Below, in pieces: positions 1 through 64,000 of a stretch of DNA of 64,000 bases (position 1 is its first letter; each line of letters starts with the position of its first letter). The position numbers were made by a program, and so were the translations under genes. Source of the stretch: Tachypleus tridentatus. Lineage: Eukaryota > Arthropoda > Merostomata > Xiphosura > Limulidae. The notes below the pieces were generated by a model. It ran no database searches. It was not told the origin of the DNA and worked only from the letters and a program-made list of their open reading frames with translations. The stretch is taken from positions 25,525,217 through 25,589,216 of the forward strand of contig NC_134833.1 in assembly GCF_004210375.1 (NCBI RefSeq), written 5' to 3'.

Positions 1-110
1 TGTGATACGATACGATTTTATGTTTGAATAGTTGAGTCAAAAATCTAATGTCGTCATATAACAAACTAATAATTAAAACTCTATGTTATGTCACTTTACC
101 AAATACAGAG

Positions 111-381
111 CTCGGCATGGCCAGCTGGTTAAAGTACTCGACTCGTAATCCGAGGGTCGCAGATTCGAATCCCCGTCACAACCAAACATGCTCGCACTTT
201 TAGCCGTGGGGGCGTTATAATGTTACAATCAATCTCACTATTCGTTACTAAAAGAGTAGCCCAAGAGTTGTTGGTGGGTGTTGATGACTAGCTGCCTTCC
301 CTTTAGCCTTGCACTGCTAAATTAAGGATGCCTAGCACAGATATCCCTCGTGCAGCTTTTGCGCGAAATTCAAAACAAACC
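111..381 (+). repeat. tRNA-derived SINE, family A, near full length
   Basis: The tRNA-like head carries an A-box-like 'tggccagctggttaaag', an anticodon region 'ctcgtaatc' (CGT) and a B box 'gattcgaatcc'. A body with 'ggtggg..gttgatgactagctgcc' and an end 'gcgcgaaattcaaaacaaac' follow. The same family occurs about a dozen more times in the window on both strands. It is a retroposon and not a functional tRNA gene, because the acceptor stem is not closed. Confidence 0.85.
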
Positions 382-399
382 AAATACAGATTATTTTTT

Positions 400-482
400 C
401 ATCAACAGATCCGATATTCATATGCGAGCCGTTTTTGCATATATATTTCTCTACAAGTGGGTTTCCTCGACATCACAGATCC
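400..482 (+). mobile_element. 3' tail fragment of a Penelope-like element
   Basis: Bases from about 424 ('gcgagccgtttttgca') through 'ctacaagtgggtttcctcga' to 'catcacagat' match the reverse complement of the 3' tail of the Penelope-like elements at 26435 and 60003. Only the tail is present here, as expected for a heavily 5'-truncated copy. A short 'cagatccgatatt' direct repeat lies on both sides (about 406 and 477) and could be a target-site duplication. Confidence 0.55.
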
Positions 483-707
483 GATATTTGCTTTTTCCTA
501 GACGATCGCTTCACTTTGATGACGAAACTAAAAACTGTGTCTAAATAGGACACTCAACAGGTGAATTTTTATCCTGAATCCCGTTAGTTTTCCCTTTAAA
601 ATATCAGCTCTAAACGATATTTCACTTTTTATCCTATATTTTAATTCTGTCAAACACATTTCTTTTTGCCATAAATTATTTAAAACACTTTAATTGTTAT
701 TGGATTT

Positions 708-990
708 TACATTAATTAGTTTTATTAGCTGGTTTACATTAACCAGTTTTTTTATCAGCTGGTTTACATTAACTAGTTTTTTATCAGCTAGTTTACATTA
801 ATTAGTTTCTATTAGCTTGTTTACATTAACTAGTTTCTATTAGCTAGTTTACATTAATTAGTTTCTATTAGCTTGTTTACATTAACTAGTTTCTATTAGC
901 TAGTTTACATTAATTAGTTTCTATTAGCTTGTTTACATTAACTAGTTTTTATTAACTAGTTTCTATTAACTACTTTATATTAGCTAGTTT
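708..990. repeat. Minisatellite, about 27-bp monomer
   Basis: About ten imperfect copies of a monomer of the form 'ttagctagtttacattaatt' plus 'agtttcta'. Alternate copies differ at a few positions (tagctag/tagcttg, aattag/aactag), so a higher-order period of about 55 bp is also visible. The monomer is nearly self-complementary (actagtt, tagcta), so the array could fold into hairpins. No coding potential is seen. Confidence 0.85.
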
Positions 991-1194
991 ACAATAACCA
1001 TTACAATAGTTTCTATGCAAGCTACAACTACTTATAGTATTATTAAAAAGCGTTAGGTCAAGATAATGTATTGCAATAATTTCCAATTTATGGAACTAAT
1101 TCTCTCTATCCCATTATAGAATGTAAATGTCAACCCTATGATAATGCTTCACTGATCCCTGTTGATAAATGAATGAACCAAGGTGAAATTAAAT
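991..1194. other. No recognised feature
   Basis: AT-rich sequence after the minisatellite. I see no exon, repeat or structure here. Confidence 0.5.
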
Positions 1195-1375
1195 ATCATT
1201 CTTTAGAATTCCCATATACTTGTACCAAGGGGGACCATTACATCATTTGAATGACTTCAGCAGCTTCTTTCTTAGCTAAGTAATTTCCGCTTAGGTCGGA
1301 TGAGTGTTTGGGGTCATTATCTTCTTTGTAGTAGAATCCTTTACCAAATCACTGTGTATACCATGACGGGTTAAT
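1195..1375 (-). mobile_element. Tc1-like transposase fragment, minus strand
   Basis: The minus strand reads as a decayed piece of a Tc1-family transposase: a block containing DNDPKHSS, then NYLAKKEAAEVIQMM. This is the second catalytic aspartate region of the DDE fold. It is the inverted counterpart of 2320-2480 in the neighbouring element, with clear nucleotide similarity over about 150 bases. Nothing else of the element is recognisable on this side. Confidence 0.6.
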
Positions 1376-1439
1376 AACTGAATATAACAGTTCTGCCTTA
1401 ATGAACATACCGGTCAAATTTAGGGCCTGAAATAACTGT

Positions 1440-1500
1440 CATGATACTCCGTACACTGTCTTAACTATATAGAAGTACACTGTCTTAACTATATAGAAAG
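1440..1500. repeat. Two-copy tandem repeat of 24-26 bp
   Basis: The segment 'gtacactgtcttaactatat' followed by 'agaa' is present twice in direct succession. Confidence 0.7.
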
Positions 1501-1639
1501 AAGCTAGTCAGGAGCTACCATATGATACCGGTATATGCTAGAAGAAATCATTTTAATAACACTCTGCAAATAAACCTTCATAAAAACAGTGTTTAACATT
1601 GTATATATTAAGTTTTGTTGACATGTCACGGCCTCCTCC

Positions 1640-2960
1640 CAAAAAAAAAGCTGTAGAAAATTGTCAATAGAGAAGAAAGATTGAATAAAAGCTTTACGTG
1701 ATGTTAGTTGAAGTTTTTAACAAATTACTACAGATTCGAAATGCTCTACAAACACTCTCAAGTGCACCCTAGGTCGCGAGACTGAGACAAGCACATTTGA
1801 AAATAAAAAGGGAAGAAACAGAACACCTAAACTCAATGCTACTAATGTCAAGTATCTTTGTTTGTGTAACCTTCAGGACAGAAGGAGGACTGCTACTGAT
1901 CTCAAACATAAGATAACAATCTTGTACCAAATGACAGAAATGTCCAGATATGCAGTATCAAGCACACTCAATGAAAACGGAATATTTGGTTGTGTAGCAT
2001 TTAAAAAAAAAAAAAAACTTTACTTTGACCTCCAAATATAGTCAAGGAACTGAAATTTGCTAAAAAGAAAAAAAAACTGAACTGTTGATGATTAGGAAAT
2101 GGCGTTATGGACAGATAAGTCCAACGTTTAAATACTTCGTTCAAAGTTTAGATTGTACGTTTGATGGGAAAAAGGTGAAATATACTTACTTCAATACATA
2201 ACACCTACCAGGAAGCATGAGAGAGGTAATGTGATGGTTCAGAGATATGTTCTGCTTAGTCGACAGAATATATTCACAAAATAGATGGAATAAAGAAATA
2301 GGGCAAGTACGTTCAGATATTGATACTTAATGGTATACCCAGTGGTTTGCATATTATTGGTAAAGGAGTCTATTACCAAAACGTTAATGATTCCAAACAC
2401 TCATCCAACCTATGCAGAAATTACTTAGCTAAGAAAGAAGCTGCTGGCGTCATTTAAGTGATGTAATGATGTCAATAGAGCCTCGATCTCAACCCAATTA
2501 GGATTTGATACATTAAAAACTTGACAAATCAAAAGTTACTTCCAATGAAACTTTATAGGATTGTATTAGACACATTTAGAGTAAAATTCCAAAGTACACC
2601 TTGATTACATATGCTGCAAAAATGCCTGAAAACTGTCTGTAGTTATTAAAGCAAAAGGGGGACACACAAAATATTAACTGTTTGTTGAACTCAAGCACTT
2701 TCACTGAGTTTCTGTTGTACTAAATATGAAGGTTATTAAAACTGTAATGTTTGACCTGTGGTTTAAAGGGGGACACACAAAATATTAACTGTTTGTTGAA
2801 CTCAAGCACTTTCACTGAGTTTCTGTTGTACTAAATATGAAGGTTAATAAAACTGTAATGTTTAACCTGTGGTTTACCTTCCATTGTTCTTTGAAAGTAG
2901 TTTGTGACTTTGGTACAGCACTGTCCGAATATAGAAGTCGTACACTACTGTGCAAAAGTG
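1640..2960 (+). pseudogene. Decayed Tc1-like DNA transposon with broken transposase
   Basis: Plus-strand translation in shifting frames gives the order expected of a Tc1-family transposase. An RTPKLNATNVKYL and DRRRTATDLKHKI region (about 1815-1925) is followed by NENGIFGCVAFKK (about 1972), NIVKELKFAKKK (about 2037) and an LWTDKS motif with the first catalytic Asp (about 2110). NDSKHSSNLCRNYLAKKEAA (about 2380-2440) and a DLNPI motif (about 2490) complete the order. The end 'gggggacacacaaaatatt' resembles a Tc1 3' flank, and 'ctactgtgcaaaagtgtt' near 2945 may be a terminal-repeat remnant. Stops and frameshifts make it inactive. Ends are approximate. Confidence 0.72.
2654..2875. repeat. 111-bp direct tandem duplication
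   Basis: Bases 2654-2764 and 2765-2875 are nearly identical copies of the 3' flank of the Tc1-like element, starting 'aaagggggacacacaaaat'. Only a few substitutions separate them, so this is a recent local duplication inside an old element. Confidence 0.88.
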
Positions 2961-3420
2961 TTGTACGAGATACATACGAATAAATCTAAAGATGGAGCTA
3001 CGGGTCCAGGGTATCTAAGAATCTTCATCTTCAAAAACTTACAAAGGTCTACTAGTTGAAGTTAATGTTACAGTATCAACATGACGGGAAAACAGGTTAC
3101 ATCTCTCATATATGGACTAATGAGTTCTAGAATATTTGTCCAAATTCATGAATAGTTGCCTAAAATACATCGTGAATGACTATAAATCCCGTAAAACCAG
3201 AACCAAGTTCTACATACTCAACAACAGACATGCTGATGACGACAAACCAGAGACGTAACAGAATGAGGGTGGGTCTTTTTTTTTCTACCAAAAAGTTTAA
3301 GTTCTTTACGTAAAAATATAGTGTTTGGTTTAAAATAAGAAGACAGTAAGTCTTTTAGATATCTTACAGTAGTGGGATGGTCGTTTGATCCTGCCTGGCC
3401 ATCACCATCTTTTGAAAGAA
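2961..3420. other. No recognised feature
   Basis: Non-coding by eye. An open stretch on the minus strand (3218-3427) has no recognisable domain and no splice context. Confidence 0.5.
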
Positions 3421-3735
3421 CTGCCATCCCTCACTGAAGTACCTGGGAGTTTGACAAACAAACCAGCCATACAAATAGCTACATTAACATCGTGATAACT
3501 ATAGCCGCCAAAGGAATCAACGCATTGAAAATTTCAGCAGAAGATACAACTGAAAAGCGAGACCTACCTATGCTCTATCAAAATATTGTATACTCCATCC
3601 TGCATTAAACACTACCGACAATCGTTACGAGTGTTATTAAGCCTGAAATTATATAAGATATCTCTTCAAGACTGGTCACGCGACATCCGTCAGTTACCAC
3701 CTCCCTCCCCTATCAAGACCCTCTTTTACCTCACA
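3421..3735 (+). repeat. Dispersed repeat shared with the duplication units
   Basis: The stretch from 'ccctcactgaagtacctggg' to 'acctcacaaacc' is clearly similar to 11688-12003 (unit 1) and 31063-31352 (unit 2), although it lies outside the tandem array. It is more diverged than the two unit copies are from each other. Coding potential is not evident and I do not recognise the family. It could be a mobile element fragment or a relic of an older duplication. Confidence 0.7.
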
Positions 3736-4725
3736 AACCTCAGAAGCATCACAGAGCACCAGTAGTGCTTACAAACAATAGTTCTTACGGTGCGAAGGCC
3801 ACCCATTTCATCATGGAGCCACTACCATCTTCATTTGGAATATTCCAGCTATAAAATGATCTCACACAGATCAATCAAACATGGAACTGACTAAAAAGCG
3901 CTTCAGGGAACAGTCATGAGTGAGGTTGAACCAAAACCTGTCAACATACAAATGAAACACTGTGGTGGACAATCACCTCTCATCACAGCTTCCCACAGTT
4001 CCTACATGCCCTGGATACAGCAAGAGAGTTTACTGAGTCAACATCTTCTTGTAGAGCAGCAACATTTTGCATAAAGCTGATGGAAAGTTCGAGCAGCACA
4101 AGAATGGAGCTGCAAACCATGAGACAACTTCTCCTCTGGCAAATAAACAGTGTCAGTAACATAATATTTGCTACTGTCTCGCGGGTAGTTAGTTCTTCGT
4201 GAAATCCACAGTGATCAGTTCCCAAATTGATGGAAGAAAACAAAACAACTGTATAGTAAGAACATCACCTGGAAGTATGTACTAATCCACGTAGAGGTAA
4301 AGCTAAACTAGGAAGCTGACAAAGGAAGCTCTTTTATCAAACTCTACCGGAAGGATATCGACTGACTCTACACTAGTAAGGCAAAACTACAAAAATTAAA
4401 GGTCTTCGTCTACATTATAATGGAATGAGACTGTTGGAAAACAAAGTATACCACATGGTTCAGCTATGAGAAACAAAAGATGGGAACTCATTAGGACAGC
4501 ATACAGCTGGTGAACCACTGGTAATTGGTAAAATCAATAAAAGAAATCTATTCTTACTCCTACAACCTGACCAGTCTTCTCGTAAAGTATCAGTGCAACC
4601 CTCAGATTACCATCTGATACTCAACTATTGGATTTTTTCCTTGTTGTAAGAAATGTCTCACTGTTAATGCTCTTCATCAGTACATTTATTTTTTGTTTCT
4701 TGCCTTATTTTATTAATCTTTATGC
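3736..4725. other. Unassigned sequence
   Basis: This stretch is less AT-rich than its surroundings and looks like an old, decayed element or gene fragment. Both strands are interrupted by stops and no family motif is visible. Confidence 0.4.
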
Positions 4726-4977
4726 TTGTTTTGAATTTCGCGCAAAAACACACGAGGGCTATTTGCGCTAACCGTCCCTAATTTAGCAGTGTGAGACTAG
4801 AGGAAAAGCAACAAGTCATCACCACCCACCACCAAATCTTGGGCTACTCTTTCACCAACGAATAGTGGGATTGACCGTCACATGATATAATTCCCCACGG
4901 CTGAGAGGGCGAGCATATTTGGTGTGACGGGGATTCGAACCCGCGACCATCAGTTTACAATTCAAATGACTTGACCA
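4726..4977 (-). repeat. SINE family A
   Basis: Reverse-oriented copy beginning 'ttgttttgaatttcgcgcaa' and ending in the B-box complement 'ggggattcgaaccc' and a degenerate anticodon region. Confidence 0.85.
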
Positions 4978-5246
4978 GGCACTAATATTTAGGAAGCGTT
5001 CTGGATATTGGTTCTCATACTAGAATTTATTATGTTTGGTTATTGGTAATATATACAATTACAGTAGACTGTATACATAATTTAAACTTGAAACTTTTGA
5101 ATCTTGATGTATTTCTTACGAAATCTTAAATATTTTTGTTAGCACACAAATAATCAGAAGTATCTACGAAAATAATCCAGCTGCATCGAATAATTCAATT
5201 CTAAAATAACCATATGAGCTAGTAGAAAACGTATTACTTTTATTAT

Positions 5247-5449
5247 AAGGCACTCGACTCGTAATCCGAGGGTCGCGGGTTCGAATCCCCGTCACACCAA
5301 ACATTCTCGCCCTTTCAGCCGTGGGTGTGTTATAATGTGACGGTAAATCCAACTATTCGTTGTCTTTCCTCTAGTCTTACACTGCAAAATTAGGGACGGC
5401 TAGCGCATATAACCCTTGTGTGGCTTTGCGCGAAATTCAAAACAACCAA
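5247..5449 (+). repeat. SINE family A, internally deleted
   Basis: The tRNA head is well preserved ('actcgactcgtaatccgag', 'gggttcgaatcccc'). About 40 bases of the body between 'ctattcgtt' and 'gtctttcctctag' are missing. Confidence 0.85.
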
Positions 5450-6609
5450 ATCCACCTAAGCCTTGTCCAGACATTTATTTCTAAGTAGTGAATTCCTAGT
5501 CATTAAATTTATATTAGCTTGTCATCATTTATAAATTAGAAGAGAAATAGGAATATTTTATAAACATTCCAGTTTGATTTCCACATTTTTCTCCTCAAAC
5601 ATACTTACTTTATATAAGTCAAATTTATGGCTCCTGGAGTGTTTCTGTGTTCCAATTGAGTCCATAACATGAAACTGAATAATACCTGATTCATTGGACT
5701 TTACAAATTTTATTTATATTTACACGTTTCCTCTAAGAATAAGGAAACCCAAATAATTCAACTGGCCTGTTGTCAAGATTAAACGAATTTATTACAAAAG
5801 TAACCATAATTAATGGCATCAGTAATTTTAACCAGCTAAACAGCAATTAGTGTATTGTGCGGTTGTAATTGACATTCCTAACCGCCAAGTTATCATTAGG
5901 CTGTGACGCTGGGTTGAAATAGACATCCCTAATCTTGTATATAATCATCAATTTCGTAATATAGCCTGGAATAGAAAGTGACGTCCTACCTAAACAGATC
6001 CTCATTATATGAATATTGAAATTCAAATCCCAAAACAACTAGAAATCCGTCTATCATTGCAATTCAATGTGACATTACTAAGTTCTTGAACAGTGACAGG
6101 TAATTACGAGAGCCCGGTTAAAGTTAATATACCAGGCATCATTACATTATTGTAGCTAATTTCAAAACTATTAGTCTTAATGTCAATATCTTAAAGCACT
6201 ACACAAAACTTTTACAGTTTACGAACCTAATAAGTATTGTCACACTCTAGCAACTTTTTTTCACCTTAAATAATGATTTTCTGAAGATTGGTACATAACA
6301 TCTCTTGTACAATATTTCTTAATGTGAGATTATGTATTAATATATACGATCAGTCTTCACTCTGCACCACTTCTTCCAACTTTTCTGAATTACATTATTC
6401 TCTACAAATTTGTATTGAAAACATTTTCGTCATTAATAAAAAAAAGCATAAAATATTCATCCGCAGGGTGCAAAACTCGCTTTATTTTACTTAACAACTA
6501 ACTTATTAACTCCAGATGGCCCAATAAATCTTGTCTTAAAGATCTCGTATCAGTTATACGTTTATAATCTCGTCATTAGATGCCGCTATGTACATATTTT
6601 CGTAGATTA
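5450..6609. other. No recognised feature
   Basis: AT-rich and non-coding by eye. The short open stretches here have no domain or splice support. Confidence 0.5.
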
Positions 6610-6885
6610 GTTTGTTTGTTTTTTAAATTTCGCGCAAAGCTACACGAGGGCTATCTGTGTTAGCCGTCCCTAATTTAGCAGTGCAAGACTAAGGAGTAGG
6701 TAGCTAGTCATCACCGCCCACCGCCAACCTTTGGGCTACTCTTTTACCAACGAAAAGTGGGATTGACCTTCACGTTATAACGCCCCCACGGCTGAAAGGG
6801 CTAGCATGTTTGGTGTGACGGGGATTCGAACCTGAAACCCTCAGATTACGAGTCGAGTACCTTAACCACCTGGCCATGCCAGGCC
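6610..6885 (-). repeat. SINE family A, full length
   Basis: The copy runs from 'tttgtttgttttttaaattt' to 'cctggccatgccaggcc'. The anticodon region 'gattacgagtcgagta' and B-box complement are intact. Confidence 0.88.
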
Positions 6886-7484
6886 ATTTTCGTAAATAAT
6901 AGCAAAAAATATTTACTATTCTCAGTCGTATAGCATATGGTTTATCCTGGTTATTCTTACGCCTAGAATTCCATCTAGTTTTTGGATTTCTATGTCAGCG
7001 TTTATACTGAACAACTGCCTTAGGTTTGTTATAATTCATAATTTATTTAATTTCAATACCATTGTCTTTTGTACTACTAATATCAGTAGTGTGTAGTAAT
7101 ATTTATTAAGATTTCTACTTCTTCATTCATTGGAAATGCTTTGGAAATTATTGACCTCTATGTGTTGTGAGGTCATGAGAGCGACAGAAAAATTAATATA
7201 AAGCACAATAACATGGCGTTGGGCATTTATTGAAACCGTATAATGAATTTATACGTGCTACTTATCAGACGGTTTTTATTCGATTAGAAGGATTTTCTGG
7301 TGGACAAAGAATTAGACTAAGTTTTATTGTAAGTATTTCTGATTTCCTAACGTTGAAGAGAGAAGCCATTTTCAATTTATGTTTCTAGTTATTTCTGAAT
7401 GTTTTTACACTCAGCTTTATCTATAAGTTAGATGTGATTAATAAGCAAAAATTGCACTTTACACATTTTGTCATAAATATGTTT
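6886..7484. other. No recognised feature
   Basis: AT-rich sequence; nothing supported. Confidence 0.5.
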
Positions 7485-7595
7485 ATTGTTATAAAGCACA
7501 AAGCCACTCAACGTGTTATCTGTGCTTTGTCCACCCGATTGAACCCCGATATTTAGCGTTATAGGTGTATTGTTAAACCACCGGTAACGGGAGTT
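7485..7595 (-). repeat. SINE family B (tRNA-derived), degenerate
   Basis: The minus strand shows a B-box-like 'ggggttcaatc' and the 'cagataacacgttgagtggc' body of the second SINE family in this window. Confidence 0.5.
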
Positions 7596-7756
7596 GACAT
7601 AGAAGCTGACATAATTATTAGTATTTTCAGCCTAACCATATTTTGCACACATGGGTGAAAAGAGTATGTCAGAAACCCCTAGGATTCGAATATAACCATC
7701 CAGTTTTGAACTACTACAAATAAAAAGGGAACTAATCAGCACAATCATTGCCATAT

Positions 7757-7876
7757 TGACCCCCGCTAGTACAGCGGTAAGTCTACGGACTTACAACGCT
7801 AAAATCAGGGGTTTAATTCCCCTCGATGGACTCAGCAGATAGCCCGATGTGGCTTTGCTATAATAAAACACACACA
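7757..7876 (+). repeat. SINE family B
   Basis: The head 'cgctagtacagcggtaagtc', an element 'ggtttaattcccctcg', the body 'cagatagcccgatgtggctt' and an 'acacacacac' tail define this second tRNA-derived family. Several further copies occur in the duplication units. Confidence 0.85.
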
Positions 7877-8534
7877 CAATCATTGCCATAACTCGTTTCT
7901 TCGACTCCTTAAGACAGATTTGTAAGGCGATAGGAACTCGTGGATACAACATACTTGTAAACTCATCTTGCGTTTTTGTTTTAACCAGAACGCCGTACCG
8001 TCATTATGTCGAACGAATTACACCTTACACAGTTAAACGTTTTCTGACACTTTTTTAATTTAGCACAGCATTACTGAATGAAACCGAATAAAGGAACTGA
8101 GTAAAGTGTGATGATGATGCGACAGAAACCTTGGACCTTCTGATTTGCATCTCAGAATATCAATCACTAGTCCGGAAGTTCAGAAAACACTTCCATTCTT
8201 ATGACGCCCATGGAGATGATATCAGATATACGTCTTAAACTTATTTTAGACTTAATCAAAACTTCATACTAGAGTCAGATCTCTAAAGCTTAATCTGCGT
8301 AAAGAAACCGGAATGTATTATTTATTTAAATAGCAAATAAAACAATAGCCCATAAATTTGAAATAAGTTAAAAGAGCGTCGTTACCTGCCTTGTTAATAA
8401 AAGTTCAAAACTAACTTCTATGCAATTATATGTTGCAGAAGCCTTTGAGATAAACGTACAGATACAGTTCAATAAAATTTATTCGTATTTTATAATATAA
8501 TCACGGATAGTTTCACGGTATAGTAATCTAAAAT
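7877..8534. other. No recognised feature
   Basis: Non-coding by eye. No repeat was recognised. Confidence 0.5.
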
Positions 8535-8805
8535 GGTTTGTTTTGAATTTCGCTCTAAGCTACACGGGGGCTATCTGCGCTAGCCGTCTCTAATTTTGCA
8601 GTGTAAGACTAGAGGGAAGACAGCTAGTCATCACTACCCACCGCCAACTCTTGGACTACTCTTTTACCAACGAATAGTGGGATTAACCGTAACATTATAA
8701 CGCCCCCACGGCTGAAAGGGTAAGAATTTATGGTGTTACAAGAATTCGAACCCGCGACCCTCAGAATATGAATAGAGTGCCTTAATCACTTGGCCATGCC
8801 TGGCC
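8535..8805 (-). repeat. SINE family A
   Basis: Full-length reverse copy from 'gtttgttttgaatttcgctc' to 'ggccatgcctggcc'. Confidence 0.88.
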
Positions 8806-9055
8806 GTCTAAAACGGAATGCCTAGTCACAGCAGTAGTGAGGGACAAAAACAGAATGTCTAAAAAATGTGAATAACAGGATAATAATAACGTAAAGCTCA
8901 GTGTAACGAACAATTTTTTTTCTAAATTCAGCCAAGTTTGACTCAGTCCAACAGTTAGTATCTTTCCGTCTTTCGTATGTGAATTAATTTCTTTACCTAT
9001 TTTTACAAGAAATAAACACATTTGTGCTTCAGTTATAAGTATATAAGGTAAAGCT

Positions 9056-9236
9056 TGGTGTAACCTGATTACTATAGGCGCTCGACTCGCAATCGGCTGG
9101 TTGAGGGCTTGAATCGCGGTCACTCGTTCCCTTTGAGGTGAATGGACATTATAATTGACGGTCATTATCACTTTTCATTAGTGACATGTAGTCTAACAGT
9201 TGACGCTGAGTGGTGTTGACTATCTGCCTACCCATA
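9056..9236 (+). repeat. SINE family A, degenerate
   Basis: The head 'gcgctcgactcgcaatcggc' with a weak B box, followed by body words in the right order ('gacggtcattatcac', 'gttgactatctgcct'). This is an old copy. Confidence 0.55.
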
Positions 9237-9237
9237 G

Positions 9238-9513
9238 CTTTTGTTTATTTCTGGTATTCTGCGTAAAACTACACGAGGGCTATCTGCGCTAGCAGTACAT
9301 AATTTAACAGTGTAAGGAAGCCAACTAGTAGCTAGTCATCACCACCCACCGCCAAAGCTTGGGCTACTCTTTTACCAACGAATAGTGGGATTGACAGTAA
9401 CATTTTAATGCTTCCACTGCTGAAAGGGTGAGTATGTTTGGTGTGACGGAGAATCGAACCTGCGACCCTCAGATTACGAGTCTAACGCCATAACCTCGTG
9501 GCCATGTCGAGCC
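9238..9513 (-). repeat. SINE family A
   Basis: Full-length reverse copy. Its head ends 'cctcgtggccatgtcgagcc'. Confidence 0.87.
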
Positions 9514-9811
9514 TTCCATAGTGTTTTACAGCTTCATTAAAGACAAGTGCCTATGAAGGATATGGACGCTACTAGGTAAAACCTGCTCGAAAATCACTGA
9601 TGATGCATCAGTACCTACAGCGCCTCGAGACTTACTTAGACAAACACATTTCTAAACCATACGTACAACGAATACAAATTACGTCGCCATACGTGCGGTG
9701 TTTTTTTTAGAATTCCTTAAAACAACAGTAAACGTTTTCATAATATTTGAAATTTTTTTAATATATAACGGATTTTAGTGCCATAAATATTTCAATAATC
9801 AGGGTTTTAAC

Positions 9812-9935
9812 GCTACAGCTAGTGATACAGCGGTATGTCCACGGACTCACACCGCTACAAAACGGGTTTCAATACCCATGATGAGCAAAGTACAGATAGC
9901 ACTTTGTGTAGCTTTGTGCCTAATTCCAAACAAAT
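9812..9935 (+). repeat. SINE family B, variant
   Basis: Order and words as in family B ('gatacagcggtatgtccacg', 'gggtttcaataccc'), with a diverged 3' body. Confidence 0.6.
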
Positions 9936-9948
9936 TATAACAATAAAA

Positions 9949-10327
9949 TTTGTTTGTTTGATTTCGAATTTCACGCAAAGTTACAGGGGGCGTCGAGAGG
10001 ACGGTCGGGCCCCGGGGACGATTTTTCCTTAAGTGTTATTATGTAAAGGGGAAGCCTGACTCCCCTCTCGTCAGGCCTGCAAAGCTGCACTAGCGCTTTC
10101 TGTACTAGCCGTCCCTAATTTAGTAGTTTAAGAACAGAGGGAAGGCAGCTAGTAATCACTCACCGCCAACTCTTGGGCTATTTTTTTAGCAACGAATAGT
10201 GAGATTGAACGTAACATGATAAAGCCCTCACGGCTGAAAGGGCGAGTGTGTTTGGTATGATGGAGATTCGAACTCGCGACCCTCACATTACGAGCCGATC
10301 CCCTAACCACCTGGTCTTGCTGAACCA
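9949..10327 (-). repeat. SINE family A interrupted by a GC-rich insert
   Basis: A reverse copy from 'aatttgtttgtttgatttcg' to 'accacctggtcttgctgaac'. It is split near its 3' end by about 100 foreign bases. The SINE sequence resumes with a repeat of 'gcaaagytrca', as after an insertion that duplicated its target. Confidence 0.8.
9985..10078. mobile_element. Short GC-rich insertion, MITE-like
   Basis: About 95 bases, far richer in G+C than the surroundings, lie inside a SINE between 'gcaaagttaca' and 'gcaaagctgca'. The ends are imperfect inverted repeats: a left part 'cgtcgagaggacggtcgggc' and a right part whose complement reads 'ctgacgagaggggagtcagg'. No coding capacity. The family is unknown to me. 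Confidence 0.55.
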
Positions 10328-10597
10328 ACCATAAAATATCGGCTGAAAAGAATAAAGTTGCTTTGGTTCTGCCATCTGGTGAAAATGATAGCTAGTTTAA
10401 ACAGTTAAAAAAGTTCATTGTAAGATATAAAGAGTATGGTATATATGTATATATATAGTGGTATGTTTTACAAGTAGTAGATACCAACTCTTTTGTGAAC
10501 AAAACTATAAAGGAAATTATATGCTTACGTTTAAATTGTGTAAATAATAAAGAATAGCACATATTAAAATGTATTTCTAGAAATAAGCACATAAATT

Positions 10598-10785
10598 TCG
10601 GTTTTAAATTTCGCGCAAGAGCACTCAAAGGCTATCCGCGCTAGCCGTCCGTAATTTAGCAGTGAAAGACTATATCGAAGACAGCTAGTCATCACCACCT
10701 ATGGTTAACTCTTGGGCTACTCTTTTATTAACTAATAAATTATTGCAACTCAGGCACTCTAACCACCTGTCCTAGCAGGTAATTC
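10598..10785 (-). repeat. SINE family A, internally deleted
   Basis: The 3' body is recognisable ('aaatttcgcgcaagagcac', 'gacagctagtcatcaccacc'). The middle is lost, and only the end of the head ('accacctgtcctagcagg') follows. Confidence 0.7.
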
Positions 10786-11015
10786 ACGTATATTATCATA
10801 TAAATAAGTATATACTTGCAAATGCATTCAAGATAATTTTAAATGGAATGAAGCATTATACTACAAATACTAAAGTTATAACTACGAACGATGTTACGCA
10901 GGGTTAAAAGATTTCCCCTGTCAGCAGTTTGTGTCTAAGAAGGCACAGCACTCGTACAAGGGTAATCTAAAGCTTAAATAGTCATAAAGATTTTGTTTCT
11001 CAACCTTTTTTAAAA
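10786..11015. other. No recognised feature; left flank of the duplication
   Basis: Unique sequence directly left of the duplication boundary, containing 'aagattttgtttctcaacc' and a T-rich run at the junction. No exon or repeat is seen. Confidence 0.5.
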
Positions 11016-11220
11016 CATTGGACCCTGCTGATTATGACCACTTGGTCTATTCATATGCATATTTACAGTATGTTGCTGAGGCTGTTGATGGTTGTACATC
11101 TGGTTTGACTGGCTTCCAGAGTGTTGACTCTGCCCTTGCCCATGCTGGTTCACCAGCTTTCCATGGTGTGAGTTAAGCATCTTACCATTTCTCTGACTTG
11201 ATGGACCTCCAGAAGCACTG
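11016..11220 (-). pseudogene. 3' exon of a Q/H-rich protein gene, truncated at the duplication edge
   Basis: Minus strand, copy of the exon at 30260-30587. The splice acceptor 'gatgttgtag' precedes coding sequence for a Ser/Gln/His/Asn-rich stretch (GKMLNSHHGKLVNQHGQ, then MYNHQQPQQHTVNMHMNRP). The copy ends at 11016, so the last 43 or so codons and the poly-proline C-terminus present in unit 2 are missing. The parent protein is not recognised. Confidence 0.55.
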
Positions 11221-11687
11221 CTACAACATCGAAAACTCTATTCCAGAAGCTATATATGTATTGTACAATCCACACCACATTACTAAACACATGATGTATG
11301 AAAGTTAGAATACGGTAGAGAAAGCAAATAGTCTCCTTCAAATATTTGAATCAGTAATCTAGATACCTGTTTAACTGTAGGATATACGATATTGTACACA
11401 ACCTACTGACCACAACTGCTTTTTTTTTTTAATAGTCTCTGTTGCGTCATCACAAAAAAATAATAACAAGAATTTGGATTTAAAAAAATTTTAAAATATT
11501 GTTGGATTTATCCCAAAATTGCAAACGGACAACACAAGCAGCATACGTCTAAGTAACTCCTTTAAGTGTATATTTGAAACAAAAAACACATGTGTAGCTC
11601 TAAGACATAGCTCACTCATTTTAACATCGAAATGCGACTAGATTTCTGTTACTCTGTTGTTTGTTTGTTTTTTCCTTCATCTGTTTT

Positions 11688-12003
11688 CCCTCACTGAAGT
11701 ACCTGGGAGGTGAACTTTGACAAACAAACTAGTTTCAATAGCCATCTTAACATCGTGATAACTATAGCCACCAAATGAATCAATGCATTGAAAGTTTCAT
11801 CAGAAACTACAGATGAAAAGCGAGGCCTATTTATGCTTTACCAAGATATTGTATACTCCATCCTGCATTATACACTATCGACGATCGTTGCGAGTGTTAT
11901 TTAGCTAAACAAGATTGACATTAAATAGAACATCTCTTTAAGACTGGTCACGGGATATCCTTCACTCTCCTCCCACCAAGCCCCTCTTACACCTCACAAA
12001 CCC
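11688..12003 (+). repeat. Dispersed repeat, unit 1 copy
   Basis: Homologous to 3421-3735 and 31063-31352; see the first copy. Confidence 0.7.
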
Positions 12004-12260
12004 CTTCTTTTAAAACTATTATTGTACTTACTTTATTTGTTTGTTTGTCTTTTACATTTTGTCAGAACACTATTATCCTCTGTCAATTTTTCAATTACTT
12101 GAGAAATTTGGAATAAATATTCAACCTCGTAATATTGGTCCTAAACTGAAAGAGTTTGATAACCACTGTCCCAGAGCAATTTCTAGTTATTAACACTAAA
12201 TTATTCACTTCTCGAGTTTTTCGTGTACTCTTCAAGTAAGTAGGTGGAAGCACTAGTTTA

Positions 12261-12342
12261 ATGGCGTCTTTAAATCTTGGTTCACCGAGGAAAACATTAT
12301 TTCAAAAACAACGTTCAAATAATGAACGAATACAAAATTTTA
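12261..12342 (+). CDS. 90-residue protein gene, exon 1 (unit 1)
   Basis: 27 codons plus one base, from ATG to the consensus donor gtaagt. Confidence 0.7.
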
Positions 12343-14685
12343 GTAAGTGGTCTGTAAGTTATGGAATTATGATAATAGTCGTTAGAATTTAAACATAATT
12401 TCTTCCTAAAATTTGTTATTAAGCAATTGTTTTAAAATCCCTGGCTGTATCTTCGTTTCAATCACCTATCAGTGATTCAATCACCCTGTTCAATGCAATA
12501 CATATAGGTACGACTATAGCAGCACAAAGGAACACTGGCAATTATTATGTGTATTATAATAATAATTATTATTATTCCTTAAATAGAAAGATGATTTTGA
12601 TAAACCTTTATATTAGTGAATAGTTTGTATTGAAATATATAATTCACTAGGCCTTATATTACTTTAGTACTACAACTAGTACTGAGCTGTTATATCAAGA
12701 GGAAATAATTTTATAGTTCTTAACGTATTCCAGCGATATAATTTTTCCATCGCTGGAGTAATATCAGTAGCACTTCTGTAAACACTTTCCAATAATTTGA
12801 CACCCTTTCTTAGTTAAAAAAGAAAAATCAAACCAGAAATTTTACACGTTGGTGAATGAGGCCTAACTGGTGATTTATAGAAAGATAATTAATGTCTTTA
12901 AATAATCCCAAAAAAGTGTATATCATCTGTAGTGCTAGTAACAGAGCTGACTTGAATAAGTGGTTCTTTTCTTCACTATTGGATAGGCTCACATGATATA
13001 AAATGTATAGCCTAAAATTAAATGCATTAACTTTTTTATATACATAATCTATTAATCTAAATAGGTAGCATTTTATAAATTCTCATGCAGAATCAGCAAA
13101 TATGTTCAATGGTCAATTTCAACTGTTTTAAGAGACTAGTATTCAGCCTCTAATCTATAATTGTTACTTTGAGTTCCAGGAAGTTTACAATAATGTGCTT
13201 TGTAGAAGGCTATCAGTGAGCTCAGACCTAAGAATAGTATGAAAAAACAATCATTTTATGTGCAAAGGAGCAGTGATTAAAAGTGACAGAAAAAATATGT
13301 TGTATGCTTTATTTCTCATACAATAGGTCATTTATAAGAGCAAAACAGCAACCTTAATAAAAAACTGCAAATCGTAAACAATTTATAAAATACAGAATCA
13401 GAGTATTTAGCTTTGACTTTTTTTTTATAGTTTGTATTCATATAGGACTGTTGTAATACTGGCTCAGTACAACTTATAAGACAAATTTTAATGTATTTAA
13501 TTATAGGTTTAGAAAGAAATAATGGCCTGAACAACAGAGAAAAGATACAGTTTGAACATGATGTTGAGACTAGTGTGAGAACTATGGAAAGAGGTTTGAT
13601 CCCATGTTTTTATTCATTTAACATTATATTTGAAAACCAATGTACATAAACAAATATCAAGTTATTAAAAAAAAAAGTCATTTGTTTATGCATCTTCAAA
13701 CAGTTGCATTTAAAGATATTTAAATATATATACTAGTAAACAGTATGATCAATCAGTTGTAATAATGAAATATTATTTTAAGAAATAAGTACAGTACCTT
13801 GTTACACAATAAAAATAATTTTGTAGATACAGATGATTAAAATAACTTTAAATACATGATTTTTTAACTTAGTTCTAAGTAAATGTTCATTTAAGTAAAA
13901 CTTTTACTTGAATATCAAAATTATTTGAGGTTATCATGCTTCCTTGTACATGTGTGGTCCAGACATAAATTGTATCTTACAATGAAGACAGGATATTAGA
14001 AATATACATGATAAATACATATTAGTTCATAATGATGGTACAACTATGAAATGTGTAACACATGAACTTGCTAGAGTGTTTCACCTTTCCCTGTGATGAG
14101 GAGGTTCAGTAAAGACAAAAGTTAAGTGCTATCACTGGCACAGATTGAAGAAGCACTTCATATTTTTAAAGGGTGTTAAAATTTAAACATTTTCCAGTAT
14201 TATCGGGGAAAATACTGAGGTGAATACACATAATGCTTCAGTTTTAAAGACAGTCTCTTTTCAAAGGCTGTGGGATTAACAATAAGTATTTGGTTTTAAA
14301 GTCAGAATTTTTTATTATAAGTAGCTTACATTTCTGTGTGGTAAGCATTCATTTTGAAGACAAATAGCAATTTATTGAGGCTTGTCAACCTAGCAAATAT
14401 GTATAATTAATTTTAAAAAGTATGCATGTGGTGTTGGAAGAGGTGAATCTGGTATTGTTTCTTTAATGAATTTCAGGCTTTAGCAACATTATAATTTCTT
14501 ATATGAATATACTATTAAAAAGAAACGCATGGTTCTGAAAAACTTTATCTCTTTTTAGCATGTCATCATCTTTTCTTTCAGAGCAACATGAGCAACGACT
14601 GACAAATTTAAGACAGTTAGCAGATAAACTAAAGGACAATGATTGGAAGTATACACCAGTGGAAAAGCTTCTAGGTCTTCAGTGA
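12261..14685 (+). CDS. Unrecognised 90-residue protein, three exons (unit 1 copy)
   Basis: Exons are 12261-12342, 13507-13593 and 14582-14685. The start ATG opens MASLNLGSPRKTLFQKQR. The first donor is 'gtaagt', the second acceptor 'attatag', the second donor 'gtttga' and the last acceptor 'tctttcag'. Phases agree at both junctions (1 then 1). The total is 273 bases with a TGA stop after a KLLGLQ C-terminus. The middle and C-terminal parts are charged and probably helical or coiled coil (REKIQFEHDVETSVRTME; NLRQLADKLKDNDW). There is no signal peptide or membrane segment, so a cytosolic or nuclear protein is likely. I do not recognise the family. The same three exons, phases and length recur in unit 2 with amino-acid substitutions but no disabling change, which supports a real gene. 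Neighbours are unrelated. Confidence 0.72.
13507..13593 (+). CDS. 90-residue protein gene, exon 2 (unit 1)
   Basis: 87 bases; reads SLERNNGLNNREKIQFEHDV and onward when joined to exon 1. Confidence 0.7.
14582..14685 (+). CDS. 90-residue protein gene, exon 3 with stop (unit 1)
   Basis: A pyrimidine-rich acceptor (tcttttctttcag) is followed by 33 complete codons and TGA, ending WKYTPVEKLLGLQ. Confidence 0.75.
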
Positions 14686-15629
14686 CTGCATCATATTGAT
14701 TAAATGGAAAGACTGGTTTGTTATTTTATTTAAACATATGACAGAGAGAAAAATTCAAATTTGGTTCAATATCACCTTCACATGTACTTTTTTTTTAAAA
14801 ATAAAGTCATTTTTTGTATATTATTATGAAATGTTGTTCATTGGTGAAACTGTCTTAAGTTTAAATATTATTATGCAAAACATTTCAACACATGGACAGA
14901 AAACAAGATTATACATCTTTTTAAACAAATTAAAGATTAGAGCTCGGTAATTAGTGGAACTTGATTAATTACCAGGTCCATTAATTGATTACATTTGTCT
15001 AAACAGTTATTCTCACATGAGTCTACGATACTTGGAATAAACAAAAATAATAATATTTGGAAATAGATTTATTTAGTTGATTATTCTAGGGAATTTTGAC
15101 ACTAATCTATTCAGCTAAATAACCTTAAATTAATAAAAACAGTAAACTGTGAAATTGGCACAAACCTTTCAAAGCCGTGTTTTGAAAGATGAGTGTACCA
15201 TGTAGTTTCTCATCATCTTTATTTGCTTCTACACAGTTCCTTGTGTGAAAACACTTAGTTCAGGTCTGTTAGAGTTTATTGGTATTTGGTTGACCTTTTG
15301 CTCTTGTCTCCCTTGTTTATCAGATCAAATTTTTCCCCTCAGTCTTACCTGCCTGAAGAAATGCAGCAATTTCCTTCTCATGGCAATGTCTACATCCAAA
15401 GCCTGAGAATACTGTGAGAGAGAGAGAGATCGGTCATGTGATCACATTACTGTGAGAGATGGAAAACAGGGTTTTTGTTCATGAATGTTTTTCATCTGAG
15501 CAGAGTGTTACTTGGTTTTTTAGTTGTAGTAGTTTTCTTTGATTTTCTACAAGTTTAGTCCTAACAGAAGTTCAGCTGTAGTGAAGAAAACCTAGAGTTT
15601 TATACTTTCTTCCAATAGAGAGCCAGAGT

Positions 15630-15850
15630 TCATAACTGTCTATTTAGTGTATAAGTCATTAGTTAGGCCACATTTGGAATACTGTATTCAGTCTTGTGCT
15701 TCTTGTCATAGGAAAGACACTAAGTTGTTGAAAAATGTTACTAGCATGATGCCTGTATGTTGTATGAGGAGAGGCTGTAATCTCTCAAAATGTTTTCTCC
15801 TGAAAATAGAAGAATTAAGATAGGGGTCTGACTGAGATGTGTAAGATTGT
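15630..15850 (+). mobile_element. Non-LTR retrotransposon (LINE) ORF2 C-terminal remnant, unit 1
   Basis: Plus-strand translation gives LVRPHLEYCIQSCAS and then a KDTKLLKNVTS-like stretch. This is the conserved post-reverse-transcriptase motif of CR1/Jockey-type LINEs (typically 'LVRPHLEY..Q.W.P...KD...LE.VQ'). It is degraded, with no reverse transcriptase nearby. Confidence 0.65.
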
Positions 15851-15894
15851 AGTTGAATTGGTAATGTTCATGCATCATCTTTTTCCATATAGTT

Positions 15895-16039
15895 ATAATG
15901 TAATGGTCAATCCCACTATTCATTGGTAAAAGAGTTGGTGGTAATGAGCTGCTTCCTTCCCTCCAGTCTTACACTGCAAAATTAGGGATGGCTAGCTCAG
16001 ATAGCTCTTGTGTAACTTTGCACGAAATTCAAAACAAAG
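15895..16039 (+). repeat. SINE family A, 3' half (unit 1)
   Basis: The body from 'ggtcaatcccactattcatt' to 'cacgaaattcaaaacaaag'. The tRNA head is absent. Confidence 0.8.
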
Positions 16040-16554
16040 CAAATCTACTTTTTATTAATAACAAGGTATACTTATTCATGGATACTGACGTGGATGCTTC
16101 ACACAGATTTTTGATAGACAGCTTGTGATGAACTTTAAAATTAGTTAAATGTATGTGATGTTGGATAAGTTATGAGCTTCACATTGTTTTTGAACAACCA
16201 CTTCAAAAAAACAAATGCTACACTTCTAAATAGTGTTGAATAATGCAGTTCAAATTTGTAATTCATTATTCTGTATTTTAAAGATTTCTAAATCGTTAAT
16301 TATTAAAAATTATTACGTAAAAAGAAACTTGTAGTGCTATGATACAGAGGTTATCTACAATAAACAAATCACTTGGAGCTAAAGGATTAGAAGTGTAGGA
16401 CTTGTTACACTATTTTATCAAAACTGATAAAAGGAAATAATCAAACATACAGCAGACCTCCACTACTTGCTACGTTGTTTATTTTGTTTAAACTGAAATC
16501 AGGAGGATATGAAATAATCATATGATACATATTCTTCTATTTTTATCTTCTTAG

Positions 16555-18087
16555 ACTCAAATACAAATTGAGTTGGTGAAGATTATAGCAAATCCACATC
16601 ATACTTTCAACTGGTTCAATCAAATCCCTGATGTTAGTGTTATGAGTCCATGGAGAAACCAACAAGATTGAAAATAATAATAATAACGTTCTTAGTCTCA
16701 TGTTGGTTATCCTCAGTGGCACAGAGGTGTGTTTGTGGACTTACAATGCTAAAAACCAGATTTTGATACCCATGGTAGTGTGACACAGAGGTGTATTTGT
16801 GGACTTACAATGTTAAAATCCAGATTTCGATACCTGTGGTAGTGTATTCTTATCACTTTTATAATCCATTTCTTAGGTATATGTCTTTTTGAAAGTTTTA
16901 ACCTTTTCTTCCTTCTCACTTACCCATATTTCTTTTCCATTTTACATTAAGTGTCCTGTAGACATTTTCACATTATTTTATTTAACCATTTGGTGTATTT
17001 CCACTGATTAAACAATATTCCAACTAATTATATTTTATTACAACCTCAGTCCAAATCTGTGGGTCACGGATTCAAACCCCCGTCACCAAAGGTGCTCGCC
17101 CTTTCAGTCATAGGAGCACTATAATCTAACGGTCAATCCCACTATTCGTTGATGGAATGGTAACCTAAGAGATAGTGTTGATTATCTGCTTTCTCGCTAG
17201 TCTATCATTGCTAAGTTAAGAACGACTAGCGCATGTAGCCCTCTAACTTTGCATAAAATTCAAACCTAACCTCTTTCAATTAATTTATTTAAATTGTAAA
17301 TAATAAAAAACTTAATAATAAACATCCTTTTCTTATTCCTTCTTGTGCCCAAGTTCCCCACTGGTACAGCGGTAAGTCTACAGACTTACAATGCTAAAAT
17401 CATAGGTTCAATTTCCTTTGGTTAACTCAGCAGATCGCCCAATGTGGCTTTGCTATAAGAAAACAAACTTGAACTCAAAGTTTATCAGTTTGTCTTCCCC
17501 CTGCCTTTACTGTCATTCTTTGTATCCCTGTAGCTTTTCTGTATCATCCTAAGTTAGTCTGATAAAATTCATTTCTCTATGCCCATGATAGGCACAGCGC
17601 AGATGGTCCTCTTTGTAGCATTGTGCTAAACTACAAACAAGCAAAGTTGGTCGAAAATTGTCGCGGCGACAAAAAAGCTTATTGATAACTTCATAATTAA
17701 AAATGTTTGTCTATTTTAGTATAACAAAGTCATATCGGGCTATCTGCTGAAGTTCACCGAGGGAGTTAAAAATAAATTATTATGGTTAGTCTTAGTAATA
17801 ATATTATTAAGTTTATCACATAGTTTATTGGTTAATCGTAGTAACGGAAGATGTATGGTATGCAAATACTACTGGTACAATTGTTATATAATAAACAAAT
17901 AATCCTATATTTCTATTTGGAATATGGCAAATGGGATCAAGATGAAGTGCTAATTTAATCCTAACAGTTATTTTTATAACAGGATCCAGAATCCGTGGAA
18001 AAAGTCCATCAGTTGTATGAGCTGATTGTATCCTATATCACTTTTTGGGACTATTTTATGCAGAGCAGAGATACTGCTCGACTTTAG
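16555..18087 (+). CDS. 3' end of an unrecognised gene, two candidate exons (unit 1)
   Basis: Exon 16555-16632 follows a strong acceptor (ttttatcttcttag) and encodes 26 residues beginning TQIQIELVKIIANPHH; its proposed donor is gttagt. Exon 17983-18087 follows 'atttttataacag' and encodes 34 residues, starting DPESVEKVHQLYELIVSYI and ending in RDTARL and TAG. Both are phase 0 and join in frame. Composition is protein-like. Upstream exons were not found between the 90-residue gene and this point, so the gene may be partial. The product is not recognised. In unit 2 the last exon has a premature stop. Confidence 0.4.
16716..16842 (+). repeat. 64-bp minisatellite, two copies (unit 1)
   Basis: Two direct copies of a monomer 'tgtgacacagaggtgtgttt...gatacccgtggtag', which resembles the head of a family B SINE. 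Unit 2 has six copies at the same place. Confidence 0.88.
17060..17262 (+). repeat. SINE family A, 5'-truncated (unit 1)
   Basis: The B box 'cggattcaaacccccgtcac', then body and tail in order. Confidence 0.75.
17352..17464 (+). repeat. SINE family B (unit 1)
   Basis: 'ccactggtacagcggtaagtc', 'taggttcaatttcc' and 'cagatcgcccaatgtggctt', ending in an A-rich tail. Confidence 0.8.
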
Positions 18088-18366
18088 TAATTTAATGTTT
18101 TAGTTTATCAGCTACAAAAATGATTCTGGTAGTGAAAACAGATTATCTGTTAGATTTGTTGTAATTGCTGAGAGAGTTTGGACATATAAACCAGTCACTC
18201 AGAAATACAATTAATTGTTTTTATTATTCAAATACATCGTTTGACTTTAATCGCTTCACATAATCAAATAACCAACACTGACAGTTTTCTACCATTAGAC
18301 GTTCAGCCCTAATTATCAACATTTTCTTACCTCTTGTCAATAGTGTTTTTTTTGTTCATCGTAACT

Positions 18367-18515
18367 CTAAATGTTGTGTATATCATTCCACTTGAGTAAA
18401 TCAGTTCTTGTTCTTCCAATTGTAGATCCACGAATCTCTCTCTACAGCGAAGATCATGTAACTCTGTTCTAGGTTCATCTCGAATCTTAAGATACCATAA
18501 ATTTTCATTGTCTAT
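18367..18515 (-). pseudogene. C-terminal exon fragment of an unrecognised minus-strand gene, frameshifted (unit 1)
   Basis: The minus strand reads IDNENLWYLKIRDEPRTELH and onward through RERFVDLQLEEQELIY. Compared with unit 2 (40918-41067), one base is missing after the codon for Y, so the shared TAG stop at 18367-18369 is out of frame here. The unit 2 version reads to NDIHDI and stops. No convincing splice acceptor is seen upstream, so exon or retrocopy cannot be decided. It lies convergent with the plus-strand exons ending at 18087. Confidence 0.35.
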
Positions 18516-18635
18516 GTACCTTATGTGTTCTTTTTCTTTATAACATTTATACAAGAAAGTAAAATAGACTGTTTTTGTATCAAATTACTTTAATTAGTCT
18601 ATACTATTCTAATTTACATACATTTAAATCTATAT

Positions 18636-18720
18636 TTTTTGCCCCCTCGTGCCACAGCAGAATTTTGCGGACTCGCACTACTAGAAATCTGGTGTACCTT
18701 TGTACTTAATTTCAAAAAAA
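18636..18720 (+). repeat. tRNA-derived SINE fragment (unit 1)
   Basis: 'gccccctcgtgccacagcag', then 'cgcactactagaaatctggt', ending in a long A run. Confidence 0.55.
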
Positions 18721-18923
18721 AAAAAAAAAAATTATATATATATATAACTATGAGCTGACAAATTAAACTAATAAGTTGACTTATTTCATAGTCCGGTTTA
18801 AACACTAACGTAATTTAAAAAAAAAAAAACATCAAAAATAAAATAGTACTGAAAAAATTTGTTGAAATAATTAGATTATAGAATCTTATTTGATGTTAAA
18901 CACAAAGAAACGCAATAGGTTTG

Positions 18924-19185
18924 TTTGCCTGTTTTTGAATTTTGCGCAAAGCTACACGAGAGTTATCCGAGTTAGCCGTCCCTGGTGTAGTGGAGAAAGA
19001 CAGCTAGTCAACACCACCTATCGCTAACTCTAGGGCTACTCTTTTACCAACGAATAGTGGGATTGAACGAATCATAATAACGTTCTCACGGCTCAAAAGG
19101 CGAGCATGTTTGGTGTGACGTGGATTCGAACCCGCGATATTCAGATTTTAAAGTGAATGCCCTAATCATCCAGTCTTACCGGGAC
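18924..19185 (-). repeat. SINE family A (unit 1)
   Basis: A reverse copy from 'tgtttttgaattttgcgcaa' to the head 'taatcatccagtcttaccgg'. Confidence 0.82.
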
Positions 19186-19192
19186 ACAATGG

Positions 19193-19288
19193 GCTATTTG
19201 CGTTTTGCTCTGCCTCCCACTGGTATCGAAACTCGAATTTTGTCGTTATAAGCTTTCAGCCTTATCGCTGAGCCACGAGGGGTTGGGA
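19193..19288 (-). repeat. SINE family B-like, reverse (unit 1)
   Basis: The minus strand reads 'cccctcgtggctcagcgata', then 'cgagtttcgatacc' and a body that includes 'caaaacgcaaatagccca'. Confidence 0.65.
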
Positions 19289-19567
19289 GGAAAATAATGT
19301 AGTACCTACTTATAACATTAAGAAGTTTATTATCGCTTTTTCTAATGGTATTCGTAAATATAAAATTTTCCAAGTTAATAAGTGTTTGACCGAACCATTT
19401 GATTGAATATAAGCAAAAATAGTGTTTCACTCTAACTTTGTGTAAAGATGTAACTGTTTAATAGATTAATAGTTTTTGCTACCGTGTTTAAAACTTGATC
19501 GTAGTATTTGTAACAGTTAGTGCGTACAAATCATTAATTGTTAATGTTCTGTTTAAAAGTCTTCAAT

Positions 19568-19604
19568 CTGAAGACGAAAGGCGGAAGACTTTCGAAACGT
19601 CGTC
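19568..19604 (+). ncRNA. Hammerhead-ribozyme-like motif (unit 1)
   Basis: The motif CTGAAGA is followed by a hairpin (gaaag...ctttc), GAAAC, a three-base loop and GTC. This is the order of a minimal hammerhead core as found in Penelope-like retroelements. The flanks show no convincing stem I, and one base between CTGAAGA and the hairpin is unpaired, so activity is doubtful. The same motif is at 42114-42150. Confidence 0.4.
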
Positions 19605-19974
19605 CTCTACACTTGTGTTTCCACAATAGGCATTTGCCGTCCATTCTCAAATTTTGATCATGAACACTTTGCCTAAACAATCATTCAAAGAATACCTAAT
19701 TTAATAATAATTTGCTGGTGATTTATTAGGAGACAAATTTTCAAAATTACTTTTCTAGTTTATTTTAATGGTCAAATGAAGGTTACAAAATTTGATACAA
19801 AGCAAGTGTTCAACTTTTTTCCTTTTTACGTACGTGCATTAAGCACGTCTAATTTAGAGAAGCTTTTCTTATATTTTTGACGTTTCAATAAAATATTATA
19901 ATTGTATTTCCTGTAATTTCCAGATGTATAATTTTAAAATTATTACTTCGTATTAGACAGAAGCAAAAGATCAC

Positions 19975-20085
19975 CCGCCGGGACAACAGTAAGTCTATTG
20001 ATTTATTAAAATCAGGGACTCGATTCCCTTTGGTGGACACAGCAGATAACCCGATGTGATTTTGTTATAGGAAAACACACACTGA
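19975..20085 (+). repeat. SINE family B (unit 1)
   Basis: 'gccgggacaacagtaagtct', 'gggactcgattccc' and 'cagataacccgatgtgattt'. Confidence 0.8.
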
Positions 20086-20126
20086 AGCAATAGAATATTA
20101 AACATCTCTTGTCCATTTGAAAAGCC

Positions 20127-20250
20127 CGCCGCTAGTACAGCGGTATGTCTACGGATTTGCAACGCTAAAATCAGGCGTTCGATTCCCCTCGGTAGGCTCA
20201 TCAGATAGCCCAGTGTGGCTCTGCTATAAGCAAAAAAAAAAACACACCCA
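20127..20250 (+). repeat. SINE family B (unit 1)
   Basis: 'gccgctagtacagcggtatg', 'gcgttcgattcccctcgg' and the body, with an A-rich 'aaaacacaccca' tail. Confidence 0.88.
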
Positions 20251-20837
20251 CAACCATTTGAAAAAAAAAACATACAGAAATTCAACCCATGAGATTTCAT
20301 TCGACACGAAGACAAACAAGCAAATTGTTTTCTAAGATACATTTATTTAGTATTTCTTTTGAAGCTATTGACTGCTTTTTCTTGCTTTTCTTTCAGTATA
20401 GTTTTACTAATGTTACTCGATATTTGTACCATAAAAACACAATCCGCATATCTTATTTAAGTCTTTGGCAATTCCTAATTTCCTTAAGACAAAATAAAAA
20501 TGATGTCGCACACTTGTTGACAGTGGGATGAGGCGATTTTTCTTTTTTGGAAAATAGAAAGTTAAACGTATTTTGTAGTATCGTACTGATTCATTTCTAG
20601 GATAAAACCTTTTTTTCTTCAAATATCGCATTCCTCTTGACATGTAGATTAAGGGAAGTTTCGAGTTTTGGTGCCATTATTTGGAATAACATTGACAACA
20701 GTTTGTTTACAAAAAGATACTTTTGCACGTGACTGAGCGGTGGCTCTGGAAGTAGAAACAGCGTAAGTCTGTGATAAATTTCAAACAATCGTTGAAGTAC
20801 CATAGTAAAAGTTCGTGAAGATTTTGTTGCGTTGAAG

Positions 20838-21175
20838 ATGTTTTCGCTTGCATCACTGTTAATCTTAGGATTTGTAGTGCTAAGTAGCTCTCAGTATCAA
20901 CCTACATGGAAGTCTATAGACAGCCGACCTTTACCGTACTGGTATGATGATAGCAAAGTGGGAATATTCATCCATTGGGGGGTGTTTTCTGTACCCAGTT
21001 TTGGTTCAGAATGGTTCTGGGAAAAATGGCAAAAAAGAAAATTGAAACCTTTTGTGGATTTTATGGATTGGAACTATAAACCAAATTTCACTTATGCAGC
21101 GTTTGCTCCAAGTTTTACTTGCGAATTCTATGATCCAGAGCAATGGGCTGAGATTTTTAATGCATCAGGAGCGAG
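20838..21175 (+). CDS. FUCA: Fucosidase exon 1, intact frame (unit 1)
   Basis: Start ATG at 20838; donor gtaaga at 21176. The poly-G run in the IHWG codons has six G, keeping frame, unlike unit 2. Confidence 0.88.
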
Positions 21176-22350
21176 GTAAGACACTTTAGTTTTTTTATAG
21201 ATGTCCAATTAGTGTATCTTTGCTTTGATAATTGAAATTGCTATAATGCTAGATATTTAGAGAGTTTATTCAGGATATAAAGCTTACAGTCAAAGTTAAT
21301 TATTCATCATCGAGGAATTGCCTGTTGCTCTAAAAAAACAAACTAGTGAACATCATTACATCTACACAATAATTTAGAAGTATTTTTATTATATTATTTT
21401 GACAAAAAATAGTTTTATGGCATATACGTATAATCTCAATAGACGTCTCTAACCAGGACCACTAGCACAGAGATGTACAGTTCTTGTTTTATCAAGTGTC
21501 ATAACTCAAGTTTTACAAATGATCAACTTATTTGTAAAATATTACACAAACATTCCCAATCTTGTATTTAGTGCTGACACAGAACTTTGAGTATTTTACT
21601 GATAAGTAATATGACTTTACACTCACTGTACACTCCTGAATGTTATTAATCAAATCTTTGAGTGTGTAAAAAATAATTATTTTAATCTTATCATATGCAT
21701 ATCATCAGTAAAGCAACCTTTAAGTATTTTTATTAACTTTTTAATCAATGTTTTTTATTTTACCTGTTCATATATGAAGCATCTCTGAAAAATGAGAGAG
21801 ACAGGCCACAAATAAGCACTGAGTTTGTTTTTTTTAGTGGATTTTTTTACTTATATCAAATGCAGAATTTCAGTTTTAGTTAAAGAGTTTACAGATAACA
21901 TATTGGATCAGAGTTGAAGGATATCTTCGAGTAGCACTAGTATTAGGTTAATAATAGATTACTTGGCTACTGTATCAGCACTTTTGTTTATTTTAACAAG
22001 TATTTATAAACCATTGTCACTATTAGTAATAGTGATTCATTTTGTACTTTTGTTATTTTAAATATCATATATTAAAGTGTTATTCCTGCTATTTTTAGAT
22101 GTATGCTATAAGTAATTAAATATATTTTCAAATCTTACCAGTGGGTATATTAACTGAGTAGTGAACCTCGTGTGAAGAGTTTACATTTCCCATACAAATT
22201 AAATGTTTAAATTTTGTTTCAATATTTGTGTCAAGCCTACAGTTGCAACTTACATTACTTTAGTTTTATATGCAGTTCTAATAAACTCACACAGTCAATC
22301 TTAATGTTGGAAAGATGAACTCAGTTGTTTATTCCCTTAATTTCCATTAG

Positions 22351-22521
22351 TTGTGGAGGAAACATTCTGATTAACGTTGGTCCCACTCATGATGGTAGAA
22401 TCATACCAATATTTGAAGAAAGACTTCGAAACCTTGGAAAATGGTTAAACGTAAATGGCGAAGCTGTTTATGAAAGTCGACCTTGGACCTATCAAAATGA
22501 TACAGTTACACCAAATATATG
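22351..22521 (+). CDS. FUCA: Fucosidase exon 7 (unit 1)
   Basis: Acceptor ttccattag; donor gtaagt. The protein sequence is identical to unit 2 exon 7. Confidence 0.88.
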
Positions 22522-23448
22522 GTAAGTAAAATATTTGATAAAATCTTGTTACTCATCAAGCAAAGCTGGGTAGACTATTCCTACATGAAATAGCTGGCAG
22601 AGCCACTATATCATGTGCCAAGCTGACATAATGTTATTGATATATAGAAGGTCTGTCAGGATGATACTCTCTGTACTGTATTGCCAAGTAAAATGTCTAA
22701 CAGAGTCATTCTTTTTGTATTGTTTTCACAGGTTGATTAGCATCTAATGAAACAATTTGAATGTTTCTTTTATTTTTCCACTCTGTGAATTATCATCATT
22801 TCAATTCTTCCCTTTCATTTTGTTGTGTTATTTACAGAATTTCAAAATATACCATAAAATCAGACATCATTATAATCATACCTGAAACAGTATGGAAATT
22901 CTAGAAGAAAAACCTTTTACTGCATTTCCTTTTTCAGAAATAAACTCATAAAGATTATCAGTTCAGTTGTTTTTAAAACATTTTAAATTATTTTATAGAG
23001 GTCTAATTTCAATTATCCTAAAAACTTTATTATAGAAGAAAACATTTCTTATGTTCTTTAAATTTTAGCTGCTAAACAAAACGTTATTGGACATTCATGG
23101 TCATAAAGGTGCATGTATAAACAAGAGGACTTCTTTTCTCTCCAGTAGTTCTGGAAAAAAATAACTAAAGAAACAGGAATGTCGTCATTCCCTCTTGAAA
23201 AACACAAAATTTCTGGCTTGTGTGCTTATTGTGCATCATAATAATTCTATGCTTTTATAGACCTATAAATTTTAGAGAAATGTTTCTTACTTTGTAACTT
23301 TCACATCATTTACGTTTTGATACATGTAGATAGCCATTTTTCAGTGTCTATGCTTGTTATGAGTATGATGACAAAAAAATGGCTTTCATTATATGTTTTT
23401 AATGTTTAATCCTTATAGATTGTTTTTTCTGCTTGTGTTTTTGTCTAG

Positions 23449-23707
23449 GTACACAAAAGGAAGGAAGAATACTATTGTTCCTACTGTGTATGCATTTATT
23501 TTGAATTGGCCAAAGAACAACCAGCTTTATCTAGGAGCACCAATTTTGAAAAGCACTTCCAAAATCTCAGTACTTGGTGTGAAAGATATTCTGTACTTTA
23601 AAAAGGCTGCAACAGGAGGTGTATTGATATATTTTCCACTGTTGACTCCAGATGTCCTTCCATGTCAATGGGCCTGGGTGTTAAAGATGGAAGGCGTAGT
23701 GAACTAG
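23449..23707 (+). CDS. FUCA: Fucosidase exon 8 with stop (unit 1)
   Basis: Acceptor ttgtctag. It ends GVVN-TAG, two residues shorter than unit 2 because of a single substitution. Confidence 0.87.
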
Positions 23708-26434
23708 CAATGATAGTAAAGTAGATTTGTGTGAAAATGGTAAACAAATAATTAGTGTTAAATGAAAGATAAATTACACAATCATTACCATAAAAATCTG
23801 ATTATTAAATAGCTTAAAGAAACTTGATAATAACTATAACAAAGTTACTTAATCTTGTTCACACCATAAACGATACTCATAAAAGCTGAAGCTATAAGTA
23901 GCACCTAGACCAACTCCTGTGTCTGTTGTATCCCAAATAGACATAATTCTGAATTCTGATTGGCATATTTTAATATACTAGCAGAAGCAGACTAAAACAG
24001 TTCACTGGTAAATTTCCTAAAGTAGGAATGAATAAATAAAAAATATGCAATCAACCCAATGTCTCAGATCATAGCATGTATCCAATATGATAGTCTGGTG
24101 GGTCATTTACAATTGTATTGTTATTTCCAAAAAAAACAAATTAGATTTGTTTTTTTTAAGCAAAAGGAAACTGCCTGCAATCCAATGCTGATGTAAATGT
24201 TTGTTTGTTTCTCGATGCAATGGGTATATCTAACATTCAAATTTGCTTAGTAGCTGCAAGGAACTTTCTGTTTGGAATGACACAGTTCCTTGTCATTTTA
24301 CTGAGTGCAAAGGTCTGCTACCAAATTGGCTGCTTTTTGACAATTGTCATTTCTGTAAGATGTATCAAAGGAGAGGTATTCATTTCAAATCAATTTATTC
24401 AACGTGGTGTAATAAAACCATGCATGTATGTAATACAAACATAAAAGCAAATATGTTCTTAAACCAACCAACTACATGTAACAGAAGAACCTTTTGTTTT
24501 GTGAAACTCCTTTTTTTCAAAGTAAGTTCTCAAACTGACTGTTCAGCATTTGTAGTTGCTGTTATATTGATACCAATATGAAATTTTAAGAGTTGCAAAA
24601 CGTTTTTTTTGTAATACAATCTCAAAGAAGCTTTTTTTTTTTAAGGATTAACCATTCAGAAAATACAAAACATGGCAGTCATTTCACTACTGTAAAGCAC
24701 ATAACTGAGAATAGAAAGAAGATAAGGAAACTTATATAAAAACAAGAATGTGAATTTTTATCATAACTTTCAAATTAACATTTATTCACATCATCAGTAA
24801 TTGGTTTACTTCAAAATGCAGACCAAATTTGTGTACCAAATATGTATTTTTATACATATTTTAAAATCAGACCTATAAATGATGTTGATTTCTTTATGTA
24901 GTGTTGTATATGTCTTCCAGTTATTTTTGTTCTTGTTTTAACACAAGTATTTTAATAATTTCTAATTTTATTAATCTGGTATGTCAATTTCACCATGTAG
25001 GCAGACTATCTGACAGTTTTTGTAGTGTTATGTGCATGACTTTGAGGATGCTAGTACTCTATATGAACTATGGTCAGATTCCACAGTTCAGTCATACAAG
25101 TTACTGGTGAGTGCTTTGAACAAGTTTCCTTCCTTCTAACCCATGAGTTCGTAATTAGGGACAGTTGTGTGCAGATAACTCTCCATATAACCTTTGTGCA
25201 ATAATTCTGAAAGAAACTGTAGATACTTGCACTACACAATGGTGCTGTTTCACCAATTTGAAAAATTCATGACTTGTTTAATTGGTATAATCAACACTTG
25301 TTCCATTTTTAACTTAGTGCTTGGATGGAACTGATACTTTGTTTCACTCTAATTTTTTTTAATTCAGTAATTTTAACTGTGAGGTTATTCCTATCACTTA
25401 ACTAATGTCTGTGTGCCTAGTATAACTGCTTTATGAACATCCTTTATCTTACTGATATAGTGACCCTGTTTAACCAGTCGATAACTGTCCATACAGGATC
25501 CTGGTTAATAGATGCACAGTTTGTAACTCTGTACATGTATTTACCACTCAGTATAAATAGCGATTTTTGAGTATTTCTATAAAATTACATACTTTTTGTG
25601 AAGACATGCACTCAAAAACGAAAAGTAACTCATAACATCAACAACTGTTATAAAGTAATTTCAATTACCTTAATTTTTATACAAGTAAGGCATCTCATGA
25701 TTTATCTGATTTGTGACAAATATTTGGTTGTTGTCTAACATCATAGGTAATTTAACAATATTGTTGCTATTAATTATGATAATCTAAAAATTTGTAAAAT
25801 ATCACAACCTTTTTGAAAATTCCACATCTAAACTTTTAATCTCTTTGGAAATTTGAAAAAAGTAATACTAAACTGCTTCCATGTGTTGACTACCACAAGT
25901 TTACCTCTCATTTAAGCTCTTATTATATTTAATTAATATTAGCTGCATATGGTATAATAATACATCCTTTGTTAAATTTCATTTAGTTTTTTCTGTGTAC
26001 TTTTATCATATTTACAATTGTTGTAAGTTCCTTTTCTAAGTCATATTATTATTAAACTTTCTTAAATCTCATTGCATTTGATTTTTCAGCTTTTACGGAA
26101 AAGTTAAAAAGTCGTATTAGTTGTGTTAAACACAACTTGTAGTATGGTTAATACATATTTTTTCATTACAAAAAATGTGGTTGTATTTCAAATAATGTAT
26201 CAATATCTTAGCTATATAATATCTTTTATTTTCATAAACATTAGTTTTTGGTTGTATTATGGTGATTATCCACTCCTAAACAGTAATGTATGTACAATTT
26301 TACCTTGAATCTTAGTCTCTGCTGAAGCTACACTACTGGAGCCAGTTCATAGGTTTATCATTGGTCAAGATGCTTCAAGTAAGGATTGTGGAAACTTTCT
26401 TACACATCTGCAACAGTTCTCAAAGTTATAATCA
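23708..26434. other. Fucosidase 3' flank, unit 1; no further gene seen
   Basis: Probable 3' UTR and intergenic sequence, closely matched at 57073-60002. Two overlapping open stretches (24205-24581) are conserved between units but have no recognisable domain and no frame-specific conservation visible by eye. Bases 25320-25740 are absent from unit 2. Confidence 0.5.
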
Positions 26435-28330
26435 GTGATGTTGAGAAAACCCACTTGTAGAGAAATATACATGTAAAAACGGCTCGTTTGGGTTAAGAAA
26501 ATATTTTACGTAGAGAAGCAAACAACATTTCGACCTTCTTCGGTCATTGTCAGGTTCACAAAGGAAGAAAGTTTGTGTGTTGTGTGTCAGTGTAGTTTTT
26601 ATACAGTATAGACCTTAGTTTTGTGCCTGGTTTTTGAATAAATTTAGTATTAACTGGAATGTCATATTTTGTTACTAGTTTTTGCCAAATGTTGGTTATT
26701 TTTCTGCTGATGTTGGGAATATATGGTATGCAGCAGTATATGGTTTTGTGATTTTTTTGATTCGTGAGATATATTTACTTTTGTTGGTTGATTTTGCTTT
26801 CTGTCTAGGTGTGTGCATATAATGTCTTCTAGGGTTTGTGGAGGAAACTTATTTATGTTGATAAAGTATTGTTTTATTTTGTCAAATTCGTTAATTTTAT
26901 CTGGTGAGCATAGTTTTATGGCTGTGTTTATTTGGTTTCTTAGTATGTTGAGTTTTTGTTTTGTTTCATGTGCTGAGTCGTAAGGAATGTATAGTCTGTT
27001 ATGGGTGATTTTTCGGTGGATTTCTATTTTAAATTGTGTGTCGGTTCTTGTAATTTTGAGGTTAAGAAATGATATTTGATTGCTTTCTTCCTTTCACATG
27101 TGAAGTTAATGTTGGGATGTATAGAGTTAATGCGATTGAAAAAATTGTGTGTTCTGTAGATGTGAATCCCGCTACCATGTCATCTATATATCTGTACCAG
27201 TATAGTGGTAGATGCAATGCTGTGTTAATTGCTTGTGTTTCAACTTGTGTCATAAAAATATTGGCTAGAACTGGTGTTACTGGGTTGCCCATGCTTAGAC
27301 CATTTGTTTGTATATAGTTGTGGTTGTTGAACATGAAGTTTGTCTTTTTCGTGGTGAATTCTATGAGGGTTACTGGGAATGTCAATTGATAGGTTAGGGT
27401 CACAGATATAGAGTTCTAAGGCTATCTTGCAGGCTACAGTTGTTGAAACTTCTGTAAAGAGGGATATAACATTGAAACTGGCCATTAAGGCTTTATGATT
27501 AAGTTGATTTAGATTAGACTTGAAATTAAAAAGAGTCTTTGATGAATGACGTGGCTGACGTTACATATTTGGAGAATGCCCATGCTATGTATTTACCAAG
27601 ATTGTAATTAAACGATTCATATGTGGACATTATTGGTCGTAATGGACAATCTGGTTTATGAGAGTTGGGGGATGCCATATATTTGTGGTGTGTTTTACTT
27701 TGGTAGGAATAAAGTGTTTGTGAAATTGTGTTGGCTTTTTTCATTTTTAGTAGTATTTTGTTCAGTTGCATTTCGTGTGTCTGTTAGATTTGTGTGTATT
27801 GGTTTAAATTTGTTCGTGTCTGAGAGGATGTCCTTCATTTTTTGGATGTATTCATTCGTGTTCATTATGATTATAGCATTACCTTTTATCTGCTTTTAGA
27901 ATTTTTATGTTTTTATCTTGTGTTAGGTTTTTAATGGAATTAATGTCTCTTTTTGTAAGATTGTTTTTTAGTTTTCTGTTTTGTGAAATTGTTTTGATGG
28001 TTTTGTGAGAAAATTCTTTGAAAAAATCATTTAAGATATTGTTTTTAGGTGTTTCTGGAAAATATAAATTTTTAATTTTTACTGGGAAGTTTGGCTGTTG
28101 GATGTCAAAATTATCTAAGTTGTCTTCTTTCTGTTGGTTGTTTTATTGTTTTTTTTTCCATAGAAAGTGTCACAAGTCTCCTGGCTAGATCTTCTAAACA
28201 TGTTTTGATTTCTAAGGTTGGAATGTACCTGGGTAATATTGCGAAGTTGAGTCCTTTGTTAAGTAGATGTATCTTGTCTGTGTTTAATTGTTGGTCGGAT
28301 CTGTTAACAGGCTGCAACACAGCATAATAC
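26435..28330 (-). mobile_element. Penelope-like retroelement, decayed (unit 1)
   Basis: Read on the minus strand, the N-terminal segment LLNKGLNFAILPRYIPTLE (about 28260) comes first. SKTHHKYMASPNSHKP and PLRPIMSTYESFNYNLGKYI (about 27590-27700) follow, then the reverse transcriptase motifs GLSMGNPVTPVLANIFM (about 27240-27300) and YWYRYIDDMVAGF (about 27160-27200). A thumb region and a characteristic 3' tail end near 26435. Frame breaks are numerous. No GIY-YIG endonuclease domain is seen between the thumb region and the tail. Presence at the same place in both units dates its insertion before the duplication. Confidence 0.8.
26519..26556 (-). ncRNA. Hammerhead-like motif in Penelope-like 3' region (unit 1)
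   Basis: The minus strand reads CTGACAA, a hairpin (gacc-gaagaa-ggtc), then GAAATG. This matches the layout of hammerhead cores in Penelope-like elements, but the conserved CTGANGA is changed at the G, so it is probably inactive. Confidence 0.4.
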
Positions 28331-30259
28331 ACAAACTTTGAAAGCAAGAGATAGAAATTATTGATACTCTTCAAATGAAACACTTTTGGATACCCTGCAG
28401 AAAGTACATATAGTTTCACTCCCAGTTACTGATTTCACTCAGAAATGATTTAGGACAAAGATTGTAAGAATGTGTTTGTTAACACATTTTGTTTGTTAAT
28501 AGTCATGGTTAAAATGTAATTTTCATACACTTGATCTGTATTCATTGAACATAAAGGAACTTTTTTAACAACTTAGCTCAACCTATGACAAAAGTTAAGC
28601 CAAGTTCAACTTGTTTTGTGTGGAGACAAATGTATGTAATATTCTGAGAAAAACTGAATGATAAAAGTCATAGCTGAAGACCTGAAAAGCATTAATGGGA
28701 AAACAAATGAAAGTAAAGATTTGGTGTTACATCTGTAAAGCAGGGCCTTTCCTTCTAATAAGAATTCTCCAACTACTTAAAGTTCACTTTTTTTTCATCT
28801 TTGCTTTTTATGGTAGGCAAATAATGCTGTTCATATAGACAGAACAGCCATTATTTTAAAATATTAATCTCATTAATTGATAAACTAAATATGTGAACAG
28901 TATTTAAATATAGCGTTATTCTATTGATACTTCATTTGAAAAAAAAAAAAGGCAATTTTTTATGGCAACACACAAAATAAATTTGGTATAAGGATTAGAA
29001 ACTTCAGGATTCAAGCATAGCCAGACCTGAAGGTTACCAACCAGTGGACTGGAATCTTCTAATCACTAATCATTTGAGCTCTTTTTCAATCTGTACTAAT
29101 TGTAGCATGATTAGTTTTAAATACTTCAAAGTATTGTATGGTGGTTAGCATGTTAAGCACACAAGAGCAAATCACATGCATAAATACATAAATAGAGCAG
29201 AATTTTAATTATCACATGAATAATGTGACAGGATTACAATTTGGTCCTAATCATGACACAGAATATAACACATGTTATGGACCCTTCATTACTGCTATAG
29301 TCCACATATTGCATCATAATGAGCAATTTTGTTTTTGCTTGCCTTAACATTTGGTGTAAAGAAGTTTAGAAACTAAATATTACATTTTTTTTGGTCAGAT
29401 ATATAGGAAACCTTATCAATAGCCAGTTGGATAAAGTAATCACTACTGATATTACTTTTAAGAATCCCATTGTGATGGGAAACTTGATGCCTAAATGGTT
29501 AAGTTTACTTCCTACACTAATCAACTTGGTTCTAGTTGTCAATCTGTGTTGTTCAAAATAGGAAAGTTGCAGGGTAGAATTTATTAGTAATGGCACCATT
29601 GAAACTACTTTACTGAAGACAAGGGTACTCAATAATTTAACAGATTTGTATCCTAATTTAAAAAATTGCTTTATTTTGCCATCTTCTGTAGTAAAAAACA
29701 CGTTTTCTTGTTTCATCACTTTTAAAAGCATAGTTTTCAAACATAAAATGTAGATAATCCACACTGTTTACTGCCAAAAATACACCACCTGATACTTTTG
29801 CAAGCTACATGTAATTACTTGCAGAAATAACAACAGTTCAAAGCCTAACACCATCAGAACCTCTAGAAGAAGAGTCATCTTCCAAAAGAATACAAGCTTT
29901 GATGTTAGTGGTTTTCTCTGTTATCATGTGAACATTCACACAATAAAGAAAACAGCTAGAAATAACAATATCCATCAAAAATAAATATAAGTTATTTAGC
30001 AATAAGAAGTAACTTTTATACTTATGAAAACCATAAAAGTGAAAAATAACAATGTACAGCTCATACTGAATTAGTACATTTTGAGATAACCTATTAATGA
30101 AATTTTTTATAACTTATATAAAACAGTACAAGAACAGATTAGAATAGAAAGGCTTTACAGATGATACATTTTACTTCACAAATTCAGCCATGAAGAGTGG
30201 AGGTTGACAAAGCAGAACAATAGCAAGAGTCAACAGATGATACAATGTTCTTCCTAATT
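28331..30259. other. Intergenic or 3' UTR of the minus-strand Q/H-rich gene
   Basis: Closely matched at 61881-63835. No exon is recognised. An open minus-strand stretch at 29366-29764 is shortened by frame changes in unit 2, which argues against coding. This region would contain the 3' UTR of the gene ending at 30260. Confidence 0.45.
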
Positions 30260-30587
30260 TCAGTTACGAGGAGGTGGTGGTGGTGGAGATTGGAACATTC
30301 CATTCATTGCTGATGAAGCTCTTTGCATCTGGAGGCCCGGATATTCCCCATACATGTTGGGCATCATCACTCCAGACATTCACATTGGACCTTGCTGATT
30401 ATGACCACTTGGTCTATTCATATGCATATTTACAGTATGTTGCTGAGGCTGTTGATGGTTGTACATCTGGTTTGACTGGTTTCCAGAGTGTTGACGATGC
30501 TCTTGCCCATGCTGGTTCACCAGCTTTCCATGGTGTGAGTTAAGCATCTTACCATTTCTCTGACTTGATGGACCTCCAGAAGCACTG
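30260..30587 (-). CDS. 3'-terminal exon of a Q/H/P-rich protein gene (unit 2 junction)
   Basis: Minus strand. After the acceptor 'cgatgttgtag' the frame reads SASGGPSSQRNGKMLNSHHG, a Gln/His/Asn-rich segment (MYNHQQPQQHTVNMHMNRP), then GHNQQGPM and an in-frame TGA at about 30385-30387. The same frame continues for 42 codons, through MSGVMMPNMYGEYPGLQMQR and SPPPPPPRN, to TGA at 30260-30262. Composition suggests a low-complexity tail of a nuclear or RNA-associated protein, but I do not recognise the family. Either the first TGA is the true end or it is a nonsense change. Upstream exons were not identified. The first TGA codon is at the left edge of unit 2. Confidence 0.55.
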
Positions 30588-32081
30588 CTACAACATCGAA
30601 AACTCTATTCCAGAAGCTATATATGTATTGTACAATCCACACCACATTACAAAACACATAATGGATGAAAATTAGAATATGGTAGAGAAAGCAAATAGTC
30701 TCCTTCAAATATTTGAATCAGTAATCTAGATACCTGTTTAACTGTAGGATATACGATATTGTACACAACCTACTGACCACAACTGCTTTTTTTTTTTAAC
30801 TAAATTATAGTCTGTTGCTTCATCACAAAAAAATAATAACAAGAATTTGGATTAAAAATAAGATTAAAAAATATTGTTGGATTTATCCCTAAAATTGCAA
30901 ACAGACAACACAAGCAGCATACGTCTAAGTAACTCCTTTAAGTGCATATTTGAAACAAAAAACACATGTGTAGCTACAAGGCATAGCTCACGTATTTTAA
31001 CACCGAAATAGAACTAGATTTCTGTTACTCTGTTGTTTGTTTTTCCCGTCATCTGTTTTCCGTCACTGAAGTACCTGGGAGGTGAACTTTGACAAACAAA
31101 CTAGTTTCAATAGCCACCTTAACATCGTGATAACTATAACCACCAAATGAATCAATGCATTGAAAGTTTCAGCTGAAAAGCGAGGCCTATTTATGCTTTA
31201 CCAAGATATTGTATACTCCATCCTGCATTATACACCACCATCGTTACGAGTGTTATTTAGCTGAACAAGATTGACATTATAAAGAACATCTCTTTAAGAC
31301 TGGTCACGGGATATCGTTTACTCTCTTCCCACCAAGCCCTCTTAGACCTCATAAACCACAGACAAAGTTTATTCTCTTCTTTTAGTAATTAACCTAATGC
31401 CATCCTACTTTGGAATAGAATGCTGAAAAACAGAAAACTCAGATCGGTCACGTGTTCACGTCATCGTGAGAGAGAAAAACGGAGTTGTCATTCAGGCACT
31501 TTTTTCTTCTGATGGTACAATATATAGTGTATCCTTCTTAAAATCTGTTTGTGAACAAAGAACAGATTTCCTTTTGTAATTCGTTTCAGATTTTACCGCC
31601 AAAAATTTCCCTAACTTGGAATGAAAGACAAAAAGAAATGCAGCCAGTTAAGAATGTCATTTTTCAACTCTATAACTATTCTTGTCTGACGAAAAGTATG
31701 GCTTTACTACCACTCATATAGCGACACATAACAGCAAAGGACTAAAGTATGATGCATTTGTTATCAACGAGACATGACCCGTAAATTCTCGTGTTCATAA
31801 TTAAACAAACCATCTACAAGGCCAGTCTCGATCTTTTTGTGTAATTCTACATTTTTACATTTTATGTTGTCGTATTTTGAAGCCATAGAATTATTTTGAA
31901 ATGAATGTTATGGTAAAACTATTATTGTACTTGCTTTATTTGTTTGTTTTTTCTTACTTTTTGTAAGAACACTATTATCCTCTGTCAATTTTTCAATTAC
32001 TTGAGAAATTTGGAATAAATATTCAACCTCGCAATATGGGTTCTAAACTAAAAGAGTTTGATAACCACTGTCCTAGAGCTA
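30588..32081. other. Intergenic, with the dispersed repeat
   Basis: Contains the dispersed repeat copy at 31063-31352. A block at about 31370-31914 is absent from unit 1; it includes 'gatcggtcacgtgttcacg', which resembles sequence at 15428 and 37409. No exon was recognised. Confidence 0.5.
31063..31352 (+). repeat. Dispersed repeat, unit 2 copy
   Basis: Homologous to 3421-3735 and 11688-12003. Confidence 0.7.
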
Positions 32082-33562
32082 TACTCTTCAAAAAAAGAAA
32101 CGCATAAGGCAAAATATAAGACAAATTGTTAACAAGTTTATTCCGGGTAGTTCTGTATGGCATGTGTGAAACTTTGCTCATTCACTGCTGAACATCCAAA
32201 GTCTGCAAAGGCGAAGTCCACGCTCACTAGGTGAAGTTTAACGTCAATAACGAGTATGCCCCCCGTGAGCATCAATAACTGCTTGGCATCTCCTGCCCAT
32301 GGAAGAGATGAGATGACGAATCACATCCTGTGGAATGGCTGTCCACTCAGCCTGCAAAGCTGCTGCAAGCTGAGGTAGAGTCTGCGGTTGAGGTTGTCGC
32401 AGACGTCGGTACTACTCGTACCAAAAATGTTCGATGGGGTTTAAATCTAGTGAACTGGAGGGCCAGGGAAGAACGTTGATGTTGTGGTGTCTCAAGAAGA
32501 CAGTGGTGAGTCGGGCTGTGTGAGGACGGGCGTTGTCATGTTGAAAAACGTCGTTGACGTTCACCATGGTGGGTTGCACATGGGGCCTGAAAATCTCGTC
32601 GACGTATCGTTGAGCCGTAACATTCCCTCGAATGTGCAAAAGGTCTGTTCTAGCATTGTAGGCGATGGCAGCCCACATCATGACGCTGCCATCACCAAAT
32701 CTGTCAACATCCTGCACACAGTTTGCTGCAAAACGTTCACCTCGGCGACGGTAAACATGGGTCCTTCCATCCTGCCTACGAAGCATAAAACGTGATTCAT
32801 CGCTGAACCAAACATGCCTCCATCGTCGATGAGGCCATACCCGATGTGCCCGAGTCCACTGCAGCCGTGCTTGACAATGTTACTGGGTGAGGATGACGCC
32901 TCTGACTGGACATCGAGGTCGGATTCCTGCATCTCGTAGACGGTTCCGTACGGTGTGATCGGAAATCCCACGCAGCCCTGGTATGGTTGAGGCAGTAGAC
33001 GTCGCAGTGGTGGTTCTATCCCGAATGTGACGTAACCGGATGTTGCGATCTTGTGCGGGCGTGGTCACACGAGGTCTGCCAGATCGTGGACGGTCACGAG
33101 TTGATCCATGTTGTTGGTGACGATTCCATAGCCTTGTGATGGCGCTTGGGTGGACATTCACAGCTCTGGCAACATCTGATCGAGATTCGCCTGCTTCCAA
33201 GCGACCAATGGCGTTGTTGCGTTGTGCTTCAGTTAGTCTTGGCGTAACTGTATTGCGTGTCGGTGACTTAACACTGAGCTATGGAAACCGAGAACCCGTC
33301 ACTTTTATAGGGATTTTGCACATGTGGCACTTGCAGAACATGCAGATCTCTCAAACAAATTTATTGGACACTCATGCGTTTTGGCGAAAAATCCGATGTT
33401 TTCCTCCGTTTTCAAAGTGCACAACTTTTATTGTCATTTTGGTCTGACAATCAGTGCCTTAACACGTGTAACATCTCATACTCTGAGCTTGTAACGTTAT
33501 TACATATATTTCTCTTTAAAATAACAAAAATATCCCTTTTGCGTTTCTTGTTTTGAAGAGTA
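32082..33562 (-). mobile_element. Tc1-like transposon, 1481 bp, unit 2 only
   Basis: Terminal inverted repeats 'tactcttcaaaaaaagaaac' and the complement of 'gtttcttgttttgaagagta' bound the element, with TA on both sides. The matching site in unit 1 (near 12173) is empty. The transposase lies on the minus strand (about 33240 to 32255): an N-terminal helix-turn-helix region (GESRSDVARAVNVHPSAITR), then VWFSDESRF, QHDNARPHTA and DLNPIEHFW. The last Asp-to-Glu spacing is 34 residues, so it is a DD34E Tc1-type enzyme. Two in-frame stops, near 32877 and just after IEHFWYE at about 32410, make it inactive. Confidence 0.92.
32255..33240 (-). pseudogene. Tc1-like transposase, two in-frame stops
   Basis: Frame is preserved over about 330 codons, interrupted only by TAA after the VILTQ codons and TAG after IEHFWYE. 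The start ATG was not found; the frame is readable from RLTEAQRNNAIGRLEAGES. An insertion so little decayed is consistent with its absence from unit 1. Confidence 0.85.
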
Positions 33563-33644
33563 TATTTCTAGTTTTAACACTAAATTATTCACTTTTCGGG
33601 TTTTTATTGTACTCTTCAAGTACGTAGGTGGTAGCACTAGTTTA

Positions 33645-33726
33645 ATGGCGTCTTTAAATCTTGGTTCACCGAGGAAAACATTATTTCAAAAACAACGTTC
33701 AAATTGTGAACGAATACAAAATTTTA
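33645..33726 (+). CDS. 90-residue protein gene, exon 1 (unit 2)
   Basis: ATG start; weaker donor gtaatt. Confidence 0.67.
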
Positions 33727-36670
33727 GTAATTAGTCTGTAAGTTATGGAATTATGATAATAGTCGTTAGAATTTAAACATAATTTGCTCCTAAAATTTGT
33801 TATTAAGCAATTGTTTTAAAATCCCTGGCTATATCTTCGTTTCCATCACTTATCAGTGTGGCCTCTGTTCAATGCAATACACAGTTGTCAAACATATAGG
33901 TACAACTATAGCAACACAAAGGAACACTGGCAATTATTATGTGTATAATAATAATATTTATTATTCCTCAAATAGAAAGGTGATTTTAATAAACCCTTAT
34001 ATTAGTGAATAGTTTGTATTGAAATGTACATATATTCACTAGGCCTTATTTTACTTTAGTACTACCACTAGTACTGAGCTATTATATGAAGAGGAAATAA
34101 TTTTATAGTTCTTAACGTATTCCAGTGATATAATTTTTCCATCGCTGGAGTAATATCAGTAGCACTTCTGTAAACACTTTCCAATAATTAACTTTTTTAT
34201 ATACGTAATATATTAATCTAAATAGATAACGTTTTATAAATTCTCATGCAGAATCAGCAAATATGTTCAATGGTCAATTTCAACTGTTTCAGAGACTAGT
34301 GTTCAGCCTGGAATCTCTGTAATTGTTACTTTGAGTTCCAGGAAGTTTACAATAATGTGCTTTGTAGAAGGTTCATTAGTGAGCTCAGACCTAAGAATAG
34401 TATGAAAAAACAATCATTTTATGTGCAAAGGAGCAGTGATTAAAAGTGACAGAAAAAATATGTTGTATGCTTTATTTCTCATACAATAGGTCATTTATAA
34501 GAGCAAAACAGCAACCTTAATAAAAACTGTAGATCGTAAACAATTTATAAAATACAGAATCAGAGTATTTAGCTTTGACTTTTTTATAGTTTGTATTTAT
34601 ATAGAACTGTTGTAATACTCGCTCAGTACAGCTTATAAGACAAATTTTGACATGTATTTAATTGTAGATTTAGAAAGAAATAATGGGCTGAACAACAGAG
34701 AAAAGATACAGTTTGAACATGATGTTAAGACTAGTCTGAGAACTATGGAAAGAGGTTTGATCCCATGTTTTTATTCACTTAACATTATATTTGAAAACCT
34801 GTGTACATAAACAAATATCAAGTTATTAAAAAAAGTTATTTGTTTATACATCTTTAAACAGTTGCATTTAAAGATTGCTTTTTTTAAAAGAATAATAATA
34901 AATATATATACTAGTAAACAGTATGAAGAATCATTTCTAATAATGAAATATTAATTATTTTAAGAAATAAGTACAGTAGTTATACCTTGTTAACCATAAA
35001 AATAATTTTGTAGATATAGATGATTAAAATAACTTTAAATACATGATTTTTAACTTAGTTCTAACTAAATGTTCTTATTGTATCAGATTTACTATTTGAA
35101 GACTTGATACAGTAAGCATCCATACAACTATTGGTTGATTCTGCTAATTTTCTAGAATACTCAAGTATCTAAATGCAATAACATAATTTAACAATTCACA
35201 AACAACAACTCTATATTGACTTAGATGCTTTGTTACAATATTTACAAATGGAGAATATTTAATAATTAAGTAATTTTGTATAGATAACAATTTTTGTGTA
35301 ACTAGGGCTGTTTTTGTAACTGATAAGAGGAATAAGTAATTGGTAAATAATTTATTTGTGATTGTGGGATGGACCATCACTTGATCATCAAAGTATCAAC
35401 AAATATGTATATATGTCTTTACAACTCTGGCAATTTTGATACAGTGCAGAATTTAGTAATAAATAATAATAACCATCTTCAGATTACCAGAAACCTAGGT
35501 CAGTCTTACTATCCTTTTCTAATCCATTCTTCCAATTATATATTACATACAAAACATCCATATATTTCCCCTATTTACAGAAGAACTTCCATATTACTAA
35601 TCAAAGAAGATAAAACTAAGGGAGAAGAGTTTCTTATTGCACCACTTATTTTATACTAAGTAATATTGGTGAAGCAGGTTGATCTTGTGCTAAATAAAAC
35701 TGGGTTTAATATATTACCATTTGTTGTTACATGATTTATTTCTCAGTATCTTGGCATGTCCTCCTCCAACATACTGAAATGTACAGTTAATTAGTTTTAA
35801 AGATAAGTAATGCAGTACCATTGAGATACTGGTTACTATCAAATACACAAGTGTGTTATGGGAACGAAGATTAACATGATTGAAATATTTTAAGTAAAAG
35901 ATTTACTTAAATATCAAAATTATTTGAGGTTATCACGCTTCCTTGTACATGTGTGGTCCAGATATAAATTGTATCTTACAATGAAGACAGGGTATTAGGA
36001 ATATACATGATAAATACATTAGTTCATAATGATGGTACAACTATGAAATGTGTAACACATGAACTTGCTAGAGTGTTTCACCTTTTCCTGTGATGAGGAG
36101 GTTCAGTAAAGACAAAAGTTAAGTGCTATCACTGGCATAGATTGAAGAAGCACTTCATATTTTTAAAGGGTGTTAAACATTTTCCAGTATTATCAGGGAA
36201 AATACTGAGGTGAGTACACATAATGCTTCAGTTTTAAAGACAGTCTCTTTTCAAAGGCTGTGGGATTAACAATAAGTATTTGGTTTTAAAGTCAGAATTT
36301 TTTATTATAAGTAGCTTACATTTCTGTGTGGTAAGCATTCATGATGAAGTCAAATAGCTATTTATTGAGGCTTGTCAACCTAGCAAATATGTATAATTAA
36401 TTTTAAAAAGTATGCATGTGGTGTTGGAAGAGGTGAATCTGGTATTGTTTCTTTAATGAATTTCAGGCTTTAGCAACATTATAATTATATAAATATACTA
36501 TTAAAAAGAAACACATGGTTCTACAAAACTTTATCTCGTTAAGCATGTCATCATCTTTTCTTTCAGAGCAACATGAGCAACGACTGACAAATCTAAGACA
36601 GTTAGCAGATAAACTAAAGGACAATGATTGGAAGTATACACCAGTGGAAAAGCTTCTAGGTCTTCAGTGA
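33645..36670 (+). CDS. Unrecognised 90-residue protein, three exons (unit 2 copy)
   Basis: Exons 33645-33726, 34668-34754 and 36567-36670 match those of the unit 1 copy in length, phase and reading frame, giving 90 residues and a TGA stop. Differences are substitutions such as N to C in exon 1, and DVETSV to DVKTSL in exon 2. The first donor is changed from gtaagt to gtaatt, still usable in principle. Intron 2 contains an 830-bp block absent from unit 1. The protein has an N-terminal basic SPRKTLFQKQR segment and a charged helical remainder. Function unknown. Confidence 0.7.
34668..34754 (+). CDS. 90-residue protein gene, exon 2 (unit 2)
   Basis: Acceptor taattgtag; donor gtttga; phases as in unit 1. 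Confidence 0.67.
35074..35900. other. 830-bp block present only in unit 2 (intron 2 of the 90-residue gene)
   Basis: Unit 1 passes directly from 'gttctaagtaaatgttc' to 'ttacttgaatatcaaaatt', whereas unit 2 has about 830 extra bases. No terminal repeats, poly-A end or transposase are visible. An open frame of 96 codons inside it has no recognisable motif. It is either an insertion of unknown type or sequence lost from unit 1. Confidence 0.6.
36567..36670 (+). CDS. 90-residue protein gene, exon 3 with stop (unit 2)
   Basis: The protein sequence is identical to unit 1 exon 3. Confidence 0.72.
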
Positions 36671-37629
36671 CTGCATCATATTGATTAAGTGGAAAGACTG
36701 GTTTGTTATTTTATTTAAACATATGACAGAGAGAAAAATTCAAATTTAGTTCAATATCACCTTCACATGTACTTTTTTTTAAAAATAAAGTCATTTTTTG
36801 TATATTATTATGAAATGTTGTTCATTTGTGAAACTGTCTTAAGTTTAAATATTATTATGCAAAACATTTCAACACATGGACAGAAAACAAGTTTATACAT
36901 CTTTTTTAAAAAAATTAAAAATTAGAGCTCGGTTATTAGTGGAACTTGATTAATTACCAGGTCCATTAATTGATTACATTTGTCTAAACAGTTATTCTCA
37001 CATGAGTCTACGATACTTGGAATAAACAAAAATAATAATATTTGGAAATAGATTCATTTAGTTGATTATTCTAGGGAATTTTGACACTAATCTATTCAGC
37101 TAAATAACCTTAAATTAATAAAAACAGTAAACTGTGAAATTGGCACAAACCTTTCAAAGCCGTGTTTTGAAAGATGAGTGTACCATGTAGTTTCTCATCA
37201 TCTTTATTTGTTTCTACACAGTTCCTTGTGTGAAAACACTTAGTTCAGGTCTGTTAGAGTTTATTGGTATTTGCTTGACCTTTTTCCTTTGTCTCCCTTG
37301 TTTATCAGATCAAATTTTTCCTCTCAATCTTATCTGCCTGAAGAAATGCAGCAATTTCATACTCTTGGCAATGTCTACATCCAAAGTCTGAGAATACTGT
37401 GAGAGAGAGAGAGATCGGTCATGTGATCACATTACTGTGAGGGATGGAAAACAGGGTTTTTGTTTATGAATGTTTTTCATCTGAGCAGAGTGTTACTTGG
37501 TTTTTTTAGTTGTAGTAGTTTTCTTTGATTTTCTACAAGTTTAGTCCTAACAAGTTCAGCTGTAGTGAAGAAAACCTAGAGTTTTATACTTTCTTCCAAT
37601 AGAGAGCCAGAGTTCATAACTGTTTATTT

Positions 37630-37850
37630 AGTGTATAAGTCATTAGTTAGGCCACATTTGGAATACTGTATTCAGTCTTGTGCTTCTTATCATAGGAAAG
37701 ACACAGAGTTGTTGAAAAATGTTACTAGCATGATGCCTGTATGTTGTATGAGGAGAGGCTGTAATCTCTCAAAATGTTTTCTCTTGAACATAGAAGAATT
37801 AAGAGAGGGGTCTGACTGAGATGTGTAAGATTGTAGTTGAATTGATAATG
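37630..37850 (+). mobile_element. LINE ORF2 C-terminal remnant (unit 2)
   Basis: Same remnant as at 15630-15850. It reads KSLVRPHLEYCIQSCASYH, then KDTELLKNV and CFLLNIEELREGSD. Confidence 0.65.
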
Positions 37851-37877
37851 TTCATGCATCATCTTTTTCCATATTGT

Positions 37878-38030
37878 TATAATGTGATGGTCAATCCCAC
37901 TATTCATTGGTAAAAGAGTTGGTGGTGGGTGGTAATGAGCTGCTTCCTTCCCTCTAGTCTTACACTGCAAAATTAGGGATGGCTAGCTCAGATAGCTCTC
38001 GTGTAACTTTGCACGAAATTCAAAACAAAG
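37878..38030 (+). repeat. SINE family A, 3' half (unit 2)
   Basis: Counterpart of 15895-16039. Confidence 0.8.
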
Positions 38031-38714
38031 CAAATCTACTTTTTATTAACAACAAGGTATACTTATTCATGGATACTGACGTGGATGCTTCACACAGATT
38101 TTTGATAGACAGCTTGTGATGAACTTTAAAGTTAGTTAAATGTATGTGATATTGGATAAGTTATGAGCTTCACATTTTTTTGTTTTCGAACAAACACTTT
38201 AAAAAAACAAATGCTACACTTCTAAATAGTGTTGAATAATGCAGTTCAAATGTGTAATTCATTATTCTGTATTTTAAAGATTTGTAAATCGTTAATTATT
38301 AAAAATTATTACGTATAAAGAAACTTGTAGTGCTATGATACAGAGGTTATCTACAATAAACAAATCACTTGGAGCTAAAGGATTAGAAGTGTAGGACTTG
38401 TTACACACCGATTTTATCAAAACTGATAAAAGAAAATAATCAAACGTACAGCAGACCTCCACAACTTGCTACGTTGTTTATTCTGTTTAAACTGAAATCA
38501 AGTGGATATGAAACAATCATATAATACATATTCTTCTATTTTTATCTTCTTAGACTCAAATACAAATTGAGTTGGTGAAGATTATAGCAAATCCACATCA
38601 TGCTATCAACTGGTTCAATCAAACCCCAGATGTCAGTGTTGTGAGTCCATAGAGGAACCAACAAGTTTGAAAAATAATAATAATAACGTTCTTAGTCTCA
38701 TGTTGGTTATCCTC

Positions 38715-39098
38715 AGTGGCATAGAGGTGTGTTTGTGGACTTACAATGCTAAAAACTAGATTTCGATACCCGTGGTAGTGTGACACAGAGGTGTGTTTCT
38801 GGACTTACAATGTTAAATACCAGATTTCGATACCCGTGGTAGTGTGACACAGAGGTGTGTTTGTAGACTTACAATGTTAAATACTAGATTTCAATACCCG
38901 TATTAGTGTGACACAGAGGTGTGTTTGTGGACTTCCAATGTTAAAATCCAGATTTCGGTACTCGTGGTAGTGTGACACAGAGGTGTGTTTGTGGACTTCC
39001 AATGTTAAAATCCAGATTTCGGTACCCGTGGTAGTGTGACACAGAGGTGTGTTTGTGGACTTACAATGTTAAAAACCAGATTTCGATACCCGTGGTAG
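38715..39098 (+). repeat. 64-bp minisatellite, six copies (unit 2)
   Basis: Six head-to-tail copies start at 38715, 38779, 38843, 38907, 38971 and 39035, with exact 64-base spacing. The monomer resembles a family B SINE head ('ggtgtgtttgtggacttaca', 'agatttcgatacccg'). Unit 1 has two copies. Confidence 0.93.
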
Positions 39099-39309
39099 TG
39101 TATTCTTATCATTTTTACTATACATTTCTTAGGTATACGTCTCTTTGGAAGTTTTAACCATTTCTTCCTTCTCACTTACCCATGTTTCTTTTCCATTTTA
39201 CATTAAGTGTCCTGTAGACATTTTCACATTATTTTATTTAACCATTTGGTGTATTTCCACTGAGTAAACAATATTCCAACTAATTATATTTTATTACAGC
39301 CTCAGTCCA

Positions 39310-39525
39310 AATCTGTGGGTCACGGATTCAAACCTCTGTCACCAAAGGTGCTCGCCCTTTCAGTTGTGGGAGCCACTACAATCTAACGGTCAATCCCACT
39401 ATTCGTTGGTGGAACGGTAACCTAAGAGATAGTGTTTACTATCTGCTTTCTCGCTGGTCTGTCATTGCTAAGTTAGGGACGATTAGTGCAGGTAGCCCTC
39501 GAGTCACTTTGCGTGAAATTCAAAC
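39310..39525 (+). repeat. SINE family A, 5'-truncated (unit 2)
   Basis: Counterpart of 17060-17262. Confidence 0.75.
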
Positions 39526-39606
39526 CTAACCTCTTTCAATTAATTTATTTAAATTGTAAATAAATATCAACTTAATAAACATTCTTTTCTTATTCCTTCT
39601 TGTGCC

Positions 39607-39722
39607 CAAGTTCCCCACTGGTACAGCGGTAAGTCTACAGACTTACAATGTTAAAATCATAGGTTCAATTTTCTTCGGTTAACTCAGCAGATCGCCCAAT
39701 GTGGCTTTGCTATAAGAAAACA
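39607..39722 (+). repeat. SINE family B (unit 2)
   Basis: Counterpart of 17352-17464. Confidence 0.8.
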
Positions 39723-40632
39723 AACTTGTACTCAAAGTTTATCAGTTTGTCTTCCCCCTGCCTTTACTGTCATTCTTTGTATCTCTGTAGCTTTTCTGTA
39801 TCATCCTAAGTTAGTCTGATAAAATTCATTTCTCGATGTCCATAATAGGCACAGCGCAGATAGTCCTCTTTGTAGCATTGTGCTAAACTACAAACAAGAA
39901 AAGTTGGTCGAAAATTGTCGCGGCGACAAAAAAGCTTATTGATAACTTCATAATTAAAAATGTTTGTCTATTTTAGTATAACAAAGTCACATCGGGCTAT
40001 CTGCTGAAGTCTACCAAGGGATTTAAAAATAAACTGTTATGGTTAGTCTTAGTAATAATATGATTAAGTTTATCACATAGTTTATTGGTTAATCGTAGTA
40101 ACGGAAGATGTATGGTATGCAAATACTACTGGTACAATTGTTATATAATAAACAAATAATCCTATATTTCTATTTGGAACATGGCAAATGGGATCAAGAT
40201 GAAGTGCTAATTTAATCCTAACAGTTATTTTTATAACAGGATCCAGAATCCGTGCAAAAAGTCCATCAGTTGCATGAGCTGATTGTATCCTATATCACTT
40301 TTTGGGACTATTTTATGTAGAGCAGAGATACTGCTCGACTTCAGTAATTTAATGTTTTAGTTTATCAGCTACAAAAATGATTCTGGTAGTGAAAACAGAT
40401 TATCTGTTAGATTTGTTGTAATTGCTGAGAGAGTTTGGACATATAAACCAGTCACTCAGAAATACAATTAATTGTTTTTATTATTCAAATACATCGTTTG
40501 ATTTTAATCGCTTCACATAATCAAATAACCAACACTGACAGTTTTCTACCATTAGACGTTCAGCCCTAATTATCAACATTTTCTTACTTCTTGTCAGTAG
40601 TGTTATTTTTGTTCGTCGTAACTCTAAATGTC

Positions 40633-40915
40633 TGTTTTGTTTGTTTGTTTTGGAATTTCGCACAAAGCTACTCGAGGGCTATCTGTGCTAGCCGTTCCTA
40701 ATTTAGCAGTGTAAGACTAGAGGGATGGCAGCTAGTCATCACAACCCACCGCCAACTCTTGGGCTACTCTTTTACCAACGAAAAGTGGGATTGATCATCA
40801 CATTATAACGCCCCCACGGCTGGGAGGGCGAGCATGTTTTGGCGCGACTCGGGCGCGAACCCGCGACCCTCAGATTACGAAGTGCACACCTTAACGCGCT
40901 AGGCCATGCCAGGCC
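40633..40915 (-). mobile_element. SINE family A, recent insertion found only in unit 2
   Basis: A full-length reverse copy from 'tgttttgtttgtttgttttg' to 'taggccatgccaggcc'. It is flanked by an 11-base target-site duplication, 'ctctaaatgtc' at 40622-40632 and 40916-40926. Unit 1 shows the empty site at about 18365 ('actctaaatgttgtg'). Confidence 0.93.
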
Positions 40916-40917
40916 CT

Positions 40918-41067
40918 CTAAATGTCGTGTATATCATTCCGCTTGCAGTAAGTCAGTTCTTGTTCTTCCAATAGTATATCCACGAATCTCTCATTATAGC
41001 AAAGATCACGTAACTGTTTTCTAGTTTCATCACGAACCTTGAGATACCATAAATTTTCATTGTCTAT
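40918..41067 (-). CDS. C-terminal coding fragment of an unrecognised minus-strand gene (unit 2)
   Basis: The minus strand reads IDNENLWYLKVRDETRKQLR, then a stretch with CYNERFVDILLEEQELTY, KRNDIHDI and TAG at 40918-40920. It is rich in charged residues. This version stays in one frame to a stop, whereas unit 1 is frameshifted by one base. A SINE inserted within a few bases of the stop, and the target duplication regenerated the stop codon. The upstream boundary is uncertain: an in-frame TAA lies about five codons before IDN and no strong acceptor is seen. Confidence 0.38.
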   Translation of the reverse strand: MDNENLWYLKVRDETRKQLRDLCYNERFVDILLEEQELTYCKRNDIHDI

Positions 41068-41197
41068 GTTCCATATGCGTTATTTTTCTTTATAACTTTT
41101 ATTCAAGAAAATATAATAGACTGTTTTTGTATCAAATTACTTTGATTAATCTTTACTATTCTAGTTTACATACATTTAAATCTATATTTTTTGCCCC

Positions 41198-41280
41198 CTC
41201 GTGGCACAGCAGAATTTTGCTGACTCGCAATGCTAGAAACGTTGTGTAGCTTTGTACTAAATTTCAAATAAACAAACATT
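41198..41280 (+). repeat. tRNA-derived SINE fragment (unit 2)
   Basis: Counterpart of 18636-18720. Confidence 0.55.
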
Positions 41281-41447
41281 AATATATATATATATAACTA
41301 TGATCTGACAAATTAAACTAATAAGGTGACTTATCTCATAGTACGGTTTAAACACTAACGTAAATTTTTTAAAAAGATGTCAAGAATAAAATAGTACTGA
41401 AGAAATTAGTTGATTACAGAATCCTGTTTGATGCTAAACACAATAAG

Positions 41448-41727
41448 TTTGTTTTCCTGTTTTTGAATTTTGCGCAAAGCTACACGAGAGTTATCTGAGC
41501 TAGCCGTCCCTGGTATAGCAGTAAAAGATTAGAGAAAGACAGCTACTCAACACCACCTATCGCTAACTCTAGGGCTACTCTTTTACCAACGAATAGTGGG
41601 ATTGAACGAATCATAATAACGTTCTCACGGCTCACAAGGCGAGCATGTTTGGTGTGACGTGGATTCGAACCCGCGATATTTAGATTTTAAAGTGAATGCC
41701 CTAATCACCCAGTCTTACCGGGACACA
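41448..41727 (-). repeat. SINE family A (unit 2)
   Basis: Counterpart of 18924-19185. Confidence 0.82.
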
Positions 41728-41825
41728 ATGGGCTATTTGCGTTTTGCTCTGCCTCCCACTGGTATCGAAACTCGAATTTTGTCGTAATAAGCTTTCAGCC
41801 TTATCGCTGAGCCACGAGGGGGAGG
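41728..41825 (-). repeat. SINE family B-like, reverse (unit 2)
   Basis: Counterpart of 19193-19288. Confidence 0.65.
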
Positions 41826-42113
41826 GAGAAAAATAATGTAGGACCTACTTATAACATTAAAAACTTTATTATCGCTTTTTCTAATGGTATTCGTAAATGT
41901 TAAAATTTTCCAAGTCAATAAGTGTTTGACCGAACCATTTGATTGAATATAAGCAAAAATAGTGTTTCACTCTAACTTTGTATAGAGATGTAACTGTTTA
42001 ATAAATTAATAGTTTTTGCTACCGTGTAGCAAAATACTACTTGATCGTAGTATTTGTAATAGTTGGGGCGTACAAATTATGAAGTGTGAACGTTCTGTTT
42101 AAAAGTCTTCAAT

Positions 42114-42150
42114 CTGAAGACAAAAGGCGGAAGACTTTCGAAACGTCGTC
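42114..42150 (+). ncRNA. Hammerhead-ribozyme-like motif (unit 2)
   Basis: Same layout as 19568-19604 (CTGAAGA, hairpin, GAAAC, loop, GTC). A g-to-a change on the 5' side of the hairpin weakens the stem. Confidence 0.38.
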
Positions 42151-42497
42151 CTCTACACTTGTGTCTCCACAATAGGCATTTCCGTTCATTCTACAAAGTT
42201 TGATCATGAATACTCTGCCTAAACAATCTGTCAAAGAATACAAAATTTAATCGTAATATGCTGGTGATTTATTAAGAGATAAATTTTCAAAATTACTTTT
42301 CTAGTTTATTTTAATGGTCAAATGAAGGTTACACAATTTGATACAAAGCAAGTGTTCAACCTTTTCCCCCCTTTACGTACGTGTATTATACGTCTAATCT
42401 GTGGAGGTTTTTCTCATATTTTTTGTCATTGCAGTTCATTCTTTTATTGCTTTCGTGCTACTATACTGACTATAGCACCTTTAAATTTGTCTGCATT

Positions 42498-42606
42498 TCA
42501 TTTGCCCCTCGATTTAACAGCGGGGTAAAAAATGATGAAATTCGAGGTTCGATTTCTCACAGTGAACACAGCAGGTAGCCTAATTTGGCTTAGCACTAAA
42601 GACAAT
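42498..42606 (+). repeat. tRNA-derived SINE, family B variant (unit 2 only)
   Basis: 'gcccctcgatttaacagcgg', 'gaggttcgatttctcacagt' and 'cacagcaggtagcctaattt'. It lies in a block of about 260 bases missing from unit 1. Confidence 0.6.
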
Positions 42607-42780
42607 AGAAAAGCAATTCAGATACAACTTACTACCTATTTTTGTATTTACTGTTGTTTTAAAAAACTGAAACTCCATAACAAGGACGTTTCAATAAAAC
42701 ATTATAATCGTATTTCCTGTAATTTCCAGGTATATAATTTTAAAATTATTACTTTCATATTAGACAGAAGCAATAGGTCA

Positions 42781-42900
42781 CCCGCCGGGACAGCAGTTAA
42801 GTCTCTGGATTTATAACGTTAAAATCAGCGGCTCGATTCCCTTTGGTGGACACAGCAGATAGCCCGATGTGGTTTTGACATAGGAGAAACACACACAGAA
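42781..42900 (+). repeat. SINE family B (unit 2)
   Basis: Counterpart of 19975-20085. Confidence 0.8.
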
Positions 42901-42940
42901 TCAATAGAATAGTAAACATCTTTTGTCCATTTGAAAAGCC

Positions 42941-43060
42941 CCACGCTAGTACAGCGATATGTCTACGGATTTACAACGCTAAAATCAGGTGTTCGATTCC
43001 CCTCGGTGGGCTCAGTAGATAGCCCGATGTGGCTTTGCTAGAAGAAAAAAAACACACCCA
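42941..43060 (+). repeat. SINE family B (unit 2)
   Basis: Counterpart of 20127-20250. Confidence 0.85.
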
Positions 43061-43504
43061 CAACCATTTGAAAAAAAAAACATACATAAAATAAATTCAA
43101 CCTATGAAATTTCATTCGACACGAAGACAAACAAGGAAATTGTTTTCTAAGGTACATTTATTTAGCATCAATATTTGAAGCTATTGACTGCTTTTTTTTG
43201 CTTTTCCTTCAATATAGTTTTACTAATGTTACTCGATCTTTGTACCATAAAAAACACTATCCGCATATCTTATTTAAGTCTTTGACAATTCCTAATTTCC
43301 TTAAGACATAATAAAAATGATGCTGCATACTTGTTGACAGTGGGATGAGGCGATTTTTCTTTTTTGGAACATAGAAAGTTAAACGTATTTTGTAGTATCG
43401 TACTGATTCATTTCTAGGATAAAAACTTTTTTTCTTCAAATATCGCATTCCTCTTGACATGTAGATTAAGGGAAGTTTCGAGTTTTGGTGTCATTATTTG
43501 GAAT

Positions 43505-43732
43505 GGGGCTGGAGGAAAAAATGCAAATTACAAATCAGTCAAATATCGGTTCGTGATTCAACTGAGGTGGCTTTTAAAGTATAGTTTTTTTTTTGCCTTT
43601 AGAGTTAAAAATGTATACGAAACACATCCTTGATTTCAAACCCGACAAAAAATACTAGCCGTTCAAGCTATCTTGAAAGATATTATTGCAATAACACTTA
43701 CAAGTTAGCGTTGTACTGCGCATGTGAGATAG
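43505..43732. promoter_or_regulatory. FUCA: Upstream block of the fucosidase gene present only in unit 2
   Basis: About 228 bases, ending some 150 bases before the start codon, that unit 1 lacks (unit 1 runs 'ttatttggaataacattgac'). Position suggests promoter or 5' UTR sequence. No specific motif is claimed. Confidence 0.4.
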
Positions 43733-43882
43733 CGTTGACAACAGCTTGGTTACAAAAAGATACTTTGTTGCACGTGACTCAGAGGTGGTTCTGGAAGTAG
43801 AAACAGCGTAAGTCTGTGATAAATTTCAAACAATCGTTGAAGTACCATAGTAAAAGTTCGTGAAGATTTTGTTACGTTGAAG

Positions 43883-44221
43883 ATGTTTTCGCTTGCATCA
43901 CTGTTAATCTTAGGATTTGTAGTGCTAAGTAGCTCTCAGTATCAACCTACATGGAAGTCTATAGACAGCCGACCTTTACCGTACTGGTATGATGATAGCA
44001 AAGTGGGAATATTCATCCATTGGGGGGGTGTTTTCTGTACCCAGTTTTGGTTCAGAATGGTTCTGGGAACAGTGGCAACAAAGAAAATTGAAACCTTTTG
44101 TAGATTTTATGGATTGGAACTATAAACCAAATTTCACTTATGCAGCGTTTGCTCCAAGTTTTACTTGCGAATTCTATGATCCAGAGCAATGGGCTGAGAT
44201 TTTTAATGCATCAGGAGCGAG
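43883..44221 (+). CDS. FUCA: Fucosidase exon 1, frameshifted at a G run (unit 2)
   Basis: Seven G after 'catccatt' replace the six of unit 1. The downstream codons ([19 protein letters not shown]) are intact in the shifted frame, so the insertion is young or an assembly error. Confidence 0.87.
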
Positions 44222-47200
44222 GTAAGACACTTTAGTTTTTTATAGGTATCCAATTAGTGTATCTTTGCTTTGATAATTGAAATTGCTATAATGCTAGATA
44301 TTTAGAGAGTTTATTCAGGATATAAAGCTTACAGTCAAAGTTAATTATTCATCATCGAGGAATTGCCTGTTTCTCTAAAAAAAAAAACTAGTGAACATCA
44401 TTACATCTACACAATAATTTAGAAGTAATTTTATTATATTATTTTGACAAAAAATAGTTTTATGGCATATACGTATAATCTCAATAGATGTCTCTAACCA
44501 GAACCACTAGCACAGATCTCTGTACAGTTTTTGTTTTATCAACATTCCCAATCTTGTATTTAGCGCTGACACAGAGCTTTGAGTATTTTACTGATAAGTA
44601 ATGTGACTTTACACTCACTGTACACTCCTGAATGTTATTAATCAAATCTTTGAGTGTCTAAAAAATAACTATTTTAATCTTATCATATGCATATCATCAG
44701 TAAAGCAACCTTTAAGTATTTTTATTAACTTTTTAATCAATGTTTTTTATTTTACCTGTTCATATATGAAGCATCTCTGAAAAAGGAGAAAGACAGGCCA
44801 CAAATAACCACTGAGTTTGTTTTTTTTTTGTGGATTTTTTTTACTTATATCAAGTGCAGAATTTCAGTTTTGGTTAAAGAGTTTACAGATAACATATTGC
44901 ATCAGAGTTCAAGGATATCTTCAAGTACCACTAGTATTAAGTTAATAATAGATTACTTGGCTACTGTATCAGCACTTTTGTTTATTTTAACAAGTATTTA
45001 TAAACCATTGGCACTATTAGTAATAGTGATTCATTTTGTACTTTTGTTATTTTAAATATCATATATTAAAGTGTTATTCCTGCTATTTTTAGATGTATGC
45101 TATAAGTAATTAAAATATTAATTGCCCTTTGTTTTAATTTTTCAGATTTATTGTTACAATTTTGTATGTGCTTTTATTACTTTCAGCATGTGATTATAAG
45201 CCATCAATTTCTGTGCTGTTTTAGAAACGTTTTTAACACTTTAGCTTCTATCTTGTTAGTGATGTATAATAGTTTCCATTATTTCTCTTGCTTTTCATTT
45301 GTATATTAAGACTCATGTTGTTGTGGTGTTTTAGGTATGTTGTACTGACCAGTAAGCATCATGAGGGATACACGCTGTGGCCTTCAAAATTCTCCTGGAA
45401 TTGGAATGCTGTGGATGTTGGACCAAAACGTGACCTACTAGGTGTGGTTACTGTATAAAAACACATTTTTCTGAGCCATTTTTAGAGTTGGGAATTAGTT
45501 GAATTTGATAACTGATTAGTTGGTGAACTCACTGTTGATCAGATACATTTAACTAATTGATTATTCTCACGGAGATTTGATAATTTGTAATAATCTGAAA
45601 CACTGATTTTAATTAGATGACTATTTTCATGTGTCTTTATACTAATGGATTAAATTGAACTTCAAAGTAACTGATCAATTACTTCAATAGTTATAATAAT
45701 CAAAACATTAATTTTGTAATTAGTTGAATAATTACGACATAAATTGATTATTTTATATAACAAGTTTCTAGTGGTAATAATTTCTATCAAGCTAACTGCC
45801 TGGCTGTACTATTTATGCACTTAATTGCTTACAGAGTTATGACCGTCTTCTTTAGAAAATGAGTTCTCTTAGTTGCTGTGCATCTTATACCATGTTTATA
45901 TGTCTTCTAGTAAGGCAGTTTTTCTACCATGTTTATATGTCTTCTAGTAAGGCAGTTTTTCTACCATGTTTATATGTCTTCTAGTAAGGCAGTTTTTCAG
46001 TTTTTCTACCATGTTTATATGTCTTCTAGTAAGGCAGTTTTTCTACCATGTTTATATGTCTTCTAGTAGTAGTTTTCTACCATGTTTATATGTCTTCTAG
46101 TTTTTCTACCATGTTTATATGTCTTCTAGTAAGGCAGTTTTTCTACCATGTTTATATGTCTTCTAGTAAGGCAGTTTTTCTACCATGTTTATATGTCTTC
46201 TAGTAAGGCAGTTTTTCTACCATGTTTATATGTCTTCTAGTAAGGCAGTTTTTCACTGATTAAGTTTTGATAGATTTCAGTTGCTATTTTTTTACTTTTC
46301 TGAATATAACTTCTTATTTAACTTTTCAGTTATTCTTGGCTGATAGATTGTAGTTTTATAAATATGTCCTGTTATGTTTATCTTTTATGAAATTTATCAA
46401 CTTTGCAACACATTGTTTCTATTAGTAGGTGGTAGGTTTACTATCACTTTTTTATATTTTACTTTTAAAAATAAATGTCACTGCAGACAGCATGTTTTTG
46501 TTTTCTTTATATCTAGTAATATAAACTTCATTGTTTATTTTTTACATTATATATATTAACTAATGCACAAGTTTTTCATAAAACTTTCCACTTGTTCCTT
46601 AAAACGTGGATATAGAGTTCCAAATCAGTTAATTTTATTGTAAAACAAAACAACATTTTTTAATCTCTTGTATATCACATGAATATGCCCCAAGAAATTA
46701 GTGTTACATTTTGTACCTCGTGACTTAATTGTACATTGAAATCATTTGAAGATGGAAGAATTTTATTGTTATGTAGTCTATATATAACTAATTGACACAC
46801 ACATTTATCTTTAAGGAGACTAAATACTATTGTTTTATAATTTTCTGTAATTTAATATATTCATAATAACCCAGAAGAGTTTCTGTATGGCTGAAAGTTG
46901 TCTTTATTATATATTAAAATAATAATAGTATCTAGTTTCTTAGTGAAGCTTAAAGAATATTTCTAGCTTGCTAAGTAAACTTTCTTAACACTTTGGCTCC
47001 TAAGCCTATTTTGCTGATACTTTCCAGGGTCTCACTAGTCATTTTACAATTACCTTTCTGAGGAAGAATGTATATGTAGCCATTGTGTCCCAGCCAATAA
47101 GTGACCCTTTAAAAAGAAAATGAGCATGACTCACCATGTGGGAGCTAATGTGTTAATGAGAGTGTAACCCAAACAAGAGTATTATAAATAACTTATATTT

Positions 47201-50200
47201 CTTGAACCCATATCCTTCTTAGCACTGATGGAAATAAGTAGATGTTACTTTGCAGTAACAAGAAAATATTTATGAAACATGTTCCCCAAAGATGAAGCGT
47301 GTGTTAAGAAATAATAGTTTCCTTCGCTTTGTTTGTACCAGGTGATTTGGCAAATGCAATTAGAAAGAAAACTAATATTCACTTTGGAATCTACCACTCT
47401 CTTTTTGAATGGTTCCATCCTTTGTATCTGTATGATAAAAAACAATGACTGGAAGTCACAATTCTTTGTAAAGGTAAATTTATGTATATTTACCTTTTAG
47501 ATGTGGTATTGGGTAAAGTAATGTGCTGTAAGATAATGTGTAAAATCACATGTTTTTCATGTTAATTTTCAAGATATCATATTTAATTTTTTTATTGCCA
47601 TTTTCATAAATACCTCACATGGTGACAGGGTTATTTCTGGACAAACAATAAAGAATAAAAATACATGTTTTAATATTCCATTATCTGTTTGAACTTTGGG
47701 AAGTTTGAGGGAAAACTATTTCTTCAAGATGGTATAAAAGTCCAAGCTCGTGTCTGATTAGTGTCACACTTAAAACTGAAACAAGTTATGTAGTGTATCC
47801 TACGTACAGGACTATGGCAGTTAAAGTGTTAGTACTTTTAAACAAATTAATTTGATAAGAGAGTTTTTTATTATTATTGATGGTATTATAGATATGCTTG
47901 AATAATTTGTAGCATTTTTTAAAAAAATTCATCTTTACATATATATATATATATATATATATATGTGCCTTGGGCATCGTTGTATCTTCCAGCATGACAA
48001 TGACCCTACTCACACATCGAAATATGTGCAATTCTGGTTGCAGAAGAACCATATAAGCATTCTTGCATCATCTAATTTTGCAAGAAAGTTTCATGTAGCA
48101 TAGAAAGATGCAAAGAAAAAAAGACAAATAAAGGTTAATTTTAGGCTTAAAATGAAGAAAAAATGTAATCTTAAATGTATATGACCAGATATTAAGTAGC
48201 AAAATTATTCCACTTCCTCATTTATAAGTTTTAAATTGATTTGAAAATATGTTATAATAATCTCATACCTCAGTGTGTACAACAATCAAGTTTATTAGTT
48301 GAAATTAAAGCAAAGTAACTCTGAAATACATATAAATATCAAATCCTTTTTTTACTGTAGTTACAGAGCAAACCAGACATAATAAAACAAAAAATATTAC
48401 AACTGAAAATATTGTTTCTGTCAAATTCTGATGAATAAATCCATGTCAAATGATTAGTGAGTACAAGTTTTACGCACCAGTAAACTTTTTACTTTTCCAT
48501 ACTATATACTTTGTTTAAGACCAAGACTATGCCTGAACTGATAGAATTGGTGAACATGTACAAACCTGAAGTCATCTGGTCAGATGGAGACTGGGAGGCT
48601 CCAGATACATACTGGAACAGTACAGGATTTCTTGCATGGCTTTACAACGAAAGGTATTACTCACAGATCCACACTTTATTACTATATTAATGAGTAATAA
48701 TTGAGTAAGCATTATGTTACTTCTGAATAAAAGCAAGTAGTTCTACATCTCCCATTGGAATGTTTTTGTTTCATTTACAACAGGTTAAATGTTTTATAAA
48801 TTTAATATTAGGTTTTAATTATAAGTAATTTATTCAAAGAGCATTTTATTTTTTCAGTTTAAATATTTTATTTATCAGTAAGTTAACATGTTTTAATTAC
48901 TTGATGGATTGGTTCAAAACATGTTGTGTGTAATTAAGTATGTTACATTTTTCATAAGTAACTAAAAAAAAAGTTGACAACATTTCTTGCAGTTACTGAG
49001 ATTGTACTGTATAGAAAATCCAACAAACAACCTTTGCTTAATATTGTGCTCCTGATAGATTTTGTACCTCTTACTGTTTAAAATCATTTTTGTGCTGTTT
49101 TACTATAGCAAACAAAAATAATAATAAAAGGTAACATTATGCTTAATTAATTTAGCAAAGCAAAAGTTTTTTTTCCTTGCATTTATAATTTATACCTGTT
49201 AATTAGCTTTGACAATTTTAATTACTTAACATAGGAACTAGAAATTGACACTGTATGTTTATGATTTTATAGGAAATAACTAAGAATAAATGAAAACTTT
49301 GAAATAAATATTGGTAGACATGGCCCTAACAGATTTAGTTACAAATATGAAATGATCTACATAGTAGTAACAAGAATCATCTACAAGTATGAATCAACAT
49401 GATATACTGACAAAACTAGTTAAACAATATGGTATTCTGGCAACATCAGCTACAGGTATAAAACAGTATAGATGGTATAGCAAAAACACATTATTAGTAT
49501 GGACCAACTTGGTACCAGAAATGATCTGCTACTAATACCAATAAATATCGGCAACCAGAAGGAACCAACATGGTTTAAGGAATGATCAGTTACCAATACG
49601 AACCAAAATGGTACCAGAATAGATCAACTACTAGTGTGAACCAACATAATTCAAGAAACAATCGGCTACAGGTATGAATGAATGTAGTGCCAAAAAAAAG
49701 ATCAGCTGTCAACATGAACAAACATAACAGCCAAACTCTGGAGCTCAAGAAAATATTCCTTTGTATTAATTGTTTTATTTAGAAGAGGTTTACAACTCTA
49801 ATAAGAATACCATCCTTAACTCCTACAAACTGAAGAGATAATATGTACATCATTAGATGAAACCAAATCATTACAAACTCTACACATGTATTGATTATAC
49901 AAAATGTCAGATAGTGATGCTTAAATGAACATTATAAAAAAAAACGTTTTAAAAAATCTAGCTCATGTACTCATGCACAAACACTTTGTCATGGTCCGGT
50001 TTCACGTAATTACTTCCAAATTTTCTCTTCACCTTATAGTAAGTAAGTGTTAAGAATATTCTTACCATAAGCTTAAAAAAACCTTCAATAAATAAAGTTG
50101 AAATTGCAATGAAACTTTTCACAAGCTATAGGACTTTGCCCTAAAAACCTTGAGCAGATAGGTAACAAAAACGTTTTTTGACATTTAACGGTTCTTGTTT

Positions 50201-53200
50201 TTCTACAAGGAAGATATCTATTCCAATTTACATTGTTATAACAAATATATATCTATATGTTCAATGAGAATGACATTTTACTATATATCATGGTAATAAA
50301 ATAATTATCTGAACCTCATGTGTGCATGTCGTTATAATTAACACAATTTTTTTTGTTTCCATAGTCCAGTGAGGAACACTGTCGTGGTCAATGATCGCTG
50401 GGGTTCAGGCATTGCTTGTCATCATGGTGGTTTCTTCACTTGTCAGGATAAATATAATCCTGGTAAGTATGTAACAGTTTGTTTGTTATCATTAGCTAAA
50501 ATAAGTACAATAGTATATGTTCTAATATAAATACTGGACTAGTTTTTAAAAGGAATTGGTGTAAAGAATCGTTTATAAATTTATATGAAAATGAATGTAA
50601 ATTAAGTTATTGTCTCTCTGTAGATGTGATGTTCTAGACCAGTGGTTCCCAACCAGGGTTGCAAGATAGCATTCAGGAGGTGCGAGATAACATTTCAGTT
50701 TTTTTTTATATAAAGTTGTTTTTTTTCAATTTTATATTAAGGGTACTGTCTTATATATTCAAAATTACGTTGTAAATGTAAACGTTACCTAAATACTCAG
50801 CACAACTAATTAGGTTACATTTGTGAATGTCGTCTTAAAGTGTCTGTTATTTATTCATGTTATGTATTCACATGATCATGACTCGAGAAACTTCCAGAAG
50901 TATCCAGAATTAATCAATGACGTCATGTGACATATATTTGAAAATGTTCTAGAAAGTCTCGCAGAGTATATAAACCCATGTGTGATGCTATGGTAGTCAG
51001 TGCATTGTTGATTCTGTGTTCGTGCAAAAAACTTCATTATGTCAAAGAAAAGGAAATGGAATGATGATTATGTGAAGTTTGGTTTCACTTGCATCAGAAC
51101 AACTGAGGATCTGCAGAAATCCCAGTGCATGCTTTGTGATGCTGTCCTTTCAAACGCAAATTTGAAGCCATCTAAGCTACAGGAACACTTCAACAACCGG
51201 CATGGTGGAGCAGCTGTTGCAGGCCATGATGTTGAATCATTGAAAGGTAGAAGGGCCCGCTTTGATTCTCAAGCATCCCTTCCAAAATTAGGTTTTATAT
51301 CTGCTGACAAACCACTGCTGATGGCTTCATATCACATGGTGTATAAAGTAGCCAAATCAAAGAAGCCCCATACAATTGCAGAAGAGGTGATAAAACCATG
51401 TGCATTAGAAATGGCAACAATTGTTTCGGGAAAAGAAGCCTCAAACAAGCTAAAATTAGTGCTGTTATCAAATAATGTTATTCAAAACCGAATTGGTGAT
51501 TTGAGTTTGGACATGTTGGACCAAGTTATCGCAGATATCAGGGCTAGTCCCTCGAAAATCTCCCTTCAATTGGACAAAACAGCTGATGTTGCAAATTGCA
51601 GTCAACTCATCACATTAATGAGGTTTGTCCATGATGGTGCCATTATGGAAGATTTCCTGTTCTGTGAAGATCTGAAAAAAATCACAAAAGGGAAGATGTC
51701 TTCCAGTGTGTGAAGGACTTCTTTGCAAAATATGATTTAGATTATCCAAATTATTGGTTCTGTGTGTACTGATGGTGCTCCTGCTATGCTAGGAAATAAA
51801 TCAGGATTTTTTTTGCACTGATGAAACAAGAGATTCTGTACTTGCAAGGTACTCACTGTTTTCTTCATTGACATGCTTTGGCATCAAAAACATTGCCTCC
51901 AAAGTTGGAAAAGGTCCTTGACACTTCTGTGAAGACCATCAACTGGATTAAGGGTTGTGCTCTGAACCACTGCCTCGTTTTGTGAAGATTTTGGAAGTGA
52001 GCATTCAGTTTTGCTTTTCCACACAGAAGTCCACTGGCTGTCACGTGGGAGAGCTTTAACACGCTTCTTTGAACTGCGAGAAGAAGTCAAAACTTTTCTG
52101 AAGAAACGTGACTATGATCTGCCCGGAGAAATAGAATAACAAGAATTCAACCAAATGCCAGCCTATTTGAGTGATACTTTCACTCATATGAATGACTGGA
52201 GTGTATCTCTTCAAGGGAAAAGTCACTAATTCGTAAACATTGAAATGCTGCAAAAGTTAAATGCTTTCAAAGAAAAGTTACATCTCTGGTGTTGACAAGT
52301 TAAAAGAGGGAATATTTCAAATTTTCCATCACTCAAAGAAATGGTAGGTGAGGATGAGTCACTAATTCCATGTGTGTGTAAAGGAATTGTGGATCATTTG
52401 TAAATACTATGAAAGTCATTTGAAAGGAAATTTCATTTCATGTATGGATAAAAATTTATTTTTTTGTAGGCCATGTAGGGTTTATGAAACTTTTAGTTTG
52501 TTGTAATATTTTTTCTTTTCCAAATGTTTCGTTTTTGTTTATATATCATTAAAAACTAATTATAAAAACTTGTTTTTGCCACATTCACCTTTATTCTTAA
52601 ATAAATCATTACTGTGAGGGGTGCAAGAACATATTAAAATTTTTTAGGGGTGCAGGGCATAAAAAGGTTGGGAACCACTGTTCTATACCTACAGATATTT
52701 GATAAGGAAGTATGTATCTTGCATGTGAAAGTAGATGTTTTGCTTAGTGGCTGAAGGAATATATCATTGGTCTCTCCAAAGAGAAATATTCATACAGGAA
52801 AATTTTGAAATGACACACAGCAGAGTAAATACAACAGTTAGAAGAAAAGTATTCATTCTGAGCATTTGGTACACTAATGAGCTCCAAGCAGTGTAAAGGC
52901 TATAAATACAAAAGAGAATTCTCTCGCACAGAAATGAAACTGAGCATATATCCTGGTAATGTTAACCACATTGACAAAGGCTTACAAAAACCAAACCACA
53001 ATTTGAAGCCATTGACTTGTTTTTATAAGAAAGATGGCCCAAAATATCATAGTCACCACATTACTGTTTAAACAGATACCCTTCAAGTCCATCAGTGGAC
53101 ATTTATGTCTATTGGTCTGCTTGGAATGCAGTTTAAAATTGTAGACCTAAGATACTAACCAGGTTTAAACAAGCTGTATAGGAAGATAACTGACACGGTT

Positions 53201-56200
53201 GTTAAAGAAAACAGTTTAATCTTGTAGAAACATCACTGTAGATACCATTGTAATGAAGCAGCAGGAATAAATAGAACATGACCAATGGAAAAAATGTACA
53301 ATTTTCAATACTAGTGCAATACTTTTTTTTTTTCAAAAACATGTAAATGGCTTTTCACATTAATTACATGTTCAAACTGTCTCTTTAAAGTTTTAAATTA
53401 GAGACGAAGTAGATTTTTACATATCAATTATAGTTCTGGGAACTTGAACTCAGTCCCTGAAATTTATTGATTGTTACTTTTTGGTATCTAATGAGTTGGT
53501 ACTTGATAGTTATAACAGGACAGAATTAGCAAATAGTTTTGTTTGGTTATAGATGGCTGAATATTCTGGTTTCAACATATTCACTATTCAATTAGAAAGT
53601 GGCTACCTTTGAAAAATGTTTTACTCATTCATTGGGAAAAAAATTATTTAAAGGTCCTTGGGTCCAATGTCTTACATTTTTTGATGCCTTTAGGGAAATT
53701 ACAAAATCGTAAATGGGAAGATGCCATGACGCTAGACAAGAATTCTTGGGGCTACCGAAGAACTGCTAATTTGAAAGACTACTTGAGTATGGAAGAATTA
53801 ATTAGTATCCTAGTTGAAACTGTGAGGTAATTGTATTGTCTTAATGGAGAAAGTTATTACACTATGTCAAATAATATATGTACATATGGATTGGATGTGA
53901 TGTTGTTTTTTTAAAACTTGTTTGCAATGATCACTTTGTTGAAAGAGGCAAAAAAATCCAAAGTAGAAAGTATGTTAAGGACATGTTTGCATTTCAACTG
54001 TACATCATGAAGAATGCTTGGATGACAACACTTCAGTAGCACTGTAAAGTATTTTGATATAACTAGTGTCACAGAACACTTTATGCTGTTGTTTTGTTAC
54101 ATTTACTATATATGTTCTTAGATTTTATATATTATGAACATATTGTTATTAACCCTTGTACGGCAGCCATCATCAACTGATGTTGTCACTTACAACATTC
54201 CCACTGTTTAAGGGTTAAATCAAACTTCAAACCCAGTAATGGAAACAAGTGTAGCTGGCATGCTTATGATAAATCACATGATTCAAGAAGAAACTTCTTT
54301 TAGATGTTATTCTGTCTGCAACATCAATCTATTAGTTGTCCTATAAATTAATATTTTATCATAAAAATAAACTTCAATCTCATTGAAACTGATCTTCTAG
54401 CCTCATTTGAAGGAGTTATAGTACACTAGTTCACCTACACTTCAGTTCTAATTGAAAACTCCAAAATACAGAAAACAAAATGAAATAGGATAATTCAGTT
54501 TTCATGGTCCCTGAAAACTCTAATTTTTATATTCATCTTAATAAAGCTAATAAAATTAACTTAATTTTGGCAGAAGTTCCTCTCATGTCTTAAAAATGGC
54601 TTAATTTTGTCAATGAAATATTGTGCATCTTTTATTTGGTATGGGTATTGAGTGGAACTATATTCTAACTAGTAAAGTGATGTATAATGTACACAATAAA
54701 CATGTCTTGTAACCATTACATAAAATCATCACCGAGTCATTAGTTGATGTCGCCTGTGATTCAGAGTTGAATATTTAGTGTTGAATGTACCCTTTGTCGT
54801 GCATCCAAGTAATTAATGTAGACGATTTTCTAAGTCCTTAATTTTTAAAGTTTAGAAAGAGTGGGAACCCTGTAACTGTAGAAATACAACAACTAAGACA
54901 GTCCAGTAAAGTAATTATAATGAACTGAATGTTGCCAGTTTATGATACAAGTTGCAAAGAATTACTACCAATACAATTATATAAATGATCATTTTTTAAG
55001 TTTTTAGCAGTGTCTCCTATTATCTTTACACTGGAGATAGCAGTGCTCTGGATGATGCAAACTAACAAGAACAGGTTGAAGTTATATCTGTCCCTTTTTG
55101 TTCTAAGCTGCTTAAAGAAGTTTTCTCTAAAAATTTACAGAAATAAAAAATAACTTGTTATGCTTTTTTTTAATACAAATTACTTTTATCTGCTTGATCA
55201 AAATTATGCAAATCTAGAATTATTTCCTACAGTAGCTCAGTACTAAGCCTGAAAGCTTGAAATGCTAAACTTTTGGGTTCATTTCCCATACAACACAAAT
55301 AGCCTATTGTATAGCTATGTGCTTAATGATAAACTATAATCTAATATTCAGTAGTTACGTCATTATTAATACAATATAGTATTAGCATTTCAAAGCTTCT
55401 CACACATTCTGTTATAAAGCAAAGCTCTGCAGTCAATTTTCCATTAAGGAAAAGTTATTAAAATTGAATTATATTTTCAAATCTTACCAGTGGATATATT
55501 AACTGAGTAGTGAACCTCGTGTGAAGAGTTTACATTTCCCATACAAATTAAATGTTTAAATTTTGTTTCAATATTTGTGTCAAGCCTACAGTTGCAACTT
55601 ACATTACTTTAGTTTTATATGCAGTTCTAATAAACTCACACAGTCAATCTTAATGTTGGAAAGATGAACTCAGTTGTTTATTCCCTTAATTTCCATTAGT
55701 TGTGGAGGAAACATTCTGATTAACGTTGGTCCCACTCATGATGGTAGAATCATACCAATATTTGAAGAAAGACTTCGAAACCTTGGAAAATGGTTAAACG
55801 TAAATGGCGAAGCTGTTTATGAAAGTCGACCTTGGACCTATCAAAATGATACAGTTACACCAAATATATGGTAAGTAAAATATTTGATAAAATCTTGTTA
55901 CTCATCAAGCAAAGCTGGGTAGACTATTCCTACATGAAATAGCTGGCAGAGCCACTTTATCCTGTGCCAAGCTGACATAATGTTATTGATATATCGAAGG
56001 CCTGTCAGGATGGCACTCTCTGTACTGTATTGTCAAGTAAAATGTCTAACAGAGTCATTCTTTTTGTATTGTTTTCACAGGTTGATTAGCATCTAATGAA
56101 ATACTTTGAATGTTTCTTTTATTTTTCCACTCTGTGAATTATCATCATTTCAATTCTTCTCTTTCATTTGATTGTGTTATTTACAGAATTTCAAAATATA

Positions 56201-57072
56201 CCATAAAATCAGACATCATTATAATCATACCTGAAACAGTATGGAAATTCTTTTACTCCATTTCCTTTTTTCAGAAATAAACTCGTAAAGATTATCAGTT
56301 CAGTTGTTTTTAAAACATTTTAAATTATTTTATAGAGGTCTAATTTCAATTATCCTAAAAACTTTATTATAGAAGAAAACATTTCTTATGTTCTTTAAAT
56401 TTTAGCTGCTAAACAAAACGTTATTGGACATTCATGGTCATAAAGGTGCATGTATAAACAAGAGGACTTCTTTTCTCTCCAGTAGTTCTGGAAAAAAATA
56501 ACCATGAGAAAGAAACAGGAGTGTCGTCATTCCCTCTTGAAAAACACAAAATTTCCGTCTTGTGTGCTTATTGTGCATCATAATAATTCTATGCTTTTAT
56601 AGACCTATAAATTTTAGAGAAATGTTTCTTACTTTGTAACTTTTCCATACATGTATCAAAACATCATTTACATTTTGATACATGTAGATAGCCATTTTTC
56701 AGTGTCTATGCTTGTTATGAGTATTATGACAAATAAAATGGCTTTCATTATATGTTTTTAATGTTTAATCCTTATAGATTGTTTTTTCTGCTTGTGTTTT
56801 TGTCTAGGTACACAAAAGGAAGGAAGAATACTATTGTTCCTACTGTGTATGCATTTATTTTGAATTGGCCAAAGAACAACCAGCTTTATCTAGGAGCACC
56901 AATTTTGAAAAGCACTTCCAAAATCTCAGTACTTGGTGTGAAAGGTATTCTGGACTTTAAAAAGGCTGCAACAGGAGGTGTATTCATATATTTTCCACTG
57001 TTGACTCCAGATATCCTTCCATGTCAATGGGCCTGGGTGTTAAAGATGGAAGGTGTAGTGAACTACCAATGA
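43883..57072 (+). CDS. FUCA: Alpha-L-fucosidase (GH29), eight exons, two frame-shifting bases (unit 2)
   Basis: Secreted or lysosomal glycosidase that removes alpha-linked L-fucose from glycoproteins and glycolipids. Exons: 43883-44221, 45335-45441, 47342-47473, 48520-48653, 50365-50462, 53694-53826, 55700-55870 and 56808-57072, all with GT-AG borders and agreeing phases. An 18-residue signal peptide precedes the family motifs: GIFIHWG (exon 1), [20 protein letters not shown] (exon 2), [14 protein letters not shown] (exon 3), WSDGDWEAP with the nucleophile Asp (exon 4), VNDRWGSG (exon 5) and SWGYRR (exon 6). Without two extra bases the exons would encode about 458 residues, the normal family length. 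As read, a seventh G in exon 1 and a sixth A in exon 3 (47437-47442) break the frame. Sequencing error at homopolymers or a young pseudogene are both possible. Confidence 0.88.
45335..45441 (+). CDS. FUCA: Fucosidase exon 2 (unit 2)
   Basis: Acceptor tgttttag; encodes [17 protein letters not shown] and VGPKRDLLG. The two His are the family's fucose-binding pair. Confidence 0.9.
45888..46254 (+). repeat. 37-bp minisatellite in fucosidase intron 2
   Basis: Ten copies of 'accatgtttatatgtcttct' plus 'agtaaggcagtttttct' start at about 45889, 45926, 45963, 46008, 46045, 46079, 46108, 46145, 46182 and 46219. Most spacings are exactly 37; three copies carry small indels. Confidence 0.94.
46989..47152. 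mobile_element. TTAA-flanked MITE (piggyBac-like), 164 bp
   Basis: TTAA on both sides (46985-46988 and 47153-47156), with inverted ends 'cactttggctcc' and the complement of 'ggagctaatgtg' (10 of 12 positions agree). Non-coding. In fucosidase intron 2. Confidence 0.6.
47342..47473 (+). CDS. FUCA: Fucosidase exon 3, frameshifted at an A run (unit 2)
   Basis: Acceptor ttgtaccag; encodes [19 protein letters not shown] and onward. Six A at 47437-47442 lead to a TGA. With one fewer base the frame would continue to the donor gtaaat in the phase that exon 4 needs. Confidence 0.86.
47937..47964. repeat. (TA)n microsatellite
   Basis: About 14 TA or AT dinucleotides, directly beside the Tc1-like fragment. 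Confidence 0.9.
47967..48085 (+). mobile_element. Tc1-like transposase fragment in fucosidase intron 3
   Basis: Reads [20 protein letters not shown], then [13 protein letters not shown], the region of the second catalytic Asp. Only about 120 bases survive and the rest of the element is not recognisable. Confidence 0.68.
48520..48653 (+). CDS. FUCA: Fucosidase exon 4, nucleophile exon (unit 2)
   Basis: Encodes [20 protein letters not shown], then [20 protein letters not shown]. The Asp of WSDGD is the GH29 catalytic nucleophile. Confidence 0.9.
49310..49735 (+). repeat. Diverged tandem repeat, about 38-bp period, in fucosidase intron 4
   Basis: About ten degenerate copies of a unit like 'gaatgatcagctaccagtat' plus 'gaaccaacatggtacca'. 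Each copy differs at many positions, so this is an old array. Confidence 0.65.
50365..50462 (+). CDS. FUCA: Fucosidase exon 5 (unit 2)
   Basis: Acceptor tttccatag; encodes [19 protein letters not shown] and ends YNPG. Confidence 0.9.
50640..52680 (+). mobile_element. hAT transposon (BED zinc-finger type), 2041 bp, in fucosidase intron 5
   Basis: Termini 'cagtggttcccaacc' and 'ggttgggaaccactg' are perfect 15-base inverted repeats. The flanks 'ttctagac' and 'ttctatac' are an 8-base target duplication with one mismatch, as expected for hAT. The plus-strand transposase starts at 51039 ([16 protein letters not shown]) and contains a BED-type zinc finger (CMLC...HFNNRH). After 51713 it is broken by frameshifts, with hAT-like pieces such as [10 protein letters not shown] and [19 protein letters not shown] readable to about 52130. 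The family resembles ZBED5/FAM200-related hAT transposases of animals. Confidence 0.93.
51039..51713 (+). pseudogene. hAT transposase N-terminal part, 224 codons
   Basis: A BED finger at residues of about 31-55 (Cys, Cys, His, His) is followed by a helical region ([19 protein letters not shown]) and the start of the RNase-H-like core ([17 protein letters not shown]). The original protein was longer. Downstream sequence continues in other frames, so this is a broken enzyme. Confidence 0.85.
53694..53826 (+). CDS. FUCA: Fucosidase exon 6 (unit 2)
   Basis: Acceptor gcctttag; encodes [18 protein letters not shown] and [14 protein letters not shown]; donor gtaatt. Confidence 0.9.
54153..54214. 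mobile_element. Very short TTAA-flanked inverted-repeat element
   Basis: 62 bases between TTAA sites, with ends 'cccttgtacggcag' and the complement of 'cactgtttaaggg' (CCCTT ends). Resembles a minimal piggyBac-type MITE; fucosidase intron 6. Confidence 0.45.
55228..55335 (+). repeat. SINE family B variant in fucosidase intron 6
   Basis: 'gtagctcagtactaagcctg', 'tgggttcatttccc' and 'caaatagcctattgtatagc'. Confidence 0.5.
55700..55870 (+). CDS. FUCA: Fucosidase exon 7 (unit 2)
   Basis: Encodes [19 protein letters not shown] and [17 protein letters not shown], the end of the catalytic barrel. Confidence 0.9.
56808..57072 (+). CDS. FUCA: Fucosidase exon 8 with stop (unit 2)
   Basis: C-terminal beta-sandwich segment; ends [10 protein letters not shown] and TGA. 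Two residues longer than unit 1. Confidence 0.9.
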
Positions 57073-58321
57073 TAGTAAAGTAGATTTGTGTGAAAATGGT
57101 AAACAAATAATTAGTGTTAAATGTAAGATAAATTACACTGTGTTATTAATCATTACCATAAAAATCTGATTAGTAAATAGCTTAAAGAAACTTGATAATA
57201 ACTATAACAAAGTTACTTAATATAGTTCACACCATAAACGATACTCATAAAAGCTGATGCTATAAGTAGCACCTAGACCAACTCCTGTGTCTGTTGTATC
57301 CCAAATAGACATAATTCTGAATTCTGATTGGCATATTTTAATATACTAGCAGAAGCAAACTAAAAGTTCACTGGTAAATTTCCTAAAGTAGGAATGAATA
57401 AATAAAAAATATGCAATCAACCCAATGTCTCAGATCATAGCATGTATCCAATATGATAGTCTGGTGGGTCATTTACAATTGTATTGTTATTTCAAAAAGA
57501 AAACAAATTAGATTTGTTTTTTAAGCAAAAGGAAACTGCCTGCAATGGTATGCTGATGTAAATGTTTGTTTGTTTCTCGATGCAATGGGTATATCTAACA
57601 TTCAAATTTGCTTAGTAGCTGCAAGGAACTTTCTGTTTGGAATGACACAGTTCCTTGTCATTTTACTGAGTGCAAAGGTCTGCTACCAAATTGGCTGCTT
57701 TTTGACAATTGTCATTTCTGTAAGATGTATCAAAGGGGAGGTATTCATTTCAAATCAATTTATTCAACGTGGTGTAATAAAACCATGCATGTATGTAATA
57801 CAAACATAAAAGCAAATATGTTCTTAAACCAACCAACTACATGTAACAGAAGAACCTTTTGTTTTGTGAAACTCCTTTTTTTCAAAGTAAGTTCTCAAAC
57901 TGACTGTTCAGCATTTGTAGTTGCTGTTATATTGATACCAATATGAAATTTTAAGAGTTGCAAAACGTTTCTTTGTAATACACTCTTAAAGAAGCTTTTT
58001 TTTTTCTAAGGATTAACCATTCAGAAAATACAAAACATGGCAGTCATTTCACTACTGTAAAGCACATAACTGAGAATAGAAAGAAGATAAGGAATCTTAT
58101 TTAAAAACAAGAATGTGAATTTTTAACATGACTTTCAAATTAACATTTATTCACATCATCAGTAATTGGTTTACTTCAAAATGCAGATCAAATTTGTGTA
58201 CCAAGATATGTATTTTTATACTTTTTTTAGGTCATAATTTTAGTAGATATAAACTGTCTACTCTGTAAGTTTCAGTAAATCATGAATTGGTAACTTTTAA
58301 TAAGGTTTTCTTTAACATTAA

Positions 58322-58372
58322 CACTCCTACGAAAAGACGTTTCTAGTCCTGATTTCTCCAAGCCCGTTCCCC

Positions 58373-58407
<35 letters not shown>

Positions 58408-58538
58408 TGGGAATCTCGTTAATCCATTCATTAATGGATTTAAATGGCAATTTCATTTAAATACAAAATTATTAGCCTAATATTGATAACCTTTCAAGTT
58501 GCTCTGGGGCCTATTAGGCCCCACTTTTCGTAGGAGTG
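58322..58538. mobile_element. TTAA-flanked MITE (piggyBac-like), 217 bp
   Basis: Perfect inverted ends 'cactcctacgaaaag' and its complement 'cttttcgtaggagtg' are bounded by TTAA on both sides (58318-58321, 58539-58542). Internal palindromes include 'aatccattcattaatggatt' and 'ggcctattaggcc'. Non-coding. Confidence 0.82.
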
Positions 58539-59199
58539 TTAAAGAAATTGTAAAGCCATATTTGAAAAGTAAACTACAGTTAACAACTTTTAACTGACTT
58601 TGTTTTGTTGATATTTAACAAACTCAAACACTAAATACTTTAAGAAATGTAATTGTTGGTTTATTTACATATTCAGCTCTTGTTATTGGGAATGTGTTTT
58701 CACACTTTTTTGTGATTCTTGTTTGCATATCTTATATTAAAATCAGACCAATAAATGATGTTGATTTCTTTATGTAGTGTTGTATATATCTTCCAGTTAT
58801 TTTTGTTCTTGTTTTAACACAAGTATTTTAATAATTTATAATTTTATTAATCTGGTATGTCAATTTCACCATGTAGGCAGACTATCTGACAGTTTTTGTA
58901 ATGTTATGTGCATGACTTTGAGGATGCTAGTATTCTATATGAACTATGGTCAGATTCCACAGTTCAGTCATACAAGTTACTGGTGAGTGCTTTGAAGAAG
59001 TTTCCTTCCTTCTAACCCATGAGTTCGTAATTAGGGACAGTTGTGTGCAGATAACTCTCCATATAACCTTTGTGCAATAATTCTGAAAGAAACTGTAGAT
59101 ACTTGCACTACACAATGGTGCTGTGTCACCAATTTGAAAAATTCATGACTTGTTTCTTTGGTATAATCAACACTTGTTCCATTTTTAACTTAGTGCTGA

Positions 59200-59315
59200 G
59201 GCCCGGCATGGCCAAGCGTGCGACTCGTAATCTGTGGGTTGCAGGTTTACATCCCTGTCGCGCAAAACATGCTCACCCTTTCAGTTGTGGGGGGCATTAT
59301 AATGTGATGGTTAAT
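59200..59315 (+). repeat. SINE family A, 3'-truncated by a deletion (unit 2 only)
   Basis: The head 'gcccggcatggccaagcgtg', 'cgactcgtaatctgtggg' and body up to 'ataatgtgatggttaatc', then abrupt return to unit sequence. Unit 1 has 420 other bases here and no SINE. Confidence 0.85.
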
Positions 59316-60002
59316 CATAGGTAATTTAACAATATTGTTGCTATTAATTATGATAATCTAAATATTTGTAAAATATCACAACCTTTTTGAAAATTCCACA
59401 TCTAAACTTTTAATCTCTTTGGAAATTTGAGAAAGTAATACTAAACTGCTTCGATGTGTTGACCACCACAAGTTTACCTCTCATTTACGCTCTTATTATA
59501 TTTAATTAATACTAGCTGCATGTGGTATAATAATACATCCTTTGTTAAATTTCATTTAGTTTTTTCTGTGTACTTTGTCATATTTACAATTGTTGTAAAT
59601 TCCTTTTCTAAGTCTTATTATTATTAAACTTAAATCTTATTGCATTTGATTCTTCAGCTTTTACAGAAAAGTTAAAAGTCATATTAGTTGTGTTAAACAC
59701 AACTTGTAGTATGGTTAATACATATTTTTTCATTACAAATATGTGGTTGTATTTCAAATAATGTATCAATATCTTAGTTATATAATATCTTTTATTTTCA
59801 TAAACATTAGTTTTTGGTTGTATTATGGTGATTATCCATTCCTAAACAGTAATGTATGTCAAATTTTACCTTGAATCTCAGTCTCTGCTAAAGCTACACT
59901 ACTGGAACCAGTTCACAGGTTTACCATTGCTCAAGATGCTTCAAGTAAGGATTGTGGAAACTTTCTTACACATCTGCAACAGTTCTCAAAGTTATAATCA
60001 GT

Positions 60003-61880
60003 GATGTCGAGAAAACCCACTTGTAGAGAAATATATATGTAAAAAAACGGCTCGTTTGGGTTAAGAAAATATTTTACGTAAAGAAACAAACAACATTTCG
60101 ACCTTCTTCGGTCATTGTCAGGTTCACAAAGGAAGAAAGTTGGTGTGGTGTTTGTCAGTGTAGTTTTTATACAGTATAGACCTTAGTTTTGTGCCTGGTT
60201 TTTGAATAAATTTAGTATTAACTGGAATGTCATATTTTGTTACTAGTTTTTGCCAAATGTTGGTTATTTTTCTGCTGATGTTGGGAATATATGGTTGTGA
60301 TTTTTTGATTCGTGAGATATATTTACTTTTGTTGGTTGATTTTGCTTTCTGTCTAGGTGTGTGCATATCATGTCTTCTAGGGTTTGTTGAGGAAATTTAT
60401 TGATGTTGATGAAGTATTGTTTTATTTTGTCAAATTTGTTAATTTTATCTGGTGAGCATAGTTTTATGGCTGTTTATTTGGTTTCTTAGTATGTTGAGTT
60501 TTTGTTTTGTTTCATGTGCTGAATCCTAAGGAATGTATGGTCTGTTATGGGTGATTTTTCGGGTGGATTTCTAATTTAAATTGTGTGTCGGTTCTTGTAA
60601 TTTTGATGTTAAGAAATGATATTTGATTGCTTTCTTCCTGTTCACATGTGAAGTTAATGTTGGGATGTATAGAGTTAATGTGATTGAAAAAATTAACTAT
60701 GTGTTCTGTAGATTTGAATCCCGCAACCATGTCATCTACATATCTGTACCAGTATAGTGGTGGATGTAATGCTGTGTTAATTGCTTGTGTTTCAACTTGT
60801 GTCATAAAAATGTTGGCTAGAACTGGTGATACTGGATTGCCCATGCTTAGGCCATTTGTTTGTATATAGTTTTGGTTCTTGAACATGAAGTTTTTCTTTA
60901 TCGTGGTGAATTCTATGAGGGTTGCTAATTGGTTACTGGGAATGTCTATAGTTGGTTAGGGTCTTGGATATAGAGTTCTAAGGCTATCTTGCAGACTTCA
61001 GTTATTGGAACTTATGTAAAGAGGGATATAACATTGAAACTGGCAATTAAGGCTTTATGGTTAAGTTGATTTAGATTAGACTTGAAATTAAAAAGTCTTT
61101 GAATGAGGTGGCTGATGTTACATATTTGGAGAATGCCCATGCTATGTATTTACCAAGATTGTAATTAAACGATTCATATGTGGACATTATTGGTCGTAAT
61201 GGACAATCTGGTTTATGAGGTTTGGGGATGCCATATTTGTGGTGTCGTGGTGTGTTTTACGTAGGTAGGAATAAAGTGTTTGTGAAATTGTGTTGGCTTT
61301 TTTCATTGGTAGTAGTATTTTGTTCAGTTACGTCTCATGTGTCTTTGTTAGATTTGTGTGTATTGGTTTAAATTTGTTCATGTCTGATAGGATGTCCTTC
61401 ATTTTTTGGATGTATTCATTCGTGTTCATTATGACTATAGCATGACCTTTTATCTGCTTTTAGAATTTTTATGTTTTTATCTTGTTTTAGGTTTTTAATG
61501 GAATTAATGTCTCTTTTTGTAAGAATGTTTTTTAGCTTTCTGGTATGTGAAATTATTTTGATGGTTTTGTGAGAAAATTCTTTGAAAAAATCATTTAAGA
61601 TATTGTTTTTAGGTGTTTCTGGAAAATATAAATTTTTACTGGGAAGTTTGGCTGTTGGATGTCAATAAAGTCATCTAAGTTGTCTTCTTTCTGTTGGTTG
61701 TTTTCCATAGAAAGTGTCACAAGTCTCCTGGCTAGATCTTCTAAACATGTTTTGTTTTCTAAGGTTGGAATGTACCTAGGTAATATTGCAAAGTTGAGTC
61801 CTTTGTTAAGTAGATGTATCTTGTCTGTGTTTAATTGTTGGTCGGATCTGTTAACAGGCTGCAACACAGCATAATACACA
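60003..61880 (-). mobile_element. Penelope-like retroelement, decayed (unit 2)
   Basis: Counterpart of 26435-28330. This copy keeps a longer reverse transcriptase frame (60886 to 60545) with GLSMGNPVSPVLANIFM, YWYRYVDDMVAGF and NQISFLNIKITRTD. A separate thumb-region frame (60366 to 60124) carries SRKITNIWQKLVTKYDIPV. The N-terminal segment is at 61895-61600. A 3' tail follows but no GIY-YIG domain is seen. Several frameshifts make it inactive. Confidence 0.82.
60090..60127 (-). ncRNA. Hammerhead-like motif in Penelope-like 3' region (unit 2)
   Basis: Same sequence as at 26519-26556, including the altered CTGACAA core. Confidence 0.4.
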
Positions 61881-63835
61881 AACTTTGAAAGCAAGAGATA
61901 AGAAATTATTGATACTCTTCAAATGAAACACTTTTGGATACCCTGCAGAAAGTACATATAGTTTGACTCCCAGTTACTGGTTTCACTCAGAAATGATTTA
62001 GGACAAAGATTGTAAGAACGTGTTTGTTAACACATTTTGTTTGTTAACAGTCGTGGTTAAAATGTAATTTTCATACACCTGATCTGTATTCATTGAACAT
62101 AAAGGAACTTTTTTAACAACTTAGCTCAACCTATGACAAAAGTTAAGCCAAGTTCAACTTGTTTTGTGTGGAGACAAATGTATGTAATATTCTGAGAAAA
62201 ACTGAATGATAAAAGTCATAGCTGAAGACCTGAAAAGCATTAATGGGAAAACAAATGAAAGTAAAGATTTGGTGTTACATCTGTAAAGCAGGGCCTTTCC
62301 TTCTAATAAGAATTCTCCAACTACTTACAGGTCACTTTTTTTTCCTCTTTGCTTTTTATGGTAGGCAAATAATGCTGTTCATATAGACAGAACAGCCATT
62401 ATTTTAAAATATTAATCTCATTAATTGATAAACTAAATATGTGAACAGTATTTAAATATAGCGTTATTCTATTGATACTTCATTTGAAAAAAAAAAGGCA
62501 ATTTTTTATGGCAACACACAAAATAAATTTGGTATAAGGATTAGAAACTTCAGGATTCAAGCATAGCCAGACCTGAAGGTTACCAACCAGTGGACTGGAA
62601 TCTTCTAATCACTAATCATTTGAGCTCTTTTTCAATCTGTACTAATTGTAGCATGATTAGTTTTAAATACTTCAAAGTATTGTATGGTGGTTAGCATGTT
62701 AAGCACACAAGAGCAAATCACATGCATAAATACATAAATAGAGCAGAATTTTAAGTATCACATGAATAATGTGACAGGATTACAATTTGGTCCGTTTTAA
62801 AGACAAAGTCCTAATCATGACACAAAATATGACACATGTTATGGACCCTTCATTACTGCTGTAGTCCACATATTGCATCATAATGAGCAATTTTGTTTTT
62901 GCTTGCCTTAACATTTGGTGTAAAGAAGTTTAGAAACTAAATATTACATTTTTTTTTGGTCAGATATATAGGAAACCTTATCAATAACCAGTTAGATAAA
63001 GTAATCACTACTGATATTACTTTTAAGAATCCCATTGTGATGGGAAACTTGATGCCTAAATGGTTAAGTTTACTTCCTACACTAATCAACTTGCTTCTAG
63101 TTGTCAGTTTGTGTTGTTCAAAATAGGAAAGTTGCAGGGTAGAATTTATTAGTAATGGCACCATTGAAACTACTTTACTGAAGACAAGGGTACTCAATAA
63201 TTTAACAGATTTGTATCCTAATTTTAAAAAAATGCTTTATTTTGCCATCTTCTGTTGTAAAAAAACACGTTTTTTTGTTTCATCACTTTTAAAAGCATAG
63301 TTTTCAAACATAAAATGTAAATAATGCACACTGTTTACTGCCAAAAATACACCACCTGATACTTTTGCAAGCTACATGTAAATACTTGCAGAAATAACAA
63401 CAGTTCAAAGTTATCAAAGCCTAACACCATCAGAACCTCTAGAAGAAGAGTCATCTTCCAAAAGAATACAAGCTTTGATGTTAGTGGTTTTCTCTGTTAT
63501 CATGTGAACATTCACACAATAAAGAAAACAGCTAGAAATAACAATATCCATCAAAAATAAATATAAGTTATTTAGCAATAAGAAGTAACTTTTATACTTA
63601 TGAAAACCATAAAAGTGAAAAATAACAATGTACAGCTCATACTGAATTAGTACATTTTGAGATAACCTATTAATGAAATTTTTTATAACTTATATAAAAC
63701 AGTACAAGAACAGATTAGAATAGAAAGGCTTTACAGATGATACATTTTACTTCACAAATTCAGCCATGAAGAGTGGAGGTTGACAAAGCAGAACAATAGC
63801 AAGAGTCAACAGATGATACAATGTTCTTCCTAATT
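61881..63835. other. Intergenic or 3' UTR of the minus-strand Q/H-rich gene (unit 2 tail)
   Basis: Near-identical to 28331-30259. No exon is supported. Confidence 0.45.
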
Positions 63836-64000
63836 TCAGTTACGAGGAGGTGGTGGTGGTGGAGTTTGGAACATTCCATTCATTGCTGATGAAGCTCTTT
63901 GCATCTGGAGGCCTGGATATTGCCCATACATGTTGGGCATCATCACTCCAGACATTCACATTGGACCCTGCTGATTATGACCACTTGGTCTATTCATATG
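63836..64000 (-). CDS. 3'-terminal exon of the Q/H/P-rich protein gene, cut by window end (unit 3)
   Basis: Minus-strand copy of 30260-30587. It ends with SPPPPPPRN replaced by TPPPPPPRN, and MYGEYPGL replaced by MYGQYPGL. The internal TGA after GPM is also present, so it predates this duplication. The rest of the exon lies beyond the window. Confidence 0.5.
63959..64000. repeat. Start of a third duplication unit (cut by window end)
   Basis: The last 42 bases repeat the sequence found at 11016 and 30383 and join the end of unit 2 exactly as unit 1 joins unit 2. At least the beginning of a third unit must therefore lie to the right. Confidence 0.85.

Follow-up and report, generated by a model that had tools for sequence, protein, structure and literature searches.

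A stretch of 64,000 nucleotides from the horseshoe crab Tachypleus tridentatus (C9:25525217-25589216, hereafter the window) carries in two places a set of three short exons that join into one small reading frame, which raises the questions of what this gene encodes, how it came to be duplicated and how many copies of it the genome holds. An initial annotation had described a conserved small three-exon gene, duplicated, from an unrecognised family. The gene and its duplication are upheld here and the family turns out to be a known one: matches to the Pfam family ANAPC16 and to human APC16 rule out an unknown family, and the horseshoe crab gene is a real but ordinary new member of the APC16 family. 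A short multi-exon gene, when read by eye, is easily mistaken for an unknown one, and the result has the modest weight of a full APC16 gene model for a chelicerate. As for the known range of the family, in a 2011 survey the two jawed-vertebrate representatives were the only ones with APC16 (PMC3195147), and “multicellular” eukaryotes are given as its range in an excerpt of a further paper (PMC3372440). A literature search for ANAPC16 in arthropods found no paper, a result that says little.

Gene model and family assignment

The first window copy (copy A) lies on the plus strand. Exon 1 (12261..12342), which begins with the ATG and encodes a PRKTLF motif, was delimited by the spliced frame, the alignment with human APC16 and the comparison between copies; exon 2 (13507..13593) by the spliced frame and the Pfam scores of exon combinations; and exon 3 (14582..14685), which encodes the conserved C-terminus DWKYTPVEKLLGL and ends in the stop codon, by the spliced frame, the APC16 alignment and Pfam. 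As initially annotated, the three exons, which are 82, 87 and 104 bases long, are joined in frame to give 273 bases from ATG to TGA that encode 90 residues; both introns begin with GT and end with AG (from the coordinates, 1164 bases for intron 1 and 988 for intron 2, against 941 and 1812 in copy B). Eight codons before the ATG there is an in-frame stop, with no ATG in between, and a poly(A)-signal-like AATAAA site lies on the same strand at 14800..14805, 114 bases past the stop codon. To call the splice sites good was generous: donor 2 is a weak GTTTGA in all three copies (A, B and a third copy, C, outside the window), and donor 1, GTAAGT in copies A and C, is GTAATT in copy B.

The protein-profile search that the initial annotation had suggested as a check gave a match above the cut-off. 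The 90-residue product, which had been fixed beforehand in that annotation, matches ANAPC16 (PF17256; curated cut-off 25 bits) with an E value of 2.1e-7 and 31.7 bits over residues 6-89 and profile positions 2-79 of 80, and the products of copies B and C match the same positions with E values of 1.1e-7 (32.6 bits) and 1.8e-7 (31.9 bits). The proposed splicing improves the match, since the score rises from 21.9 bits for exon 3 alone to 25.8 for exons 2 and 3 and 31.7 for the whole product. Exons 1 and 2 alone have no Pfam match at an E value of 1, and the first junction therefore rests on the splice signals, the structure shared between copies and about 6 bits of score. Among solved structures, human APC16 (PDB chain 4ui9_E) matches query residues 5-89 (E 5.8e-5) and chain 8tar_H matches residues 43-89 without a gap (E 2.9e-4), so that the exon 2/3 junction is spanned without a gap; the region of the TPR-binding helix thus resembles both solved APC16 chains (8tar_H over residues 43-89). 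The product is also small, as ANAPC16 proteins are (90 residues here, 110 in human).

That unrelated open stretches were joined by chance might be suggested by the shortness of the exons and the AT-rich DNA (33% G+C), but a product fixed beforehand matches the family at 2.1e-7 and the other two copies repeat the match, and we regard such an accident as extremely improbable. Weak matches to the Pfam families SAS4, FUSC-like, PIN_2 and OSK, all below their cut-offs, were set aside, as were those to a ribosomal protein and two SufD chains in the PDB (E 0.25-0.4). From these comparisons we assign the gene, with a probability of roughly 95%, to horseshoe crab APC16 (ANAPC16), the second window copy being the likely product of a tandem duplication and the third a chimera of copies A and B.

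The tandem duplication and its second copy

Self-comparison of the window divides most of it into a duplication unit A (11015..30591), with a stretch of about 209 bases at both of its ends, and a unit B (30382..64000), which ends at an assembly gap of 500 N. Matching pieces of the two units are 89-98% identical and the tandem block measures about 19-20 kb; unit B is longer because of insertions and because unit A has no counterpart of ~45120-55460. The ~209 bases are common to both unit ends and to the A/B junction and lie within a minus-strand open frame of 74-75 codons with many Q, N and G residues (pieces at 11015-11224, 30382-30591 and 63909-64000, and at C9:26698900-26699400), which is probably part of a coding exon. 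The second window copy would have arisen by tandem duplication of the 19-20 kb block, probably through unequal crossing-over between two of the ~209-base repeats at the block ends, a mechanism that fits their presence at the unit ends and at the junction. The duplication that carries APC16 is in itself ordinary. An alpha-L-fucosidase gene was duplicated along with it, with exons at 20796-22462 in unit A (first-exon frame 20796..21179, plus strand, found by family search) and at 43900-55900 in unit B. In unit A the family search matches no profile parts other than 10-109 and 306-345; in unit B the first exon matches in two pieces, and parts 109-146, 186-236 and 306-345 were matched as well. Since unit A lacks the counterpart of ~45120-55460, its alpha-L-fucosidase gene looks internally deleted.

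Several repeated or mobile sequences were observed in and around the units. A 64-base unit is repeated about six times at 38716-39101 in unit B and about twice in unit A (16716-16845). The unit B stretch missing from A contains an open frame of 233 residues (51012-51713) with no Pfam match over the cut-off, which we take to be similar to a transposase-derived zinc-finger protein. Reverse-transcriptase-like fragments lie on the minus strand at 26662-27093 and 60545-60955; the second matches RVT_1 (E 4.4e-10), the first resembles its tail by eye, and both presumably belong to a Penelope-like element. Directly after the last base of the window come the 500-N gap and then a 29-base tandem satellite that extends to at least window coordinate 92989. 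Among the matches listed, several tandem satellite arrays also occur beyond the left end of the window (coordinates of about -27300 to -2880) and at C9:26746270-26750363, and one array whose step is about 41 bases recurs in the left flank of copy C.

Copy B, located by comparison with copy A, has its exons on the plus strand at 33645..33726 (followed by the GTAATT donor), 34668..34754 and 36567..36670, with the same lengths of 82, 87 and 104 bases, and a poly(A)-signal-like AATAAA site at 36784..36789 (plus strand), 113 bases past the stop codon. Its product of 90 residues is intact and differs from that of copy A by N21C, S28N, E48K and V51L, all in the exon 1-2 part, with an identical exon 3 protein; the 40 codons upstream of its ATG hold neither an in-frame stop nor an ATG. 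About 80 bases upstream of that ATG ends a Tc1-like transposon (32080..33564, minus strand), recognised by a DDE_3 match and by 14-base inverted repeats with TA starting both ends. Its frame is broken by a stop (two adjoining frames), and it is absent from the matching place of copies A and C. The claim that the structure recurs at 33645-36670 with substitutions only is therefore true of the exons and not of the introns, which have indels, nor of the sequence upstream of the ATG with its insertion, and the copy is “duplicated intact” in its reading frame, with the Tc1-like insertion just upstream and a changed donor 1.

Whether both window copies still make APC16 was weighed on their divergence. 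Coding changes number five non-synonymous and two synonymous between A and B, one and two between A and C, and four and four between B and C. The comparison of non-synonymous and synonymous change that the initial annotation had recommended was carried out for the window copies, where five non-synonymous changes among seven fit neutrality (P = 0.43) in a test that is underpowered. Coding divergence between A and B is 2.6% against about 4.5% in the introns, that is, 7 coding changes where 12.2 would be expected (P = 0.08). Two readings of copy B are compatible with parts of this record. Both copies may be real paralogues that make APC16, with B diverging in its N-terminal half, a tentative reading whose chance we put a little short of even: the frame of B is open, its four changes spare exon 3, and it scores as well against the family profile as A does (32.6 against 31.7 bits), yet a transposon lies close to its ATG, its first donor is altered, its ratio of changes cannot be distinguished from a neutral one and the coding divergence is not significantly below that of the introns. 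Copy B may instead be a decaying, unexpressed duplicate whose frame is still open, to which we likewise give somewhat under an even chance; the upstream insertion, the donor change and the near-neutral proportions of the A-B changes point this way, while the lack of any stop, frameshift or loss of GT/AG despite the intron difference of about 4.5% speaks against it.

A third copy on the same contig

The genome searched comprises 2.17 Gb in 205 contigs. Coagulin, the Pfam family of the horseshoe crab clotting protein, has 19 matches in it, and in one exon all 48 aligned residues are identical to those of coagulogen in PDB 1AOC, from Tachypleus tridentatus, which points to a horseshoe crab and probably to Tachypleus; a COX1 sequence was also located. 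A protein search gave nine matches, namely the three exons at each of three loci, all on contig C9 (13 candidates scored), and the ANAPC16 family search gave three, all of them exon 3 of copies A, B and C, with a best score of 20.1 bits that is below the cut-off because the exons were scored singly. Neither search revealed intronless retrocopies of APC16 elsewhere or a copy outside one region of contig C9. These searches placed APC16 in one region of one contig, in an animal group for which whole-genome duplications are reported (PMC7815833).

Copy C (C9:26727114-26729516, minus strand), found by the genome protein search, lies inverted at 1.19 Mb from the window copies and forms a single unit; its protein differs from that of copy A by one change, N21S. 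When identities were taken in bins of 400 bases of A, the eight bins beginning 10800 to 13600 are 98.2-100% identical between C and A (98.8-100% in the seven beginning 10800 to 13200) against 93.4-97.3% between C and B. A mixed picture follows in the bins that begin 14000 to 15200, with C nearer to A in two, nearer to B in one and one tie. From A 15600 onwards, three of the last four bins put C closer to B (100 vs 97.2, 99.2 vs 94.8 and 100 vs 93.5%, the last over just 46 columns), and the bin at 16000 departs from this (98.2% to B, 98.8% to A). Outside the binned region, C runs along with the left flank of A and with unit B up to its right end. Given the A-like 5' bins and left flank together with the B-like later bins and right end of unit B, copy C is, by these identities, a one-unit chimera, A-like upstream and mostly B-like downstream.

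Such a chimera could be a later product of unequal crossing-over; alternatively, the assembly may have kept the other haplotype. We lean towards the view that copy C represents the other haplotype, with one unit and not two, which the assembler placed inverted on the same contig. The near-identity of C and A (98.8-100%) in the seven 5' bins argues for this, as do 619 bases around exon 1 that match A at 100% after rounding, the 500-N gap that ends unit B, and the 242 bases that adjoin the shared stretch at copy C, whose single genome match is at that place only. The extent of the inverted duplication was sampled with two searched probes, at 25.45 and 25.70 Mb; the former recurs twice at 99% near 26.18 Mb, which supports a second haplotype, but both lie off the mirrored place and on the plus strand, and the latter has a single full-length match, itself. 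A probe from the C side is a dispersed repeat with at least 40 matches (1658 candidates) and was uninformative. Also against a retained haplotype, parts of unit B and of the left flank share just 93.7-96.2% identity with C, and the same picture would result from a genuine inverted segmental duplication of recent origin. It is a further and rather doubtful step that APC16 copy number varies among horseshoe crabs, between haplotypes that carry two diverged copies and one-copy A/B-chimeric ones, which would arise by unequal crossing-over inside the gene or close to it. If true, the dose or the sequence of this APC/C subunit would differ from animal to animal.

Comparison with known APC16 systems

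The function expected of the horseshoe crab protein is modelled on work on the human complex (sections of PMC6289045, PMC11473103 and PMC5717348). The visible part of human APC16 is described in one of these sections as a single extended helix of 40 residues on the TPR subunits APC3B, APC7A and APC7B (PMC11473103). The small coiled-coil protein suggested in the initial annotation is not supported; the product is an APC16. Recruitment of APC7 into the anaphase-promoting complex of human cells requires APC16, and cells that lack it have no major mitotic defect, with a complex that is less active in vitro, according to a passage of PMC6289045. By analogy, the C-terminal helix of the horseshoe crab protein (about residues 43-89) would lie along the outer ridges of the TPR subunits APC3 and APC7 and would help to keep APC7 in the complex, supporting its ubiquitylation activity, a role suggested by family membership.

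Human APC16 (PDB 4ui9, chain E) is the closest point of reference. Like the horseshoe crab product, it has a PRK.LF motif near its N-terminus (encoded here in exon 1), a C-terminal helix that aligns without gaps over query residues 43-89, and a C-terminal ending of the form (D/E)W(K/R)(F/Y)xP(I/V)E(K/Q)LLG. It differs in length (110 against 90 residues), since 26 human residues precede the part that aligns and five follow it, and the alignment has gaps between query residues ~25 and 42. EMB-1 of Caenorhabditis elegans is the APC16 of another invertebrate (Shakes et al. 2011, as cited in a passage of PMC12632867), and an APC16 in a chelicerate is therefore no surprise. A counterpart in yeast, Apc9 of S. 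cerevisiae, is described in part of PMC11473103 as structurally similar to human APC16 in that it places a single short helix on APC3B, whereas it is more than twice the size and has no clear sequence similarity to APC16.
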